Position numbers and translations under genes: made by a program. From the NCBI RefSeq assembly GCF_001708185.1, contig NZ_MDDN01000008.1, forward strand, positions 1 through 64,000: a stretch of DNA of 64,000 nt, read 5' to 3'. The stretch comes from Lysinibacillus xylanilyticus. Its GTDB lineage: Bacteria; Bacillota; Bacilli; Bacillales_A; Planococcaceae. Shown one piece after another: positions 1 through 64,000 of the stretch. Each line of letters opens with the position of its first letter. The first letter of the stretch is position 1. The notes under the pieces are model-generated. The model was not told the DNA's origin, did not search any database, and saw only the letters and a program-made list of their open reading frames with translations.

Positions 1-44
1 GCCTCTAATTTAAATTCTTTGTCATAACTTTTTCGTTTTGTCAT
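1..44 (-). CDS. IS3-family transposase OrfA, N-terminus only (cut by window edge)
   Basis: Reading leftward from an ATG at 42-44, the frame gives MTKRKSYDKEFKLE before the window ends. This is the usual opening of IS3-family OrfA proteins, whose basic start leads into a helix-turn-helix that binds the element ends. A Shine-Dalgarno (AGGAG) lies just upstream. Only 14 residues are visible, so intactness cannot be judged. The family call comes from the opening motif alone. Confidence 0.5.
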   Translation of the reverse strand, partial: MTKRKSYDKEFKLE

Positions 45-113
45 CTTAGACACTCCTAGTAAATTGTTAAGATTATTATACTTTATAAACTCCCAATTCT
101 CTGTGTCCATTAT

Positions 114-479
114 TTAGACTAACATCAAAATATGTTGTCGAAAATAATAACGTAAAGCAATCATAATGGAGAAAGTAATTATAAAAGCGGAACTTTTCTT
201 AGCATAAATTAAACCATCATTTCGTATTTCATAATCTGACCATAAAATAAGAGGAATCGAAAAACCCACTCCTAAAAAAATTGCTATAGATAATTGAAGG
301 TATGTGACGTGCCCAGAAGCGTTCAGAAAAAGTGAAAACCCTGGTGTTAAAAATAGAAGAGGAAAAATTAATCGCCCTCCTCTGCCTTTGGTTGGTTTGT
401 ACATAGAACGGATTCTACGAACTAAAATGAGCAATCCAATAATTAGAAACATAGAAGTATCTGGTATTGCAGTTTGCAT
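114..479 (-). CDS. small membrane protein, CcdC/DUF1453-like
   Basis: 121 residues with about four hydrophobic segments and a basic loop (RRIRSMYKPTKGRGGR) after the first helix. The Arg/Gly-rich loop followed by LIFPLLFLTPG resembles the DUF1453 family that includes Bacillus CcdC, a membrane protein linked to cytochrome c biogenesis. CcdC is longer (about 160 residues), so this is a shorter relative and no cytochrome role should be assumed. It lies at the downstream end of a run of leftward single genes, with a repeat junction (557-650) just upstream. The family is probable; the function is unknown. Confidence 0.6.
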   Translation of the reverse strand: MQTAIPDTSMFLIIGLLILVRRIRSMYKPTKGRGGRLIFPLLFLTPGFSLFLNASGHVTYLQLSIAIFLGVGFSIPLILWSDYEIRNDGLIYAKKSSAFIITFSIMIALRYYFRQHILMLV

Positions 480-556
480 AAAAACCTCCCTGAATTACGT
501 TTTTTTAATATTTCTATTATTGCATAAATTTAAATAAAAACCATGTTTTTCCTTAT

Positions 557-650
557 ACAACTAAATTGCCCAGTTAGTCTAAAAAGAAAATGGCTCTACC
601 TCTTATTGAAGTAAAGCCTGCGTTAGTTTAAGTACATTTTTTCACAATCT
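557..650 (-). repeat. cassette-junction-like repeat, complete copy 1
   Basis: Read on the minus strand this has a first core (ACTTAAACTAACG then GGCTTTACTTCAA), a GAGGTAGAGCC segment with a T-run, and a second core (ACTAACTGGGC, TTTAGTTG). It lies between the 3' end of the gene at 668-1201 and the 5' side of the gene at 114-479. The same two-core layout recurs at 1802, 50418 and 61282. Confidence 0.6.
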
Positions 651-667
651 TAGTAGTCTTAATAATT

Positions 668-1201
668 CTAAGCGTATATCCCCCATTCAAACAAAAAATA
701 GTGGCTATCAGATTGTCCGAATATGCACTCATGAACATATCCTTTTTGTATTTGTATTGTTTCGATATGATTTAATCTAATTAAAAGTTCTTTAACAACT
801 GATTCGGGTACATTCACATCAGCTAAATCCCTTTTAAATTTACTTATAAAATCTCCTTTTACTGACTCTATACAAACACATTTTCTTGGATAATATTCAT
901 TAATCCAGAAATTTTTTAGTGTTAGCCATTGTTCATCTGAAGAGTCTGGTTCATCACAGGTATCCCATTCTTCTCCATCATACAATTGCTTTTTAAATAT
1001 TGCAGAAAATGCCTCTTGAATATTATCAAATTGACCTTTTCTGGTGAATAATAAGTCTACTTGCATTGCAGATTTATCTCTAAATTCATATACATCAAAT
1101 GATAGATTTGACAATTGAACATTTGCAATTTGTCTGGAAAACAAATTGAAATCACCAAACAATTCTTGAATTTCACTTCTCAAAATAAATCTTCCACCCA
1201 T
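668..1201 (-). CDS. hypothetical protein, 177 aa
   Basis: I do not recognise this protein. It is soluble, acidic and rich in aromatic residues, with no signal peptide or membrane segment and no clear catalytic motif. Cysteines occur in WDTCDEPD and RKCVCIE. It starts at an ATG after a weak AGAAAG site and encodes MGGRFILRSE. It is a monocistronic-looking leftward gene with a repeat junction on each side (557-650 downstream, 1236-1287 upstream). Codon use is AT-rich like its neighbours. Single small orphan genes of this kind are often immunity or accessory proteins, but nothing here proves that. Confidence 0.6.
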   Translation of the reverse strand: MGGRFILRSEIQELFGDFNLFSRQIANVQLSNLSFDVYEFRDKSAMQVDLLFTRKGQFDNIQEAFSAIFKKQLYDGEEWDTCDEPDSSDEQWLTLKNFWINEYYPRKCVCIESVKGDFISKFKRDLADVNVPESVVKELLIRLNHIETIQIQKGYVHECIFGQSDSHYFLFEWGIYA

Positions 1202-1235
1202 CTTTCTGAAGCCTTTATTTTTTGATTGTTGATTT

Positions 1236-1287
1236 TCAACTAACCTGCACCGTTAGCACAAGAAGCGATTGCTCTAATCGAACAATC
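1236..1287 (-). repeat. cassette-junction-like repeat, second core plus hairpin
   Basis: The minus strand reads a hairpin (GATTG...CAATC) and then GCTAACGGTGCAGGTTAGTT. This is the same second core as in the complete copies. It lies between the genes at 1320-1682 and 668-1201. Confidence 0.55.
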
Positions 1288-1319
1288 ACCTCTTAGCTTA
1301 CATGTATGTATTGACAAAA

Positions 1320-1682
1320 TTAAACACCAAAATGAATCAACCATCTATCTTCTTTTATTGCTTCAGCTATTTTTTTCATCAATTTTTCAAGTTCTTCTGA
1401 TTTGTACTCGTCGTTTGCTTCACTAACAATATTTAAAAATTGTTTATGAGAACTCGGTGGTATCAATGTTATTCCAAAATAGGCGAGGTTTTTATAAGGT
1501 CTATTTGTGTTATGTGCAAATGTATCTAGGCGATGCATTTTTTTACCAAAATCCTTAGACATAAGTTCATCAAAAAGGTCCCCATCTACACCTATGCAAT
1601 TATATTTTTCAGGTTCGTAACCAACATACTTTTTATTTTTTTCTATACATTCAACTATTCCAAACTCGTGAATATAAGCCAA
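1320..1682 (-). CDS. hypothetical protein, 120 aa
   Basis: A soluble 120-residue protein that I do not recognise. It starts at a TTG with an AGGAGATG ribosome site nine bases upstream (MAYIHEFGIV). The middle contains HNTNRPYKNLAYFGITLIPP and the C-terminus has an amphipathic Lys/Glu-rich helix (EELEKLMKKIAEAIKED) followed by RWLIHFGV. There is no signal peptide. It lies in the same leftward run of single small genes, with repeat junctions at 1236 and 1802. Function unknown. Confidence 0.6.
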   Translation of the reverse strand: MAYIHEFGIVECIEKNKKYVGYEPEKYNCIGVDGDLFDELMSKDFGKKMHRLDTFAHNTNRPYKNLAYFGITLIPPSSHKQFLNIVSEANDEYKSEELEKLMKKIAEAIKEDRWLIHFGV

Positions 1683-1801
1683 ATTAACACATCTCCTAAG
1701 TCTTCAATTTGTATCGGCTATTTTTTCATACAACTCCCTTTATGAGCCTCTACTATACAAAACGTTTCTCACATTATTTTACAACACTTTCTAGTTCATC
1801 A

Positions 1802-1905
1802 TTCAACTAACATGCTTATGTTGAACAAGAAAAAAGAGCCGTCTAAGCAACTCGACTGTCTTCAAGTAAAGCACCCCGTTACTTTAAGTATATTTTTTCA
1901 CATAC
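1802..1905 (-). repeat. cassette-junction-like repeat, complete copy 2
   Basis: The minus strand shows the first core (TACTTAAAGTAACGGGGTGC, TTTACTTGAAG), a terminator-like hairpin (GAGTTGC-TTAGAC-GGCTC followed by six T), and a second core ending GTTAGTTGAATGATG. It lies between the small membrane gene at 1933-2106 and the gene at 1320-1682. Confidence 0.65.
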
Positions 1906-1932
1906 TTAACCCATTCGCATTAAAAAGCTACT

Positions 1933-2106
1933 TCAAAATAGCCAAATCATAGAGGGTAAAACCACCAGCAAAAATAAGCCAGTGAACATATACTTTATGT
2001 ATTGTCTTCTATTTACGCCTTCTTTTAATTCCCATAGCCCTAAAGTTATAAAATATAGTCCAACCAAAACCGAGATAATCGGAATTACAATAACTAAACC
2101 AACCAT
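1933..2106 (-). CDS. small membrane protein, 57 aa
   Basis: The ATG at 2104-2106 follows an excellent ribosome site (AAGGGAGGCG). The 57-residue product begins MVGLVIVIPIISVLVGLYF and has two hydrophobic helices separated by a charged loop (ELKEGVNRRQYIKY), so it is a two-pass membrane peptide ending PSMIWLF. No family was recognised. It occupies its own unit between repeat junctions (1802-1905 downstream, 2138-2255 upstream), like its neighbours. Confidence 0.65.
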   Translation of the reverse strand: MVGLVIVIPIISVLVGLYFITLGLWELKEGVNRRQYIKYMFTGLFLLVVLPSMIWLF

Positions 2107-2137
2107 TCGGACGCCTCCCTTTAAAATCCTTCTTTTT

Positions 2138-2255
2138 GACCGTTAGTTTAAGTACATTTCTTCACAATCTTCAAATCAATTTTAACATAAATATCCATAA
2201 GAAAAATCAACTCTAAGAAAAATGAACTGCTCCGTTTAAGTACATCTTTTCAATC
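2138..2255 (-). repeat. two partial cassette-junction cores
   Basis: Two half-copies of the junction core occur here. The plus strand reads CCGTTAGTTTAAGTACATTT at 2140-2159 and TCCGTTTAAGTACATCTTTT at 2231-2250. They sit between the kinase-like gene at 2410 and the 57-residue gene at 1933. The rest of 2107-2409 is AT-rich with no gene seen. Confidence 0.5.
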
Positions 2256-2409
2256 CCTATAATAAAATTAACATAATTATCCAAATAAAATAATTCTACT
2301 TTATTATTCATTTTATTAAAAACAACACAATTCCTATTTTTCGAGCTGTACAGTTATTTATGAGATAAAAGTAAAAGCCACTCCCAAAAGTTTGGAATGG
2401 CTTATTAAT

Positions 2410-3414
2410 TTATTTCATGTTATCCTGTTGCCATGGTTTTTGAAAGCTTTGTCTTAATTCGTCTGCAACACGAACTAATTTACCCCTCAATCCAACAAAC
2501 CAAGATGGCGTTTCATTTATTTCACCATAATCCAAAGACTTTAATATTCTGGAGAACTTATATAAGTTTGCATATCTTTGAAACTGCGGAAATTGAGCCA
2601 CTACATCATTTTCTAAATCCATTTTGGAACGATATCCGTTCAAAAAAGATTGAAGCAGTAATTTTGAATGAGGATTGTCATCGTCAATAAAATCATCAAG
2701 TGCTGTTACAATATCAAGTGCATACCAGTGATATATTGCATCATCAAAGTCGATTATATTGAAACTATGATCCTTATCCTCTTCCAAAAAGATATTATCC
2801 AATTGAAAATCATAGTGTATCAATCCGAACACCTCTTTGTTAGTAGGTAACGATTGAAACCAATTCGACACCTTACTTAGCTCTTGAAGGGCTATTTGTT
2901 CTCCTGGATGCTTTTTAAATACACCTTCCATGAATTGTACTGTGTCGAGCCAACTCTTTCTTCTTTCTGACACTGGCTCAAAAGTTTTTGACAAAAAATG
3001 AAGTGAGGCAAGTGATCTTCCCCATTTCTCCATCTGTTTTGCAGTAATAGTATCGGCATCCAAATTGATTCCGTTTGCTGCACTAAAGACAACGGCAATA
3101 TACGTTCCTTCTGGTGTTTTTAGTGTTTCAATTAGTTCTCCACTTATTGATTGAATTGGTGTTACCGATGGAAATCCATTTAATCGCAAATATTGCATAA
3201 ACTCTAACTCAGCTTTTATTTGTTCAATAGATTGATCCTGCTCAAAACTAACTCTCAAAAAATATTGAACTTGATTACGTTCAAAAGCATACACAAAGTT
3301 TGAACTTGCACGCCACAACTCCAAAGTTCCCTCGTCATATTCCCAGAATTGAACGAGACTCTGAGCAACAGCATCAGAAGCTACTCCTCTTACCATGTTT
3401 CCTAAATTCATCAT
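2410..3414 (-). CDS. aminoglycoside-phosphotransferase-family kinase (APH fold)
   Basis: 334 residues, a full-length APH-type kinase. The N-lobe spans about residues 35-120. The catalytic loop reads HYDFQLDN (H200, D202, N207, the HxDxxxxN pattern) and the metal-binding motif IIDFDD follows at 221-225. The family transfers phosphate from ATP to small molecules such as aminoglycosides, choline, homoserine or sugars; the substrate cannot be read from the sequence. It has no signal peptide and is cytosolic. The ATG-ATG start follows GGGAGG at a long spacing. It lies alone between repeats and the IS1595 remnant. Resistance should not be assumed. Confidence 0.8.
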   Translation of the reverse strand: MMNLGNMVRGVASDAVAQSLVQFWEYDEGTLELWRASSNFVYAFERNQVQYFLRVSFEQDQSIEQIKAELEFMQYLRLNGFPSVTPIQSISGELIETLKTPEGTYIAVVFSAANGINLDADTITAKQMEKWGRSLASLHFLSKTFEPVSERRKSWLDTVQFMEGVFKKHPGEQIALQELSKVSNWFQSLPTNKEVFGLIHYDFQLDNIFLEEDKDHSFNIIDFDDAIYHWYALDIVTALDDFIDDDNPHSKLLLQSFLNGYRSKMDLENDVVAQFPQFQRYANLYKFSRILKSLDYGEINETPSWFVGLRGKLVRVADELRQSFQKPWQQDNMK

Positions 3415-3726
3415 CTTTTATTTTTCCTCCCATTACCTTTGAGAGGATTAAACCTTAGTTAAGAAGTAATGCCTCTCATTAGCATGCTTTTTTGAAATTC
3501 TATCATTTTCAATATGTCACCCCTTCCTTAAGTTTCGGCTATAAAAACTAAATAGCCCTATATATACTAATTATACATAAAATAACAAATACCTCTTTTG
3601 TAATTTCTGCCCTAATAGGTCAATAAGACTTACTACAATAAGAAAAGGCTGTTTTCGTATAGATTGTTGTATCTTAAAAATACTGGATATTGTTGAATAT
3701 AATGCATTTCCAGGAGGCGTTCAATA
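3415..3726. other. intergenic, possible left end of IS1595 remnant
   Basis: No gene seen. GGCTGTTTTCGTATAG near 3645 and the conserved-looking leader with GGAGG before 3727 probably belong to the left end of the IS1595-type remnant that follows. The exact terminal repeat was not established. Confidence 0.3.
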
Positions 3727-4268
3727 ATGTGGAGATATGTGTATGAAGCAGTCGGAGAATTAGGAAAAGCAGATCAACTAGCCTTATTTAAGCAATTAAA
3801 ACAATATCTATATCCAAGAGATGGAAATAAAATAGGAAAATCACTTCCTAAGATCAAGGAGTCTCGATTTTCGTCTGGTTTAGGTTGTCTTCATTGTGGA
3901 AGTACTGCCGTAAAGCGTAATGGTAAATATCGTTCTAGACAAAGATATTTATGGATTGTGGGAAAACATTCAATGATATGACAAATACGCCTTTTTCGGG
4001 TTCGCGTTATCCGGAAAAATGTCAAAATCAACGAGTAAAAAAAGGGATATTCCACATACAACACGTTAATAACTTCCACAATCGCTTAAAGGGATGACTG
4101 GTGCGTTTCCAAGATGTAGGAACTCATTATTTGGACAACTACCTCTATTGGTTCCGTTGGCTCGAATTAGGCAAGAATTTATCATTTGATAAAAGAGTAG
4201 AGCAAATGCTTATTTCAGCGTATCAAAAGTCGAACTATACAACGGTTGAGATGTTGCGAAGTACATAA
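3727..4268 (+). pseudogene. IS1595-family transposase, frameshifted and internally deleted
   Basis: The N-terminus (MWRYVYEAVGELGKADQ) and a zinc-ribbon start (CLHCGSTAVKRNGKYRSRQR) are typical of IS1595 transposases. After RYL the frame shifts. The next frame continues DCGKTFNDMTNTPFSG, which restores the second zinc knuckle, and then breaks again. The extreme C-terminus reappears as DNYLYWFRWLELGKN and ends at a TAA at 4266-4268. The whole catalytic DDE core is missing, so the element cannot move by itself. Full-length transposases of this family are about 300 residues. Confidence 0.75.
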
Positions 4269-4296
4269 AATAGACCTCAAAATAGAGGTCATTAAA

Positions 4297-4911
4297 TTAC
4301 TTTTCTACTGTGATATATTCATCATCTTTTAGTCTCGTAATTTCGCAATTTTCAAGGGTTTCAAATTCTTTGAGTCTATCTTCAATTGTCTTGCTTGTAC
4401 TATCATTGAACAAATCTTCTCTGTCGTAGTGAGGAAAAACAAGTTGGTCCGTTAATCCTAATGCTGAAAAATCTTTAGTATTTAGTGTATCCATTTGCGG
4501 AGTAAAAGAATGAACGACTTTGATGTTGGGACCAAGTAGAATAGCACCAGCACTAGCACCTACAATAACTACATTTTTTGAAACTAACTGTCTTAGAATT
4601 TTATCTGCACCACTCAGTTTAGTATGAAATAGCAAGTTAAATGGATTTCCACCGTTAATGTATATGACATCTTTCTGTGTAAGACTTTCAGGGTTATCAA
4701 ATTCCAAGTCAATGAAATCAATGTTTTGGAACCCCATCTCTCTAAAATCTTCTTTTGCTTTTTGTGCATACCTATTATTCTCCCTGTGTGGTGAAGCAGT
4801 TGTGATAATAGCGACCTTCATTTCGTTAACTTCACCATCAATGAGTATTAAAAAGTGGTTTTTAATAGCGTCAGTATAAAAACCATTAGAAGTTAATAAT
4901 AATTTCAACAT
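4297..4911 (-). CDS. peptidase S51 / class I glutamine-amidotransferase-like protein
   Basis: 204 residues. The motif VGASAGA carries the nucleophile serine of the S51 (dipeptidase E-like) family, preceded by YINGGNPFNLL and followed by a histidine in VFPHYDRED. These fit the Ser-His-Glu arrangement of S51 enzymes, which cleave Asp-Xaa dipeptides or related small amides. The protein starts MLKLLLTSNG after GAAGGAGG and is cytosolic. It stands alone. A second, more divergent S51 protein occurs at 46254-46955. Actual substrate unknown. Confidence 0.8.
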   Translation of the reverse strand: MLKLLLTSNGFYTDAIKNHFLILIDGEVNEMKVAIITTASPHRENNRYAQKAKEDFREMGFQNIDFIDLEFDNPESLTQKDVIYINGGNPFNLLFHTKLSGADKILRQLVSKNVVIVGASAGAILLGPNIKVVHSFTPQMDTLNTKDFSALGLTDQLVFPHYDREDLFNDSTSKTIEDRLKEFETLENCEITRLKDDEYITVEK

Positions 4912-5130
4912 AATCAGCCTCCTTCTATTCTCTATTTTGTTTTGTTATCCTTATTTAGAAAAAAATTAAAGGAGTCAGAACTTTTGACTCAAAAAACAAC
5001 AATCTTTGAGAAAACAGCCTAAGAAAAAGAGCTGCCGTATCATGTTTGTTCAGCAACTCTTGCACCGGTTGTTTAGAATGATAAACCCTACATTCTTTCA
5101 ATGTATATTTTATGCGTCACAACGTAGTGT

Positions 5131-5229
5131 TTGACTAACCTCCCTCCGTTAGCCATCCATGTAGCGCAAAATACAGCGCTACATCACAGAAAATGAAAGA
5201 TGATCAAGTTCTTTCATGGGAGTTGAATA
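5131..5229 (-). repeat. structured junction module, copy F
   Basis: On the plus strand this reads CTCCGTTAGCCATCCATG, then a 7-bp stem GTAGCGC/GCGCTAC (5161-5167 with 5176-5182), a spacer, a second stem TGAAAGA/TCTTTCA (5194-5200 with 5210-5216), and CATGGGAGTTGAATAG. Seven relatives occur in the window. It lies directly beyond the stop of the small leftward gene at 5252. Confidence 0.65.
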
Positions 5230-5251
5230 GGAAATTATTGTTTAGATTTAC

Positions 5252-5434
5252 TCATTCATCGTCCTTATTCCACTTATACGGAATTTCCGCCCATTTATAT
5301 AACAGAATAAACAAGAACATTATAAAACTGGACGTTATGTTTTCAATCCAATTAACCTCTTTGTTAGAAATCAACTTTAACGCGGTTAATACTACAAAAA
5401 ATATTAATGGCAATCTGATACTTTGCTTAAACAT
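5252..5434 (-). CDS. small membrane protein, 60 aa
   Basis: Two hydrophobic segments (IRLPLIFFVVLTALKL and ITSSFIMFLFILLYKWAE) give a two-pass membrane peptide of unknown function. The frame is open for 25 more codons upstream, but that part overlaps the decayed kinase fragment at 5453-5657. The ATG at 5434 (MFKQSIRLPL) is therefore preferred, although its ribosome site is weak. The stop is followed at once by a structured junction repeat. Confidence 0.45.
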   Translation of the reverse strand: MFKQSIRLPLIFFVVLTALKLISNKEVNWIENITSSFIMFLFILLYKWAEIPYKWNKDDE

Positions 5435-5452
5435 ACTATCACCGACTTTATT

Positions 5453-5657
5453 GGAGTTAGAAAAACAGGGGTACAAACGCAAAAGCGATTGAATACTAAA
5501 ATGATGCAAATTTATCTGTCATGTTACTAAGTTACATTGAAGGAACTCCTGCAGATGCGCTCATTAAGAATCTTTCCGGCAAAGAATTAAGAAAAATTCA
5601 CCAACTACACGCCCACACCCTATGAATCGGGAATCTTCACAAAGAAATTCAACTTAT
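5453..5657 (+). pseudogene. decayed partial duplicate of the adjacent APH-like kinase
   Basis: About 205 bases closely match 5941-6182 of the next gene, including the stretch encoding LSYIEGTPA and the stretch encoding GKELRKIHQL. An internal deletion of about 40 bases removes the segment encoding KNFSNMEQF, and small indels break every frame. It is a remnant of a tandem duplication or a recombination by-product, not a coding gene. Confidence 0.75.
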
Positions 5658-5752
5658 CCATTCCTTCAATTTACAATACAAGAAAATTATTGACAATTAC
5701 TTCTACGCATAGTATCATTCACCTTCTGAATTGTGAAAGCGAGGAAGTAATA

Positions 5753-6656
5753 ATGATAATTGATAATGTCATAAACAACATATCGAGTCTTAAAGGTTAT
5801 TCATTGCTTGAGAAAATTGATAAAGGATATTCACCAGATGAAAAATACATAGTAACAATTGGTCAAACCAAGTATTTTATACGCTTATCGGACATGAAAT
5901 ATCATGAAAAGAGAAAAATAGAATTCTCATTGCTTAGAGAGTTAGAAAAACAAGGTGTACAAACGCATAAAGCGATTGAATACAAAAATGATGCAAATTT
6001 AACTGTCATGTTGCTAAGTTACATTGAAGGAACTCCTGCAGGTGAGATCATAAAAAATTTTTCAAATATGGAGCAATTTACGATTGGCCTTGCAGCCGGC
6101 AAAGAATTAAGAAAAATTCACCAACTACAAGCCCCACACCCTATGAATTGGGAAGCTGAACAACGCAAAGAAATTCAACTATTATTTAAGTGAATATCAA
6201 AAGGTTCGCTTTAAAATTCCACAGGAGCAGAAAATACTCGATTATATTAATCACAATTTTCACCTGCTAAAAGATAAACCTGTAACCTTACTCCATGATG
6301 ATTTTCATCTCGGACATATCATCATATTCAATCGTGATTTCAATGGAGTAATTGATTTTAATGGATTTGATTTTGGAGATCCCTATCATGATTTTTATAA
6401 TCTTTCCTTGTTTAGCAGAAGACTTAGTATTCCTTATTGTATTGGACAAATTAATGGTTATCTCTCAACGTCACCTGATGATACTTTTTGGCGGATATTC
6501 GCCTTATATGCAGCCATGAATATATTTTCCACTATCGTGTGGACTAAACAATACGATCCTTCATCTTTTGATGATGCTTTAGAAAGAATTCATTTGATTA
6601 TCCAAGATCATGATGATTTCACTTCCGCTAAACCTTTATGGTATAAAGCTCTTTAA
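5753..6656 (+). pseudogene. APH-family phosphotransferase, split by a frameshift
   Basis: The ATG at 5753 follows GAGGAAG and opens MIIDNVINNISSLKGY. The N-lobe runs to about 6190, where the frame ends at a TGA. One frame over, the protein continues without a gap as YYLSEYQKVRFKIP, then HDDFHLGHI (catalytic loop) and VIDFNGFDFGDPY (metal-binding motif), stopping at 6654-6656. Together they make about 300 residues, a normal length for the family. The shift lies between about 6160 and 6193. It is either a real pseudogene or a single-base assembly error. Substrate unknown. Confidence 0.75.
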
Positions 6657-6790
6657 TTATCCAATTATCATATTGCTCAGACAATTTGGATGTCAGAAAG
6701 TGATGGTATAACTATTTTTAACCTCACGGATCGTAGACCTATTCTTGACGGTTTATATAAAAAACCACACCTTCTGACAGAGAGAACATA

Positions 6791-7351
6791 TTATAGATAT
6801 TCCCTTTTCAATTTTGAGAAAATAACAAGATCAACATACTGACCTTTCTCAAATTCATGCTCTCGTAAAATACCTTCTTGTTGAAAATTTAATTTTTCCA
6901 ACAATCTTAGCGATGATGTATTTTCTGGTTCGACTTTTGCTTCTATTTTATTAATGTTCATCTTTGTAAAAGCAAAATGTATGATACTTTCTAAGGTCTC
7001 TTTCATAATGCCCTTACCCCAATAAGTAGGCATTAAATCATAACCAATTTCTATACGATTATGGGCCTTTTCATAATGTAAAAATCCACATGTTCCAATT
7101 ACTTTTTTAGTCATAGGATCTTCAATTACCCACCTTAACCCAATCTGTTCTTTAAAAATTTTTTCATACCAATTCATTTCATGTTTTGCATCCTCAATTG
7201 ACTTAAACGGTGCCAATGGTATGTATTTCACAACACTTTCATCGGAGTAAAGCTCAAAAAGGTCAAAACAATCATTTTCCTGTGCTTTTCGAACAATAAA
7301 ACGTGCCGTTTCGAATTCAGGAAAAGTTGTAAAATTAAAATTTGTGCTCAT
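6791..7351 (-). CDS. GNAT acetyltransferase, RimJ/RimL type
   Basis: 186 residues with the ribosomal-protein-alanine acetyltransferase layout. ETARFIVRKAQENDC lies near the start, a strand WVIEDPMTKKVIGTCGF follows, the acetyl-CoA-binding segment is YWGKGIMKETL, and the C-terminal signature is VEPENTSSLRLLEKLNF. It transfers acetyl groups from acetyl-CoA to an amine; the family includes N-terminal acetylation of ribosomal proteins and many small-molecule modifiers. The ATG start follows AAAGGGG. It stands alone and cytosolic. Substrate not predictable. Confidence 0.85.
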   Translation of the reverse strand: MSTNFNFTTFPEFETARFIVRKAQENDCFDLFELYSDESVVKYIPLAPFKSIEDAKHEMNWYEKIFKEQIGLRWVIEDPMTKKVIGTCGFLHYEKAHNRIEIGYDLMPTYWGKGIMKETLESIIHFAFTKMNINKIEAKVEPENTSSLRLLEKLNFQQEGILREHEFEKGQYVDLVIFSKLKREYL

Positions 7352-7469
7352 AAATGTGCCCCTTTGCTTTATAGTAAACTTCCATTTTATAGTATCATAT
7401 TATCCAAAAGTCGGTATATTTCCTACATTGATACAAAAGCTTTTGCTTTAGGATTGAATTGAAAATATC

Positions 7470-8414
7470 TCACCTTCTACTCCTTTTAGCCTCCCTTAAA
7501 GTTGCCAAAATTTTTTGACGTTCAGCTTCAAAATCAATAGCTTTGCCCGCTTCCGTATCATTGTTATCCTCATGCCGTTGATGGAACCATTCAGGAACAA
7601 TTTCTTGACGCCCTTGTTGATTGGATCGGATTGAATGATGTCGTTGTTTTTTTTGAGCGGTATATCGAAGTCGGTGGGCTTCTACCTCCTCAATCGTTCT
7701 AAATTTTTTGTTAGTCCAATCGTGTAGAATTTTCTCAACGTAATTCCAACGAAGTATATTGTTTTCTACTGCTAGTTTCATCGCATGAATAACAAGCTCT
7801 TCCGAAAGGTCATCAATCCAGTGACCGATTTTGTATGCAACATGAGCAGCTAAAGCGCCAAAGCCATTTTGCTCATAAAACTGGAAAGCCGTTTGTATTT
7901 TTGAATGATTTTCTGCTGACAAATGGCTCCTATCTTCATTGTTATTTTTATTTAGTAAATTATTATTTAGTAAATTATTATTTAGTGATTTATTAATTAG
8001 TAGTGACGGATTTTCCGTTAGCGGGTTCTCCGTCAGCGGGTTCTCCGTCAGCGAGTTTTCCGTCAGCGGGTTTTCCGTCAGCAGGTTTTCCGTTACCTGA
8101 TTTTCAGTAAACGGTGCAGATTGTGGTGTTTCGAAAACTAAGAGATCCATTTTGCCAAACTTTCCAAGGTTTGTTCTGCCCTGCTCCTTGTGAATATAGC
8201 CAGCATTCGTTAGCTCCTTGATAATGTTAGCCGTTGTATCACGACCACACTTACTTCGAATGGCTAAATCAGCAATAGAAAATAACCAATCATTTGGCAA
8301 TGACAACATGTAAGCAAGTAAACCTTTTGCTCTCCAACTTAAACGATTGTCATTCAAAAATCCTTTATCCAACACGACATAATTATCTTTTTTTTGAACT
8401 CTAAATATGACCAT
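7470..8414 (-). CDS. replication-initiator-like helix-turn-helix protein with TENPL repeats
   Basis: The best start is the ATG at 8412-8414, with AGGAGGGGC directly upstream (MVIFRVQKKDNYVVLDKG). Residues 1-85 form a winged-helix domain seen in plasmid/phage replication and primosome proteins (LSWRAKGLLAYMLSLPNDW, then a recognition helix RDTTANIIKELTNAGYI). A linker holds about six TEN(P/S/L)L repeats encoded by 15-18-base DNA repeats, and then an Asn-rich run (LNNNLL). The C-terminal part resembles the DnaD-like region (FYEQNGFGALAAHVAYKI, LRWNYVEKILHDW). Likely a DNA-binding primosome or replication protein from a former plasmid or phage; no neighbouring replication genes support activity. 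Confidence 0.7.
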   Translation of the reverse strand: MVIFRVQKKDNYVVLDKGFLNDNRLSWRAKGLLAYMLSLPNDWLFSIADLAIRSKCGRDTTANIIKELTNAGYIHKEQGRTNLGKFGKMDLLVFETPQSAPFTENQVTENLLTENPLTENSLTENPLTENPLTENPSLLINKSLNNNLLNNNLLNKNNNEDRSHLSAENHSKIQTAFQFYEQNGFGALAAHVAYKIGHWIDDLSEELVIHAMKLAVENNILRWNYVEKILHDWTNKKFRTIEEVEAHRLRYTAQKKQRHHSIRSNQQGRQEIVPEWFHQRHEDNNDTEAGKAIDFEAERQKILATLREAKRSRR

Positions 8415-8576
8415 GATGCCCCTCCTTTTGTTTTTGAGATCTAAGGACAATTGCGTTTCAACCAATCACACTTCTTCGCAATTCCACTTTATTAACTTAT
8501 ATACAGGTTTTGACAACAATAAGGGACAAAGCTTTACTATTTTTTTTGCAAGATGAACTACTTTGCTTTAGAAAGC

Positions 8577-8611
8577 AAAAAAAATTAGGACATGCTACAG
8601 GGGCATGTCCT
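8577..8611 (-). terminator. rho-independent terminator
   Basis: On the minus strand AGGACATGC pairs with GCATGTCCT across a short loop and is followed by AATTTTTTTT. It lies just downstream of the gene at 8668-9087 and probably ends its transcript. Confidence 0.8.
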
Positions 8612-8667
8612 AAACTTTTGCAATTAAATGCAATGTTGCTTTTTCTTTTTTACAATCTATAAACGTT

Positions 8668-9087
8668 CTATTGATATAACTCTTTATAAACAATTACTTT
8701 AAGTGCCGTAATTTCTTCTTCCGTTAATTTACCTTCCATTTCTTGAATGACCTGTTCTTTTGTCATCGAACCATTTTGTACTTTTACTCTTATATTATTA
8801 AGCTCCGAAATACCAACTTTTTGAATTAATACTTTTGTAGCTTCTTCTTTAGTCGTAAACGGCAATTTGCTGCTGTCTGCAGTTTTAGCCTCTTCCATAT
8901 ATGTTTTTAGTTGTGGGTCACTTTCAATCACATTCTTAATTTCATCTTTTTGTCCGCTGTTCTCTAATTCTGTTGATACTGTATCTGCTATCTTATCAGA
9001 TGCAATTTTTGTACCATAATGATAAACCCCATAACCAATAACACCTAGGAAAATTAAAATAATCAGAAGGAATTTCATGAATCTCAT
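8668..9087 (-). CDS. membrane-anchored hypothetical protein, 139 aa
   Basis: The N-terminus MRFMKFLLIILIFLGVIGYG is a single membrane anchor or uncleaved signal. It leads to an extracytoplasmic acidic domain of about 115 residues. The C-terminal half contains MTKEQVIQEMEGKLTEEEI, a helical segment like those in small Bacillus exported helical proteins. No catalytic motif is visible. It is transcribed alone, with a strong terminator at 8577-8611. Function unknown. Confidence 0.65.
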   Translation of the reverse strand: MRFMKFLLIILIFLGVIGYGVYHYGTKIASDKIADTVSTELENSGQKDEIKNVIESDPQLKTYMEEAKTADSSKLPFTTKEEATKVLIQKVGISELNNIRVKVQNGSMTKEQVIQEMEGKLTEEEITALKVIVYKELYQ

Positions 9088-9129
9088 ATTCTCACACTCC
9101 TTAATTCTACACTTTATCAGGTACGTATT

Positions 9130-9232
9130 ATCCTCCCTAATTAAATAGAAGGCTCTGAATTCCGCTACGGGCTCCTCGCTTTCCTGCGAGAAGTTTTGCT
9201 TTGTGACAAAAGCGAAGCGACAGGATCAACAC
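9130..9232. repeat. dispersed Bacillaceae-type GC-rich repeat
   Basis: GGCTCTGAATTCCGCTACGG closely matches 46084-46150 (GGCTCTGATTTCCGCTACGG). It is followed by the AAAAGCGAAGCGACAG motif shared with the minisatellites at 11.5, 36.5 and 42.8 kb. No gene is seen in 9088-9471 apart from this repeat and a terminator. Confidence 0.55.
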
Positions 9233-9367
9233 GCCTGAATCTTTATAATACTATATAGTGTGGATAAATGAGAAATGATAACCTTTCATATATCATTCCT
9301 CATTTTTAAATCCAAGCTCATCAAGTTTTCACTTCTTTTGGCAGCAATCAAAATCGAATGAAGACAA

Positions 9368-9410
9368 AATGAAAAGGACTAAGTTCAAGACGATACTGAA
9401 CTCAATCCTT
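9368..9410 (-). terminator. rho-independent terminator
   Basis: On the minus strand a 14-bp near-perfect stem (AAGGATTGAGTTCA with TGAACTTAGTCCTT) is followed by TTCATTTT, downstream of the gene at 9472-9987. Confidence 0.7.
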
Positions 9411-9471
9411 ACAAAATGTTTACTTTTTTGGGTTTACAACCGTTACTATTCAAAGAGAACTTCAGCTAAAA

Positions 9472-9987
9472 TTAGTCCTCTAGTAATTCTTTAAATTCTT
9501 TTCCTTTTTGTACGTATGTGTCGATTGATAGCTGGATTAACTCGATGTCTTTGTCTTGCAGTTGGCGTACGACTTTTCCTGGTGAGCCTACGACCAATGA
9601 ACGTGGCGGTATTTTAGAGCCTTGTGTGATAAGTGTGTTTGCACCGATAATACACTCTTCCCCAATTTCAGCATGATCTAAAATAACAGAACCCATACCA
9701 ACAATCGAACGGCGACCAATTTTACAACCATGTAAGACTACTTGATGGCCTACTGTTACATCGTCTTCTACAACTACCGGTGCCCCTTCATATAAATGAA
9801 TAGTTGCATTATCTTGAATACTACAGCGTTTTCCGATTGTGATACTGTCTTCATCGCCCCGTAGTACGGCGTTAAACCAAATAGATGATTGTTCACCAAT
9901 CGTAACATCTCCAATAATATACGTGCCTGGTGCTTGAAATACTGAATCATGAACATTTGGCTTTTTTAAAGCGTATGTAATCTCCAT
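9472..9987 (-). CDS. gamma-carbonic-anhydrase-like hexapeptide protein (YtoA/PaaY type)
   Basis: 171 residues from the ATG at 9985-9987, chosen because GAAAGG lies upstream; an in-frame ATG earlier lacks a site. Left-handed beta-helix repeats run through the protein. The metal/active-site signature of gamma-class carbonic anhydrases is present: RGDED, the QDNATIH block, and GHQVVLHGC. PaaY, a thioesterase that removes dead-end CoA adducts of phenylacetate degradation, belongs to the same family, as does the housekeeping Bacillus YtoA. The nearby paa genes make PaaY-like use plausible, but the sequence cannot decide. Confidence 0.75.
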   Translation of the reverse strand: MEITYALKKPNVHDSVFQAPGTYIIGDVTIGEQSSIWFNAVLRGDEDSITIGKRCSIQDNATIHLYEGAPVVVEDDVTVGHQVVLHGCKIGRRSIVGMGSVILDHAEIGEECIIGANTLITQGSKIPPRSLVVGSPGKVVRQLQDKDIELIQLSIDTYVQKGKEFKELLED

Positions 9988-10061
9988 TAAATTCATCCTT
10001 TCATTCATCTGAATATTTTGCTAGAATTTAGTATAACACATTTTAAACGGAGGTGCTATTT

Positions 10062-11039
10062 TTGAATCAATTATGTTCTGTATTAGCAATTCAATTTCCA
10101 ATTATTCAAGGTGGAATGGGTAATATCAGTAGCCCTGAACTTGCGGCAGCTGTATCGAATGCAGGTGGCTTAGGGACAATTGGCTGTGGAACAATGACTT
10201 CTGCTGAAGTTGAGGAACGTATTGTAGCAACGAAGCAACTTACACAAAAACCATTTGCGCTTAATGTGCCAATCAATGTTAATCCTCATACAAAAGAATT
10301 ATTGCAATTGGCTATAACACATAAAATACCGGTCGTTTCATTATCGGCAGGTAATCCAACATTATATATAGAGAAATTGCATGCTCATCAAATTCGTGTG
10401 ATTGCTGTTGTAGCATCTGTGAAACAAGCTCTTAAAGCAGAGCAAGGTGGCGCAGATGTGATTGTTGTGGAAGGTTATGAAGCTGCAGGAATTAACTCCA
10501 ATTTAGAATTAACAACCTTTACATTGATTCCTCAAGTAGTTGATGCCGTTTCTGTACCTGTAGTGGCCGCTGGTGGTATTGGTGATGGACGTGGCTTGGC
10601 TGCTGCATTCATGCTTGGAGCAGCCGGTGTACAGATGGGAACACGCTTTATTGCAACAAAAGAAATGCCTGTACATCCGACCTATAAACAAAGGCTACTG
10701 GATGCTACTGATGTGGAAACAGTCATTCTAGGACGCTCGGTTGGACAGGTTCGCCGTGTGTTACAATCACCGTACGCCTCCTCACTGCTTGCTGACGAGG
10801 CTGAAGGTATAACTCTCGTTGACTATCAAGAACGTACATCCGAAATCTTTCATATTAAAGGGGCTATTGAAGGTCAGGAACAAGCTGGTTTTATGAATAG
10901 TGGTCAAATTGCAGGAATCATTCAAGACTTGCCGACCGTTGCGACTCTTATCGAGAATATGATGGAAGAAGCTCAGAACTGTCTAAATCGTACATTACTG
11001 AATAATTTCAAAGACTCAGTTAGGAGTGTTCAATCGTGA
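10062..11039 (+). CDS. nitronate-monooxygenase / FabK-like FMN enzyme
   Basis: The TTG at 10062 is preferred because ACGGAGGTG ends seven bases upstream; a GTG at 10053 lies inside that site. The 325-residue product has the FMN-binding TIM barrel of the NMO/FabK family: IIQGGMGNISSPELAAAVS, the loop VEGYEAAGINS, and the phosphate-binding VVAAGGIGDGRG then GVQMGTRF. The family oxidises alkyl nitronates or reduces enoyl-ACP. FabK usually has EGxESGGHxG, so NMO-like activity is more likely. Its stop overlaps the start of the following thioesterase (GTGA), showing translational coupling. Confidence 0.75.
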   Translation: MNQLCSVLAIQFPIIQGGMGNISSPELAAAVSNAGGLGTIGCGTMTSAEVEERIVATKQLTQKPFALNVPINVNPHTKELLQLAITHKIPVVSLSAGNPTLYIEKLHAHQIRVIAVVASVKQALKAEQGGADVIVVEGYEAAGINSNLELTTFTLIPQVVDAVSVPVVAAGGIGDGRGLAAAFMLGAAGVQMGTRFIATKEMPVHPTYKQRLLDATDVETVILGRSVGQVRRVLQSPYASSLLADEAEGITLVDYQERTSEIFHIKGAIEGQEQAGFMNSGQIAGIIQDLPTVATLIENMMEEAQNCLNRTLLNNFKDSVRSVQS

Positions 11040-11440
11040 CCTTAATCGATTTAAAACGAGTGATTGCTGGAGAAATTGATCCACCAGCGTGTGATCAAAC
11101 GTTAGGTATCCAAGTAAAATCGGCTATTGCAGGAAAAGCCGTTTGCTCTTGGGAGGTGAACGAACGTTTTTTAAATGGTCATCAAGTCGTAATGGGCGGA
11201 TTCATCACTTCGGCAGCCGATATCACGATGGCCTATTCGATGGCTTCTATATTAGAAAATAATCAAGGATTCGCATCGATTAATCTGCAAACAACATTTT
11301 TACGACCACTTCACATCGGAACTACTATGATTGAATCAATAATTGTCAAACAAGGGCGAAAAACATGCTATGTAGAGGCATCCGTTTTCCAAAATGAGCA
11401 GTGTATCGCCAAAATAACATCTTCTATCATGATCCTGTAA
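11036..11440 (+). CDS. PaaI-type hotdog thioesterase
   Basis: 134 residues; starts with GTG at 11036, overlapping the TGA of the preceding flavoprotein. The hotdog domain shows NERFLNGHQVVMGGFITSAAD, where the usual HGG is replaced by VMGG, followed by IETxS-type strands (MIESIIVKQGRKTCYVEASV). PaaI-family enzymes hydrolyse acyl-CoA thioesters and spare CoA in aromatic-acid pathways. A more canonical PaaI (HGGIIFSLAD) occurs at 24902. The altered motif suggests a different substrate. It forms a two-gene operon with the NMO-like gene. Confidence 0.7.
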   Translation: MTLIDLKRVIAGEIDPPACDQTLGIQVKSAIAGKAVCSWEVNERFLNGHQVVMGGFITSAADITMAYSMASILENNQGFASINLQTTFLRPLHIGTTMIESIIVKQGRKTCYVEASVFQNEQCIAKITSSIMIL

Positions 11441-11485
11441 ACAAAAAACTTATCCAATATCGGAAAGCTCTCAAAATGTTTAAAA

Positions 11486-11642
11486 ACAAATATTTGTTGC
11501 TGTCGCTTCGCTTTCGCACAAAAAAATATCTGTTGCTGTCGCTTCGCTTTCGCACAAAAAAATATCTGTTGCTGCCGCTTCGCTTTCGCACAAAAAAACA
11601 TCTGTTGCTGCCGCTTCGCTTTCGTGCAAAAACACCTGTCGC
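11486..11642. repeat. tandem minisatellite, about four 38-base units
   Basis: Four tandem units share GCTTCGCTTTCGCACAAAAA plus ATCTGTTGCTG with a few substitutions. The same GC-rich unit appears in inverse orientation at 36538-36648 and inside 42648-42980. Frames on both strands stay open through it only because the unit lacks stops; no gene is inferred. Confidence 0.8.
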
Positions 11643-11756
11643 CCCGAGACCTTGCAGCGAAGCACAGCCGCAATGGAAATTACCCCCTCGCGTTACCGAA
11701 GAACTATACTTTAATACGACACCTTAATTTTACTGATTCCATAGTTTTTCAACACC

Positions 11757-11797
11757 AAAAAAGCTTATCCAAAAAAATATGGACAAGCTCTTTTTTC
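11757..11797. terminator. bidirectional terminator
   Basis: AGCTTATCC (11762-11770) pairs with GGACAAGCT (11781-11789). A-runs on the left and T-runs on the right make it work on both strands. It closes the paaX transcript from the right and could stop read-through from 11440. Confidence 0.75.
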
Positions 11798-11802
11798 GCT
11801 TT

Positions 11803-12627
11803 TTAATTATCAGCATGAAATATTTCTTCAAAGAAACGGTATGATGGACCTTCTAGTAAATTATAATATTCTTGGAATAAGAGCGCAGCATGATTTCCAC
11901 TCCACATAGGCGGTAATAATTCTTGTGGCAGTCCTGGATCGATAAATAAGAATTTACGATATTCATGAACGAGATTTGTACGCTCTACAAAACATTCCGC
12001 ATCCGACATTTCTTTTCGTGAGATTGTGCTTTGATGGATAATGTACTGCTTACTATATTGATCCATAAACTTCTCATAACGGGCTTCAATCTCAGCCAAC
12101 GACCAGCTTTTTTCAATAAGCGTTTCATGATCATGAGGGCCTATATATTCAGCTGTAAAAAAGTCTACATAATTAGCAACATCATATTTTTGAATGAGTA
12201 GTTTAACCTCTTCTTCTAAATTATTCGGAGAGATCCAACAGCCATTCGAAAAGGAACCAAATCCACTCCATAAGAGCTCTTTCCGTAATTCATCCCGTAT
12301 TTGACGCTTATCTTCTGGAATTGAGTACATCAAAAGTCGCCATTGTCCATCCCACTTCGTCGGTTTCAATTTAAAAATACGATTTGCCGCTTCTTGCATC
12401 CGCTTTTCACCGCGTTTTGTTAAAAAATAATAACTACGATTCCCTCGTTTTTCTGATTGCAGCCATCCTTGTTTGACCATTCTAGATACAGAAACGCGTA
12501 CATTTTGCTCTGTGTGACCAAATTCTTTTAACAAACGAATCAAACTACCAATCCAAATTTTTGAACCGTAATGCATGATATAATCGCCATAGAGCGTAAA
12601 AATCATCGACTGTGTATTTGCGCCCAT
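11803..12627 (-). CDS. paaX: PaaX-family transcriptional repressor
   Basis: 274 residues. The N-terminal winged helix (SMIFTLYGDYIMHYG, then VRVSVSRMVKQGWLQSEKRG) and the central domain (WDGQWRLLMYSIPEDKR, LWSGFGSFSNGCWISP) are hallmarks of PaaX. PaaX binds the promoters of phenylacetate operons and is released by phenylacetyl-CoA. The gene lies 21 bases downstream of a crotonase gene, so the two are probably co-transcribed, separately from the main operon that ends at 13455-13484. A likely target is the inverted repeat at 24510-24536. Identification is strong. Confidence 0.9.
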   Translation of the reverse strand: MGANTQSMIFTLYGDYIMHYGSKIWIGSLIRLLKEFGHTEQNVRVSVSRMVKQGWLQSEKRGNRSYYFLTKRGEKRMQEAANRIFKLKPTKWDGQWRLLMYSIPEDKRQIRDELRKELLWSGFGSFSNGCWISPNNLEEEVKLLIQKYDVANYVDFFTAEYIGPHDHETLIEKSWSLAEIEARYEKFMDQYSKQYIIHQSTISRKEMSDAECFVERTNLVHEYRKFLFIDPGLPQELLPPMWSGNHAALLFQEYYNLLEGPSYRFFEEIFHADN

Positions 12628-12648
12628 TCTCTCCCTCTACTTTCTTAC

Positions 12649-13425
12649 TCATTTTCCTTGAAATGCAGGTTGGCGTTTCTCACTAAATGCCTGTAATGCT
12701 TCAAGACGATCCTCTGTCGGAATGACTAGCTCATATGCCTTCGATTCGATGGCAAGACCCGTTTGAATATCGGTATTCATCCCTTGTGAAATGGCATATT
12801 TGGCTTGACGAACAGCTACAGGACCATTTTGCATCATCCGCATTGCGAGTGATTCACATTCCATTAACAACGATTCACGGGGCACTGTCTTTAACACGAT
12901 GCCTAGTGATGCTGCCTCAGAAGCTGTTATTTTCGCTGCTGTTAGGATCATTTCTTTCGCCTTCATTTCGCCGATTAAGCGTGGTAGTCGTTGCGTACCA
13001 CCTGCCCCAGGGATTATTGCCCAACTTGTTTCAGTTAGTCCGAGTAGTGCTTCGTTTACTGCAATCGCAAAATCACATGCTAATAACCATTCAAATCCCC
13101 CACCTAGTGCATGTCCATTGACTGCCGCTATAGTTGGTTGTGGTAAATTCGCTATACTATTAAACACGTCTCGAATTGCTCGTACGTTCCGATATACTTC
13201 TTGTATTGTTAATGTTTTTCGTTCTTTTAAATCTGCACCTGCACTAAATGCCTTATCACCCGCACCTGTAAAAATTACGACGCGGACATTCTCAGCTATA
13301 TGTAATTCGTCCACTATTTGTTGCAGTTGCGACAATGCATCATAGTTGAAACAATTTAACACCTCTGGACGATTTATTGTTACATAAGCAATATAATTTT
13401 CTATTCTAAATGAAATACTTTTCAT
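12649..13425 (-). CDS. enoyl-CoA hydratase/isomerase (crotonase)
   Basis: 258 residues from the ATG at 13425 (MKSISFRIENY), chosen for its AAAGGAGAG site; the longer frame lacks one. The oxyanion-hole segment AFSAGADLKE and both catalytic glutamates of hydratases are present (E112 in GGGFEWLLACD and E132 in LTETSWAIIPGAGG). TETxxAIIPGAGGTQRLPRLIG is typical of the AUH/methylglutaconyl-CoA-like branch. It probably serves as an extra enoyl-CoA hydratase for phenylacetate beta-oxidation or related acyl-CoAs. It lies after the main operon's terminator and just before paaX. The exact substrate is uncertain. Confidence 0.75.
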   Translation of the reverse strand: MKSISFRIENYIAYVTINRPEVLNCFNYDALSQLQQIVDELHIAENVRVVIFTGAGDKAFSAGADLKERKTLTIQEVYRNVRAIRDVFNSIANLPQPTIAAVNGHALGGGFEWLLACDFAIAVNEALLGLTETSWAIIPGAGGTQRLPRLIGEMKAKEMILTAAKITASEAASLGIVLKTVPRESLLMECESLAMRMMQNGPVAVRQAKYAISQGMNTDIQTGLAIESKAYELVIPTEDRLEALQAFSEKRQPAFQGK

Positions 13426-13454
13426 TTGCAAACTCTCCTTTTTCATTTGTCTAT

Positions 13455-13484
13455 TTAAAAAACGGCACATCGATTGCGCCGTTT
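13455..13484 (-). terminator. terminator ending the main paa operon
   Basis: On the minus strand AAACGGC pairs with GCCGTTT and is followed by a T-run. It lies between paaJ (stop at 13585) and the crotonase start at 13425, and so separates the long paa operon from the crotonase-paaX unit. Confidence 0.65.
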
Positions 13485-13584
13485 CATATTTTTTAAAAAA
13501 CTATTATGTTAATAAAATTAAGTTGTCCTATAAAGAAAGTATGACGCTTCACGAAAATTCCTTTGACCATTTTCTTTTTAATGA

Positions 13585-14787
13585 TCATTCAATATTTTCA
13601 ATAATCGTTGCAATCCCCTGCCCTACACCAATACACATAGAAGCAAGTCCATATTGTACGTTTTGTTTTTTCATCTCGTAAAGTAATGTTGTCACTATTC
13701 GCGCACCGCTCGCTCCTAGTGGATGACCAAATGCGATCGCGCCTCCATTGACATTCACTTGCGCTGGATTTAGTTCAAGTTGCTTAATAGATTCTAATGC
13801 TTGGGACGCAAATGCTTCATTGATTTCATATAAACCGATGTCATTTGTTGTTAGGCCAGCGCGTTGTAATGCTTTTCTTGAAGAATGGATAGGACCTAAC
13901 CCCATAACAGCAGGCTCTAATCCTGCAACAGCACCTGTTACATATCGTGCTAATGGTGTTATACCTAACTCTTTTGCTTTTTCTGCACTCATTAGTAATA
14001 ATGCTGAGGCACCATCATTCACGCCAGAAGCATTACCGGCTGTAACAGTCCCATCTTCAAAAATAGGTCGTAGTTTAGCAAGTGCTTCTAATGATGTATC
14101 TGGGCGTGGATGTTCATCTGTATCTACGATGATGTCATTTCCTTTTTTATCTTTCAAATAGACGGGTACGATTTCTTCTGCGAATCGATTTGTGGCCATC
14201 GCTTTTTTTGCACGTTGTTGGCTTTCAAACGCAAATGCATCTTGTTCCTCACGGCTAATGTGAAAGCGCTGGGCTACGTTTTCAGCAGTTTGTGGCATTG
14301 TATCTGCTCCATACATATTTTGCAACTTCGGATTCGTAAAGCGCCAGCCAATCGTCGTATCAAACATCTTTTGATCGCCTCTTGGATAATCTACTTCCGG
14401 TTTACCCATTACAAATGGCGCACGCGTCATACTTTCCGTACCACCTGCGATAAAAATATCGCCTTCACCACTTTTAATAGCCCGTGCTGCGAAATGTATA
14501 GCATCCATTCCCGAACCACAAAGTCGGTTAATGGTTGTCCCTCCAACTTCAATTGGTAGTTCAGCAAGTAATGCAGCCATCCGCGAGACATTTCGATTAT
14601 CTTCTCCTGCTTGGTTGGCATTTCCGAAAATAACATCCTCAATTTGTTCAGCTGACACTTTTGGGTTTCGTTCTATAAGTGCCTTAATGACAATAGCAGC
14701 TAAATCATCCGGCCGAACGGTTTTTAATGCACCTTTATAACGTCCAATCGGTGTACGTACAGCATCTACAATAACGACTTCCGTCAT
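13585..14787 (-). CDS. paaJ: 3-oxoadipyl-CoA / acetyl-CoA thiolase
   Basis: 400 residues, full thiolase length. The nucleophile Cys90 lies in NRLCGSGMD, the catalytic histidine in GHPLGASGAR and the second cysteine in CIGVGQG near the C-terminus. In the phenylacetate pathway PaaJ cleaves 3-oxoadipyl-CoA to succinyl-CoA and acetyl-CoA and also acts on the 3-oxo-5,6-dehydrosuberyl intermediate. The ATG overlaps the stop of paaH by four bases, so the two are coupled. It is the last gene before the operon terminator. The general thiolase call is certain; the PaaJ role rests on context. Confidence 0.9.
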   Translation of the reverse strand: MTEVVIVDAVRTPIGRYKGALKTVRPDDLAAIVIKALIERNPKVSAEQIEDVIFGNANQAGEDNRNVSRMAALLAELPIEVGGTTINRLCGSGMDAIHFAARAIKSGEGDIFIAGGTESMTRAPFVMGKPEVDYPRGDQKMFDTTIGWRFTNPKLQNMYGADTMPQTAENVAQRFHISREEQDAFAFESQQRAKKAMATNRFAEEIVPVYLKDKKGNDIIVDTDEHPRPDTSLEALAKLRPIFEDGTVTAGNASGVNDGASALLLMSAEKAKELGITPLARYVTGAVAGLEPAVMGLGPIHSSRKALQRAGLTTNDIGLYEINEAFASQALESIKQLELNPAQVNVNGGAIAFGHPLGASGARIVTTLLYEMKKQNVQYGLASMCIGVGQGIATIIENIE

Positions 14788-15653
14788 TTTTTCACCACCT
14801 CTTTTTGCTCGCTATAGTCATAGACACCTTTCCCACTCTTTCTCCCTAAACGTCCAGCTTGGACATATTGTTCGAGCAGTGGTGCTGGGCGGTATTTTTC
14901 ACCGAGCTTTTCATGTAAATAACGTAAATTATTTAGACGTGCATCAAGACCGACTAAATCGACCAATTCGAATGGCCCCATAGGATAATTCAAGCCGAGC
15001 TTAATCGCTTTATCGATGTCTTCCGGACTACCTAAACCTTCTTGTAACATGTAAAAGGCTTCATTACCAACAAGCGCACTAATACGACTTGTAACAAAAC
15101 CTGGAAACTCATTAATGACGACAGTTTGTTTACCCATTTGTTTCGCAATTTCGCAAATAGTTCGGACCGTCTCATCACTTGTTTCCAAACCTCTAATCAC
15201 CTCAACGAGTTCCATTTTATGGACAGGATTAAAGAAGTGCATCGCAATTGTTTGTTCAGGTCGCTTTGCATAGGAAGCAATTTCTGTCGGGCTCATTGTT
15301 GACGTATTTGTTGCAAATAAACAATGAGAGGATGCATACTGTTCCATCCGCTCAAAGACAGCTCGTTTAATGTCGCTTTTTTCGGGTACAGCTTCAATAA
15401 TTAAGTCTGCTTCATTTGCGACAGTCGCTAAATCTGTTACATAAGTCAGACGTAACATCGCTTCTTGTACTTGTTGCGCTGTTAATTTTCCGCGTACAAC
15501 GGATTTTTCGAATATGGAGTTGATTTCATTTTGAGCATTTTGTAACGCCTGTTCGTTTATGTCTATAATAGCTGTTTCGAAGCCACTAACTGCACTTACG
15601 TAGGCAATTCCACGTCCCATAACCCCTGATCCGATGACAATAACTTTTTTCAT
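14784..15653 (-). CDS. paaH: 3-hydroxyacyl-CoA dehydrogenase
   Basis: 289 residues, a single-domain short 3-hydroxyacyl-CoA dehydrogenase. The N-terminal Rossmann motif is VIGSGVMGRGIA, with IDINE binding NAD. The catalytic histidine/glutamate region is AMHFFNPVHKMELVEVI, followed by FPGFVTSRI and LGLNYPMGPFELVDLVGLD. It oxidises 3-hydroxyadipyl-CoA to 3-oxoadipyl-CoA. It has a good AAAGGAGG site and overlaps paaJ by four bases. A 45-base hairpin lies between it and the aldehyde dehydrogenase gene. It is shorter than the fused PaaH of some Proteobacteria, which have an extra C-terminal domain. Confidence 0.88.
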   Translation of the reverse strand: MKKVIVIGSGVMGRGIAYVSAVSGFETAIIDINEQALQNAQNEINSIFEKSVVRGKLTAQQVQEAMLRLTYVTDLATVANEADLIIEAVPEKSDIKRAVFERMEQYASSHCLFATNTSTMSPTEIASYAKRPEQTIAMHFFNPVHKMELVEVIRGLETSDETVRTICEIAKQMGKQTVVINEFPGFVTSRISALVGNEAFYMLQEGLGSPEDIDKAIKLGLNYPMGPFELVDLVGLDARLNNLRYLHEKLGEKYRPAPLLEQYVQAGRLGRKSGKGVYDYSEQKEVVKK

Positions 15654-15675
15654 TTAAACTGCCTCCTTTATTGTG

Positions 15676-15720
15676 AAAACCATATACGAAGAGTGGAAAT
15701 ATCTCATCGCATATGGTTTT
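15676..15720. promoter_or_regulatory. intra-operon stem-loop, 18-bp arms
   Basis: Arms at 15676-15693 and 15703-15720 (AAAACCATATACGAAGAG against CTCATCGCATATGGTTTT) match with two mismatches around a nine-base loop. No T-run follows on the minus strand, so it is not a clear terminator. It could be an mRNA-stabilising or attenuating hairpin between the ALDH gene and paaH, or an operator. Confidence 0.6.
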
Positions 15721-15728
15721 TGTCTTAG

Positions 15729-17237
15729 TTAGACGCCTAGTGGATTAAGTGGGCGGCTACCATAATATGAAATGATACTTTTTGTCTCTGTATATAAGTC
15801 TAATGTTTCGATACATAGTTCACGTCCGAAACCAGATTGCTTATACCCGCCAAACGGAGTACCCGGCATTGCAGAGAATGGACAATTGACCATCACGATT
15901 CCTGCTTGGATTTGATTGGCTACACGAGTAGCACGTGCACCGTCTTTTGACCAAACCGCTGAGCCTAAACCAAACTCAGAATCGTTCGCTAATCGAATTG
16001 CTTCTTTTTCATCGCTAAATGGCATGACAACCACGACTGGACCAAATATTTCTTCACAAACGACTTTCATGGATTGATTGACGTCAGCAATTATAGTTGG
16101 CTCATACCAGAAACCATTTTCAAAGCCCTCTACAGCTGCCACTTTGCCACCTGTTAAAATCGTTGCGCCCTCTTCAATGGCAGATTTTACATAGCAATCG
16201 ATCGTATTTAATTGGTCTTGGTCGATAATTGCCCCCATATGAGTCCCTTTATCGAATGGATCACCTAGTTTTATCGCTTTTGTTTTCGCGACAAATTTCT
16301 CTAAAAACTCATCGTAAATGTCTTTGTGTACATATAAGCGTGAACGTGCTTCACAAGATTGGCCTGAGTTATAGAAAATGCCGTATAACGAGCCATCTAC
16401 CGCTGCATCGATATCTGCATCTTCGAACACTAGATTTGGTGATTTTCCACCTAGCTCTAATGTAACGCGTTTTAATGTTTGTGAAGCTTTTTCCATAATG
16501 CCTTTGCCGACTGGCGTTGAACCTGTAAAGGCTACTTTATCGACTTGCTGATGTTCTACTAAGTAATTCCCTACATCTTTCCCTGATCCAGGAACGATGT
16601 TGACAACCCCGGCTGGTACACCTGCTTCTATGCAAATTTCACCTAACACGATTGCTGTCAAAGGCGTTAAAGATGCTGGTTTCACAATAACGGAGCAACC
16701 AACGGCAATGGCTGGAGCAATCTTCCAAGCAGCCATCATAAGTGGGTAATTCCAAGGAACAATTTGTGCACATACGCCAACAGGCTCTTTTTCCGTGTAG
16801 TTATGGAATTGACCCGGCATATTATTTACTGCTCCGCGATGACCAACAATCGCGCCTGCATAAAATTCGAAATCTTCTATTGCTTGGTTTACTTGACCCT
16901 GCGCTGTGCCAAGTGATTTTCCTGTATCCAGCATTTCTAGCTCGACGATTTCATTAAAACGAGAACGCATGATAGTAGCAATTTTATGAAGCACTTGTGC
17001 ACGACGATTCACGGGATATTGTTTCCATTTACCGTGATCAAATGCTTCGCGAGCTGCTTGTACTGCACGTTCCGCATCTTCCTGTGAGGCTTTTGCGACA
17101 GTCGCTACGACTTCTCCTGTCGCAGGATTAATCGTTTGGAATGTCTCGCCTTTACTGCTCTCCACTTTTTCACCATTAATAATTAAATGATAAAAATCAC
17201 GTTTCACTGAAACTTGCTCTTGTACTTGTTGTGCCAT
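15729..17237 (-). CDS. stand-alone aldehyde dehydrogenase of the phenylacetate operon
   Basis: 502 residues from the second ATG (17237), which sits at proper distance from AAGGAGTGA. Classical NAD(P)-dependent ALDH motifs are present: VPWNYPLMMAAWK, FTGSTPVGKGI, ELGGKSPN with the general-base glutamate, and the nucleophile cysteine in NSGQSCEARS at about residue 300. EEIFGPVVVVMPF lies near the C-terminus. In its position it should oxidise the ring-opened 3-oxo-5,6-dehydrosuberyl-CoA semialdehyde, the job done by the N-terminal domain of PaaZ. The C-terminal MaoC-type hydrolase domain of PaaZ is absent. It resembles betaine/aminobutyraldehyde dehydrogenases, so the substrate rests on context. 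Confidence 0.85.
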   Translation of the reverse strand: MAQQVQEQVSVKRDFYHLIINGEKVESSKGETFQTINPATGEVVATVAKASQEDAERAVQAAREAFDHGKWKQYPVNRRAQVLHKIATIMRSRFNEIVELEMLDTGKSLGTAQGQVNQAIEDFEFYAGAIVGHRGAVNNMPGQFHNYTEKEPVGVCAQIVPWNYPLMMAAWKIAPAIAVGCSVIVKPASLTPLTAIVLGEICIEAGVPAGVVNIVPGSGKDVGNYLVEHQQVDKVAFTGSTPVGKGIMEKASQTLKRVTLELGGKSPNLVFEDADIDAAVDGSLYGIFYNSGQSCEARSRLYVHKDIYDEFLEKFVAKTKAIKLGDPFDKGTHMGAIIDQDQLNTIDCYVKSAIEEGATILTGGKVAAVEGFENGFWYEPTIIADVNQSMKVVCEEIFGPVVVVMPFSDEKEAIRLANDSEFGLGSAVWSKDGARATRVANQIQAGIVMVNCPFSAMPGTPFGGYKQSGFGRELCIETLDLYTETKSIISYYGSRPLNPLGV

Positions 17238-17254
17238 TGTCATTCACTCCTTTT

Positions 17255-18028
17255 TTATTGTCCGCTAAATTGAGGTTGTCTTTTTTCTGCAAATGCTTTC
17301 ATACCTTCTTGGTGATCGTCTGTCGCTCCAGCAATACTTTGACTTTGTGCTTCGTAAGCAAGGAAATCTTCGAACTTTAAATGTTCTGCCGCCTTGATAT
17401 TACGTTTAATAAGACCCATTGCTTTTGTCGGTAACTGGACAATCTGTTGAGCGAATGTATGCACATCCTCTTCAAATGTTTCGTTGCTATAAACAGCTGT
17501 TGCTAAGCCTAATTGCTTGGCTTCATCTGGTTTAATGCGTTGACCGAATATAGATATTTCAAGAGCTTTCGCGTCGCCTACTAATCGTTTTAAATAGTAT
17601 AAATTCCCTGAATCAGGAATTAACCCTACATGGATGAAAGCATTCATAAAGAAGGACTTTTCTGCCATCACGCGAAAGTCGGCAGCAAGGGCTAAACTAA
17701 AACCAGCCCCCGCCGCTGCACCACTCACAGCTGCGATTATCGGTTTTTCACAGCTATGTAGTTGTTGTACCATTGGACCATAGTAATCTGTTAAAATATC
17801 ACCAAGTTTAGTACCTTCATCAATAACCGAAAGATCTTGACCTGAACAAAATGCTCGCCCTTCACCACGTAGTACAATACAACGTACCGAATCATCTGTA
17901 GATGCTTGTTTGACAGCTGTACGAATTTCGTGATTCATCTGTGCCGTGAAAGCATTTAATGCGTCGGGACGATTTAATGAAATATACGCTACGGATTCTT
18001 TTAGTTCGTATTGAATCGTTTCAAACAT
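17255..18028 (-). CDS. paaG: 1,2-epoxyphenylacetyl-CoA isomerase
   Basis: 257 residues of crotonase fold. The oxyanion segment is AFCSGQDLS. The first hydratase glutamate is replaced (AAGAGFSLALAADF) and an aspartate lies in VGLIPDSG (D139). This pattern, Asp without the two glutamates, is that of PaaG, which turns ring-1,2-epoxyphenylacetyl-CoA into oxepin-CoA and also shifts double bonds later in the pathway. The C-terminus EGMKAFAEKRQPQFSG is standard. It is two bases from the stop of paaF, within the leftward operon. Confidence 0.85.
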   Translation of the reverse strand: MFETIQYELKESVAYISLNRPDALNAFTAQMNHEIRTAVKQASTDDSVRCIVLRGEGRAFCSGQDLSVIDEGTKLGDILTDYYGPMVQQLHSCEKPIIAAVSGAAAGAGFSLALAADFRVMAEKSFFMNAFIHVGLIPDSGNLYYLKRLVGDAKALEISIFGQRIKPDEAKQLGLATAVYSNETFEEDVHTFAQQIVQLPTKAMGLIKRNIKAAEHLKFEDFLAYEAQSQSIAGATDDHQEGMKAFAEKRQPQFSGQ

Positions 18029-18030
18029 AA

Positions 18031-18807
18031 TTATCTCCCCTTAAAGTTCGCTTGACGTTTTTCAACGAATGCTTGCATGCCTTCTTTTTGATCTTCTGAA
18101 GAGAACAATACATAGAAATTTTTACGTTCAAACTGCATACCTTCGTAGAGCGAGTAGTCTACAGCTTTGTTGACTGCTTCCTTTATGAGTCGTAAAGCAA
18201 GGGCAGGTTTTTGCGCGAGCATCATCGCTGTTTTATGTGTTTCCTCTATTAATATTTCAGGCTGTACTATTTTGTTGATGACGCCATATGCGAGGGCTTC
18301 TTCGGCAGTAATCCGCGCCGCGCTCCAAATCCACTCTAATGCTTTTGTTCGCCCTACTAATTTTGTTAAGCGCTGTGTACCACCTGCGCCAGGCATTACA
18401 CCAAGGTTTATTTCAGGGAAACTAAATTCTGTACCCTCTGCGGCAATTAATACATCGCAGCACAGGGCTAATTCAAAGCCACCTCCGAAAACAAACCCTT
18501 TAACACTACCGATAATAGGCTTTTTAATTTGCCCTATTCGATCCCAATCGGCGAATTGATTTAATAGCTCCAAACGAATCGTATTGTCTGCCGCCATCTC
18601 ATCAATATCTGCACCGGATGAGAACGCTTTTCCATTTCCAGCTAAAACGATGACCTGTACGTGCTCATCACGATCAAACATTTCCATTGCCTGCACAATT
18701 TCACGTACCATTGCACGATTTAATGAATTGTATTGGCGAGGGCGGTTTAAGTAGATATACCCGATCCCACTGTCCATTGTTATTTCAATAAATGTGAATG
18801 CTGGCAT
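18031..18807 (-). CDS. paaF: 2,3-dehydroadipyl-CoA hydratase
   Basis: 258 residues of crotonase fold with both hydratase glutamates (E112 in GGGFELALCCD, E132 in FPEINLGVMPGAGG) and the oxyanion segment AFSSGADIDE. It should hydrate 2,3-dehydroadipyl-CoA to 3-hydroxyadipyl-CoA. Its ATG shares one base with the TAA of the upstream EthD-like gene (TAATG), so translation is coupled, and paaG begins almost at its stop. The paaF/paaG distinction rests on the catalytic residues. Confidence 0.85.
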   Translation of the reverse strand: MPAFTFIEITMDSGIGYIYLNRPRQYNSLNRAMVREIVQAMEMFDRDEHVQVIVLAGNGKAFSSGADIDEMAADNTIRLELLNQFADWDRIGQIKKPIIGSVKGFVFGGGFELALCCDVLIAAEGTEFSFPEINLGVMPGAGGTQRLTKLVGRTKALEWIWSAARITAEEALAYGVINKIVQPEILIEETHKTAMMLAQKPALALRLIKEAVNKAVDYSLYEGMQFERKNFYVLFSSEDQKEGMQAFVEKRQANFKGR

Positions 18808-19109
18808 TAGGCATCTTCACCGATTATTAGTGTGACGATATCGCTCGCAAAGCTCATTAAATCTTTACCAGATGCTTTCCCTTCTGGTGAACGTAGCCCA
18901 AGCTTTAAATCTTCTGCGCTATCATAGGTCATTTCACACATTAAGTAGTATGGCGTTTCTGTGCCCATCGGCGTTGAATTAAATTTTGTCACTTTCATTT
19001 CACGTAAGCCTGGGATTTTCGCAGTAATCGGAGTATGAACCTTTTCGTAATGCTCATCAAATGCAGCCTTATCAACTGGATGTTTATATAACGCGATTAA
19101 TTTTGCCAT
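18807..19109 (-). CDS. EthD-family small protein
   Basis: 100 residues of the dimeric alpha-beta barrel EthD fold. It shows LIALYKHPVDKAAFDEHYEKVHTP (the signature HY..xHxP histidines), PYYLMCEMTYDSAEDL and FASDIVTLIIGED. EthD proteins accompany ring-modifying oxygenases and are probably small isomerases, lyases or accessory factors. It lies between paaD and paaF with tight spacing (TAATG to paaF), so it belongs to the operon. Its exact reaction in phenylacetate breakdown is not established. Confidence 0.75.
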   Translation of the reverse strand: MAKLIALYKHPVDKAAFDEHYEKVHTPITAKIPGLREMKVTKFNSTPMGTETPYYLMCEMTYDSAEDLKLGLRSPEGKASGKDLMSFASDIVTLIIGEDA

Positions 19110-19129
19110 AGTAAAATACGCTCCTTTGT

Positions 19130-19627
19130 CTACATCGAAGTAGAAATTAATTTCATTGCCTCAAATGGGTTTTTACAGCTTTTGCAATATAAAATACTGC
19201 GACACGCTGTTGGACCAAAAATATTTTCAAGTGTTACATACGTAGAGCCACAGTACGGGCAATCTACATGCCAAGAGCCATCTTCTTGTAAAAAACGAGG
19301 TGGTGGAGCAATACCAAATTGCTTTAGTCCTTCTCGTCCCTTCGCTGTTACTCGATCCGAAGTCCAGGTAGGATTATTTATAAACACGACACTTACTTCA
19401 CGAACGTCTTCTAGTTGTTCGATTGCTTTTTTTATATTTTGTTGAATGATTGTCAGTGCAGGACATCCTGAAAATGTTGGTAGCACTTCAATACGGATAT
19501 GGCCATCATTCACTTGCACACGTTCAACCATGCCAAGGTCAATAATACTCACCGTATCAATTTCTGGGTCCTTCACTGTATCGAGCACCTCATAGATGTG
19601 CGCTTCGTGCAGATCAGTAGTTGGCAT
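19130..19627 (-). CDS. paaD: phenylacetyl-CoA epoxidase maturation protein
   Basis: 165 residues. The N-terminal DUF59/MIP18 domain (LDTVKDPEIDTVSIIDLGMVERV, then PTFSGCPAL) is followed by FINNPTWTSDRVTAKGREGLKQFGIAPPPR and a C-terminal four-cysteine zinc-type motif (CPYCG...YCKSCKNPFEAMKLI). This is the PaaD layout. PaaD is needed for the epoxidase in vivo and is thought to act in metal or cluster maturation. It lies 11 bases after paaC in the operon, in the usual ABCD order. Confidence 0.9.
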   Translation of the reverse strand: MPTTDLHEAHIYEVLDTVKDPEIDTVSIIDLGMVERVQVNDGHIRIEVLPTFSGCPALTIIQQNIKKAIEQLEDVREVSVVFINNPTWTSDRVTAKGREGLKQFGIAPPPRFLQEDGSWHVDCPYCGSTYVTLENIFGPTACRSILYCKSCKNPFEAMKLISTSM

Positions 19628-19638
19628 CGTTTCCCTCC

Positions 19639-20439
19639 TTACCAGCTTGCCGCTAAATCAGAACGATACACCTCTGACATCGTTTCGATTGCCGATGTTA
19701 AATCGTCTGTATGTTGCCCGTTGCGACCATTGATCTTCGGTGCAGGTAGTCCAGGTATTGTGATTTCTACCGCTTCAAAAGTTGGTGTTACAATAGCCAA
19801 CCAACGTTCTTTTATGGCAGCTTCTGACTCGATTAATTCACATGCTGCTAGATGCGTAGCGGACTTGCCAAAAGCCAATAAATCACCAGCATCCTTTATC
19901 ACTTCCTGTAATGCTATCATCATGCGGGAACGTGATTCCTCTGTTGCTGTACATAATTGAGTAAACCATGTTGTCCAATGCATCTGATGATAATAAAGCT
20001 CCGTACTAATTTTCACAGCCACTTCTCGGATAGGGGCATAACTACTCGCTTTTAGCGCATCCATTTTCGCTTTTTTCGCCGTTGTATAAACAAAATTGCG
20101 TGCGATGGCGTAACCCCAGTCGTAATTCGGTGCTTCCTTGTAGTAACCTTCTCCATTCGGTCGTTCTACAAGTAAACTATTACAACGCTCCTCTTTAGGT
20201 CGAAGCTGTGCTAACGAGTCTGAAATACCTTCACCAAGTTCTTCTAAAAGTGTGTAAAATAATTTCGCATGCCCCATCGTATCTTGTGTAATGGATGAAA
20301 ACGCTACGTCTTCCTCAATATGCGGCGCTAACCCAAGCCACTCGGAGCCACGATATGAAAATAAATAATCATCGTCCGCTAATTGATAAAGTAACGTAAT
20401 GACTGCTTTTTTATATTCAGGCGTTACTTCGTTATTCAT
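19639..20439 (-). CDS. paaC: phenylacetyl-CoA epoxidase subunit C
   Basis: 266 residues from the ATG at 20437-20439, preceded by GGAGGGGGTAAGG and overlapping the paaB stop by eight bases. Ferritin-like helices include LADDDYLFSYRGSEWLG and ITQDTMGHAKLFYTLLEELGE. PaaC is the structural, non-catalytic partner of PaaA in the heteromeric diiron epoxidase. The length matches the family (about 250). Confidence 0.9.
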   Translation of the reverse strand: MNNEVTPEYKKAVITLLYQLADDDYLFSYRGSEWLGLAPHIEEDVAFSSITQDTMGHAKLFYTLLEELGEGISDSLAQLRPKEERCNSLLVERPNGEGYYKEAPNYDWGYAIARNFVYTTAKKAKMDALKASSYAPIREVAVKISTELYYHQMHWTTWFTQLCTATEESRSRMMIALQEVIKDAGDLLAFGKSATHLAACELIESEAAIKERWLAIVTPTFEAVEITIPGLPAPKINGRNGQHTDDLTSAIETMSEVYRSDLAASW

Positions 20440-20785
20440 TTTCCTTACCCCCTCCTGCCCAAGATAGGATTTCTTTTTCATCCAACATGACTTGTTCATA
20501 GTGACGCCATTTTTTCTTTAAATAGCCATAGCCCTTTGTTGTACGGTAATCTTTATTGTCTAGGCGTTGCAGCGCTTGTTTACTGTCTTGAGTTAGACCG
20601 TGTAAATGTTTGCGATTGACGACCCAAATGTCCACTACTGGCTCCCGACGCATAAAGTTTTCCTGTGCCATAATTAGCGCCATTTCTCCATTCGGCGCTA
20701 AGAGACTAAACTGATGTTGAAAATTTGATGTTGGTGTTCGTTTACTAAATACTTCAAATTCTTGATAGAAAGATTGCTTTTTCAT
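20432..20785 (-). CDS. paaB: phenylacetyl-CoA epoxidase subunit B
   Basis: 117 residues from the ATG at 20785, with GAGGAGG just upstream. It contains FYQEFEVFSKRTPTSNFQHQ and SLLAPNGEMALIMAQENFMRREPVVDIWVV, the PaaB signature. PaaB bridges the PaaAC heterodimers in the epoxidase complex. The C-terminal Lys-rich region (GYGYLKKKWRHYEQ) is longer than in the Escherichia protein. It lies between paaA and paaC. Confidence 0.9.
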   Translation of the reverse strand: MKKQSFYQEFEVFSKRTPTSNFQHQFSLLAPNGEMALIMAQENFMRREPVVDIWVVNRKHLHGLTQDSKQALQRLDNKDYRTTKGYGYLKKKWRHYEQVMLDEKEILSWAGGGKENE

Positions 20786-20808
20786 GATGCTCCTCCTCTC
20801 TCTACTAG

Positions 20809-21762
20809 TTAATTTACTAGAGCCGTTAATGCTTCCCGTACCCAAGCATTATTTTCGTAAGATGAACGACGAAGTGCTAAGCGTTCTTGTGAGCATGGAC
20901 CTTCGTTGCGCTGGATTTTTTTGAAATATTCCCAGTTTGGCTCTTGGTAAATCCATTTATTTTGTGCTTCATCAAAGTGCAAAGTTGAGTCTGGCACAGT
21001 TAAACCGATCGATTGAATACGAGGAATATATTTTGTTAAGAAATTTTGTCTTAACTCCTCATTCGTTAAGACACGAATTTTATATTTAATCGTTAGATCT
21101 TGTTTACTAGTACCTGTTGTATCTTTTGTTGCTGGGCCAAAGAAAAATAACAATGATTCCCACCAACGATTTAACGCATCTTGTACAAGTGCACGTTGTT
21201 CCGGTGTGCCTTCTGCTAATGCCATAATAATGGCTTCACCGTGTTGTGCATGGAATACTTCTTCCGCACAAATACGTTGCAAGGCACGCGCATAAGGTCC
21301 GTATGAAGAACCTAACATGTTTGTTTGCGAAATAATGGCAGCGCCGTCAACAAGCCAGCCGATTAACCCCGCATCCCCCCATGATTTTGCTTCCATATGG
21401 AATACGTTGTGGAATTTGAGGCGTCCTTCGAATAAATCAATCATTAAATCGCCGCGATTTTTACCATATGGCTTAAGTAAATCTTCTGCTACGCGTAATA
21501 ATAATTGACCATGCCCCATCTCATCTTGAACCTTTGCCATAATTCCTAACTTACGATATAAAGTCGGTGCTTTCGGAACCCATTCTTTTTCAGGTAGAGC
21601 GCCCATAATTTCACTAATACCATGCATTGAAATTAATTTGATTAGCGCTAAGCGGTATTCTTCTGGCATCCAATCATCTACTTCAATCTTCTCTCCAGCA
21701 GCAATACGCGCCTCAAATTGCTGCTGTAATTCTTGTTCAGATAATTGTGTAACGACACTCAT
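20809..21762 (-). CDS. paaA: phenylacetyl-CoA epoxidase catalytic subunit
   Basis: 317 residues. Ferritin-like diiron subunit with ligand-bearing helices ISMHGISEIMGALPEKEW, VQDEMGHGQLLLRVAEDL and ICAEEVFHAQHGEAI. It inserts one oxygen atom across C1-C2 of the aromatic ring of phenylacetyl-CoA, using electrons from a reductase. The start follows AAGGAGG. The first gene of the ABCD block, it lies 70 bases downstream of a ferredoxin gene. No paaE is present. Confidence 0.93.
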   Translation of the reverse strand: MSVVTQLSEQELQQQFEARIAAGEKIEVDDWMPEEYRLALIKLISMHGISEIMGALPEKEWVPKAPTLYRKLGIMAKVQDEMGHGQLLLRVAEDLLKPYGKNRGDLMIDLFEGRLKFHNVFHMEAKSWGDAGLIGWLVDGAAIISQTNMLGSSYGPYARALQRICAEEVFHAQHGEAIIMALAEGTPEQRALVQDALNRWWESLLFFFGPATKDTTGTSKQDLTIKYKIRVLTNEELRQNFLTKYIPRIQSIGLTVPDSTLHFDEAQNKWIYQEPNWEYFKKIQRNEGPCSQERLALRRSSYENNAWVREALTALVN

Positions 21763-21832
21763 AGTAAAAGCCTCCTTATATAACCAATTTCCGATAATCG
21801 TTACTATTATGTTATGTTGTAGTGCAAAAAAA

Positions 21833-23113
<1,281 letters not shown>

Positions 23114-23117
<4 letters not shown>

Positions 23118-24445
23118 TGAAGAACCCCCTTCTGTTCTTTTCTTCTATCAATGATACGAATTGCTTTTCCTTCAGAGCGTGGAATAGTACCAATATTTTC
23201 AATGACCAGACTTACAGAAATTAAACAGGCATTTTTTAAATCGTGCTTGATTTCCTTTGTCAGTAATTGAATTAGCGGATGATTTAGATCACCTTTTACT
23301 TTTTCATATAGTTTTGGCGTTAACTCCACATGGAGTTCGATCGCATCCATATTGCCCTTTTTCAACAAATGGATTTGATAATGCGGTGCCAAACCTTCAA
23401 TTTGTAACAACTCACGCTCGATTTCAGACGGGAAGACATTGACGCCACGAATAATTAACATGTCATCCGTTCGTCCTTTCACACGCGCCATCCGCATAGT
23501 TGTCCGTCCACATTTACATTTTTCACGTGTAATCGATGTAATATCACCTGTACGATAACGAATAATTGGTAGCGCTTCCTTTGTTAAACTAGTAATAACC
23601 AATTCACCATCTTCACCGTCAGCTACAGGTTCTAATGTATCTGGATCGATAATTTCTACGAAGAAATGGTCTTCTGCAATATGTAAACCATCTTGTGCTT
23701 CATAGCATTCAACCGAAACACCAGGACCCATCACTTCACTTAAACCGTAAATATCCATTGCACGAATTTTTAATTTATCTTCTATCGCACGACGCATTTC
23801 CTCTGACCAAGGCTCTGCACCAAAAATTCCATATTCAATCCCGTTCATCGCTGGATCAATGCCCATTTCCTCCATCTTTTCAGCGATGTTCAGAATATAA
23901 GAAGGTGTACCTGCGATGCCTCGCGGTTTAAAATCTTCAATTAATGTAATTTGACGTTCTGTATTTCCTCCTGAGACTGGTACAACGGCCGCTCCTAATG
24001 TTTCAGCTCCGTAGTGTAAACCTATCCCACCAGTAAATAGACCGTATCCATATGCATTATGAAAAATATCTGATTTGCGTCCCCCTGCGGTAACAATAGC
24101 GCGAGCTAAAAGTCCCGACCACATATCGATATCATTTTTTGTATACCCGACAATTGTTGGTTTTCCACTAGTTCCCGAAGAACCATGAATGCGCACTACA
24201 TCATCCATCGGTACTGCGAAAAGCTTAAATGGATATTGCTCACGTAAATTTATTTTTTTCGTAAATGGCAATTTGCGAATATCTTCTAACCTTTGAATAT
24301 CAGCCGGCTTTACCCCGAGCTGATCAAACTGTTCCTTGTAGAAAGGTGTGTTGTTATAGACATTTTCAACCGTTGCTTTTAAACGCTCTAGTTGAATCCT
24401 TGCCATTTCTCCCCTTGAAGCTGTTTCTATTTCTAGATGATACAT
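23114..24445 (-). CDS. paaK: phenylacetate-CoA ligase
   Basis: 443 residues. The AMP/ATP-binding loop is [11 protein letters not shown] (residues 88-97), followed by [19 protein letters not shown] and [20 protein letters not shown], all characteristic of PaaK. It activates phenylacetate to phenylacetyl-CoA with ATP. Length matches the family (about 435). It is the first gene of the long leftward operon, and its TGA overlaps the reductase start. A promoter and candidate PaaX operator lie 65-125 bases upstream. Confidence 0.93.
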
Positions 24446-24509
24446 TTTCCTAGCCCCCCTTATGCTATTCCAATTCGGTACAACTATATTTATCTTTGTG
24501 TAACAAATA

Positions 24510-24571
24510 AATTACGAGAGTTTGTATTCCGTAATTAATTTTACGATAAACTTATTTGTCCGAATTGTCAA
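24510..24571 (-). promoter_or_regulatory. paaK promoter with candidate PaaX operator
   Basis: On the minus strand, TTGACA (24566-24571), a 17-base spacer and TATCGT (24543-24548) form a sigma-A-like promoter. Just downstream, AATTACG (24530-24536) and CGTAATT (24510-24516) form an inverted repeat covering the expected start site, a suitable place for PaaX to block transcription. The remaining bases of 24446-24901 are AT-rich leader. Confidence 0.6.
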
Positions 24572-24814
24572 TATATTTTATTTTCTCTATTTTGTGTAAT
24601 TAATTAATTCGATTTTAGATGATTTATCTTAGTTGAAATTCATGTTGAAATACAAAGAGAAATACATTAGAAACCTTTTAAATCCGCCATTAATCAAGGA
24701 TAATCAAACGTAATTACAAAAAATAATCGAAAATTTAAAATAATTTTACAAAAATACGTTAATCCATTTACTTTCCAAATAATAGATGTTAAATTATTTT
24801 TATATTTCACTTTA

Positions 24815-24847
24815 ATATCATTCGTTTTTATTTTGTATTAATGATAT
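24815..24847 (+). promoter_or_regulatory. inverted repeat upstream of paaI
   Basis: ATATCATT (24815-24822) and AATGATAT (24840-24847) are perfect 8-bp arms separated by 17 bases, 54 bases before the paaI start. It could be an operator for the rightward gene. The arms differ from the repeat in the paaK promoter. Confidence 0.4.
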
Positions 24848-24901
24848 GGATATAAATCACAAACAGACGAATGGCAAACTACATGCAAAGGGGAGTTTAC
24901 G

Positions 24902-25336
24902 ATGACGTTAACAGAAGCTCAACAACACGAAAAACACTATGACGAAATTTTTGAAGCGTTAAAACAGGAACCATTCGCAAATTATTTAGGGATGGAGTTA
25001 GTAGAATTAAAAGCAGGGTATGCAAAAGTCACACTTTCTCCAACACTCCACATGCTAAACACTCATGGTACTGTACATGGAGGGATCATTTTTTCTTTAG
25101 CAGACTACGCTTTCGCAGCAGCTAGTAATTCTTACGGTACAACAGCTGTCGGTGTTACGAATACCATACATTACATGAGCGCAGGCTTGGCAGAACACCA
25201 ACTAACAGCGATCGCTGAAGAAGTTAAAAAAACTCGTCGTTTAGCCTGGTATCGTATTAATGTTTGGAGCAACGATGAATTATGTGCAACAATGGAAGCA
25301 ATGGTTTATCGTAAAAATGAAAATTTCATCCAATAA
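24902..25336 (+). CDS. paaI: PaaI-type acyl-CoA thioesterase
   Basis: 144 residues of hotdog fold. The catalytic segment NTHGTVHGGIIFSLADYAFAAAS closely follows E. coli PaaI (HGG, then Asp68 as the likely nucleophile). PaaI hydrolyses hydroxyphenylacetyl-CoA and other dead-end CoA esters to rescue CoA. It starts with ATG after AAAGGGGAG and is divergent from paaK across a 456-base regulatory gap. A terminator follows at 25339-25388. Confidence 0.85.
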   Translation: MTLTEAQQHEKHYDEIFEALKQEPFANYLGMELVELKAGYAKVTLSPTLHMLNTHGTVHGGIIFSLADYAFAAASNSYGTTAVGVTNTIHYMSAGLAEHQLTAIAEEVKKTRRLAWYRINVWSNDELCATMEAMVYRKNENFIQ

Positions 25337-25338
25337 TA

Positions 25339-25388
25339 AAAGATGTGAGAGCCTTTTAAGCTTTAATTAGGTTTCTCATATCTTTTTT
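25339..25388 (+). terminator. terminator after paaI
   Basis: AAAGATGTGAGA (25339-25350) pairs with TCTCATATCTTT (25374-25385) and runs into a T-stretch. Confidence 0.75.
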
Positions 25389-25395
25389 AACACGC

Positions 25396-25441
25396 GAAAA
25401 TCCCTCACTAGTTACTAGAAGCCCTTCATGTAACTAGGAGG
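25396..25441 (-). terminator. terminator of the Liv-type transporter operon
   Basis: On the minus strand CCTCCTAGTTAC pairs with GTAACTAGTGAGG and is followed by GATTTTC. It lies downstream of the last transporter gene (stop at 25461). Confidence 0.6.
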
Positions 25442-25460
25442 AATCTTTGACGAAGCTAAT

Positions 25461-26207
25461 TTATACCTGTATTCCATCTTTCGATTTTGTCTGCGGTTTA
25501 CCGAAGTATGCTTCTTGGATTTTCGGGTCATTCAACAACTCTTGTGCTGTACCTGAAATGGCCATCTTACCATGAGCTAAAACGCAGGCACGGTCAGCCA
25601 CCTTCAATGCAGCTTTCACGTTCTGCTCGACCAAAATGATCGTGACACCACGTTCATCGCATAATCTCCGTAATATATTCATAATGTCTTTGACAATTAG
25701 CGGAGCGAGTCCTAATGACGGTTCATCCAGCATCAAAACTTTCGGATTGGCCATTAAACCTCGACCTATGGCCACCATTTGCTGTTCTCCTCCTGAAAGT
25801 AATCCACCTGGGCGATTAAGCATTTGCTTCAAGCGTGGAAATAATTCCACAATTTCCTCATAGTCTCGATGCACCGTTTTCTTGTCTTTACTATAGCGAT
25901 GATAAGCACCGAGCATCAGATTGTCCTTGACAGTTAATGAAGAAAAAATTTGTCTTCGCTCTGGCACTAAACAAATCCCGTTAGCAACTGTCTTTTGTAC
26001 ACCATCTTTCGTAATATCTAATCCTTTGAATTCAATTTTTCCTTCACTCGGTGAATAGACACCCGCTAATGTACCAAGGAGTGTACTTTTCCCGGCACCA
26101 TTTGACCCGACAATTGATAGTAACTCGCCTTCTAATAGTTCGAAATCAATACCTTCTAGTACATGTAAATGGCCATGATAGGTATGTAAATTTTCGATTT
26201 TAAGCAT
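25461..26207 (-). CDS. Liv-type ABC transporter ATPase (LivF-like)
   Basis: 248 residues from the ATG at 26207 (MLKIENLHTYHGH), chosen for GAAGGTGTGG upstream. Walker A is VGSNGAGKST, the signature is LSGGEQQMVAIGRGL and Walker B is PKVLMLDEPSLGLAP. It is one of two ATPases of a branched-chain-amino-acid-type importer whose genes run livJ-H-M-G-F leftward. Members of this transporter class also import aromatic acids. The position next to the paa operon suggests phenylacetate or a related aromatic as substrate, but this is inference. Confidence 0.85.
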   Translation of the reverse strand: MLKIENLHTYHGHLHVLEGIDFELLEGELLSIVGSNGAGKSTLLGTLAGVYSPSEGKIEFKGLDITKDGVQKTVANGICLVPERRQIFSSLTVKDNLMLGAYHRYSKDKKTVHRDYEEIVELFPRLKQMLNRPGGLLSGGEQQMVAIGRGLMANPKVLMLDEPSLGLAPLIVKDIMNILRRLCDERGVTIILVEQNVKAALKVADRACVLAHGKMAISGTAQELLNDPKIQEAYFGKPQTKSKDGIQV

Positions 26208-26997
26208 ATGCCACACCTTCTTCCGCTTCATCATCGCCTAAATACGCTGCCACAACCTTCGGATTTTTGTAAATCTCTTCTGGTGTACCTTCTCCAATCT
26301 TGACCCCGTTATCTACAACAACTAAACGATCTGAAATCGACATAACCGTTTCCATATCATGTTCGACGAATAAAAAAGTCATGCCCTCTGCGCGCATTTT
26401 TAAAATGACTTCGACTAATTGCCTTGATTCCTCAGCGTTCAGACCTGCCATTGGCTCATCTAATAAAATGAGTTGCGGTTTGGAAATAGCTGCACGTGCA
26501 ATTTCAAGGAGTCGCTGACTGCCATAAGGTAATTTATCGGACATTTCATAGGCAAACTCAGCAATTCCTACATCCTTTAAACATTGCAACGCTCTTTCCA
26601 TTGTCCGAACTTCTTCTTTAACGACAGTCGGTAAGCGTAGTCCAGCCGTTAAAATATTTGTTTTCATCGCAATATGCGCACCGGTCATTACATTCTCAAT
26701 GACTGTCATATTATCGAATACTTCTAAGTTCTGAAATGTTCTTGTGATACCTGCTTGTGCAATTTGATGAGGCTTTTTTCGCGTTAACCGTTTGCCTTGG
26801 AAATAGACATTCCCTGATGAACTTGGCAATACACCTGTAATCATATTGAAAAGTGTTGTTTTACCTGCACCGTTAGGACCAATAACAGCGAATATTTCAC
26901 CTCTATTAATAGTGAAGGATACATTGTCTACAGCAACTACCCCTCCGAACACTTTCGTTAAGTTTTCTACACGTAAGATCAGCTCATTGTTAGTCAT
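26200..26997 (-). CDS. Liv-type ABC transporter ATPase (LivG-like)
   Basis: 265 residues from the ATG at 26997 (MTNNELILRVENL) with GGAGGTAAAAC upstream. Walker A is IGPNGAGKTT. The signature region is LPYGSQRLLEIARA, with LSxGxQR modified to PYGSQR as is usual in LivG. Walker B is PQLILLDEPMAGLN. The C-terminal LivG extension is GVKIGEGTPEEIYKNPKVVAAYLG. It overlaps the start of the LivF-like gene by eight bases. Confidence 0.85.
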   Translation of the reverse strand: MTNNELILRVENLTKVFGGVVAVDNVSFTINRGEIFAVIGPNGAGKTTLFNMITGVLPSSSGNVYFQGKRLTRKKPHQIAQAGITRTFQNLEVFDNMTVIENVMTGAHIAMKTNILTAGLRLPTVVKEEVRTMERALQCLKDVGIAEFAYEMSDKLPYGSQRLLEIARAAISKPQLILLDEPMAGLNAEESRQLVEVILKMRAEGMTFLFVEHDMETVMSISDRLVVVDNGVKIGEGTPEEIYKNPKVVAAYLGDDEAEEGVAYA

Positions 26998-28042
26998 TTG
27001 TTTTACCTCCAGTAGCACGTGTGTCGATGGAGAACGCGATCGGTGTAGAGCGTTCTTTCTTGTGAAGCTTTCCGGTAATTTTCATAAATTGAGGGACTAA
27101 TCCATTCGGCATATAAATTAAAGTTAACACGAGCAATAAACCGAAGAAGACGATTTCGAACTCCCCTCCTACGTTAGGTAAGATGACTGGTACATAATGT
27201 TTTAATAGTTCACCAAGTAAAACATAAGTAGCCGAACCGACAATGGCACCCCAAATATTAGTTGATCCACCGATAATAACCATGATTAATAAATAAATTG
27301 ACGTATTAGCTGTAAATAAATCCGGATTAATAAATGAGACATAGTGTGCTAGGAGCGAACCAGAAATGGATGTGAAAATAGCGCTTATTACAAAGATTTG
27401 TAGTTTATATTTCATTAAATTCACACCAACGGCATCCGCTGCAATTTCACTCCCCTCAATCGAACGTAAGCCACGTCCAACTCTTGAGTGAATAATATTG
27501 CGTGAGAAAATGAGAGCCATAAATACAAATAGCCAAATAAGATAGAAGTAACTTTGATCTGTCATAAATTCAAAGCCGAATAAACTGATACTCGGTATAC
27601 CGAAGAAGCCATTCGAGCCACCTGTAATCGATGTTAATTCTTTAAAGGCCGTGTAAACAATAATCCCAAACCCTAGTGTTGCTAACGCTAAATAATAGCC
27701 TTTTAACTTAAATGTAGGAATACCGATTAATAAAGCAACAAGTGCAGAAATAAGTGCACCTACTACGATCGCTAACCAAGGAGATAAACCTACTGTTGCT
27801 GTCATATAAGCAGATGTGTAGGCACCAATGCCATAAAAAGCCGCATGCCCTAGTGAAATTTGTCCAGCGTAGCCTGTTAGCATCGTTAAACCTATACATA
27901 CTAATGCATAAAACCCAATCATCGTAAAAATAGCGAGTGTATAATTAGATCCAACTAACGGAAGACAAAATAGTAGCGCGAAAAAAATGCCTGGTCCAAC
28001 TAAGCTGTTATTGTAGATCAGCTTTAAGTGTTTTTTATCCAT
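26990..28042 (-). CDS. Liv-type ABC permease (LivM-like)
   Basis: 350 residues from the ATG at 28042 (MDKKHLKLIYNN) with AAGGAGG upstream. About nine to ten membrane helices. LivM signatures include LTGYAGQISLGHAAFYGIGAYT and LIMVIIGGSTNIWGAIVGS. It forms the channel with the LivH-like permease. The C-terminus is a basic cytoplasmic tail. It overlaps the LivG-like gene by eight bases. Confidence 0.85.
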   Translation of the reverse strand: MDKKHLKLIYNNSLVGPGIFFALLFCLPLVGSNYTLAIFTMIGFYALVCIGLTMLTGYAGQISLGHAAFYGIGAYTSAYMTATVGLSPWLAIVVGALISALVALLIGIPTFKLKGYYLALATLGFGIIVYTAFKELTSITGGSNGFFGIPSISLFGFEFMTDQSYFYLIWLFVFMALIFSRNIIHSRVGRGLRSIEGSEIAADAVGVNLMKYKLQIFVISAIFTSISGSLLAHYVSFINPDLFTANTSIYLLIMVIIGGSTNIWGAIVGSATYVLLGELLKHYVPVILPNVGGEFEIVFFGLLLVLTLIYMPNGLVPQFMKITGKLHKKERSTPIAFSIDTRATGGKTND

Positions 28043-28055
28043 CGTTGCAGCCTCC

Positions 28056-28937
28056 TTACACACGTTTTCCAGAAGCTTTAGCAAATAGACCTTCTGGTTT
28101 TATAAATAAAATTAATAACAATAAAGAGAAACTCACCACATCTTTTAATCCTGAAGACCATAATCCCTCTGTAAACGCCTCAATAATGCCAATTAGAAAG
28201 GCACCCGCAATTGCCGCTGGGGCATTTGTTAAACCACCAACAACTGCTGCTACAAACGCTTTTATGCCAAGCATCATCCCCATATCGTAGGATGCACCGG
28301 AAATAGGTGCGATCACTGTACCTGCTAGTGCCCCTAACCCAGCACTTACCACAACAGCAAGCAATGACATTTTATTTGGATTAATACCCATTAAACGCGC
28401 AGCAAACGGATTTACAACGCAAGCGGTTAATGATTTTCCTGTAAACGTATAGTTAAAGAAGTACATCATCACGATTAAAATAACGATTGACAGGCCAATC
28501 GCCCATAGATTTTGTGGAAGTAAGACGGCTTCTAAAAATTCAATAGGTGTATTATCCGTAAACGGCGGTAATGTTTGGGCTTGTGTTCCCCAAATTAAAA
28601 TCGCAATACCTCGGAAGGCAATCGATACGCCAATTGTAATGATAATGAGTGTTGTCATGGATGATTTACGAGCTGTATGAATGGCCGTTCGCTCAAATAC
28701 AGCACCAATCGCCGCCACAATGACGATACTTAAAATAATGGCTAACCATAAGGGTAGATTTGCCTTTACAAGTGAAATACTAATTAAAGCACCAAACATC
28801 GCAAATTCACCTTGTGCAAAGTTAAGTATGCCGGTCACGTTATAGATAATGACGAATCCAACCGCAATTAATGCGTAAATGGCTCCTATTGTTAAACCTG
28901 AAAATAATAATTGCAACATTTGAGAGAATATTTCCAT
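28056..28937 (-). CDS. Liv-type ABC permease (LivH-like)
   Basis: 293 residues from the ATG at 28937 (MEIFSQMLQLL), selected for GGAGTGAAC upstream. About eight helices. Typical LivH motifs include GAIYALIAVGFVIIYNVTGILNFAQGEFAM and KAFVAAVVGGLTNAPAAIAGAFL. It pairs with the LivM-like subunit in the importer. Spacing to the next gene is 13 bases. Confidence 0.85.
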   Translation of the reverse strand: MEIFSQMLQLLFSGLTIGAIYALIAVGFVIIYNVTGILNFAQGEFAMFGALISISLVKANLPLWLAIILSIVIVAAIGAVFERTAIHTARKSSMTTLIIITIGVSIAFRGIAILIWGTQAQTLPPFTDNTPIEFLEAVLLPQNLWAIGLSIVILIVMMYFFNYTFTGKSLTACVVNPFAARLMGINPNKMSLLAVVVSAGLGALAGTVIAPISGASYDMGMMLGIKAFVAAVVGGLTNAPAAIAGAFLIGIIEAFTEGLWSSGLKDVVSFSLLLLILFIKPEGLFAKASGKRV

Positions 28938-29034
28938 ACTGTCGTTCACTCCATTTCTTTTCGAGATTACTAAGCTGATAATGAATGAACAGTGATGGAA
29001 AGACACCACTGTTCATTGGATTTGTATTATTTTT

Positions 29035-30240
29035 TTAGTCTTCTAAAGTCCATTTACCATCAACAATTCGTACCATCGCAAAACTATCTGGGCTTAATCC
29101 CATATGATTATCTGCATTAATGTTAAATACGCCTGTCAGACCTACATATTCACCTAGCTCTTGCTCAATGTAATCACGGAGTGCAGCGCTATCACTGCCT
29201 TTTGCTTCGATTGCTTTTGTCGCAATCGCGAAAGCATCTGCTGCATATGCACCGAATGTACTTGCTGGTTTATTGTATTTAGCTGTAAACGCTTCGTTAT
29301 ACGCTTTTAATAATTCTTTTTGTGGATTTGAATCCTCCAATTTATCCGCTACTAATAATTTCCCCGTCGGCAAGACCACATCGTTAGCTGCAGCACCGGC
29401 TACTTCGATAAATTGGTCCGTTGCAACGCCATGACTTGCAAGAACTGGTATATCTAGCCCTAATTCACGAATATTTTTAATCACTACCGCAGACTCTTGC
29501 ACTGTTCCCCAAACAATAATGGCATCTGGACTTTCTTTTTTCACACGAGTTAACAGAGGTTTTGCATCTTTCACTGTCGCCTCGAATTCATCTTCAATAA
29601 CTGGTTCCACACCGTAATCTGCTGCGTGTTTACCAAATTCTTCATGAGCACCAGTTCCATAAGAATTCGCAACGTTCAACCAGGCAACTTTCGTTAAATC
29701 ATTCTCTTTTAAATATTGTAAAATCCGCTCCACTGCTTGTTGATCGTCTTGTGGCATTTTGAATACCCATTTTCGTGCTTGTCCATCTTCCGTCATGTAA
29801 ATTTGTTTACTGGCAGCAACTGAAATGTAAGGCACTTGATTTTGCTCTGCCAGAGGTAACATCGCTAAAGAGTTCCCACTTGTCGTGCCTCCGATAACGA
29901 TTGATACTTTGTCTTGTGTTAACGCTTTTTTCATGGCAAGAATAGCTTCATTTTGGTCAGATTTATCATCATATGTGACTAAATCGATTTTTCGACCGTT
30001 AATGCCACCATCCGCATTTTTTTGATCGACTAGCATTTTAAGCGTTTGCATCTCCGGTTCCCCTAGAGCGGCCGCCCCACCAGATGCTGAGAAAATTCCT
30101 GCCATTTTAATTGAATCACCTGAAGTATCTGTACCTGAACTAGCGGATGATGCATCACCTTTTCGATCAGATGATGAACTACAGGCCGCCAACACTAATA
30201 CACCCATTAATAGGAAAAGAGACAATAAAGTCTTTTTCAT
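29035..30240 (-). CDS. Liv-type ABC substrate-binding lipoprotein
   Basis: 401 residues. The signal peptide ends in a lipobox LVLAAC with Cys20 as the lipidated residue, followed by a Ser-rich linker. The mature domain has the type-I periplasmic-binding fold (IKMAGIFSASGGAAALGEP, then VSIVIGGTTSGNSLAMLPLAEQ and VAWLNVANSYGTGAHEEFGKHA). It captures the substrate outside the membrane and delivers it to the permeases. Relatives bind amino acids, amides or aromatic acids. Being first in the operon beside paa favours an aromatic ligand; unproven. Confidence 0.85.
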   Translation of the reverse strand: MKKTLLSLFLLMGVLVLAACSSSSDRKGDASSASSGTDTSGDSIKMAGIFSASGGAAALGEPEMQTLKMLVDQKNADGGINGRKIDLVTYDDKSDQNEAILAMKKALTQDKVSIVIGGTTSGNSLAMLPLAEQNQVPYISVAASKQIYMTEDGQARKWVFKMPQDDQQAVERILQYLKENDLTKVAWLNVANSYGTGAHEEFGKHAADYGVEPVIEDEFEATVKDAKPLLTRVKKESPDAIIVWGTVQESAVVIKNIRELGLDIPVLASHGVATDQFIEVAGAAANDVVLPTGKLLVADKLEDSNPQKELLKAYNEAFTAKYNKPASTFGAYAADAFAIATKAIEAKGSDSAALRDYIEQELGEYVGLTGVFNINADNHMGLSPDSFAMVRIVDGKWTLED

Positions 30241-30300
30241 AAAGCACTACACCCCTTCATTATTTTTATACCTATAAAACCGCATCTCCTTATCAATTAT

Positions 30301-30421
30301 GCCTCGGCATAATTGTGTCCTGAATCGACTTTGTGCAAGCACAAAGAACCCCTTTTCGATTCCGTGACATCCGCCGGAGGCATTAACTTCTTTCAGCGGA
30401 TATTTTGCCGAAAGAAGTTAA
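30301..30421. repeat. nested hairpin repeat element
   Basis: CTTTGTGC/GCACAAAG (30329-30336 and 30339-30346) is nested inside GAATCG/CGATTC (30322-30327 and 30357-30362). A separate 12-bp perfect pair, TTAACTTCTTTC/GAAAGAAGTTAA, lies at 30383-30394 and 30410-30421. It looks like a dispersed structured repeat in the 598-base gap upstream of the transporter. No gene was seen in 30241-30838. Confidence 0.6.
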
Positions 30422-30777
30422 AATGACGGTATGTATAGCCAAACAGTGTAACAAAAAATTTGCAGAAACAATAAAACAAATAAGATAAAAATAGATTATT
30501 GCAGACTAAACGATACCTAAAGTAGATATTCGTGTTTTTAGTTAATCAAAAGAATAGCATGTATGTTAAAAAATGATAAATACCAAAAATATATATTTTA
30601 AATCGTTATATATACATTTTTGGTATACCCGTATTCTAATTGTTATATATTTTTCATCAAAATTATGTAATTTAATTTCCTGTGAAACCCTTGCTATTTC
30701 TAGGTTTCTTCACAATACTTATCTAAAAAATCAGAAATATCTTACAAATTTAACGAAAACACTCTAAAAAATGTTAC

Positions 30778-30794
30778 TATACAGAATAAGTATA
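30778..30794 (+). promoter_or_regulatory. candidate LysR-type operator
   Basis: TATAC-N7-GTATA is a perfect dyad containing T-N11-A, the LysR-family binding signature. It lies 45 bases before the start of the LysR gene, so autoregulation and control of the divergent transporter operon are plausible. Confidence 0.5.
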
Positions 30795-30838
30795 CGAATT
30801 GAATAAACTAGTGGATTTTAAGTATAGGGGTGAAAAAG

Positions 30839-31756
30839 ATGGATTTAAGACAATTAAATTATTTCATTACAATCGTTGAAGAAAAACAAATTACAAAAGC
30901 TGCAAAAAAGCTTCATATGGCACAACCGCCACTTAGCAATCAATTGAAAGTGATGGAGGAAGAATTAAACTGCAAACTATTCGATCGAAATGGTAGAACA
31001 TTAGAACTTACTGAACCTGGAAAGATTTTATATGAAAAAGGCAAAACATTATTAGCTAATTTCGAAGATACGATTTCGGAAATAAAAGAAGTTGGAGAAG
31101 GGCTAAGGGGGGTATTATCGATTGGTGCAGATCAAACTTGTTTATCTTACTTACCTGAAAAAATTAAACGGATGCGTGAAAGATACCCTAATTTAAACTT
31201 CAAAATTATTGAAGGAGATACATTTTTCTTAACAAATAGTCTTTTAAATAAAGAAATCGATTTAGCTATACTGCAACAACCGATTGAAGATGAAAATTTC
31301 TCTTCGATCGGGTTAGCATTAAAGGAGTTTGTACTTGCCACACCTGCACAATGGCATTTACCGAACCCTATTCAAATGGAAGACTTAAAAGATTTACCGT
31401 TTCTTTCTTTTTATCGTCATCGTAGTTGTAGTACGTTTCGCATTATTATCGATGAATTTAAAAGTCACGGGTTTGAGCCTAATATTATTTGTGAGTGTAT
31501 TGATATTGCGATGGTTATTTCGTTAATAAGTGAAGGTTTGGGGATCACTATTTTACCGAAAACGAGTCTCGATAAATTTTTAATTAAAGGTATTAACATC
31601 ATTAAATTTGCTAATTGTAATATCCATTCTAAAGCGAACATTGTTTGGCCAAAAGATCGCTATTTAGCAAAGCACACGATGAATTTTTTACAATTATTTA
31701 AGGAAGAAACTCATATACTAGCTCGCGAAACAATCCGCCAGAGCCAAGGCGTTTAA
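30839..31756 (+). CDS. LysR-family transcriptional regulator
   Basis: 305 residues from the ATG at 30839, spaced correctly from AGGGGTG; the upstream GTG lies inside that site. The N-terminal helix-turn-helix is typical (LRQLNYFITIVEEKQITKAAKKLHMAQPPLSNQLK) and is followed by a periplasmic-binding-like ligand domain. The effector is not predictable. It is divergent from the Liv-type transporter operon with a candidate operator between them, so it may control that transporter. A clear terminator follows at 31809. Confidence 0.85.
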   Translation: MDLRQLNYFITIVEEKQITKAAKKLHMAQPPLSNQLKVMEEELNCKLFDRNGRTLELTEPGKILYEKGKTLLANFEDTISEIKEVGEGLRGVLSIGADQTCLSYLPEKIKRMRERYPNLNFKIIEGDTFFLTNSLLNKEIDLAILQQPIEDENFSSIGLALKEFVLATPAQWHLPNPIQMEDLKDLPFLSFYRHRSCSTFRIIIDEFKSHGFEPNIICECIDIAMVISLISEGLGITILPKTSLDKFLIKGINIIKFANCNIHSKANIVWPKDRYLAKHTMNFLQLFKEETHILARETIRQSQGV

Positions 31757-31808
31757 CAGGGAGGTTTATGCTTTGGCAATTGACAATCTAAGAGAATAGT
31801 AAATGGTA

Positions 31809-31842
31809 CTCCCGGTTCAACTTTAACCGGGAGCTTTTTGTT
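31809..31842 (+). terminator. terminator of the LysR gene
   Basis: CTCCCGGTT (31809-31817) pairs perfectly with AACCGGGAG (31825-31833) and is followed by CTTTTTG. Confidence 0.85.
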
Positions 31843-32149
31843 ATTTTACATACTTCAAATAATTTTTAACAAAATCTACAACGTAATGCACTTCTTCATC
31901 TGTCATTTTTAATAACTTGCTAACTTTTTGTATTTTTGCTGGTGATTTTAAATGTTCACGCACTTGATCAATCCACATATATTTACACTTTCGGGGATTT
32001 ACACTATTTCTAATCTGTTTGAAGCGACGATAAGCATAGCGAGCAAATGCATTTAACATTTCTCGCTCCTGCTCATCTCTTACTAGTTTATTTGCGACCC
32101 TATCGATCACTTCTGTATCAAAAGTCCATGCACCATCTGTTATTTGCAT
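31841..32149 (-). CDS. hypothetical protein, 102 aa
   Basis: A soluble, basic, helical protein. The ATG follows GAAGAGGTGG (MQITDGAWTFDTEV). Features include LVRDEQEREMLNAFARYAYRRFKQIRN and a C-terminal segment (SPAKIQKVSKLLKMTDEEVHYVVDFVKNYL). I do not recognise the family. It is convergent with the LysR gene and shares the terminator region at its 3' end. Basic character could suit nucleic-acid binding; no motif proves it. Confidence 0.6.
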   Translation of the reverse strand: MQITDGAWTFDTEVIDRVANKLVRDEQEREMLNAFARYAYRRFKQIRNSVNPRKCKYMWIDQVREHLKSPAKIQKVSKLLKMTDEEVHYVVDFVKNYLKYVK

Positions 32150-32241
32150 ATTACCACCTCTTCAGTTCCGTAAAGTTGATCACAAACATGACTGCGGTAT
32201 TCGAATGCCCTCATTCTATTCACTCTCTATTAGATGCATAA

Positions 32242-32278
32242 GAAAAAGCCACACCTAGTTAGATGTGACCTCTTTTTG
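32242..32278 (-). terminator. terminator of the AraC-family gene
   Basis: On the minus strand GTCACATC pairs with GGTGTGGC across TAACTA and is followed by TTTTTC. It lies about 70 bases after the stop at 32347. Confidence 0.7.
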
Positions 32279-32346
32279 GATTTTTTAAATAATCAATAGC
32301 AAGACAACTTGATTAATTTTAGGGTCAAAATGATCCCTAACATGTT

Positions 32347-33222
32347 TTATTCTTCAAATGATAAGTTTGTCGGACCTTCTAAAAGATAGTTCTCAAAACT
32401 AATATGGGTTGTAGGGGTATCGTTATCTACTATCTCAAAATTAAGCCCATCCAGCCAAACTTCCCCTTTTCCAGTTAGTAAAATACCGAACGATACTATT
32501 GCACTGTTTTCTGGGACATCAAGAACGATAGAATACTGATTCCAACTATTTGTACCAATAATTGGTCTGTTACTCATATTATCGAATTGTAGGATATCCT
32601 CTGATGCACTATCAACGCGCATCCAAAGTCCCGAGAATTGTTTTACATTATTCGTTTTAATAAATCCAGAAAGTTTAACTCTCTTCCCTCTAAATTCATC
32701 AGCCTTGAATTGTTGCATCATTGTTGCAAATTCGTCTGGAGCTTGAACAGTTTTAGATGTTAAATAGCCCGATGCTTTTCCTTGATGTACATTTTTTTGA
32801 TCTACTCCTATTTCGTAATTATAAGGATGACTTCCACTGATGAACCAGCCTTTAATTTTTTCTTCCATTATTGATTCCTCCTTGTTTTTCCTCATAGTTC
32901 CCATTACTTTTCTGTATTGCCCTGGTGGCAAACTGTACAATTTTTTGAAAGCACGTGTAAAGGTTTCTTGTGACTCAAATTGATAATAGAATGCGATATC
33001 AATAATTCTTTCATCAGTATTGAGAAGTGTACTTGCCGCATTTGCAAGTCTCCTCATTCGGATATATTCTGAGACAGACATTCCCACAGAAGTTTGAAAA
33101 ATCCTGTGAAAATGATATTTTGAAAATCCTGTAACCTCATCAATATCATTAGCGGAAATTTGCTCATGTAAATGAGATTCTATCCAATCTATTGTTTTTT
33201 GAATGATCCATTCATATTTCAA
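32347..33222 (-). CDS. AraC-family regulator with C-terminal beta-sandwich-like domain
   Basis: 291 residues. Residues 1-105 are a double helix-turn-helix AraC domain (ISANDIDEVTGFSKYHFHRIFQ, then IIDIAFYYQFESQETFTRAFKKLYSLPPGQYR). The remaining 180 residues form a separate domain with KASGYLTSK, VKLSGFIKTNN, SGLWMRVDSA and GEVWLDGLNFEIV. This resembles carbohydrate-binding or galactose-binding-like beta-sandwich folds rather than the common GyrI-like effector domain. It stands alone, with no adjacent target gene. Ligand unknown. Confidence 0.8.
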   Translation of the reverse strand: MKYEWIIQKTIDWIESHLHEQISANDIDEVTGFSKYHFHRIFQTSVGMSVSEYIRMRRLANAASTLLNTDERIIDIAFYYQFESQETFTRAFKKLYSLPPGQYRKVMGTMRKNKEESIMEEKIKGWFISGSHPYNYEIGVDQKNVHQGKASGYLTSKTVQAPDEFATMMQQFKADEFRGKRVKLSGFIKTNNVKQFSGLWMRVDSASEDILQFDNMSNRPIIGTNSWNQYSIVLDVPENSAIVSFGILLTGKGEVWLDGLNFEIVDNDTPTTHISFENYLLEGPTNLSFEE

Positions 33223-33387
33223 CGGTATTACACCTCCCTTTCATTTATTATCATATCGAATAATAATGAATGATTTTTGATTTTTCTTGCGATGTTTTTC
33301 CAAAATAGAAATATATATACAAAATATCTCATTCAAAACGTTTGCTGCTATTTATTTATACATACATCTTACAATTGGCTCATTACC

Positions 33388-33545
33388 ATAACGTGTGGTT
33401 GATTTCCGTTCCGATTGGGGGGCGTCTGATGAGCATCTTCACTCGCGTAGCTCGCTCCATCGTCTCATCTGTGACGCTGTGTATCTGACCCCAAGGAGTC
33501 GCCCAGCCTCCACTCAACTTATATACAAAGCATATATCCCAACAA
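33388..33545. repeat. dispersed Bacillaceae GC-rich repeat, copy 1
   Basis: The plus strand reads CATAACGTGTGGTTGATTTC, CGTTCCG, then GGGGCGTCTGATGAGC and ends GGAGTCGCCCAGCCTCCACT. The same opening occurs at 41014-41132 and the whole element recurs in reverse at 42648-42980. Otherwise 33223-33633 holds no gene. Confidence 0.7.
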
Positions 33546-33633
33546 ATATCACTAGCAACTTTTGGTAAATAATCTTATAATTGTTAAAATGGAATTGTAA
33601 TGGTTTAAAATAAGATAAAAAGGGAAGAAGCAT

Positions 33634-34143
33634 ATGAACAATCAAATTTATGCGAACTGGAACGGGCATCATGTTAAACTAACGTGGCTACCACATAAGA
33701 AAATTGACGATTACAGCAACGTAACAAGTGTACATGGCGTTTGTTTTTATAATGGGAATGTTTTGTTAGTTCATGTAGACGGAAGAGGATTTAACTTTCC
33801 TGGAGGTCATATAGAAAAAAGAGAAACACCTGAAGATACAATGCATAGAGAAGCATTTGAAGAAGGTTATGTACAGGGTCATATCAACTATATTGGCGCA
33901 ATAGAAGTCAGTCACGAAGAGAATCCTTTATTTAATGCTGCTGGTAAGTACCCTTTAATCGGATATCAAATGTTTTATAGGATCGATATTCAAAAGTGCC
34001 TCCCTTTTCTTCGAGAGCATGAAACGATTACACGCATTTGGGTTGAGCCCGAAGAAGTAGCTTATGTAATCAATGACCATGAGATTTCACAATTAATCAT
34101 ACAAGAAGCTGTAAATAGCAAATTTCCTTCCCCTATAGACTAG
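33634..34143 (+). CDS. Nudix hydrolase
   Basis: 169 residues. The Nudix box reads GGHIEKRETPEDTMHREAFE with EGYV directly after. It matches GX5EX7REUXEE, but the closing XGU is shortened to GYV, a slight deviation. Nudix enzymes cleave nucleoside diphosphates linked to other groups. The strand VHGVCFYNGNVLLVHVDGRGFNFPGGH precedes the box. It is monocistronic with AAGGGAAG upstream. Substrate unknown. A second Nudix protein occurs at 38701. Confidence 0.8.
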   Translation: MNNQIYANWNGHHVKLTWLPHKKIDDYSNVTSVHGVCFYNGNVLLVHVDGRGFNFPGGHIEKRETPEDTMHREAFEEGYVQGHINYIGAIEVSHEENPLFNAAGKYPLIGYQMFYRIDIQKCLPFLREHETITRIWVEPEEVAYVINDHEISQLIIQEAVNSKFPSPID

Positions 34144-34193
34144 CAACCCATTCACAATAGCACTCCTTTTAGGTTCAGTTAGGAGGTTGGTTC

Positions 34194-34370
34194 ATGAGGT
34201 ATTTAATAGGCTTTTTCGGTGTTTTAATTATTTTATTTGGAAGTTTGTTAATGAGCATCACAAACGAAACCTTTTTAATAAGAAATATTCTTTATAAACT
34301 TTTTGGAGCAATTCTATTAGTTGTAGGAATTTGGGTTTTACAGAAGCAAATTCATCGCAAAAAACAATAA
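34194..34370 (+). CDS. small membrane protein, 58 aa
   Basis: The ATG at 34194 follows TTAGGAGG. The product (MRYLIGFFGVLIILFGS...) has two hydrophobic helices and a basic tail (QKQIHRKKQ). No family recognised. It lies 50 bases after the Nudix gene in the same orientation and may be co-transcribed. Confidence 0.6.
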   Translation: MRYLIGFFGVLIILFGSLLMSITNETFLIRNILYKLFGAILLVVGIWVLQKQIHRKKQ

Positions 34371-34410
34371 AAAAGGGTTATACGATAAACTTGCCACTGA
34401 AAATCCTATA

Positions 34411-34447
34411 AGATAACTCTCCCAGTCGCAATTTTTGACTGAGAGAG
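34411..34447. terminator. possible bidirectional hairpin between convergent genes
   Basis: AACTCTC-CCAGTC pairs with GACTG-AGAGAGTT around a T-rich loop, between the small membrane gene and the convergent gene at 34469. The T-tail is weak. Confidence 0.4.
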
Positions 34448-34468
34448 TTAATTACTTTCTTCCCACTT

Positions 34469-36502
34469 TTAATCCCATCTATCAATCTTAATGACTCTAG
34501 TAGCATTATTTGTTGTTACTTTAACTGTTAAATTCCATTCATGATCTTTTGAATATCCCACACCACAAGCTGTTGCATGCTCGTTACCTTCAATTGGTGT
34601 ACTAGCAGTATAGGCTTCTAGCGTTTTTCTAATTTGTCTTAAGTCAGCTTTAAGCGTTTCATTAAAGAATCCTCTACCTTTTCCTTCCGAAGTGTCCTTT
34701 ACGCCATCCAATAGAAAGAAAATATGACTTCCAGAATGTGAGATCGGCTCTTCCCCCCATAAATTTGGCGAAGTTGTAATACCATTGACCTTCACAAAAT
34801 TATTTATTTGAACAGTCCATGAATCATCACTAGCGTATGAATGGCTACTAATATTCGGCTGACGCCCTTTGACATAATCAAATTCAAATACATCCGTTAC
34901 ATAACCAGTCCCACCAGCAACACCGATAAATGAGTAGGTTTTCCCGTTTACTTCGAGTTCGACTTTGAACGGCGTACTTCCATTTCCTCTTTCACAATAA
35001 TTATGAACATAAAATCTATAATGACCAACCGGTGCATTTTCACTCCACCTAATATTTTCTACAGGGGAAGGATTTCTATGATGACCACCATTCATATCAA
35101 TATCTAAAAATCCACCGAATTTATCACTTTTATCTCCATAGTAGATGTGGTCCCCTTTTGGTGTTAGGCAATGTAGATCTAAGTCGGTATAGCCTTCCCA
35201 TATTAATGAAGCTCGAATTTCATTATTCTCATATCTTCCACCAGCACTTTCTACTCTCCTTTTAATTTCGCCATCAATTCCTCCGTGGTAATACCAACTA
35301 AATGTATTGTTCCATTGTAAAATATTTGGCGCCGCTTCATCAGACGCAGTTACTACTGCCATAAAACGACTAGGATTATCGACTAATACTTCCATATTTT
35401 CAGCCGTTGGTAGAATAGTTCGTTGGAATTTTTCCCACGTCATCACAGTGCTCGGGAGAGATACTTTTGATTTGGCTTTTTCCCTAGGAAGAATGTTTGA
35501 AAATATGCCCTTCTTTTGTTCAACAACTTTAGGTTCAGTTTGATTTTTCCACAGAAATGACGGAATCTCTTCAAAAGTGGCATATCTTCTTCGCAAAGAA
35601 TTAGCAATTCCTAATTTTTCAACAATTTTTTCTGCTTCAACAATTGCATTTTGCGTTGGAGCAGCTTGTGAGCGCATGTAATTCGCTGGATTCATCTTCT
35701 CTGCAAAACGACGAGCAACCGATTCAACGGACATTCCTGAAGCTATGTCATCTAATAATGTACCGATCATCGAACTTCTTACATGACAGAAGCCAACAGG
35801 AGCTGTCGCAACTGCTAACCAAACTAGATTTGTTTTCTGATTATTGTTTCCTACGCTATTTCGTTTGTCCTGCAATGATTTAAACCATTCTGCAATTCCT
35901 AATACTCTATCTGAACGGTATAATGCTTCTGATTGTAATAAAACTACTGCTTGTTCCACTGTCTCGATCGTATATTCAATCAATGCATTTGATAGCATCT
36001 TGAATTCTTCTAACTTCTCAGCCATCACTTGTCCCGCAGTTTGTATTCTAGAGTGGTTCACCATTTCTTCAGGAACTACAACGGATAAATGATTCCACTT
36101 TCCAGTATGAGGCTTTCCTAATACTGGGGAGTTTGAAATAAATACACCAATAACTTTTGAATTTAAAACTTCTGCTTTCATTGCTAAAACAGCAGCTTTA
36201 AAAAATGGAGGTGCCATATCCTCATCCCATATAGCAGATGCCATAATGCCATTTTCATCAATCGTTACAAGACCACCAAATCGCTCAATAAAATGTCTAC
36301 AAGCGCTACAAGTATAATGTTGTCTAGCTTCTACTGGTAAATTATCTACATACAAATCAAACAGACCTTGAACATTTGTTTTAAATAATTTTTTACTACT
36401 AATTGCTTCATCAAAATAGCTTTTTAAATTTTGCTGGAATTCAGGATATCTATCATTCTCATTATTATAAACATTAGTTGCTATGTTTACATTCTCTTTC
36501 AA
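34469..36502 (-). CDS. 677-aa protein with a DUF2135/YfaP-like segment
   Basis: I do not recognise the whole protein. Residues 1-130 include a cysteine-bearing motif CSACRHFIERFGG and SAIWDEDMAPPFFKAAVLAM. Residues 130-330 are helical (EKLEEFKMLSNALIEYTIETVEQAVVLLQ). A basic linker lies near 330-355. From about 445 to 545 the pattern IRASLIWEGYTDLDLHCLTP, GGFLDIDMNGG, VENIRWSENAPVGHYRFYVH resembles DUF2135/YfaP-type beta domains. The C-terminus has a further beta-rich part. There is no signal peptide or membrane helix, so it is probably cytosolic. It stands alone next to a minisatellite. Function not predictable. Confidence 0.65.
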   Translation of the reverse strand: MKENVNIATNVYNNENDRYPEFQQNLKSYFDEAISSKKLFKTNVQGLFDLYVDNLPVEARQHYTCSACRHFIERFGGLVTIDENGIMASAIWDEDMAPPFFKAAVLAMKAEVLNSKVIGVFISNSPVLGKPHTGKWNHLSVVVPEEMVNHSRIQTAGQVMAEKLEEFKMLSNALIEYTIETVEQAVVLLQSEALYRSDRVLGIAEWFKSLQDKRNSVGNNNQKTNLVWLAVATAPVGFCHVRSSMIGTLLDDIASGMSVESVARRFAEKMNPANYMRSQAAPTQNAIVEAEKIVEKLGIANSLRRRYATFEEIPSFLWKNQTEPKVVEQKKGIFSNILPREKAKSKVSLPSTVMTWEKFQRTILPTAENMEVLVDNPSRFMAVVTASDEAAPNILQWNNTFSWYYHGGIDGEIKRRVESAGGRYENNEIRASLIWEGYTDLDLHCLTPKGDHIYYGDKSDKFGGFLDIDMNGGHHRNPSPVENIRWSENAPVGHYRFYVHNYCERGNGSTPFKVELEVNGKTYSFIGVAGGTGYVTDVFEFDYVKGRQPNISSHSYASDDSWTVQINNFVKVNGITTSPNLWGEEPISHSGSHIFFLLDGVKDTSEGKGRGFFNETLKADLRQIRKTLEAYTASTPIEGNEHATACGVGYSKDHEWNLTVKVTTNNATRVIKIDRWD

Positions 36503-36537
36503 TTTTCAACATCTCCTTAGTCTATTCAACTATGCCA

Positions 36538-36648
36538 CGGCAGCAGCATGGGGGTTTTGCGCGATAGCGAAGCGGCAGCAGCATGGGGTTTTGCGCGATA
36601 GCGAAGCGGCAGCAGCATGGGGTTTTTGCGCGATAGCGAAGCGGTAAT
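36538..36648. repeat. tandem minisatellite, three units
   Basis: Three units of about 35 bases share CGGCAGCAGCATGGGG and TTTTGCGCGATAGCGAAG. Reverse-complemented, the GCTGCCGCTTCGCTATCGC part matches the units at 11486 and 42.8 kb. It lies just upstream of the 677-residue gene. Confidence 0.8.
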
Positions 36649-37257
36649 GGTTTTTTTGAAGACTTCTATAGATGACATTTCACTTTCGTAACAAAACATT
36701 TACTGAAATAATCTAAATTTCCTTCATATGTAATTTATTCTATTATACATATAAAATGTCTAGGATAGTAATTGAAATTGGTTTATATGATGGCAGTAAT
36801 TTCTTGCAAATTTGTACGGTACTTCGAAGCGACTTGAAAAGAAATTTTTATTTATGAGGAAGAGTGCAGAAAAATTTTACATACCTCTTTTTCGAATGGA
36901 TAAAGTACCAATACAAGTTTTTAGATCTCGGGTATCACTAGCGATGTTGCCTACTTAAATCATCTTAAAATAATAAGGAGAGCATATAGATGTAATTTAC
37001 ACAAAATCTATAAACATACAGTAGTCCCTTGCAACTTAAATTTTTTTAATCTAATTCACAGGCATCTCACTATACAAACATAGCTACCAAATCATATTAA
37101 TAGTAGTGTAAAGCTAACTTAGCTTTGCCCTCCTAGTTTGTGGTTTAGGGTCACTTAGGTTCGAGTGACCCTTTTTTTACGTCTCTCTCATGGTTATCCA
37201 AATATCCCGATTTTATCTTGGCGATACTGCAAATTTTGGAGCGATTTTGATTTTACA
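36649..37257. other. gene-poor gap with an orphan YjcZ-type 3' region
   Basis: No gene seen. At 37100-37178, GTAAAGCTAACTTAGCTTTG and a terminator (GGGTCACT...AGTGACCC with seven T, 37148-37178) closely match 40080-40150 and resemble the tail of the YjcZ gene at 40273. It may be what remains of a lost small gene. Confidence 0.5.
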
Positions 37258-37468
37258 TATAGAGGTGCTTTAATTGACTGCATTTGGAAAATACTTATAT
37301 ATCGCTTTCTTTGTAACATTGTTTTTATTTTCAACGGTTTGGGTTTATTCTAGAGATGGTAATTTGGCTTTGCTTAATAACTTTTTCTACTCCTTATAGG
37401 TAGTAATTTTTATTTTCATGGCATCATTGCTTCTTAGAAGTAAAAATGATGAAACGAAAAAAAGCTAA
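37258..37468 (+). pseudogene. small membrane protein interrupted by an amber codon
   Basis: The TTG at 37274 follows AGAGGTG, itself part of a junction core (AGAGGTGCTTTAATTG). The frame encodes 41 residues with one hydrophobic helix (LYIAFFVTLFLFSTVWVYS) and stops at TAG 37397-37399. It then continues in the same frame as VVIFIFMASLLLRSKNDETKKS to TAA 37466-37468. Together this is a typical 64-residue two-pass protein, so one point mutation probably inactivated it. Confidence 0.5.
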
Positions 37469-37632
37469 AAAACAGAAGCTGATTAAAATTCTAATTAACT
37501 TTTTTGCTGCACATTTTTTATCAAATTGTTTAGTGAAATATAATTTTATCCCACTTCTTATTGCGAATAGCCTAAATTTAAAGGGTTATATATATACAAA
37601 CTAAATCTAAAAAACGTTCCCAAATCAAGCTT

Positions 37633-37795
37633 GGTAACATTTCAGCGACAAACACCGATTTAACAGTGTTTGTCGCTGATTTTTATAGAAAATAACACTC
37701 TGAGACGCTGCGAAAAATAATTTTAAAGAAGGCTGTTCGATCCACTTGTTCTGAATGGCGGTAACATATAAATAAAATCTTAAGGAAATGTTACC
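37633..37795. mobile_element. MITE-like element, copy 1 (163 bp)
   Basis: Bounded by perfect 11-bp inverted ends GGTAACATTTC and GAAATGTTACC. Inside is a perfect 13-bp hairpin (CAGCGACAAACAC with GTGTTTGTCGCTG) followed by ATTTTTAT, and a conserved segment CTCTGAGACGCTGCGAAAAA. A second copy lies at 38091-38257. It has no coding capacity. Target duplications were not found. Confidence 0.75.
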
Positions 37796-37885
37796 TAGAA
37801 CAATTTGGAAATTAATGTTATACTTTAAACTAAAGATTTTATATAAGTAGAAGATTAAAATCGAGCAGGAAAGGAATTAAGTTAA

Positions 37886-37999
37886 ATGAATACATTTATT
37901 GCTCTTTTACCATTGATTTTTTGGTTGGCAATTTTCGGGGGAATCATTTTTGGTGCATATCAACTTGGAAAACGAAAATCAAGAAATCAAGATAAATGA
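37886..37999 (+). CDS. small membrane peptide, 37 aa
   Basis: ATG at 37886 with AGGAAAGGAA upstream at a slightly long spacing. MNTFIALLPLIFWLAIFGG is one hydrophobic helix and YQLGKRKSRNQDK a basic tail. It lies exactly between the two MITE copies, and a junction core follows six bases after its stop. Its size and layout resemble the other single-helix peptides of this window. No family known. Confidence 0.5.
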   Translation: MNTFIALLPLIFWLAIFGGIIFGAYQLGKRKSRNQDK

Positions 38000-38045
38000 T
38001 ATTAAGTTTACTAACGAGGTGCTTTAGTGTAACAAGGATTTATAA
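38000..38045 (+). repeat. junction core after the 37-aa gene
   Basis: TATTAAGTTTACTAACGAGG, TGCTTTAGTGTAACAAGG and ATTTATAA follow the stop codon directly. The same string (TAACGGGTTCTTTAGTGCAA, CAAGGATTTATAA) follows the Nudix gene at 39148-39190. Confidence 0.6.
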
Positions 38046-38090
38046 TGTATACATAAATGAATCTAATAAGGTTCCTAAATAAAAGTGCTT

Positions 38091-38257
38091 GGTAACATTT
38101 CAAACAGCTACAAACACTGATTTAACAGTGCTTGTAGCTGTTTTTATTAGAAAATAACGCTCTGAGACGCTGCGAAAAATAATTTTAAAGAAGACTGTTC
38201 GATCCACTTGTTCTGAATGGCGATAACATATAAATAAAATCTCAAGGAAATGTTACC
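38091..38257. mobile_element. MITE-like element, copy 2 (167 bp)
   Basis: Same 11-bp inverted ends as copy 1 and about 85-90 percent identity by eye. The internal stem reads ACAGCTACAAACACTG with CAGTGCTTGTAGCTGT. Relative to copy 1 a G-C pair has become T-A on both sides of the stem, so the structure is preserved despite sequence change. Confidence 0.75.
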
Positions 38258-38326
38258 AAAGAGAGGCTTTGGGTCGTTTTTTATTCAACGAACGGGGGCT
38301 TTATTGGATTTGAAAAGGAGGATAAT

Positions 38327-38524
38327 ATGTCAAAGTATATTAGTATTTTTTTCTTAACTTTAATGGTTAGTGTAATTTACTTTTTTCTATTTACTAACGT
38401 GTTTGATGGCGGTGATTATGCAGAAACAGCGGTCTATACATTCGGTTCAATAATTGTTATACTTCTATCATTTCTGATTTCACTCATGTATTACTTAATA
38501 AATTTATTGAAAAGGAAATTTTAA
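38327..38524 (+). CDS. small membrane protein, 65 aa
   Basis: ATG after AAAGGAGG. Two hydrophobic helices (ISIFFLTLMVSVIYFFLF and TFGSIIVILLSFLISLMYYLI) flank a short acidic loop (DGGDYAE), and the tail is basic (KRKF). No family recognised. Its stop is followed by a structured junction repeat at 38536-38635, so the gene and the repeat form one unit. Confidence 0.65.
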   Translation: MSKYISIFFLTLMVSVIYFFLFTNVFDGGDYAETAVYTFGSIIVILLSFLISLMYYLINLLKRKF

Positions 38525-38535
38525 CCCTACTTTTT

Positions 38536-38635
38536 ACTCCCATGAAAGAACTTAATCATCTTTCATTTTCTGTGGTGACGTGCTGATTTTTGACTTCATG
38601 CATGGCTAACGGTGCATTTTAGCTCAATAGGAAGG
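38536..38635 (+). repeat. structured junction module, copy G (plus orientation)
   Basis: ACTCCCATGAAAGAAC, the stem TGAAAGA/TCTTTCA, TTTTCTGTGGTGACGTGC, and then GCTAACGGTGCATTTTAGCT. It is the reverse complement of copies F, L, N and Q, and matches the orientation of the flanking rightward genes. The inner GTGC/GCAC-type stem is eroded here (ACGTGC against GACTTCA). Confidence 0.6.
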
Positions 38636-38700
38636 AAAAAACAAACTGTAAGTTGAATTATAGAATTTATTGAAAACCAGTCACAGAGGAGAGGTAATAA

Positions 38701-39156
38701 ATGGAATACTATAAATATTTACGACAGTATGTAGGACATAGACCTATTATTTTACCTGGTTCGGTTGTCATCATTTTAAATGAACAAAATGATGTACTAC
38801 TGCAAAAAAGGCATGATGGTTATTGGGGTTTACCAGGTGGTTTAATGGATTTAGGAGAAAGTTTTGAAGAGGTAGCAAAAAGAGAGGTTTTTGAAGAATC
38901 GGGATTAGTAGTTGAAAACTTAAAATTACTAAATGTCTTCTCTGGTTCTGAATATTACTTAAAAGTTCCAAATGGTGATGAATTATATTCGGTTACAGCA
39001 GTTTATTATACCAAAGATATAAGTGGAGAAATGAATATTGATTATAGCGAGTCAGAAAAAATGCAATATTTCTCAATTAATAATTTGCCAAATGAATTAT
39101 CCGATGAATATAGAGGGTTTATTGAGCAATACATAGATTGTGAAAAATGTACTTAA
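38701..39156 (+). CDS. Nudix hydrolase
   Basis: 151 residues with a perfect Nudix box (GGLMDLGESFEEVAKREVFE, then ESGL). The preceding strand NDVLLQKRHDGYWGLPGG is typical of the MutT-like branch that hydrolyses nucleoside triphosphates or nucleotide sugars. The ATG follows AGAGGAGAGG. The stop codon TAA (39154-39156) lies inside the junction core TGTACTTAAAGTAACGGG, so the repeat forms the end of the reading frame. Substrate unknown. Confidence 0.85.
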   Translation: MEYYKYLRQYVGHRPIILPGSVVIILNEQNDVLLQKRHDGYWGLPGGLMDLGESFEEVAKREVFEESGLVVENLKLLNVFSGSEYYLKVPNGDELYSVTAVYYTKDISGEMNIDYSESEKMQYFSINNLPNELSDEYRGFIEQYIDCEKCT

Positions 39157-39190
39157 AGTAACGGGTTCTTTAGTGCAACAAGGATTTATA
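39148..39190 (+). repeat. junction core overlapping the Nudix stop codon
   Basis: TGTACTTAAAGTAACGGG, TTCTTTAGTGCAACAAGG and ATTTATAA. It matches the first core of the complete copies (TGTACTTAAACTAACG) and the core at 38000-38045. Confidence 0.6.
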
Positions 39191-39238
39191 AAATATTTAA
39201 TAAACGGTCTCAAATGTAAGTTTGGACGCACATTATAT

Positions 39239-39280
39239 ACCGAAAAACGCTGTTAAATCAGTGTTTCTCGGTATTTCTTT
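39239..39280 (+). terminator. terminator after the Nudix gene
   Basis: ACCGAAAAACGCTG (39239-39252) pairs, with mismatches, with CAGTGTTTCTCGGT (39259-39272) and is followed by ATTTCTTTT. The loop TTAAAT recalls the MITE hairpin loops. The rest of 39157-39511 holds no gene. Confidence 0.55.
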
Positions 39281-39511
39281 TGAAAACTATTTATACAACA
39301 TTTATACCAATAGTGTAACGCAGATATACCTATATTTTCACTCGATAGACTTGTTCTTCCTTTTGCAAAAAATCACGTATTTTTCTTAGCGTTGTAGATT
39401 CGCATTATTAAGACGCCCCCTCGAAATAACGGTGAAACTTAACAGATCAGGTTAGGTTCCCCTAATTATTGATTTAAAAACCAACAACAATTAAATTTAA
39501 CAGAGCCTTAA

Positions 39512-39555
39512 TAAAAAAAATCCCCATTAAATAGACATGTCCATTTAATGGGGAT
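39512..39555 (-). terminator. strong terminator
   Basis: On the minus strand ATCCCCATTAAAT pairs perfectly with ATTTAATGGGGAT over 13 bp and runs into eight T. It ends the gene at 39573. Confidence 0.85.
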
Positions 39556-39572
39556 AACTTGTCCTAAAAGTC

Positions 39573-39857
39573 TCATCTAAATGATACTTTTCTTTTATCT
39601 TTTCGGACAATTAAAAACATATATAGGCTATAGAACAAAATGATTGCGATGATTACTGCTAAATAATATGTATCTTGAATCTTGAAGAAGAAAAAATTTA
39701 TGGAATTTAATAACCCAATTGATACTAAGAATACCCAATAGTTATTTTTTCTTTTTGTACGATCTCCGTCACCTAAATAGCTAGCAGAAACCCAAATAAA
39801 AAATGGTATGTAAAAAACAATTGAAAAAGTTAGAATGCCCCATCCAATAAACGGCAT
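39573..39857 (-). CDS. small membrane protein, 94 aa
   Basis: Three hydrophobic helices (IGWGILTFSIVFYIPFFIWV, VFLVSIGLLNSINFFFF, YYLAVIIAIILFYSLYMFLIV) and basic loops (RTKRKNNYW, RKDKRKVSFR). The ATG follows AAGGAGGTG. It has its own strong terminator, so it is monocistronic. No family recognised. Confidence 0.65.
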   Translation of the reverse strand: MPFIGWGILTFSIVFYIPFFIWVSASYLGDGDRTKRKNNYWVFLVSIGLLNSINFFFFKIQDTYYLAVIIAIILFYSLYMFLIVRKDKRKVSFR

Positions 39858-40074
39858 ACCATCAACACCTCCTTGAACCCTTCCCTAATTTATACGGTTG
39901 AAATTTGTAATGGTTTCAATTTTATTATTCAACAAGGTGAATTAGGGTGCACGCATGCAACCGTAAGACCGTTAGAAACAATTTCTTCTTCAAGTTGTTT
40001 ACTCATATTGGAATTGATTTTCCCAATAAAATTTTTTGACAGGCAATGCACTATAGAAAAAAAGCAATTCATCA

Positions 40075-40155
40075 TAATAATAGTAGTGTAAAGCTAATTT
40101 AGCTTTGCACCTCCTAAACTTGGTCATTTTTTTGTAAGTGACCCTTTTTTAAATT
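40075..40155 (+). other. orphan YjcZ-type 3' region
   Basis: AATAGTAGTGTAAAGCTAAT, TTAGCTTTGC and a hairpin ending GTGACCCTTTTTT match 37100-37178. No open reading frame precedes it; 39858-40272 holds nothing else recognisable. Confidence 0.45.
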
Positions 40156-40272
40156 TATAACTTGAATACAATTTTCAAATTTTAATGCCAAATGGAAATA
40201 ATACTTAGATGATTACCACCCCTCCTTCCTATACTTAAACATATTATAGATTGTAGAAAGGAGGGATACACT

Positions 40273-40407
40273 ATGGGATACTGGCAAGGTGGAAATGTTG
40301 GTAGCTACAATTGCGGTGGCGGAGGCTATGGCGGCGGTTCAACATTTGTATTAATTGTTGTTCTGTTCATTCTATTAATTATTGTCGGCGCAACATTCTT
40401 GTATTAA
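40273..40407 (+). CDS. YjcZ-family small glycine-rich sporulation protein
   Basis: 44 residues beginning [20 protein letters not shown], followed by one hydrophobic helix ([20 protein letters not shown]). ATG after AAAGGAGGG. The Gly/Tyr-rich start and C-terminal helix match the YjcZ/YhcN-like small spore peptides common in Bacillales. Such peptides are found in spores or spore membranes; their function is unknown. A clear terminator follows at 40571-40600. Confidence 0.85.
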
Positions 40408-40570
40408 TAGGTAATTTTTTTATGATTAAGTATTAAATTTTTAATGAAGTAGTTAAGGCTATTTATCATTGTCACAATTAATTATTTCCAAAGTCGCTAT
40501 TGCTAAATATCACATCATCATAGTAATAGTAAGAACATGCACCAGCCTTACACACTACAGGTAATACAAA

Positions 40571-40600
40571 AAGGTCACTATTGTCCGAGTGACCTTTTTA
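40571..40600 (+). terminator. terminator of the YjcZ-type gene
   Basis: GGTCACT (40573-40579) pairs with AGTGACC (40588-40594) and is followed by TTTTTA. It also serves as a hairpin on the opposite strand (AAAAA on the left). Confidence 0.8.
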
Positions 40601-40667
40601 TTATTTTCGTTAGAAGTTCCAAAAAACGCCCAAAAAGTTTTTTAGTATTTTGTCTATTCAATATCCT

Positions 40668-40958
40668 CTATTTACTTAAATAGTAAAATAATATCGCTGC
40701 AAAAATATTTGGTAAAGCAATTAGCAATGCATTCATAGTAATTTTATTACGTTCGTCCCTCTCATCAGTTGTCTCGGTTGCGAAGTTTGCCCTCATCCTA
40801 TCCCCACTTACCATGGAACCTGAAAGAATCATAGATATGCCAATGAAAATACAACCGACCGTCCCAGTAACTAAATAGACTTTTTCCATTCCCCAAAAAA
40901 TCATGGATATTAAAACACCGAATAATGATAAGAATACACCTATTAATAAATACCTCAA
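40668..40958 (-). CDS. DUF5316-like membrane protein, 96 aa
   Basis: The TTG at 40958 sits at the right distance from AGGGGG (MRYLLIGVFLSLFGVLIS). Three hydrophobic helices. The middle motif SGSMVSGDRMRANFATETTDERDERNK resembles DUF5316 proteins of Bacillales, which have SGDRMRANFATE before the last helix. Function unknown. It is convergent with the YjcZ-type gene. Confidence 0.65.
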   Translation of the reverse strand: MRYLLIGVFLSLFGVLISMIFWGMEKVYLVTGTVGCIFIGISMILSGSMVSGDRMRANFATETTDERDERNKITMNALLIALPNIFAAILFYYLSK

Positions 40959-41013
40959 ACTCAACACCCCCTACTTATTTTACGCATAATCACCATTTTT
41001 TGTTCAAACTGGC

Positions 41014-41132
41014 TAATTACCATAACGTGTGGTTGATTTCCGTTCCGTCCGGGGGCGTCCGATGAGCCGCTAATCCCAAAGGAATTGCCCAGTCGGAACG
41101 AAGATCAACTATATACAAGGCATACGTTTTCA
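41014..41132. repeat. dispersed Bacillaceae GC-rich repeat, copy 2
   Basis: CATAACGTGTGGTTGATTTC, CGTTCCGTCCGGGGGCGTCC, GATGAGC and GATCAACTATATACAAGGCA. It is a shorter version of 33388-33545 with the middle deleted. Confidence 0.7.
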
Positions 41133-41293
41133 TCCACAGCTTTTGGTGATTCCCCGTTAAATTGAAGTAAAATTTCCCTTGGGGAATATGAGTGACAGAG
41201 AATTTAATATTCCGAGTATTATATAGAAGAAAGTGAAACTCCGAAAAAATGTTTCACAGAGAAGCATTTGATGAAATTTAGTTATTTTAAGCG

Positions 41294-41337
41294 AAAAAAA
41301 CGCTATACAATCATCCTATGTCGATGAGCGTATAGCG
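41294..41337 (-). terminator. terminator of the siderophore-binding gene
   Basis: On the minus strand CGCTATAC pairs with GTATAGCG, with an inner pair TCATC/GATGA, and is followed by seven T. Confidence 0.8.
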
Positions 41338-41367
41338 ATTTCTTAATTAGTATTCTGGATATCGATG

Positions 41368-42348
41368 TTATTTAACAAAGATTTCTTCAATTTGGTCAAG
41401 CATAATTTCAGCTGCAAGAATACCGCCTGCTGTGTTCCAAATGACATCGTCAACTTTATGGACATTGCCTTTTTGTACGGCACTTAAGTTTTTCCAAAGT
41501 GGATCTTCTGTCCATTCTTTTTCAGTAGCTAATCCTGTTTCATCACTTGTTGGCATGTAAGTGAAGTAGAAAAGTACATCTCCGTCCATTTTAGGGATTG
41601 CTTCTTTCCCTACCTCAACAGCTAAATTACCTAATTTTGCATTATCTTTAAATAATTCCGCTTGCTCTGGTACACGTTTGAATCCTAAAGAATCAAAAAT
41701 AACGCCTGAGAATGAATCTGTATAGTAGATTCGAGATTTATCGGCCATAAAGCGTACGAATGAAACCTCTTGGTTCGTTTTATCGCCAAGCTTCTCTTTA
41801 AGAGCTAGAACTTTATCTTCGTATGCTGTTAGAACTTCCTTGCCTTTAGCTTCTTGATTTACCGCTTTTGAATAAAGTGTAAAGTTTTCTTTCCAATCAC
41901 CGCGTAATGTTTCTGAGAAAACTGTTGGAGCAATTTTGCTTAATTTTTCATAGTCTTTTTCTTGTCTTAATTTATTCCCAATGATTAGATCTGGTTTTAA
42001 AGAAGCGATTTTTTCAAGGTTAATTTCACTTTCAAAACCAACAACTTCTACGCCTTCTAACTTATCTGTTAAATGATCATACCAAGGGTTACCTGAAAAT
42101 GCTTGTACAGCCCCTACCGGCTTAATACCTAAAGCTAAAAGTGCTTCTGTTCCTTCATTTGTTAAAACAACAACACGTTTTGGCGTGTCTTTTATTTCAG
42201 TTGTCCCCATTGCATGTTCTACAGTATAGGCAGTGCTCTTAGTTGAACTTTCTTCTTTCTTGCTTTCCTTGTCATTGCCACATGCAGCTAAAGCAAATAC
42301 AGCAACAACAGCAAGCATAATAAGTAATTTTTTAAATGCCTTTTGCAT
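41368..42348 (-). CDS. iron-siderophore ABC transporter substrate-binding lipoprotein
   Basis: 326 residues from the ATG at 42348, with GGAGGAAGAAAAG upstream. The signal peptide ends FALAAC with Cys23 as the lipid anchor. The class-III binding-protein fold is indicated by KRVVVLTNEGTEALLALGIKPVGA, EINLEKIASLKPDLIIG and SFVRFMADKSRIYY. It resembles the FhuD/FecB/YfiY group that binds ferric hydroxamate or citrate siderophores. A Fur box lies 48 bases upstream, so iron represses it. Its permeases and ATPase are on the opposite strand at 43052-45920. Confidence 0.88.
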   Translation of the reverse strand: MQKAFKKLLIMLAVVAVFALAACGNDKESKKEESSTKSTAYTVEHAMGTTEIKDTPKRVVVLTNEGTEALLALGIKPVGAVQAFSGNPWYDHLTDKLEGVEVVGFESEINLEKIASLKPDLIIGNKLRQEKDYEKLSKIAPTVFSETLRGDWKENFTLYSKAVNQEAKGKEVLTAYEDKVLALKEKLGDKTNQEVSFVRFMADKSRIYYTDSFSGVIFDSLGFKRVPEQAELFKDNAKLGNLAVEVGKEAIPKMDGDVLFYFTYMPTSDETGLATEKEWTEDPLWKNLSAVQKGNVHKVDDVIWNTAGGILAAEIMLDQIEEIFVK

Positions 42349-42395
42349 CTTTTCTTCCTCCAATGTATATGTTAGAATATTTAAGCAGATTAAGC

Positions 42396-42414
42396 GATAA
42401 TGAGAATCACTTTC
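42396..42414 (-). promoter_or_regulatory. Fur box
   Basis: GATAATGAGAATCACTTTC matches the 19-bp Fur consensus GATAATGATAATCATTATC at 16 positions and lies upstream of the siderophore-binding gene. No comparable box was seen before the permease operon at 43052. Confidence 0.75.
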
Positions 42415-42487
42415 AACTACTTGAGAACGAAATTAATCATATTGTAAGAATCTATTACTGTCAATATTTTTTTATAAATATGCAGAA

Positions 42488-43014
42488 GTGTTGATTAGGA
42501 AAAAATAGGTTTTATTATTGAGCGATAAAAGAATTTTTGTTGCTATTTTGCTATTATATTCCCGTTTTTAACTGATTAAAGAGAGTTGTACTTAGCGAAA
42601 ATCAGCTTATTGTTATTAAATTCATCATCAAAAGTTGGGAATGGCATTTGTTAAAACGTTTGTCATACATATAAGTTGATTGGAGTGGAGGCTGGGCGAC
42701 TCCTTGGGGATCAGCGTCACAGATGAGACCCTGGAGCGAAGCGGATGTTTTCTGTGCGAAAGCGTAGTGCTAACGTAGCGGCAGCAACTGGGTTTTGTCT
42801 GTGCGAAAGTGCAACGACAGCAGCAACAAAAGCGGCTCATCGGACGCCCCCAGGAAGCTCTGCTCTGCGCGAAAGCGAAGCGGCAGCGGCAAATGTTTTA
42901 TCTGTGCGAAAGCGAAGCGTCAGCAACAAAGCGCCCAGCCGGAACGGAGATCAACTCCACGTTATGGTGATGAGCCTCTAATTGATAATAGGGGATAAAA
43001 ATGGTTAATCAACA
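42488..43014. repeat. left inverted flank of the siderophore permease operon
   Basis: 42488-42577 is the inverted counterpart of 46154-46243 (about 90 bases, roughly 80 percent by eye, sharing AAAAAATAGGTTT and ATTGAGCGAT). 42993-43014 is the exact inverted counterpart of 46054-46075 (22 bases). A GC-rich repeat lies between the two parts on both sides. Confidence 0.7.
42648..42980 (-). repeat. dispersed GC-rich repeat, copy 3, expanded by minisatellite units
   Basis: On the minus strand it runs CATAACGTGGAGTTGATCTC ... GGGGGCGTCCGATGAGC ... GGAGTCGCCCAGCCTCCACT, the same order as at 33388. It is interrupted by several GCTTCGCTTTCGCACAGA units of the minisatellite type. This explains the open but non-coding frames here. 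Confidence 0.75.
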
Positions 43015-43051
43015 CACATGATAAATATGCAAAGAAAGAGTATGAATTTAT

Positions 43052-44053
43052 ATGATTTTAAAAAATAATTTTTCAAAAACAATTGCATTAATAGTAGGAA
43101 CAGTACTCCTACTCCTTTGTATGGGAATCAGTATTGTATACGGCTATGCAGATACGTCCATTCAAACGACTATTGAATCTTTTACACAGTTTAATCATTC
43201 TAACGAGCATATTATTATTCAAAATGTTCGGATTCCAAGAGCACTAATCGCTACTTGTGTGGGTGCTTCCCTTGCTATTACAGGCGTGCTCATGCAGACA
43301 TTAACGAAAAATCCTTTAGCATCACCAGGCATATTAGGAATTAATGCGGGAGCTGGTTTCGCGGTCGTTTTTGCTATGATTTTCTTCAATGTTACAAGTT
43401 TGCAAGCATTTGCGTGGATTGCATTTTTAGGTGCTACAATAGCTGCTCTATCTGTTTATGGTATTAGCGCAGCTGGACGAGACGCGATAACGCCAGTCAA
43501 AATAACATTAGCAGGTTCCGCTATCGGTGCATTATTTGCTTCCTTTACGCAAGGGTTACTTGCAACAAACGAAGCAGCACTCGAACAAGTATTGTTTTGG
43601 TTAGCTGGTTCCGTACAAGGTCGAAAGATTGAAATTCTTATATCTGTATTACCTTATTTTATCATTGGGTGGATTGGCGCTCTGTTGATCTCTACTAAAA
43701 TGAATATTCTTGCTCTTGGGGACGATGTAGCAAGAGGCCTAGGACTACCCCTTGGATTCATGAAGTTGATGGTAGGTATTATTGTCATTTTATTAGCAGG
43801 TGGTTCAGTTGCAGTAGCTGGTCCAATAGGGTTTGTTGGAATTGTGGTACCCCATTTTGCGCGAAAGTTTGTTGGCACAGATCATCGTTGGCTCATTCCA
43901 ATGGCCGCTCTATTAGGTGGCATTCTTTTACTGATAGCTGATGTAGCAGCACGCTATATCATTATGCCTCAAGAAGTTCCAGTAGGAGTAATGACAGCCA
44001 TGATTGGTACGCCATTCTTTATTTACCTTGCGCGAAAAGGTGGAAAAAAATAA
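43052..44053 (+). CDS. FecCD-type siderophore permease, first subunit
   Basis: 333 residues with about nine to ten helices. FecCD signatures include RIPRALIATCVGASLAITGVLMQTLTKNPLASPGILG, GDDVARGLGL and GPIGFVGIVVPHFARKFVGTDHRW. It forms half of the membrane channel for ferric siderophore. The stop TAA shares a base with the ATG of the next permease. No Fur box was seen upstream; the upstream region is a repeat block, so its promoter is unclear. Confidence 0.88.
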   Translation: MILKNNFSKTIALIVGTVLLLLCMGISIVYGYADTSIQTTIESFTQFNHSNEHIIIQNVRIPRALIATCVGASLAITGVLMQTLTKNPLASPGILGINAGAGFAVVFAMIFFNVTSLQAFAWIAFLGATIAALSVYGISAAGRDAITPVKITLAGSAIGALFASFTQGLLATNEAALEQVLFWLAGSVQGRKIEILISVLPYFIIGWIGALLISTKMNILALGDDVARGLGLPLGFMKLMVGIIVILLAGGSVAVAGPIGFVGIVVPHFARKFVGTDHRWLIPMAALLGGILLLIADVAARYIIMPQEVPVGVMTAMIGTPFFIYLARKGGKK

Positions 44054-45108
44054 TGAAACAGTTAAAAACAATACGTTTACTACAAAATAAAATCTCGTTT
44101 TTACTTGATGTCAAAGCTTCTAAAAAACTTACCTTTATTAGCATCCTGACACTAGCCGTCTTTTTCTTTAGTGCATCATTTGGTGATTCATTTATAAATC
44201 CATTAACGGTGATCCAAACCCTGTTCGGCAAAGGTTCTGAGTTTGATCAATTAATTATTGTTGATTTCCGAATGCCTAGAATTTTTCTTGCTGCTTTTGC
44301 TGGAATGGCTTTAGCAGTGGCAGGTGCTATATTACAAGGAATTATTAAAAACCCATTAGCCTCCCCTGATATTATCGGTATTTCTGCCGGTGGTGGAGCA
44401 GCGGTCGTTGGTTTTTTAGCCATCTTTAGTGATTCCAATCATTCTTTAACAGTTAGTATTGAATGGTTACCTCTTGCAGGTTTTATCGGAGCAACTTTCG
44501 TTGGTATCATTGTTTACATATTTGCTTGGAAAGATGGTGTAACACCCACTCGACTTGTATTAATCGGTATCGGCGTTTCTGCATTTATGCAAGCCATAAC
44601 GACAATGTTAATGATTATCGGTCCTATTTATCAAGCGAGTGAAGCAAATAAGTGGATTACAGGGAGCGTCAAAAGTGCTGATTGGGATCAAATCCAAATT
44701 ATCGTTCCAGTGATTATAGTTCTTCTACTTATAACATTTTTTATTACTCGACAGCTAAATGTCCAAGAATTAGGTGATGATACAGCTGCTAGTTTAGGAC
44801 AATCTGTACAAAAAACTCGTTTATTCTTATTACTCTTGAGTTCAAGTCTAGTAGCAAGTGCTATTTGTTTTGCAGGAGCGATCGGTTTTGTCGGCTTAAT
44901 GGCACCACATATTGCAAGACGCATTGTAGGACCGTCATACGGTGTTCTCATTCCGACATCTGCAGCAATTGGCGCTTTACTAGTAATGGTTGCAGATATT
45001 ATTGGACGAACTGCATTTAGCCCTTTAGAAGTACCAGCTGGTGTGTTTACAGCTGCCATTGGTGCTCCTTATTTCATCTATTTATTATTTAGAAACCCTA
45101 GAAAATAA
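44053..45108 (+). CDS. FecCD-type siderophore permease, second subunit
   Basis: 351 residues with about nine to ten helices after a basic N-terminus. Signatures include [53 protein letters not shown] and [22 protein letters not shown]. It pairs with the preceding permease. TAATG overlap shows translational coupling. The ATPase gene follows after 14 bases. Confidence 0.88.
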
Positions 45109-45122
45109 AGGAGTCAACTGTC

Positions 45123-45920
45123 ATGACTATTACGTTAGAAACGAAATCACTTACACTAAATTATGGTGATTCCAATATTATTGAAAATCTAAATTTATCT
45201 ATTCCCATGAATGAAATTACTGTGCTTATTGGCGCCAACGGTTGTGGAAAATCTACACTATTACGCTCAATTGCTCGATTATTAAAGCCTAAAAATGGCT
45301 CTGTATTATTAGATGGCCAAGATATTTTTAAATTATCCACTAAACAAGTAGCAAAAAAACTTTCTATTCTTCCGCAATCCCCAGTAGCACCAGAAGGATT
45401 AACCGTTTTACAACTTGTTAAACAAGGTCGTTACCCTCATCAAAGCTGGCGCAAACAGTGGACAGAGAAAGATGAAGAAGTCGTGTTAAACGCCTTAAAG
45501 GCAACCGGCGTGGATCATTTACGAGATAAACCGGTCGACGAGCTTTCAGGTGGTCAACGTCAACGTGCCTGGATCGCCATGACCCTTGCCCAGGATACAG
45601 ATATTATTTTATTAGATGAACCTACTACCTACTTAGATCTAACTCATCAAATTGAAGTTCTGGATTTACTATTTGAATTAAATCAACAGCAAAAACGGAC
45701 AATTATTATGGTGCTACACGATATAAACTTGGCCTGTCGTTATGCTGATCATATTATTACTGTTCGAGATCGCGGCGTCTTTGAAGAAGGAAGACCTGAA
45801 GAAATCATGACCACTACGTTAGTAAAACATGTTTTTGATCTAGATTGTAAAATGACGGCTGATCCTATTTTTGGCACACCATTATGTATTCCTTTTGGTA
45901 AAGGACGAATTATTTCTTAA
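45123..45920 (+). CDS. FecE/FhuC-type siderophore transporter ATPase
   Basis: 265 residues. Walker A is [10 protein letters not shown], the Q-loop is [15 protein letters not shown], the signature is [17 protein letters not shown] and Walker B is [15 protein letters not shown], with a switch histidine in [15 protein letters not shown]. It powers uptake through the two FecCD permeases. The ATG follows AAAGGAG. It completes the importer together with the binding protein at 41368. Confidence 0.9.
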
Positions 45921-46000
45921 CTTTAAAAATTAGAATGAAAACACGTAACCCCTAACTTTGCAACATTAGCAAATATGACGTTTTTTCTTCTAAAATGTAA

Positions 46001-46044
46001 ATAAGCCTATTCAATATCATGAGTAGGCTTATACTTTAAAGTTT
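46001..46044 (+). terminator. terminator of the siderophore permease operon
   Basis: ATAAGCCTATTCA (46001-46013) pairs with TGAGTAGGCTTAT (46020-46032), and a T-rich tail follows. Confidence 0.65.
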
Positions 46045-46053
46045 TTACAAGTT

Positions 46054-46243
46054 TGTTGATTAACCATTTTTATCCACCCTAATTAGTTAGGAGGCTCTGA
46101 TTTCCGCTACGGTCTACTCGCTTTCCCGTGGGAGTCGAGTAGACCTATGCTACAATCAGTTTAAATCGGAATATATGAGCAAAATAGCTACAAAAAAATC
46201 TTTATATCGCTCAATATTAAACCTATTTTTTCCCAATCAACAC
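46054..46243. repeat. right inverted flank of the siderophore permease operon
   Basis: 46054-46075 and 46154-46243 are the inverted counterparts of 42993-43014 and 42488-42577. Between them lies a short GC-rich repeat (46084-46150: GGCTCTGATTTCCGCTACGG, with a hairpin GGTCTACTCG...CGAGTAGACC) like the one at 9130. Confidence 0.7.
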
Positions 46244-46253
46244 GCTTAAGTTT

Positions 46254-46955
46254 TTACATACTTCCTAAATACTCTACAAATAATTCTTGCTCTTTCATCT
46301 CCTCATCAAAAGAGACCCTATATGCTTTCCCGTTAGGCTTTGAACTAACAATTTTATGGATTTCTTGATCGATAAAATGAATGGCCACTCCATCATCAAC
46401 AGCAAGTCCAGATGAGAGCTTTTTTGCTTGGACCAAATCATGATAAGCTGGTTTTCGATTGATTTCTCCATCATAATGAGGGCAATTACTTCCTGGAAGA
46501 AACCCTAAACAGTTTATCGGCTGTAAATTTCCTCCGCCGTATGAATCTGTTATTCCTTCTTCAAACCAACAAATTGAGCCCGCGCTAATGCCTGTCAAAA
46601 GGATTCCTTCATGCCATGCTGTCTTAAAAGTGCGATCTAACGACCATTCTTTCCATAAAGCTAAAAGGTTTTTAGTATTTCCTCCGCCAACATAAATTAT
46701 ATCCTTGTCCAAAATAAAACTTTCCAAATCTTGAGTAGGCGGAGAAAAAAGTGATAAGTGGGACGGAATACATTGATGGGAGTCAAAAAAAGAATAAAAT
46801 CTCGAAATATAATTTTCCGAGTCCCCGCTTGCAGTCGGAACAAAGCAAATTTTAGGATTAGCTTTGTTAGATTGCTGTAAAATATATGTATCTAATAATG
46901 GATTATGAGGCTCCATAGAAAAGCCCCCTCCCCCTAATGCAATAATTTGTTTCAT
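46254..46955 (-). CDS. peptidase S51-family protein (peptidase E-like)
   Basis: 233 residues from the ATG at 46955 with GGAAGGTG upstream. It begins MKQIIALGGGGFSMEPHNPL. The nucleophile motif is LTGISAGSICWFEEG, preceded by IIYVGGGNTKNLLALWKEW, and a histidine occurs in CPHYDGE. This is the S51 arrangement, of the branch often annotated as peptidase E or cyanophycinase-like amidotransferase. It is cytosolic and stands alone. Only distantly similar to the S51 gene at 4297. Confidence 0.8.
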   Translation of the reverse strand: MKQIIALGGGGFSMEPHNPLLDTYILQQSNKANPKICFVPTASGDSENYISRFYSFFDSHQCIPSHLSLFSPPTQDLESFILDKDIIYVGGGNTKNLLALWKEWSLDRTFKTAWHEGILLTGISAGSICWFEEGITDSYGGGNLQPINCLGFLPGSNCPHYDGEINRKPAYHDLVQAKKLSSGLAVDDGVAIHFIDQEIHKIVSSKPNGKAYRVSFDEEMKEQELFVEYLGSM

Positions 46956-47089
46956 CTTATTCACCTTCCATTTTATTATAAATACCAAACTTTTCTTAAT
47001 TATATAATAATTTCAACCAATTTCAAAAAGCAAGGCTTAGTTATTATTAGAAACCAAGCCCTGACCTATTTGCGCTTTTTTATCAATAG

Positions 47090-47827
47090 TTATTTTCCTT
47101 CTTTTTTACTTAATTTTTGGATTTCCAGCAGCTCAGAAACCGTTACAAATTTATATCCTTGCTCTTCAAGTTCTGGTAAGATTTTTTCCAATGCTCTCAC
47201 GGTTTGCGAACGATTCCCTCCACCGTCATGAAATAACACTACACTTCCGGGCTTTGCACCTTTTAAAACAGTGTTAACAATCCTCTTTTCTCCAGGATTT
47301 TTCCAATCGAATGTATCTAAATGCCATGACCACATGACAACTTTATACCCTTCTTGAATAATTGCATCAATCATGGCATCCGTATACTGACCTTCTACTG
47401 GTCTAAATAAAACAGGCGAATATCCAGTAATTCCAAAAATCGTTGCATGTGATTGTTTTATTTCTTTCATTAGTTTGGAAACGTTCGTTCTTAGAGGATG
47501 TGTATATGTGTGAATGGCTAGTTCGTGTCCTTCTTCGTGTACACGTAAAGCAAGCTCAGGATTTTTATCTGCATTTTCACCCACAATAAAGAAAGTTGCC
47601 TTTGCATTATATTTGGATAATATATCTAAAATTTCAGGGGTATACTTTTTATGAGGACCATCATCAAAAGTTAAGGCAATAACTTTTTCATCCGTATTGA
47701 TATCCCACAAAATTTGTCCTGCTTCTTCGTAATACTTCCTACCTTTGTCGGCAAAAGATTTTTCATTTACAAAAAATACAAAGATCCCAAGAATGCAAAG
47801 TACAATCAACAGATAATATTTCCTCAA
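47090..47827 (-). CDS. polysaccharide deacetylase (NodB domain)
   Basis: 245 residues; TTG start with AGGAGGTG upstream. A signal or anchor segment (YYLLIVLCILGIFVFFV) leads to a NodB domain. Its motifs are TFDDGPHKKYTPEIL (catalytic and metal aspartates), HTYTHP (metal histidines), RPVEGQYT (motif 3), WSWHLDTFDW and VVLFHDGGGNRSQT. It acts outside the membrane and removes acetyl groups from peptidoglycan or other N-acetylated glycans. RPVEG differs slightly from the usual RPPxG. Monocistronic. Confidence 0.88.
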   Translation of the reverse strand: MRKYYLLIVLCILGIFVFFVNEKSFADKGRKYYEEAGQILWDINTDEKVIALTFDDGPHKKYTPEILDILSKYNAKATFFIVGENADKNPELALRVHEEGHELAIHTYTHPLRTNVSKLMKEIKQSHATIFGITGYSPVLFRPVEGQYTDAMIDAIIQEGYKVVMWSWHLDTFDWKNPGEKRIVNTVLKGAKPGSVVLFHDGGGNRSQTVRALEKILPELEEQGYKFVTVSELLEIQKLSKKEGK

Positions 47828-48350
47828 GTTTTCACCTCCTGCAAATAATTATTTCTAATCATTATTATTTGAGGTTTAAACTAAAAAATGCTTGTTTTTT
47901 TGTATTATTAACTGTATATAAAACCAATTACAATCCAAAATGAATGTAATGAACTGTTCAATGAATTTTACTCAGGAATCAAAAAACTGCACATGCCAAT
48001 TCCAAATGTTATATCATTCAGAAAGAGTGTTGTTATTTTGACAATAGAGGTAAGTACTATCTATGTTAAAGGATGCTTTTAAATGATAAGCCTCTTTGCG
48101 TAAAGGTTTTTGTGCTTGTTGAGTTTGATGTTTATATAGAAGTGCCGAGTGAAAATCACTCTAAACTCTTGATTTCTCCGTAATTAAAAAGCCAACATTT
48201 TGAATAAAGTTTTGATCAAAACGTTGGCTTTCCTATATTTTTTGAAACTGTTTTTTATAAAAAAATTGATTAATTTGATCATTCACCCAAACTAACCATT
48301 AGTTACGTTGTCTCTATAATTTAGAGGGAAGTCCAAGCCTCCATATAACC
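47828..48350. other. intergenic region with a long hairpin
   Basis: No gene seen. At 48187-48232, AAAGCCAAC pairs with GTTGGCTTT, with further inner pairing. On the minus strand it is followed by TTTTTAATT, so it can terminate the decayed gene at 48412. Confidence 0.5.
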
Positions 48351-48402
48351 GAAAATGGCTCTACCTCTTATTGAAGTAAAGCCTCCGATAGTTGAACAAG
48401 AA
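48351..48402 (-). repeat. junction repeat, first core
   Basis: The minus strand reads TTCAACTATCGGAGGCTTTA, CTTCAATAAGAGGTAGAGCC, nearly identical to part of copy 1 at 557-650. It follows the stop of the gene at 48412. Confidence 0.6.
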
Positions 48403-48411
48403 CTTTAGTTT

Positions 48412-48968
48412 CTAAATAAAGCGATATTTACGTGAAAATTGCGTGATAACCAAAATAAGCGTTAACCCAACAACGAGATACCACATTATATAAAAAGGAA
48501 CTATGTACATTAATACACCAAATAATATAGCTGTTAAAGTGCTAACTGTAATTGAATGTACACTCGTAAGTTTATCTTGAATAAAATAATATAAAGTGAA
48601 TGGTAGTGCTAAAGTAGATATTGGAATATAAATTGTTACAATAGATGTTTTAATGAGGGCTATTGAAAGCACGACTTTTATGAAACCTATTGACGTAGTA
48701 AGCGTTCTTCCTACAAATACTTTACCAGTAAAGCCGTATAGCAGAATAAACATAAGCGTTAAACTGGAGCAAATCCCCGTTATTAAAACAAATGAATGAC
48801 CTATGAAGAAAGCTGCTATTGAGAAACAAACTAAAGAAACGAATGGCAACAGCAATATTGAAGGACAGCACCCGCAATTAACATAAATCCTCCGCCTCGA
48901 TATCCTTTAATAAAATCATAGCGGTCTTGATTAATCTCAACATTTTTAGGTACAAAAGGTATCCTCAC
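48412..48968 (-). pseudogene. membrane protein with a one-base frameshift
   Basis: A GTG at 48968 follows GAGGAGGG and opens MRIPFVPKNVEINQDRYDFI, then GYRGGGFMLIAGAVLQY. At about 48856 the frame must shift by one base to continue as LLLPFVSLVCFSIAAFF and four more helices to the stop at 48412. Neither part alone makes a sensible protein start. The combined product would be about 185 residues with five membrane helices. The shift is either a real mutation or an assembly error. No family recognised. Confidence 0.6.
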
Positions 48969-49038
48969 AGTTTCCCTCCTCAATTAGACTTCCACACCAT
49001 TAAATGGCTCGATTGTTGAAGACATGTTAAACAACACT

Positions 49039-49070
49039 ATTCAACTAAACTTCACCATTAGTTCAATAAG
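49039..49070 (-). repeat. junction repeat, second core overlapping a stop codon
   Basis: The minus strand reads TTATTGAACTAATGGTGAAG, TTTAGTTGAATAG. The TGA inside ATTGAAC is the stop codon of the small gene at 49063-49218. Confidence 0.6.
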
Positions 49071-49218
49071 AAATAAAATAAATAACCACAAATATTAGAA
49101 AAACATATAATGGTTCTCTTCTAAATTTATCCTTTTTCTGAACAAAACGCCGGGTCAGGCCTCGTTTATCAAAAGAGTTCTCACTGATAAATATTGATTT
49201 AACCTTCTTTTGTAACAT
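49063..49218 (-). CDS. small C-terminally membrane-anchored protein, 51 aa
   Basis: ATG at 49218 with a weak site (AAGAGCG). The product starts MLQKKVKSIFISENSFDKRG, has a strongly basic middle (RRFVQKKDKFRREP) and ends in one hydrophobic helix (LYVFLIFVVIYFISY). The stop TGA lies within the junction core. No family recognised. The small size leaves doubt, but the layout repeats that of other genes here. Confidence 0.45.
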   Translation of the reverse strand: MLQKKVKSIFISENSFDKRGLTRRFVQKKDKFRREPLYVFLIFVVIYFISY

Positions 49219-49277
49219 GGTATTTACGCTCTTTTAGTTTAGCGTAACGATTCATCTTCTACACTATCTATGGCTCT

Positions 49278-50018
49278 TTAACCTGCATCAGACCTTAATC
49301 TACTAAAGTCCAAATTTTTCAGTCGTTCTGTTTCAATAAATATCATTAATTTATCGCCGTCATGCCAACACCACTCAAGACTATCATCCGAATCAACCGT
49401 TAACAGTGAGATCCATTCTGCTTCAGGCGTTGGATCATACGCTAGTGAATAATGAGAAGGATAGCCTAGAAGATAGTCCGAACTTTTATGTAGAGAATCC
49501 CGGATTTCTGTGTATATGTCGCTCTGAACTTCATCGAAAGACCAGTCCTTTAACTGGTATTCGTCATAAGGAATATCAATAGTCGGGAAAAACTCAATCA
49601 CTGTAGTCTTGCCAATATCTGAATGGGGCGGCATTATCGTCTCTAGATTCGTCGTTTCAGGAATATAGATACCATGAATATATCCGTCCTCAAACACCTC
49701 TAGATATTCATCATCATCATAATTATCATCTGCTACAAAGAGACTTAGGAGCCCTTTCGATGGCAAACCTCTTTCAGGTGATGCGATTTCTGTGAAATTG
49801 ATCTGGCCAATGAAGCGATACAGCTTCTTCTCATACGTTGGCCATTCGCTACCAATTGGTAAATCAGGTGCTCCTCCAAAACGACTACAGCCTAATCGTG
49901 GTTCGGCATTTTTATTCTTAAGAATATCAATTGCTGGCCTCACCACTTGAGATAAATACTCTTTATGATTTGCAATATTTGATTGTTCAATTATCTCTAA
50001 AAAATTATTCCTATTCAT
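49278..50018 (-). CDS. YwqG-like DUF1963 protein
   Basis: 246 residues from the ATG at 50018 (MNRNNFLEIIEQS) with ATGGAGG upstream. DUF1963 pattern: SRFGGAPDLPIGSEWP, YRFIGQINFTEIAS, GLLSLFVADDNYDDDEY, LLGYPSHYS, LLTVDSDDSLEWCWHDGDKLMIFIE. The family includes B. subtilis YwqG; some members sit in toxin-immunity loci, others are scattered. It is soluble and cytosolic. It stands singly with a decayed acetyltransferase upstream. Function unknown. Confidence 0.85.
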   Translation of the reverse strand: MNRNNFLEIIEQSNIANHKEYLSQVVRPAIDILKNKNAEPRLGCSRFGGAPDLPIGSEWPTYEKKLYRFIGQINFTEIASPERGLPSKGLLSLFVADDNYDDDEYLEVFEDGYIHGIYIPETTNLETIMPPHSDIGKTTVIEFFPTIDIPYDEYQLKDWSFDEVQSDIYTEIRDSLHKSSDYLLGYPSHYSLAYDPTPEAEWISLLTVDSDDSLEWCWHDGDKLMIFIETERLKNLDFSRLRSDAG

Positions 50019-50145
50019 TCCATCCTCCATCGTGTGTTTTTTTAAGCGAGATTTGAATTTTCCCTATATTTAAATTATACTTCATCGTGGTTGCGAGATA
50101 AATAATTATCCTAATAATGGAAAAAATATATTTCTTTGTTTATTG

Positions 50146-50387
50146 TTAATACCATTTTTCAACTGATTCAGGATGAACGATTATATCTTCCACATAACCA
50201 TGTACTAAGCCCATTCCACACACATAACCAAAAGTAATCAATTTTTTACTTTCATTTCTGTTACCCCAGCCCAGAAATTACAACGCTTAAATAATGTCGG
50301 GTAATCTTTTTCTCTTCTATCCCATCCAACAAGTTCTCTTAGTTTGGGTACTTCATTGTTAGAAATCGGAATATTCACCCAATCTAT
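50146..50387 (-). pseudogene. decayed GNAT acetyltransferase
   Basis: On the minus strand IDWVNIPISNNEVPKLRELV, GWDRREKDYPTLFKRCNFW is followed by a frameshift and then KLITFGYVCGMGLVHGYVED, IIVHPES, the acetyl-CoA-binding region of a GNAT enzyme, before a premature stop. The C-terminal third and a start codon are missing. Intact relatives are about 140 residues. Confidence 0.7.
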
Positions 50388-50417
50388 GGATAGTTTTTAT
50401 ATGGTGAAGCCTTCCCC

Positions 50418-50528
50418 TTGTTCAACTCTTCTGCTTACGTTAGTTCAATAAAGAAAAAGAGAATTGCCTATGCAACTCAATGGTCTTAAATTAAAGCCTA
50501 CGCTAGTTTAAGTGAATACTTCACAATT
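50418..50528 (-). repeat. cassette-junction-like repeat, complete copy 3
   Basis: On the minus strand: first core CACTTAAACTAGCGTAGGC, then a hairpin-like GAGTTGCATAGGCAATTCTC with TTTTTC, and a second core TTGAACTAACGTAAGC ending GAGTTGAACAAGG. It lies between the DUF3291 gene and the acetyltransferase remnant. Confidence 0.65.
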
Positions 50529-50548
50529 CCCTCCAGAGCGGGCCCATG

Positions 50549-51013
50549 CTACTTAATCAAGAACCTCTCCCCTTGTTCATCAAATGATTGTTTAAAATCA
50601 AACGCAAAAGGAGTTGGACCATGCAGAATATAATAGTTGTATCTCTTAAATGCCTCCTCCCATGTGACATCCTTCACCTTTTCTGTCCACCAAACTACAT
50701 AAGAAAGATGTTTCTCTGGATATGGCTCAATCCATTTGCTTCTATCTCGTAATGCTTGTATATGCTTTCCTGAATAGGTAAAGCGATATAAGGATTGAAG
50801 ACTTCTCCATACCGTTAGCGTAAGAATAGGAGAACCCGTTCCCTTTACGGTTTCTTCAGGAAAAGGGACTCCTTCAGGTGAAAATATCTCTATAAGTCCT
50901 GACTTAGTTGCCTGACGATATACTTCATTTCCCACTTGATAAAATTCACGAGAGGCAGGGTGGTCATAGGGATGGTTTAGCCTACCCACTGTATAGATTG
51001 AAACTAATGCCAT
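50549..51013 (-). CDS. DUF3291-like protein, 154 aa
   Basis: The ATG at 51013 follows GATGGAGGGC (MALVSIYTVGRLNHPYDHPA). The DUF3291 pattern is visible: LTVWRSLQSLYRFTYSGKHIQALRDRSKWIEP, then YVVWWTEKVKDVTWEEAFKRYNYYILHGPTPFAFDF. These are ferredoxin-like-fold proteins related to monooxygenase-type small enzymes; activity is unknown. It lies between repeat junctions at 50418 and 51074, in a unit of its own. Confidence 0.8.
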   Translation of the reverse strand: MALVSIYTVGRLNHPYDHPASREFYQVGNEVYRQATKSGLIEIFSPEGVPFPEETVKGTGSPILTLTVWRSLQSLYRFTYSGKHIQALRDRSKWIEPYPEKHLSYVVWWTEKVKDVTWEEAFKRYNYYILHGPTPFAFDFKQSFDEQGERFLIK

Positions 51014-51073
51014 AAATAGCCCTCCATCGATAGTCTTTTTATAGATATATTTCAAGTAAAAATGTGAAAATTC

Positions 51074-51102
51074 CTTCTTCAACTAAACTACACCGTGTAA
51101 TT
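51074..51102 (-). repeat. junction repeat, second core
   Basis: The minus strand reads TTACACGGTGTAGTTTAGTT, GAAGAAGG, directly between the stop of the gene at 51110 and the start region of the DUF3291 gene. Confidence 0.55.
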
Positions 51103-51109
51103 GTAAATC

Positions 51110-51466
51110 TTAAATAAATTGTACTAACTCTGGATTTAATACAACTTTATGAAACCTCCAACAATCAGAGTATTCTGTACCAATTTCGTGATCATGCAAG
51201 CAAACCCTGTTCATTCCATCGCAACCGTCAAGACCACAACAACCATTTAATCTACTGCTATCTGAATGACGATTTGAATTGATTAAATCTTTAACGTTTA
51301 TAATGATAGATCCTTCTAATAGTTCGTAAGCTGTTTCTTTTTGAATTAAATAATAGCCTCTAGGAATATAATCATGACCATCCTTTTTATTAATCAAATT
51401 CAAGTCTTTTAATTCGGATAATGGTTCAGAAATTTCTAAATTACATGCTTTACAAATCAATTTCAA
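51110..51466 (-). CDS. cysteine-rich hypothetical protein, 118 aa
   Basis: The TTG at 51466 is chosen because AAAGGAGG lies upstream, inside the longer open frame. It starts MKLICKACNLEISEPLSEL, so the first two cysteines form CKAC. Near the C-terminus are RLNGCCGLDGCDGMNRVCLH, DHEIGTEYSDCW. The cysteine and histidine pattern suggests a metal-binding (zinc) fold. I do not recognise the family. It is soluble and forms a single unit between junction repeats at 51074 and 51519. Confidence 0.6.
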   Translation of the reverse strand: MKLICKACNLEISEPLSELKDLNLINKKDGHDYIPRGYYLIQKETAYELLEGSIIINVKDLINSNRHSDSSRLNGCCGLDGCDGMNRVCLHDHEIGTEYSDCWRFHKVVLNPELVQFI

Positions 51467-51518
51467 CTTGTCGTTTCCTCCTTTTATATGTATATGTGTT
51501 CCAGTCAATGTAAAAATC

Positions 51519-51590
51519 GGTTACCCATTAGCTATCATGTAGCGCAAAAACCAGCGCTACATCACAGTTCTTTCATGGGAGTTGAACAAG
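51519..51590 (-). repeat. structured junction module, copy L
   Basis: The plus strand reads ATTAGCTATCATGTAGCGC, then GCGCTACATCACAG and TTCTTTCATGGGAGTTGAA. The stem GTAGCGC/GCGCTAC is intact, while the left arm of the TGAAAGA stem is deleted. Confidence 0.65.
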
Positions 51591-51596
51591 GTCGCA

Positions 51597-52166
51597 TTAT
51601 GTTTGAACTGGAGCAGCACTCCAATTAATCATATTTACACCTTTAATATTAATGTTTCCTAAACTCAAAATATGAGGAATATGTGCAAACATTCCGAAGT
51701 TTACACCCTTTTTATGTTCTTCTGTGAAGTAGGCTAATGTGTCTGATGGTAAAGCTGAACATTCTGGATATGAAATGATATCAATGATTTGAATTTCTTC
51801 ATCAGGTATATCCGAAGCAGGACCTATATAATTCTCTTTATTATAGAAATACACAGCATTTTTATTTTTCATTAATCTTTCCGTCGGTATTTCATAAAAC
51901 ATCAAATCTTTTTTAATACTTATTCCAAGAGAATGTAATGCTTCGTAAACATAGTAAGGATGAAGAGGTAGTAAAAAAATCACATCATTCCATAAACAAT
52001 TTAATTTGGGGATTCTTTTCAATAATAAGCTCGGCCTTTCTGGATGGTCAGAATACTTTTTTGAGTAAGTTTTATAAAGTTCCGGATGTATCAATTTTAT
52101 CTCGTTAAGGGAAATAAGAACCTCCCCCGTCATTTTTTTAGGTATCATATGATAAACGTAATCCAT
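51597..52166 (-). CDS. hypothetical protein, 189 aa
   Basis: The preferred start is the ATG at 52166 (MDYVYHMIPKKMTGEVLISL), with GGGAGG 12 bases upstream. An earlier in-frame ATG lies too close to that site. The conserved-looking core LNEIKLIHPELYKTYSKKYSDHPERP, then PKLNCLWNDVIFLLPLHPYYVYEAL, resembles an uncharacterised Bacillus family with the same opening and NCLWNDV block. No catalytic motif and no signal peptide. A structured repeat follows its stop. Confidence 0.65.
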   Translation of the reverse strand: MDYVYHMIPKKMTGEVLISLNEIKLIHPELYKTYSKKYSDHPERPSLLLKRIPKLNCLWNDVIFLLPLHPYYVYEALHSLGISIKKDLMFYEIPTERLMKNKNAVYFYNKENYIGPASDIPDEEIQIIDIISYPECSALPSDTLAYFTEEHKKGVNFGMFAHIPHILSLGNINIKGVNMINWSAAPVQT

Positions 52167-52210
52167 CAAAACGCACATCCTCCCAAACAATTAAATTTGG
52201 TACATCCCTT

Positions 52211-52291
52211 TTATGAAAGGAAATAAAGTTTGTTGTAAAATACAAATGCTCCAGCTATAACCACGAATCCAATTGTTATAACTATCCTCAT
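52211..52291 (-). CDS. possible membrane peptide, 26 aa
   Basis: ATG at 52291 with GGTGAC upstream; MRIVITIGFVVIAGAFVFYN is one hydrophobic helix with basic and polar ends. It is very short and may be chance, although its ribosome site spacing is acceptable. It lies upstream of and in the same direction as the 189-residue gene. Confidence 0.35.
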   Translation of the reverse strand: MRIVITIGFVVIAGAFVFYNKLYFLS

Positions 52292-52686
52292 AAGTCACCA
52301 ACTTTTTATTAGTTATATATCTATATTCAATTGAACAATGTAATTCCCTTTTAAAAATCCTTTCCTAGGCAGTGTTGGATAACACTTTATTAAAGTATAT
52401 GTCTCTATAACGAAATAGACGCTTTCCTTCTTAAAGAAAAGCGCCCGAATGCGGAATAGTGGAAAATGCGAAAGAGCTACAAAATGTCATTTCTAAATTT
52501 TCCCTAATATATCCCATCCTTGATTATAGGAACATCTTTTTTAGTCTAAAATTCCTTTAAGAAATAAAACATTTTTTCAATTCACTGTGTTTACAACACC
52601 CGATACTATTAAAAGCATCAGTAAATCGATAAAAAGGCAAGACAATTACCTGTTAAAGGATAGCTAAAATAGCTTTTGCCCGTTAT
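52292..52686. other. intergenic region downstream of serS
   Basis: No gene seen. AAAGAAAAGCGCCCGAATGC at 52433-52452 and a possible hairpin near 52627-52680 (AGGCAAGACAATTACCTG / GATAGCTAAAATAGC) may take part in serS termination; neither is convincing. Confidence 0.35.
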
Positions 52687-53985
<1,299 letters not shown>

Positions 53986-54068
53986 TTAATGACATTGCAT
54001 CCATTAAGTCTTGGTTTAATTGCGTTGCAAGCTAAACTCGAATAGCTCCGCTTTGAATCAAAATAAAC

Positions 54069-54301
54069 ACAAAAAAGCCCTCATCCCTAAAAAGGGACGA
54101 GAGCTACCCGCGTTGCCACCCTAATTGATTAGACATATACCTAATCCACTTATTTCATAACGGCATTTCAGCCGGCTACAGCCTACTTACATTACTTCGA
54201 CTGTGCAACTCCAGGACGGATTCACAAGTGCTTCTATCAGCTTCCACCAACCGCTGACTCTCTAAAAAAAACGTGCTTGCTACTACTTCCCATCATCGTG
54301 T
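54069..54301 (-). promoter_or_regulatory. T-box riboswitch of serS
   Basis: On the minus strand the T-box sequence AGGGTGGCAACGCGG is present at about 54103-54120. It is followed by a terminator (CTCGTCCC-TTTTTA-GGGATGAGG with six T). Upstream stem-loops include AATCCGTCCTGGAG, where TCC, a serine codon, is the likely specifier. Uncharged tRNA-Ser should favour antitermination and raise serS expression. Confidence 0.92.
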
Positions 54302-54378
54302 TCAGTTATTTAAATTTTAACCATACTGTACTATATGAAAACAGATTTCGCAAGCAATACCATAGGATACAAAATATT

Positions 54379-54530
54379 CTAGAATTCTTGAATCACAGTT
54401 AATTCCGGATGAAATGCACAACCCAATAAATGACCATTTCGCGCTAAGATAATTTCTCCCTCATATTCAGCGAATTTCAACATTTTTACCGACTGCTTTA
54501 ATATGAGGAGCCCGAAGTCTTCAATGGAAA
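54379..54530 (-). pseudogene. pdxT: internal fragment of pdxT (pyridoxal phosphate synthase glutaminase)
   Basis: On the minus strand, after a one-base shift, RAPHIKAVGKNVEI continues as AEYEGEIILARNGHLLGCAF, HPELT. This is the C-terminal block of PdxT including the catalytic His and Glu of its triad. The rest of the gene and pdxS are missing and the tail ends VIQEF-stop. In B. subtilis pdxST lies just upstream of serS, so this is the relic of that conserved order, cut by IS66 sequences at 54553. Confidence 0.75.
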
Positions 54531-54552
54531 GGTCTGAATAAAACGGTTGAAT

Positions 54553-54654
54553 GAAGTTCGAAACTTAACACAACAGGAACTTCGCTGGTTATTGGAAGGT
54601 TTATCTCTCCAGCAACCAAAAGCGATTGCGAAATCCGCAAAAAGTGTCTTTTAA
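54553..54654 (+). pseudogene. IS66 accessory protein TnpB, C-terminal fragment
   Basis: The frame reads EVRNLTQQELRWLLEGLSLQ, QPKAIAKSAKSVF-stop, the C-terminal end typical of the IS66-family second protein (TnpB). Everything before is lost. It marks the left remnant of an IS66 element whose TnpC end is at 56552. Confidence 0.75.
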
Positions 54655-54733
54655 ATCCATTCATTAAGATGGTATAATCATCCACAACTTATTTTGATTC
54701 ACCTATATAAAACTTCCTTAAATCAGTTGTATA

Positions 54734-55030
54734 TTGTATGTATACACATGTTTTATCTGCTATTTCTTCCAAAAATTCTTCAGAGACGATGGAACTTATT
54801 TGATTTGTTATAGAGGATGGAATGTCGATTTTCACTACGATGATAAAGAAATATTTTACGCTTCTATATCTGAAGAAGGACCCTATTTAATAAGATTCGG
54901 AAGCTCTCCATTTCCTACTTTCGGTAAAGATATAGAAATAGTAAAAGAATACTTACAGGAAAAACACGGAATAAGAGGTTTTCGATATTATGACCCAGAC
55001 AGTGATGAAGTTAGTTATGTAAATTTTTAA
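54734..55030 (+). CDS. hypothetical protein, 98 aa, possibly truncated
   Basis: The open frame starts MYVYTCFICYFFQKFFRDDG. From residue 18 onward it looks like a soluble domain (YLICYRGWNVDFHYDDKEIF, IRGFRYYDPDSDEVSYVNF). No good ribosome site precedes the ATG, and the hydrophobic start may be chance, so the true N-terminus may be missing. A hairpin terminator follows at 55047. It lies inside the disrupted IS66. Function unknown. Confidence 0.45.
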   Translation: MYVYTCFICYFFQKFFRDDGTYLICYRGWNVDFHYDDKEIFYASISEEGPYLIRFGSSPFPTFGKDIEIVKEYLQEKHGIRGFRYYDPDSDEVSYVNF

Positions 55031-55046
55031 TCTTAAATTAGAAAAT

Positions 55047-55275
55047 GACCAAGACGGTAATTAAGCTATCTTGGTCTTTAAAGTTAGGCTGGAATTGATT
55101 CAGCATACGATAAAATGCTAAGGTGTTTCATTTCAGCAATTGCATTATTAGAAGCTGCCTACTTTTTATGCAATTACCGGATGGAGTTTTTTAACTCAAG
55201 AGGAATTTTATGATAAAAGAAACAGCTATTAAGTATATAACGAAGCAAGACCACTCAGTTGAGTGGCTTTTTATT
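55047..55275 (+). terminator. two terminators in a gene-free stretch
   Basis: GACCAAGA (55047-55054) pairs with TCTTGGTC (55069-55076), followed by TTTA. CCACTCA (55251-55257) pairs with TGAGTGG (55260-55266), followed by CTTTTTATT. Between them there is only a short decayed coding-like tail. Confidence 0.6.
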
Positions 55276-55385
55276 ATCAAAAATAAACGATTCTTATTAT
55301 GGTAAATAAGTCTCTTATTGGTTATAGTTTCTTTTGTAGGTTATTTAAAGAAATTACCTTTGAAAACTTTGAAGGAGAAGTAAAT

Positions 55386-56543
55386 ATGAAAAAAACGATT
55401 AAAAAAACATGGATGATTGCTTCAGCACTTACAATAGGATTGGCTGTTTTGACGCCACTTCAAGCAGGAGCAGCATCAGTAGAAACTACAGATAGTAATA
55501 TTACTGTTCAACTTGAACAAAAAATTACAGGCACTATTAAAGACATCTACTCCGATAGAATAAACCTTAAAGGGAAAGATGATAAAAATTATTTTATCAG
55601 TTTCCATAAATTTTCAGATGAGCAGATAGAAAAAATGAAATTAGTAGAAGGACAAGAAATCTCTGTAGAAGGTAACGTTATAGAGAGTTATTCAGACTTC
55701 TTCACATTTGAAGTATTTAAAAGAGACATGCCTAAAGAGATGACAAAAGAAGATCTAACAAAAATAGAAAAATTGTTCAATGAAATGAAGCAGTTGCAAA
55801 ATGAATTTACAAAAAAGACAGAATTTACCGATAAAGAATTAGAAAAGAGACATGAGGAACTGGAGAAAATTTACGAAGAAATACATAAAATTACAGATCC
55901 GTATACATTAGCTGATTGGCAGCCTCAATCATTTGAAGAATATATGGAAGGTTACGGATTTAATGAGAGAAATATAGTTATTAAAGAAAACGATAACATA
56001 AAACTTAAAGCTATTTATGAAGAATGGGTAAAGCTTCAAAAAAGTGGTGATAAAGAAAAGGCTAAAGAAAAATATGAAGAGTTTGATAAAATCCTCGAAC
56101 CATATTTAGATGAGCTATATGCACCGGAAACATTCGAAGAGTATATGGAAGGAATGGAATTAAATATCCCAGCTGAAACTTTAGCCAAACTAAAAACTAT
56201 TTATGAGGAATCTCAAAAAGCAGCAAAAGATGAAAATGAAGAGTTGTACGGGAAGCTATGGGTAGAATTCTATGAAATACTAAACCAGTCCATAAAGCCT
56301 CAAACATTTGATCAATACATGGCTGACTTTGATTTCAAAGTTAGTGAAGCAGATAGCAAGCAATTAAAACAGCTTTATGAAGAAATCATAGCCCTTGATG
56401 AAAAAGAAGAACAAGAAAAAATCAAAGAAAAATGGGAAGCATTTTACAATATTTTAGACCCATATTTTACAGCAAATGAAGAAATTCTTTTCTCAGCTTC
56501 TAAAGTAACGATAAACGGCGAAGATTATCTTCTAAAGCAATAA
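55386..56543 (+). CDS. secreted protein with FEEYM-type repeats, 385 aa
   Basis: ATG at 55386 with GAAGGAGAAG upstream. The signal peptide MKKTIKKTWMIASALTIGLA, VLTPLQAGAA probably cleaves after AGA. Residues 35-105 form a small beta domain (ITGTIKDIYSDRINLKGKDD, VEGQEISVEGNVIESY) like an OB or nucleic-acid/ligand fold. Three helical repeats follow at about 175, 245 and 305. Each starts SFEEYMEG, TFEEYMEG or TFDQYMAD and ends with LEPY, LNQS or LDPY-like motifs. It is very acidic and Lys/Glu-rich. I know no family. It sits between the IS66 fragments. Confidence 0.75.
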   Translation: MKKTIKKTWMIASALTIGLAVLTPLQAGAASVETTDSNITVQLEQKITGTIKDIYSDRINLKGKDDKNYFISFHKFSDEQIEKMKLVEGQEISVEGNVIESYSDFFTFEVFKRDMPKEMTKEDLTKIEKLFNEMKQLQNEFTKKTEFTDKELEKRHEELEKIYEEIHKITDPYTLADWQPQSFEEYMEGYGFNERNIVIKENDNIKLKAIYEEWVKLQKSGDKEKAKEKYEEFDKILEPYLDELYAPETFEEYMEGMELNIPAETLAKLKTIYEESQKAAKDENEELYGKLWVEFYEILNQSIKPQTFDQYMADFDFKVSEADSKQLKQLYEEIIALDEKEEQEKIKEKWEAFYNILDPYFTANEEILFSASKVTINGEDYLLKQ

Positions 56544-56551
56544 TAAATATA

Positions 56552-56983
56552 GATTTCGGGGTTATCAAGCGCCGAAAAGCTAGGCAAAAACATTCAAAGC
56601 CGATTGTAGAGAAATTCTCAAAATGGGTGGATGAATCACCTTTCTTCGGAAAAAATGCCTTAGCCAAAGCTGCAGAATACACATTAAATCGTATTCACGG
56701 ATTAAAAGCTTTTCTGTTCGACGGTAGGATTGAAATCGATAATAATCCGGCTGAAAATGCGATTCATCCAAATGTGATAGGTCGTAAGAACTGGCTTTTC
56801 TCTGTTAGTGAAGCAGGCGCTAAAGCGAATGCCATCTGTTTAAGTTTAGCTGAAACGGCAAAAGCAAACGGCATCGATTTCTATCAATACCTAGTGACGT
56901 TAATGACAGAATTGCCAAATTTACCGATTCACCAGCAGCCAGAGATTTTAAAGAATTACATGCCTTGGTCGAAAAATATCTAA
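56552..56983 (+). pseudogene. IS66 transposase TnpC, C-terminal fragment
   Basis: From GAT at 56552 the frame reads DFGVIKRRKARQKHSKPIVE and continues AAEYTLNRIHGLKAFLFDGR, IEIDNNPAENAIHPNVIGRK, NWLFSVSEAGAKANAICLS, then the final PEILKNYMPWSKNI. This is the last third of IS66 TnpC, including the DNNPAEN segment near the active-site glutamate. The N-terminal two thirds are absent. A possible IS end (CGGGCTTAC) lies near 57083. Confidence 0.8.
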
Positions 56984-57111
56984 GTGACATGTGCAAAATA
57001 GCTGTTTATCTGAAATTTTTTCAGATAAATGGCTATTCGTTGTGCGTACCGAAAAGGTGCGCTTTTTTATATTTCGGGCTTACTTTCTATATACCTTTTT
57101 CCTTCCGAATA

Positions 57112-57232
57112 TTGAATTAAACTGCTCCGTTAGCCGTCCATGAAATGCAAAAATCAGCACTTCACCACAGAAAATGAAAGATGATTCCGTTCTTTCATGT
57201 GAGTTCAATAAAGAAAAAAGAGCTGCCTATCC
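57112..57232 (-). repeat. structured junction module, copy N, interrupted by an IS3 element
   Basis: The plus strand reads CTGCTCCGTTAGCCGTCCAT, GAAATGC/GCACTTC stem, TGAAAGA/TCTTTCA stem, then GAGTTCAATAAAG and GAGCTGCCTAT. The IS3 remnant begins right after CTAT, so the terminator hairpin of the repeat is broken. Confidence 0.65.
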
Positions 57233-57238
57233 AAAAAC

Positions 57239-57794
57239 TGTACCCTCTAAGATAGACACTTTGAAAAAAGATGTCGGAGCGGAATAAATGACGAAATAAT
57301 TATTTACTAAAAAAGAGCAAAAACAACTAAACGGTAATCCTAATGTGCAGGCTGCTAGTGATCAAGCGATACTTATACTGAGGAATTTAAACGCTATTTT
57401 ATTGCAGAAAATGAAAAAGGAAAACTCCCAAGAACGAAATGACGTTAGAAAACCAATATGGGATTACATATAACTTACAACGTATTCGCCGCATTATGTA
57501 GAAATCCGAGATTGTATGCCCAATTCGAAAAGCGCATACGGCACGTATAATGGCCAAAGCGATACTGTTGGGATAACGCCCCCCAAGAATCCCTCTTCGG
57601 TCATTTTAAAGATGAAACCAATATGAAAGCGTGCGAAACAGTAGAAGAAGTAAAACGAGAAGTGAAAATTTATAGATGTATTACAACCATTATCGAGGAC
57701 AATGGAACTTGAAAAAGCTGCCGCCTGCAAAATACAGACAGCAGCTTCAAAAGGTTGCCTAGCTTTTTTCAAAATGTCCTTTACAAAGGGTACA
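57239..57794. mobile_element. IS3-family element, internally deleted (556 bp)
   Basis: Terminal inverted repeats TGTACCCTCTAAGATAGACA (from 57239) and its partner ending GGACATTTTGAAAAAAG on the reverse of 57760-57794. Inside are pieces of OrfA (FTKKEQKQLNGNPNVQAAS) and the end of OrfB (DNAPQESLFGHFKDETNM), all frameshifted. About 0.8-0.9 kb of a normal element is missing. Inactive. No target duplication seen. Confidence 0.75.
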
Positions 57795-57821
57795 CTTTAA
57801 TGAGCTATGTAGCCCTTTTTA

Positions 57822-59330
57822 CTATTGTTTTGAGTAATATTCCAAAATTCCTTTGTAGATAGATTCAGCAAATAGCTCAATATATTGATCATCTGTCAGT
57901 TTAGCTCGATCTTCATTATTTGATAGGAAGCCTAGCTCAACTAGAACGGCTGGAATATTCGTATTTGCAATTACAATGAAATTTCCTTTTTTGACCTTTC
58001 GATTATTCATATTTACGTTTTTAACAATTTGATTGTTTACAAACGTCGCAAGATCAATGTCTTCCTGATGCATATCACCTGGTGTTTCAGCGTAAAATGT
58101 TTCGGTACCTTGCGCAGAAGTATTAGCTGCATAATTAACATGGATACTTACGAAAATCTCACCATAATTAGCATGAGTAAAGTCAACTCGACCTTCTCGT
58201 GTAGGATACGTATCCCCAGTACGAGTCATTAAAACCTTCGCACCTGCCGCCTCAAGCTTTTGCGTAACAAGAGTGCTGACCTTTAAAGCAATGTTTTTTT
58301 CTGCGATAGTACCGACTACAGTTCCAGGATCCTTGCCACCATGACCTGGATCAATAATGATTATACGATCTTTTAACGGATTACCACTTTGATTTAATAT
58401 CTTTAAATAAGATTTATGGACATACCCTTTTTGATCGTTATAAGTAACTTGTGCCCAATAACCGTTAATACTATTTACTTGAACATATTCGCCTTTTTTC
58501 AACTTACATAGTACTGTAGAAGTAGAGTTAGCTTCTTTGCGGACATTTAAATGATCAACTGTCACTCGACCTAGTAGATCACCTGAAACTGTCGGAGGAG
58601 TTTGAGTTGGATTCGGAGTAGAAGGTTTCTCTACTTTTACATCCTCAGTACTATCTGCCACGATATAGCCAGGTACACCATTTACTACAGTTAAATAGTA
58701 ACCATTTACTATCTTATAAACAGGTAATTTCACTTTACTATTGACAGTCGAAATAACCTTTGAAGAAGATGTAGGTTTTACATAACTATTTATACTTTGT
58801 GTTGTAGTAACTTGCTTTTGAATATTCCCTAATGCATGACCATCTGCATCTAAAAACTGTGCATACGTTTTATAAACATAGGCAAAGGTATCATTATAGG
58901 AAACCTTTAACCAATCTCCTTCAACTTCATAGACTGATAGTTTACCACCTTTATTGATAGTACCTACAATGTTAGCTTTAGATGACGAATCTTTGGATTT
59001 ACGAATATTTAATCCATCAGTTGTTGAGGAAACTAATCCAATGACCTGTGATGTATCAAGTACAGCTACATCTTTAACAGGTAGCTCCTTTTCACTTTTA
59101 AAGAAGCTAAGCTGTTGCTGTTCTACATAGCCCGAAAGCTCACGGCCAACTGCAACATCTACGAAGCTTGATTTGTTGACAACTAAATTATTGATTTCTT
59201 CATAAGCTTCATGCCTTGGAGAAATATCTTCAAAACCACCACTTGCACTTGCACTTGCACTATGTATGGTAAATATAGAAGCTGAAATGAATAAGATGCA
59301 TAACATAAGACTGACTTTCTTGAAATACAA
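57822..59330 (-). CDS. N-acetylmuramoyl-L-alanine amidase with SH3 domains
   Basis: 502 residues with signal peptide (LMLCILFISASIFTIHSASA). After an N-terminal region with FEDISPRHEAYEEINNLVV, similar to a partial SLH motif, come bacterial SH3 domains (VSSTTDGLNIRKSKDSSSKA at about 100 and VTVDHLNVRKEANSTSTVL at about 260). A catalytic Amidase_3 domain follows (IIIDPGHGGKDPG, VSIHVNYAANTSAQGTETF, AVLVELGFLSNNEDRAKL) with the zinc histidines and glutamates. It cuts the bond between muramic acid and the stem peptide, during growth, separation or sporulation. Monocistronic. Confidence 0.92.
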   Translation of the reverse strand: MYFKKVSLMLCILFISASIFTIHSASASASGGFEDISPRHEAYEEINNLVVNKSSFVDVAVGRELSGYVEQQQLSFFKSEKELPVKDVAVLDTSQVIGLVSSTTDGLNIRKSKDSSSKANIVGTINKGGKLSVYEVEGDWLKVSYNDTFAYVYKTYAQFLDADGHALGNIQKQVTTTQSINSYVKPTSSSKVISTVNSKVKLPVYKIVNGYYLTVVNGVPGYIVADSTEDVKVEKPSTPNPTQTPPTVSGDLLGRVTVDHLNVRKEANSTSTVLCKLKKGEYVQVNSINGYWAQVTYNDQKGYVHKSYLKILNQSGNPLKDRIIIIDPGHGGKDPGTVVGTIAEKNIALKVSTLVTQKLEAAGAKVLMTRTGDTYPTREGRVDFTHANYGEIFVSIHVNYAANTSAQGTETFYAETPGDMHQEDIDLATFVNNQIVKNVNMNNRKVKKGNFIVIANTNIPAVLVELGFLSNNEDRAKLTDDQYIELFAESIYKGILEYYSKQ

Positions 59331-59975
59331 TGCTCTATTTCCTCCCTTTTTATTATCGAGTAAATTTTAACAAAATTTAACACTTAAAGCTACCATAATA
59401 ATGTAATTACTATTATTTTTGGGATTTATAGGCTCATCACCAAAAGTTCTGGATGACATTTTTTAAATAATCTAAATTGATGCAAGAATTATTATTACCA
59501 TAAATTTCTTTAATCAAAAGCAACACAAAAAAGCATTAATCCAGATCGGCGCTTTCCTATATTTCAAATAAACCCCACTTATTTATGATACGGTCCACCG
59601 TAACATATCTAAATGAGGTTTTCGGTTCAAATATATTCATACATTATTCTGGCCCTACGCATGTCAGCTATTCGCTATTAGTCGCTGCTTTACTATCATC
59701 TAAAAAGAGAGATAGAACAGAACAGCATTTACGTTAGGTAAAAAATATAGAATTTTCATTCTATAAAAAAGGCGAATAAATATTTGTTACCCATTCTTTC
59801 AATGGTTAACTTTACTGCCGAGTCTAAAAAACTAGAAATATGATATGGCCCAGATATTATCCTTCTGATTAAATAAAAAACTGATTCTTACCTTTCTATA
59901 AGCTATGGGATCAATTCTCTTTTAGATTACGTAGATAATTATATGTTAATCCTTTTTAACTTTTCCAATGAATTG
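59331..59975. other. intergenic region, no supported gene
   Basis: An open frame of 50 codons at 59585-59737 (MIRSTVTYLNEVFGSN...) lacks a ribosome site and is not supported. No repeat of the junction type and no terminator were recognised. Confidence 0.4.
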
Positions 59976-60557
59976 TTACTTTTCCTCTTGATCACCATTC
60001 TCACCCTTATTTATTGCACGACCGCCTCCACCAACCGCATGCTGCTGCTTCGTATTAGAACTTCCTATGGCTGAATTAGTTCCTCCCGTACTATCTAAAC
60101 CGCTTCCGCTTGCTACCTGAGTAGCTGACGACTGTCTTTGACCCCTATTTACCTGATTATTGATGATGATAACAATTTCCTCGTCACCATCACAGTCTTC
60201 ATGCTGTTCGTGAGGTTGAGTCTGCTCTCCCTTCATACCGCTGTTTCTAGCTACCCCTTGTGCTCCCACACTTTGCTGTTGATCGGTATTCGAGGAATCT
60301 ATTGCAGCATTACTACCAGCTGCACTATTTCTTCCTGCCCCACTTGCAATTTGCGTGGTATTGGGTGCACTAGTGAACTGATTATTTATAACAATTACAA
60401 GCTTTAACTTATCCGATACAGGAGAATCAGTCCTAATTTCTTCTCCATCTTTTTTTACAATAATCCTTACTTTTTCATTTTTACTTTCCACACTGCTTTG
60501 TAATTCCTTGGAATTAGACCCATCATTACTATCTTTATGACCTCGTTGATTTGACAT
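59976..60557 (-). CDS. acidic protein with an internal duplication, 193 aa
   Basis: The ATG at 60557 follows AAGAAGGTGG (MSNQRGHKDSNDGSNS). Two repeats of about 60 residues each contain a hydrophobic strand with INNQ (KLVIVINNQFT and EIVIIINNQVN) and then QIASGAG/QVASGSG..., SNAAIDSSNTDQQQSVG / TNSAIGSSNTKQQHAVG. Between them is an acidic His-rich linker (EQHEDCDGDEE). Ser/Gly/Asn-rich with no signal peptide. The composition resembles spore-coat or exosporium proteins, but this is only a resemblance. No family known. Confidence 0.7.
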   Translation of the reverse strand: MSNQRGHKDSNDGSNSKELQSSVESKNEKVRIIVKKDGEEIRTDSPVSDKLKLVIVINNQFTSAPNTTQIASGAGRNSAAGSNAAIDSSNTDQQQSVGAQGVARNSGMKGEQTQPHEQHEDCDGDEEIVIIINNQVNRGQRQSSATQVASGSGLDSTGGTNSAIGSSNTKQQHAVGGGGRAINKGENGDQEEK

Positions 60558-60730
60558 TATACCACCTTCTTTTCGATTTAGAATAATATATCTTATTCGA
60601 AGAAGAAATTTAGATTTAGTCAAATACATTAATTTTACTAAAGTTTTATTTGGATAATATCTTTGTGTATAGCATTCTACAAAAATCTCCCCATGGCGAG
60701 GTGTATGTCTAGATGTTGATATTGAGTATA

Positions 60731-60970
60731 TCTAAAAATCCAGCAGCTAAAATAAAGGAACCGAAAGCCGAAATTGAACATTTAAGAGAGGCATGTCATA
60801 CTCCCCTAGAAAAAGCGATATTTGAGTTTATGTTTTCAATAGGATGTAGAATTGGAGGTTAGAACGCTCAGCAATCGTTAGAGGTAAAAGAGATAAAGAA
60901 AAGAGAGATTTATTATAATGTCCGCTGTGATATTTGGTTTAAACGATTTCATCCTGTGTCAAAACAATGA
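60731..60970 (+). pseudogene. tyrosine recombinase (phage-type integrase) remnant
   Basis: The frame reads KNPAAKIKEPKAEIEHLREA, CHTPLEKAIFEFMFSIGCRI, GG-stop-NAQQSLEVKEIKKREIY, YNVRCDIWFKRF. The FMFSIGCRIG segment is the first catalytic arginine region of tyrosine recombinases, and KREIYYNVRCDIWFK matches the loop that follows box I. An in-frame TAG and missing ends show it is dead. It lies within the array of junction repeats. Confidence 0.7.
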
Positions 60971-61007
60971 TTCTTGAGGGGTTCTCTATCTTTCAGTGAA
61001 ACAAGAT

Positions 61008-61244
61008 TTAACCACTGACTATACCAAATATAACTTTAAATTCGTTACGGTTTTTCTTTTGTCTTTTAAAACCTTCTTTTAAATCTGCTATTAAAACGGT
61101 TTTACCAATCCAAATTCTTAAATACAAGGAGTAGAACTTTATTGGTCCTTTTATTCCCTTCTCCTCATATTCTGTGCCATCCTCTAACTCTGTTTCAGTC
61201 CTAATTATCCATGTGTTTCCTATTCCGAATTCAATGAATTTCAA
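61008..61244 (-). CDS. DUF3977-like protein, 78 aa
   Basis: The TTG at 61244 is chosen because GGGGTGAG lies upstream. The sequence KFIEFGIGNTWIIRTETELE, DGTEYEEKGIKGPIKFYSLY, LRIWIGKTVLIADLKEGFKR matches the compact DUF3977 family of Bacillales. Soluble and basic at the C-terminus; function unknown. It lies directly after the junction repeat 61282-61375 that ends the neighbouring gene's unit. Confidence 0.75.
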   Translation of the reverse strand: MKFIEFGIGNTWIIRTETELEDGTEYEEKGIKGPIKFYSLYLRIWIGKTVLIADLKEGFKRQKKNRNEFKVIFGIVSG

Positions 61245-61281
61245 AATCAACTCACCCCAATAACCGCACAATAATAACTGG

Positions 61282-61375
61282 TCTTCAACTATCCTGTGAC
61301 GTTCGTTGAAGAAGAAAAAGATGGGACCTGTTAAATCCCATCTTGAAGTAAAACCGCCGTTAGTTTACGCTTTAC
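61282..61375 (-). repeat. cassette-junction-like repeat, complete copy 4
   Basis: On the minus strand: first core AAACTAACGGCGGTTTTACT, a different hairpin (GATGGGA...TCCCATC with TTTTTC), second core TTCAACGAACGTCACAGG, ATAGTTGAAG. The hairpin is unrelated in sequence to copies 2 and 3 but sits at the same position. Confidence 0.7.
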
Positions 61376-61380
61376 GCATC

Positions 61381-61551
61381 CTAATTTTTTAATTGTTTAG
61401 TATTTATAAAAAATGCTGTTCCCATTATAAATATGCCTAAACAAACGAACATTGCAATCCCTGAATATTCATCATCAAATATTGTTGTGTTAACCAAAAT
61501 AACAAACAGCATTAGTACAAGTGATACATATAAGCCTTTATTGTATTTCAT
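61381..61551 (-). CDS. small membrane protein, 56 aa
   Basis: The ATG at 61551 follows GGTGGAGG. Two helices (LYVSLVLMLFVILVNTTIF and GIAMFVCLGIFIMGTAFFI) and a basic end (NTKQLKN). No family recognised. The stop lies six bases from the junction repeat 61282-61375. Confidence 0.65.
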   Translation of the reverse strand: MKYNKGLYVSLVLMLFVILVNTTIFDDEYSGIAMFVCLGIFIMGTAFFINTKQLKN

Positions 61552-61848
61552 AAGTTTTACCTCCACCTTAATAGCAGTCTTGTTCTTTTACTATTCTAAT
61601 TATTGCCGATATTCCATTTTAATATTAACATTAATTTCCTTTGTTTGAAATTAAAACACAAAAGTGCCCACGCTTATTCATACAGATAGGTAAACCTTTG
61701 AAATTATCGCCAGCTTTTCCCCCTGTTCACACCGTACGTGCGACTTTCATCGCATACGGCGTTCCAACTAATCCAATTCGATTTAATCATCAACACTTCT
61801 GATATCCAGAGTAATGTGACCATTCTCCATTTCAGCTAGGAACATTTC

Positions 61849-61875
61849 GCACAACTAAACTGCACCGTTAGTAAA
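61849..61875 (-). repeat. junction repeat, second core
   Basis: The minus strand reads TTACTAACGGTGCAGTTTAG, TTGTGC, the consensus second core. It lies in the gap between the small membrane gene at 61381 and the rightward gene at 61976. Confidence 0.55.
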
Positions 61876-61975
61876 AAAGCATCTTCACTTGTTGTAAGTT
61901 AAAGTGGAAAGTTTCACAAAAGATAGGAAATAGTTTATACTGGACTAACTATCATATTTAAAAGGAGCATTTCCT

Positions 61976-62170
61976 ATGACCGAGAATAATCATTCTGAAG
62001 TACCAAAGAAAAAAATCAGCCTGCATGAGGCAGTGAAACAGCAGCTTGAAAACAAAAAGAACCGTTCCTCTTCTAATAAAGGAAAAAAGAATGCCGACCT
62101 TTCAACTAAAAAAATGAAAAGCCAGCAAACGAAAAAAACAAGCAATACCCGTAGAAAAATGGGCGTCTAA
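61976..62170 (+). CDS. small lysine-rich protein, 64 aa
   Basis: ATG with AAAGGAGC upstream. MTENNHSEVPKKKISLHEAV, KQQLENKKNRSSSNKGKKNA... is very basic (Lys/Ser/Asn-rich) and probably disordered after one helix. Similar small basic proteins are abundant in Bacillales and may bind nucleic acids or be spore-associated. No family identified. Confidence 0.65.
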   Translation: MTENNHSEVPKKKISLHEAVKQQLENKKNRSSSNKGKKNADLSTKKMKSQQTKKTSNTRRKMGV

Positions 62171-62172
62171 TA

Positions 62173-62349
62173 TACGGACAATATCCGGAAGACATATTAC
62201 CAGGCAAAGCTGTTGATATTGTTAAAAGAGGAAGGAAAGATTACCAGAGATATCATTTAAGATGTTTTTACAAAATCGGGCACCCCTTCCCCACGGAATT
62301 AACGTTAGGCTTACAGACAGATTGGACGTGGACAGGAAATCCACTCTAA
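62173..62349 (+). pseudogene. decayed coding fragment, about 58 codons
   Basis: Without a start, the frame reads YGQYPEDILPGKAVDIVKRG, RKDYQRYHLRCFYKIGHPFP, TELTLGLQTDWTWTGNPL-stop. The amino-acid composition is protein-like. Family not recognised; it may be the end of a lost gene. A strong terminator follows at 62362-62406. Confidence 0.4.
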
Positions 62350-62361
62350 ACAAAAGAAGTG

Positions 62362-62406
62362 AAAAAGCATTCAAGGATGAACAGTTCATTCCCTGAATGC
62401 TTTTTT
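62362..62406 (+). terminator. strong terminator
   Basis: AAAAGCATTCA pairs with TGAATGCTTTT and is followed by further T. Inner pairs (AGGATGAAC / GTTCATTCC) lengthen the stem. Confidence 0.85.
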
Positions 62407-62457
62407 AAATTATTTTATTCTTTTCATTTTATAACTTGTTTAGCTAAATGCTTCGTA

Positions 62458-62588
62458 AAAAAATGCTGCCAATGCAACTCAATGATATTTAATAAACACA
62501 TCCGTTAGCCATCCATTGAAGCGCAATAAACAGCACTTCATCACAGAAAATGAAAGATGGTTAAGTTCTTTCATGGGAGTTGAATAAA
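62458..62588 (-). repeat. structured junction module, copy Q
   Basis: The plus strand has GCTGCCAATGCAACTC (terminator-like part), ATCCGTTAGCCATCC, the stem GAAGCGC/GCACTTC, TGAAAGA/TCTTTCA, and CATGGGAGTTGAATAAAA. It is a near-complete copy, including the GCAACTC hairpin. Confidence 0.65.
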
Positions 62589-62848
62589 AACTCTCTTTTA
62601 ACACTCCTCAGAAATTACAACTCAACCTTAAGTTTATTTAAAAAAGTTGTACTTCTCTTGGCGATTTTAATATAATGACTTTCTTATCATTGGGTAATTG
62701 TTCAAGTTTCTTTAAAACAAAAGATTTCTTTTCTATTTTAGAAAGTCAAAATCCAGCAATTACGGCATACAGCTTAAGTGAATTTTCTCACAACTGTATG
62801 ATATTATACTGTTGAATAGAAAGACAAATTAGAATTTGGAGGTTCAAT

Positions 62849-63229
62849 ATGAAAAGTGAAGATAAACAATATGCTTTAACTGTTATTACTAATATATTAA
62901 AAGCAATGCACAGTAAAGAATATGAAAACATTTTAAATTATGTGGATGAATCTGAAGTGGATGATATTGGTGAGTTATTCTATTATGTCCAAGAAACATT
63001 AAACTTAAATGGATTTGATTCATTTGATGAATATGGCGCTCCATGTAATTTTCACCCAACATACGAATATTCACAAATCAACTTCTATGAATTCAATGAT
63101 CACAGTGGATTTGCTGTTGATTATGATTTAACTTCAAATTCAGAATTGGCAGATATGTGTTTGCAAATGGAGTTTTTATATACGGATGACGGATTAAAAA
63201 GTGTTTTTATCACAGTTGACCCACAGTAA
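62849..63229 (+). CDS. acidic hypothetical protein, 126 aa
   Basis: ATG with TTGGAGG upstream. MKSEDKQYALTVITNILKAM, NYVDESEVDDIGELFYYVQE, GFAVDYDLTSNSELADMCLQ... A small, acidic, soluble alpha/beta protein. Proteins of this size and charge include immunity proteins of polymorphic toxins, but no toxin gene is near. I do not recognise the family. A partial coding-like tail follows at 63275-63361. Confidence 0.6.
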   Translation: MKSEDKQYALTVITNILKAMHSKEYENILNYVDESEVDDIGELFYYVQETLNLNGFDSFDEYGAPCNFHPTYEYSQINFYEFNDHSGFAVDYDLTSNSELADMCLQMEFLYTDDGLKSVFITVDPQ

Positions 63230-63395
63230 AACAATAATTCGAAAGAAACGCTAGAATATTAGAAGATATGGGATATGGGATATTCAAATTCAGTGTATGA
63301 GCTTATCAAAGATTCAGAAGTTCGACTTTTGGTTGAATTAGCGAATAAAATCAAGAATTAACGACTTATAAATCTAAATATTATAAGGAGAACAT

Positions 63396-63705
63396 ATGGA
63401 AATATACAACATTAATTTGAATATTCATTATTCTGCCCCACATGAAGTTTGGGATAATTTGGAGCGTTTATATAGAGAAATGCCTAACTGGGAACAACTT
63501 TGTAAACGGCTGTCCACAGTGGTATGGTTCAGATGGTAAATTGATAGAAGTAAGTATTGAACCAAGTGGATTACAATTCTATGCTGAATTACCAGCAGAA
63601 GAATGGAATGAATGGATTACATTATTTAAGAATAGCGCTACAAAATTATTGGGGTATGAAGTTGGCGAACCAGAAGACGGTTTTGAATTTCACTATTATG
63701 ATTAA
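63396..63705 (+). pseudogene. small conserved-looking protein split by a frameshift
   Basis: The ATG at 63396 follows AAGGAGAAC. MEIYNINLNIHYSAPHEVWD, NLERLYREMPNW must shift frame at about 63490 to continue NNFVNGCPQWYGSDGKLIEV, SIEPSGLQFYAELPAEEWNE to the stop at 63705. Joined, it is about 102 residues. It is either a mutation or a one-base error. Family function unknown. Confidence 0.6.
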
Positions 63706-63816
63706 CCCTACAAATTCCAAGTTTTCCATAAGCTTAATTTGAAAATACATAAGACACTTTGGTGTTTTTTTATATCATCGACAATTCTTCCAGTCACACC
63801 TAATTTCTATCCAAAT

Positions 63817-64000
63817 AACGTGCCCCATTAGCGATCCATGAAGTGCAAAAATAAGCACTTCACCACAGAAAATGAAAGATGATTAAGTTCTTTCATGGGA
63901 GTTCAATAAAAAGAAAGAGCTGCCTATGCAACTCAATGATCTTCAAGTAATGCACCCCGTTAGCCCCTGTAGCGTAAAAAACAGCGCTACATCACAGAAA
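63817..64000 (-). repeat. junction repeats, two structured copies in tandem
   Basis: 63817-63910 has ATTAGCGATCCATGAAGTGC, stem GAAGTGC/GCACTTC and TGAAAGA/TCTTTCA. 63911-63962 has the terminator part (GAGCTGCCTATGCAACTC) and first core (TTCAAGTAATGCACCCCGTT). 63961-64000 begins a second module with GTAGCGT/GCGCTAC, cut by the window end. Confidence 0.7.

Follow-up and report, generated by a model that had tools for sequence, protein, structure and literature searches.

Integrons, and the attC clusters without an integrase known as CALINs, consist of single-gene units, each with a bipartite site and all in one orientation; their cargo includes GNAT-type proteins, arrays without a recombinase occur, and in integrons the recombinase gene lies antisense to the cassettes, next to the insertion site. 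According to a passage of PMC9024848, integrons are extremely rare in Firmicutes for reasons that are unclear, a single complete example coming from Limnochorda pilosa, and the authors of IntegronFinder note there a few CALIN in Firmicutes. The two boxes of the attC site follow, in the consensus quoted from a section of PMC3053210, the patterns RYYYAAC and GTTRRRY. Two further points of reference are the p-dif modules of Acinetobacter, small modules in which XerC/XerD sites are reported to flank single genes, and the Xer/dif, XerA and XerH systems.

The window, a stretch of 64,000 nucleotides at the start of the 149-kb contig C47 in the 4.76-Mb, 48-contig genome of Lysinibacillus xylanilyticus, contains repeats that, judging from sequence comparison, appear to be the recombination sites of a system of mobile gene cassettes found widely in Bacillales. 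This system shares with integrons and CALINs the features of content and layout listed above, the antisense recombinase being found in the clade of the host and the insertion site next to it being a putative one. Unlike integrons, it employs an Xer-type recombinase that scores below the integron-integrase cut-off, carries behind each gene a terminator enclosed by two complete palindromic cores, places the recombinase gene inside a site, and shows exchange within a spacer, not at GTTRRRY. Small modules and Xer-type bounds are shared with the p-dif modules, but the arrays here differ in encoding a dedicated recombinase and in their unidirectional cores, with two spacer types and a terminator in between. 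The array recombinase belongs to the same protein family as Xer/dif, XerA and XerH; unlike Xer/dif with its single dif site, it is accompanied by many sites per genome, beside accessory genes, and it resides on plasmids and moves between genera. Its phage-borne relatives, unlike the Bacillales loci, are without surrounding arrays. Thus, the system works like an integron but is not classed as one, since it failed the integron tests on the integrase model and on the attC boxes. We found no description of such a cassette system in the open-licence PMC literature, preprints excluded, although it might be described elsewhere. Taken as a whole, the findings are best explained if the window contains part of a dispersed mobile cassette array worked by a dedicated Xer-like recombinase, a reading that we hold with high confidence.

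Cassette layout of the window and the host genome

Four minus-strand ORFs with three repeats between them (Table 1) occupy one end of the window at the positions given in the original prediction, which had seen in them an integron-like series of single genes, each followed by a two-core repeat. The ORF closest to the contig end is not established as a cassette. The two-core structure was recovered in full in the repeat at 557-650, and each of the other two repeats keeps one good core: in the repeat at 1802-1905, a good type 1 core is followed by a degenerate second core, and in the repeat at 1236-1287, a hairpin and a strong type 2 core are present but the first core is not recognizable. Some of the same-strand cores in the 48384-63956 stretch of the window are weak, at 9-12 bits. 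A search of positions 1-6000 of the window against Rfam yielded four matches, each far under the gathering score.

Table 1. Genes, cores and other features of the window, in order of position
Feature	Coordinates	Strand	Remarks
ORF (DUF1453/CcdC)	114..479	-	near contig end
Type 2 core, position 570	548..594	-	24.3 bits; in repeat 557-650
Type 1 core, position 619	597..642	-	16.7 bits; in repeat 557-650
Unit A gene	668..1201	-	177 aa; no Pfam / NCBIfam family
Type 2 core, position 1249	1233..1267	-	30.9 bits; in repeat 1236-1287; unit A starts within its spacer
Unit B gene	1320..1682	-	120 aa; no Pfam / NCBIfam family
Terminator-like hairpin and degenerate second core	1801..1858	-	read in sequence
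Type 1 core, position 1875	1859..1897	-	22.0 bits; in repeat 1802-1905; end of unit C
Unit C gene	1933..2106	-	57 aa; no Pfam / NCBIfam family
Weak type 1-like core, position 2139	2140..2162	-	10.0 bits; unit C 5' end
Type 1 core, position 38018	38008..38038	+	12.8 bits; opposite strand to window array
Type 1 core, position 39165	39145..39185	+	19.7 bits; opposite strand to window array
Type 1 core, position 48384	48362..48406	-	24.6 bits
Type 2 core, position 49054	49038..49074	-	21.5 bits
Further cores	50436, 51092, 63956	-	
Type 2 core, position 57126	57110..57133	-	15.3 bits
Decayed array-recombinase copy (stop, gaps)	60728..60949	+	tblastn E 3e-23, 50% over 96 columns
Type 2 core, position 61864	61852..61881	-	22.6 bits

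The repeats are dispersed over the rest of the genome as well. A blastn search of the same genome with the repeat gave 41 matches, the weaker of which are near chance (E up to 10), and same-strand clusters occur, among other places, on contig C7 at 52-71 kb and on contig C1 at 341 kb and 924 kb. The C1 924-kb cluster carries an ORF for a 281-aa tyrosine recombinase (C1:921479-922324) with a core at either side; this is the intact copy of the host, located on C1 and not on C47, where the window copy is decayed. The search for the cores in the host genome and in relatives that had been proposed with the original prediction was productive: at 14 bits or more, the core profile detected 40 sites in 854 kb of the host genome and 647 sites in 1.34 Mb around recombinase relatives, against 0 in each case in the shuffle, a single dinucleotide shuffle of all sequence searched. 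Because the profile was trained on the same sequences, the shuffle serves as a control and not as an independent test. The type-specific profiles gave at most one shuffled match at 8 bits.

Two site types and the array recombinase

The sites belong to two types, with a single orientation per array: type 1, AACTAACGGGTGCTTTAGTT, written out as TTcTTaTTcAACTAACGGGTGCTTTA[gc]TT (131 distinct sequences), and type 2, AACTAACGnnGCAGTTTAGTTGAA, written out as TTcTTaTTgAACTAACGnnGCAGtTTAGTTgAAtAAgaa (181 distinct sequences). Each core consists of inverted arms, TTCTTATTGAACTAA and TTTAGTTGAATAAGAA, around a short asymmetric spacer of about 7 bases, and inverted symmetry holds for 14 of the 16 arm positions in the type 2 consensus and for 12 of the 16 in that of type 1. 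Among the 647 sites, 574 are antisense to the recombinase and 73 are sense, the latter mostly in a clade with the opposite layout.

The order along an array is gene, type 1 core, terminator hairpin, type 2 core, gene. When successive pairs of sites on one strand are considered, 226 of the 335 steps from type 1 to type 2 fall within 90 bp (5-95% range, 46-62 bp) and 36 span 850-1150 bp, which is the size of a recombinase insert, whereas only 4 of the 345 steps from type 2 to type 1 are within 90 bp, with a median of 630 bp. Same-type successive neighbors are common (193 and 104 pairs), so that the grammar is often incomplete; we read these as putative cases of a missed or lost partner core. The short segments between type 1 and type 2 cores fold into hairpins with a mean of -8.4 kcal/mol, more stable than the -4.0 kcal/mol in mononucleotide shuffles (227 segments), and contain a T-tract in 167 of the 227. 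Of the 270 gene units, 225 have one main ORF, 28 have two and 17 have none, the main ORF running with the sites in 223 units and against them in 32; single-gene cassettes with sites in one orientation are what is expected of an integron. Protein families were sought in 131 of 227 non-redundant ORFs, taken from the first 150 listed and mostly excluding those that run against the sites. GNAT acetyltransferases are the commonest Pfam match (11 of the 131 products), followed by APH-type phosphotransferases, SUKH immunity proteins, glyoxalases and NUDIX proteins, with 3 each. A reading of the arrays as defense islands was dropped, given that PADLOC matches were few, with at most 2 of the 131 members per family shown.

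The protein encoded in the arrays is a tyrosine recombinase of the Xer-like kind (Phage_integrase, PF00589, E 4.6e-40). Its conserved R, K, H, R, H and Y, to which we presume the catalytic roles belong, are invariant across 31 aligned copies, except for one arginine that is kept in at least 90%. The XerA model NF040815, the title of which reads 'site-specific tyrosine recombinase/integron integrase', is barely passed (221.6 bits against a cut-off of 220), and the integron-integrase model TIGR02249 is matched in two stretches with 90 bits against a cut-off of 265, a cut-off exceeded in 0 of the 261 genomes of the order. The nearest solved structures are the XerC-like 4a8e, XerD (1a0p) and XerA (5hxy); in the fold search, carried out with a model of modest confidence (mean pLDDT 74.5, pTM 0.50), XerA and XerD came ahead of IntI4. 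The attC boxes are mostly absent from the sites, RYYYAAC fitting 33 of the 131 left arms of type 1 and GTTRRRY 49 of the 181 right arms of type 2. The outer arms pair in 80 of 227 top-strand and 54 of 227 bottom-strand minimum-energy folds, and the composite sites folded as single strands show no clear attC-like strand preference, both results standing without a known attC as a yardstick.

From the best 80 of 95 matches, a scan across named genomes recovered 78 recombinase loci in Lysinibacillus, Psychrobacillus, Sporosarcina, Paenisporosarcina, Solibacillus, Viridibacillus, Peribacillus, Neobacillus, Bacillus and similar genera; the scan relied on close-range peptide patterns, by which distant relatives would be missed. 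In the clade of the host, the recombinase is antisense to the cassettes, a type 2 core precedes its start by about 80 bp, and its terminator is directly followed, in most copies, by a type 1 core; beyond these flanking cores, the sequence varies between copies. The 80 bp that separate the start codon from the type 2 core are conserved in 13 aligned copies. In a second clade, about 60-66% identical and represented in Peribacillus, Cytobacillus, Robertmurraya and others, the recombinase runs with the cassettes and again has, in most copies, a type 1 core on one side and a type 2 core on the other. In the clade of the host, at least one core flanks the recombinase in 20 of 21 loci viewed by eye, the exception being L110. 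Overall, 8 of the 78 loci are without a site at 14 bits, and three of these, the second-clade loci L137, L139 and L140, likewise viewed by eye, have no core at all. The recombinase reading frame is open in 39 of 48 loci and interrupted by stops or frameshifts in 9, and some genomes contain several copies, many of them decayed. A promoter scan beside the recombinase performed no better than on shuffles.

The recombinase and the sites occur together. At E 1e-60, the recombinase is matched in 72 of the 261 genomes of the order, one of these matches being only 40% identical, and the strict type 1 pattern is present in 109 of the 261, with up to 185 copies in one genome and only 3 in that of the host; a reversed-pattern control gave 0-1 matches per strand. 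In genomes with at least 10 strict type 1 sites, a recombinase match was found in 30 of 38, compared to 42 of the 223 others (Fisher p 8e-13, from hand counts on two lists and with kinship ignored). Leaving out the 40%-identical match changes this to 29 of 38 (p 7e-12, kinship again ignored), and 8 of the 38 site-rich genomes are without a strong recombinase match.

The system also spreads horizontally. The recombinase found in 13 genomes from other genera is 92-95% identical to that of the host, while a protein of these genomes that we take to be of the XerD type on account of its neighbor gene is 64-72% identical to its counterpart in the host. Plasmid records yielded 23 matches at E 1e-40, seven of them at least 60% identical; plasmid pSP10-266k of Sporosarcina psychrophila encodes a 95% identical recombinase flanked by cores, as well as a mercury-resistance gene unit between type 2 and type 1 cores, and a 64.5% match occurs in a record named Arthrobacter citreus, by its name outside Bacillales. 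Among 11 relatives on viral contigs, 10 are 48-56% identical and one, L231, 69%; no arrays surround them and only L231 has a clear adjoining core, with a CTAACG-containing motif seen by eye upstream of L229 and L233. The relatives in phage records are only 29-37% identical.

Exchange of gene units at the cores

Two of the three units of the window have copies with core-bounded breaks. Unit A (605-1249) has a 96% identical copy on contig C12 of the same genome that extends from the type 2 core spacer to the type 1 core, with both flanks unrelated. Homologues of its gene are present in five other Lysinibacillus genomes (66-70% identical as protein), and in the two of these that were inspected, there is no core within 60 bases of the homologue on either side. 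The copy of unit C (1864-2145) in the C7 array is 94% identical, and similarity breaks at the type 1 core on the 3' side and at the left edge of a degenerate core on the 5' side. Unit B (1236-1710) is matched in two other Lysinibacillus genomes at 94% and 92%, and in both of them another gene comes after the type 2 core; on the 5' side of the unit, similarity does not break at a core, and in one relative it resumes farther upstream at 83%. The original prediction had named the precise gain or loss of single core-bounded units as the mark of mobility; this is what units A and C and other loci display, and unit B displays it at one end only.

Among the loci compared, identity reaches 75% or more in 23 pairs of whole gene units, of which we set aside seven (five overlaps or same records, one palindromic self-match and one repeat of a counted pair). 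In 13 of the 16 retained pairs, which include unit A, both neighboring segments are at background identity (0.75 or less); examples of such units amid unrelated neighbors are those shared by Psychrobacillus and Viridibacillus (97.8% over 1404 bp) and by Psychrobacillus and Cytobacillus (85.8% over 344 bp). Identity was profiled around the core ends in 15 pairs; anchors were lacking in 2 of them for type 2 and in 6 for type 1, which left 13 and 9 pairs. Around type 2, mean identity rises from 0.36 well before the core, on the hairpin side, to 0.82 just after it, and around type 1, it drops from 0.82 immediately ahead of the core to 0.41 and then 0.31 beyond. The two variable spacer bases of type 2 follow the hairpin side in most pairs, as assessed by eye, which places the exchange near nn|GCAG. 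In addition, 13 of 234 HSPs between loci have all four ends at cores, compared to 0.0 under random placement.

Arrays also differ by whole cassettes. Psychrobacillus antarcticus and P. faecigallinarum are distinguished by one 472-bp cassette, unpolarized as gain or loss, that lies at the type 2 core next to the recombinase and consists of a 112-aa ORF with its type 1 core, hairpin and type 2 core. Two more pairs differ at this position by 2.1-2.5 kb, that is, several cassettes, and a fourth difference, of 1.6 kb, is at a type 2 core elsewhere, so that three of the four differences at cores, none of them polarized, are beside the recombinase. The search had returned 83 candidates; besides these 4, there are 79 at 12 junctions away from cores, and the 12 entries inspected, like the bulk of the 79, are internal deletions in the decayed recombinase copies L155 and L160.

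Proposed mechanism, alternatives and significance

These observations suggest the following scheme. A cassette usually comprises one gene and a bipartite site in which a terminator hairpin separates a type 1 core from a type 2 core, both resembling the sites of tyrosine recombinases, and the Xer-like enzyme, whose gene is flanked by one core of each type, would exchange strands inside the spacers, probably between cores of like type. Our assignment of the exchange to this enzyme is an inference, and the same applies to the pairing of the cores, to the use of double- or single-stranded substrate and to putative circular intermediates. In the clade of the host, the type 2 core some 80 bp ahead of the recombinase start would be the point of cassette entry or exit and would thus act like attI. 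The direction of the changes, gain or loss, and the mode of cassette expression would likewise be matters of interpretation; a terminator behind each gene suggests insulated cassettes with promoters of their own.

An alternative emphasis is that the recombinase unit is a selfish element with cores as its ends, cassette shuffling being a by-product and not capture. We consider this unlikely: the recombinase unit is indeed precisely bounded in many contexts, with several, often decayed, copies per genome, but gene units without a recombinase are also shared with breaks at cores, and arrays reach dozens of units. The choice between this view and a capture system is a matter of emphasis. Far less probable is a passive, terminator-linked or MITE-like repeat family that prefers gene ends, with units shuffled by homologous recombination. 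The clustering of copies at gene ends, their terminator hairpins and the decay of some cores would all fit this possibility, which had accompanied the original prediction and is not supported, given that exchange takes place in or beside a spacer of about 7 bases while the flanking hairpins are unrelated, that units are common to different genera, and that a dedicated recombinase lies between cores in two clades. It is slightly more improbable still that the XerC/XerD pair of the host, rather than the array recombinase, acts on the cores, as the site-rich genomes that have no strong recombinase match might suggest; the near-symmetric arms, above all at type 2, point to one enzyme on both arms, and the dedicated recombinase co-occurs with the sites. 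To our knowledge, the cores are also dissimilar to the B. subtilis dif sequence, which we count against the host pair. The least credible alternative is a true integron, with an IntI-type integrase acting on folded single-stranded attC sites, because the antisense recombinase, the putative insertion site 5' of it and the one bipartite site per single-gene cassette are outweighed by the integrase scores, the scarcity of attC boxes and exchange inside the spacer, with outer-arm pairing in a minority of folds as a more tentative point. Accordingly, the integron-like layout of the original prediction is upheld as a cassette organization, through core-bounded unit exchange and the dedicated recombinase in many arrays, but not as an integron in the strict sense.

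Returning to the mobile cassette array with its own Xer-like recombinase, we think it likely, if with less confidence than for the window itself, that Bacillales possess a cassette-capture system of their own, which would have evolved from an Xer-like or phage-like recombinase independently of integrons, with paired loxP-like cores and a built-in terminator, a recombinase gene inside a cassette site, and travel on plasmids and between genera, and which would have the shuffling role that integrons play in Proteobacteria. Such a system is directly testable, involving one small protein and two short DNA sites, and would give precise bounds for many unstudied single-gene units, including those for GNAT, phosphotransferase-fold, SUKH and NUDIX proteins, among others. 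A parallel cassette system that attains 185 strict type 1 sites in a genome would partly fill the integron gap in Firmicutes and would offer a second, independent case of how cassette systems arise.

Repeated and multi-gene segments of cassette arrays

The cassette array on C7, another contig of the same Lysinibacillus genome, holds, judged by eye, one gene in two copies, which differ in the sequence before the core. The array of the Sporosarcina psychrophila plasmid pSP10-266k includes a multi-gene unit containing merR, merA and a NUDIX gene, which is bounded by a type 2 core and a type 1 core and adjoined by an IS110-family transposase gene.

Recombinase relatives on viral contigs

Relatives of the array-encoded Xer-like recombinase, 48-56% identical, are present on viral contigs L223-L230, L232 and L233, with no cassette arrays around them; in several of these contigs, the next gene downstream looks, by eye, like what we take to be a phage structural gene.

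Repeats in the window, one apparently within core sites

Separately, the window contains GCAGCRGC/CTTCGCTTTCGC-rich tandem repeats, in both orientations, and an APH-like gene (PF01636) stretch in two diverged copies spaced about 490-520 bp.

Repeats and array segments
Feature	Location	Strand
CCCATGAAAG...TTCATGGATGG repeat (~70-90 bp), copy 1	window 5150-5237	minus
Same, copy 2	window 57131-57218	minus
Same, copy 3	window 62506-62594	minus
Same, copy 4	window 63829-63916	minus
Short tandem repeats (~34-36 bp)	window 11448-11663	
Same	window 36515-36644	
Same	window 42792-42929	
APH-like stretch	window 5482-6183	
Repeated C7 gene	L026:2940-4660	
merR/merA/NUDIX unit	L234:4147-6847	

The CCCATGAAAG...TTCATGGATGG repeat, with 48 matches in the fetched loci, seems to lie within core sites: there, a CTAAC-like motif follows it in 45 of the 47 matches that extend to its 3' end, TTNAACT precedes it in 22 of the 32 with a located start, and 15 matches have both. 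It may represent a small mobile element with the cores as its target sites.
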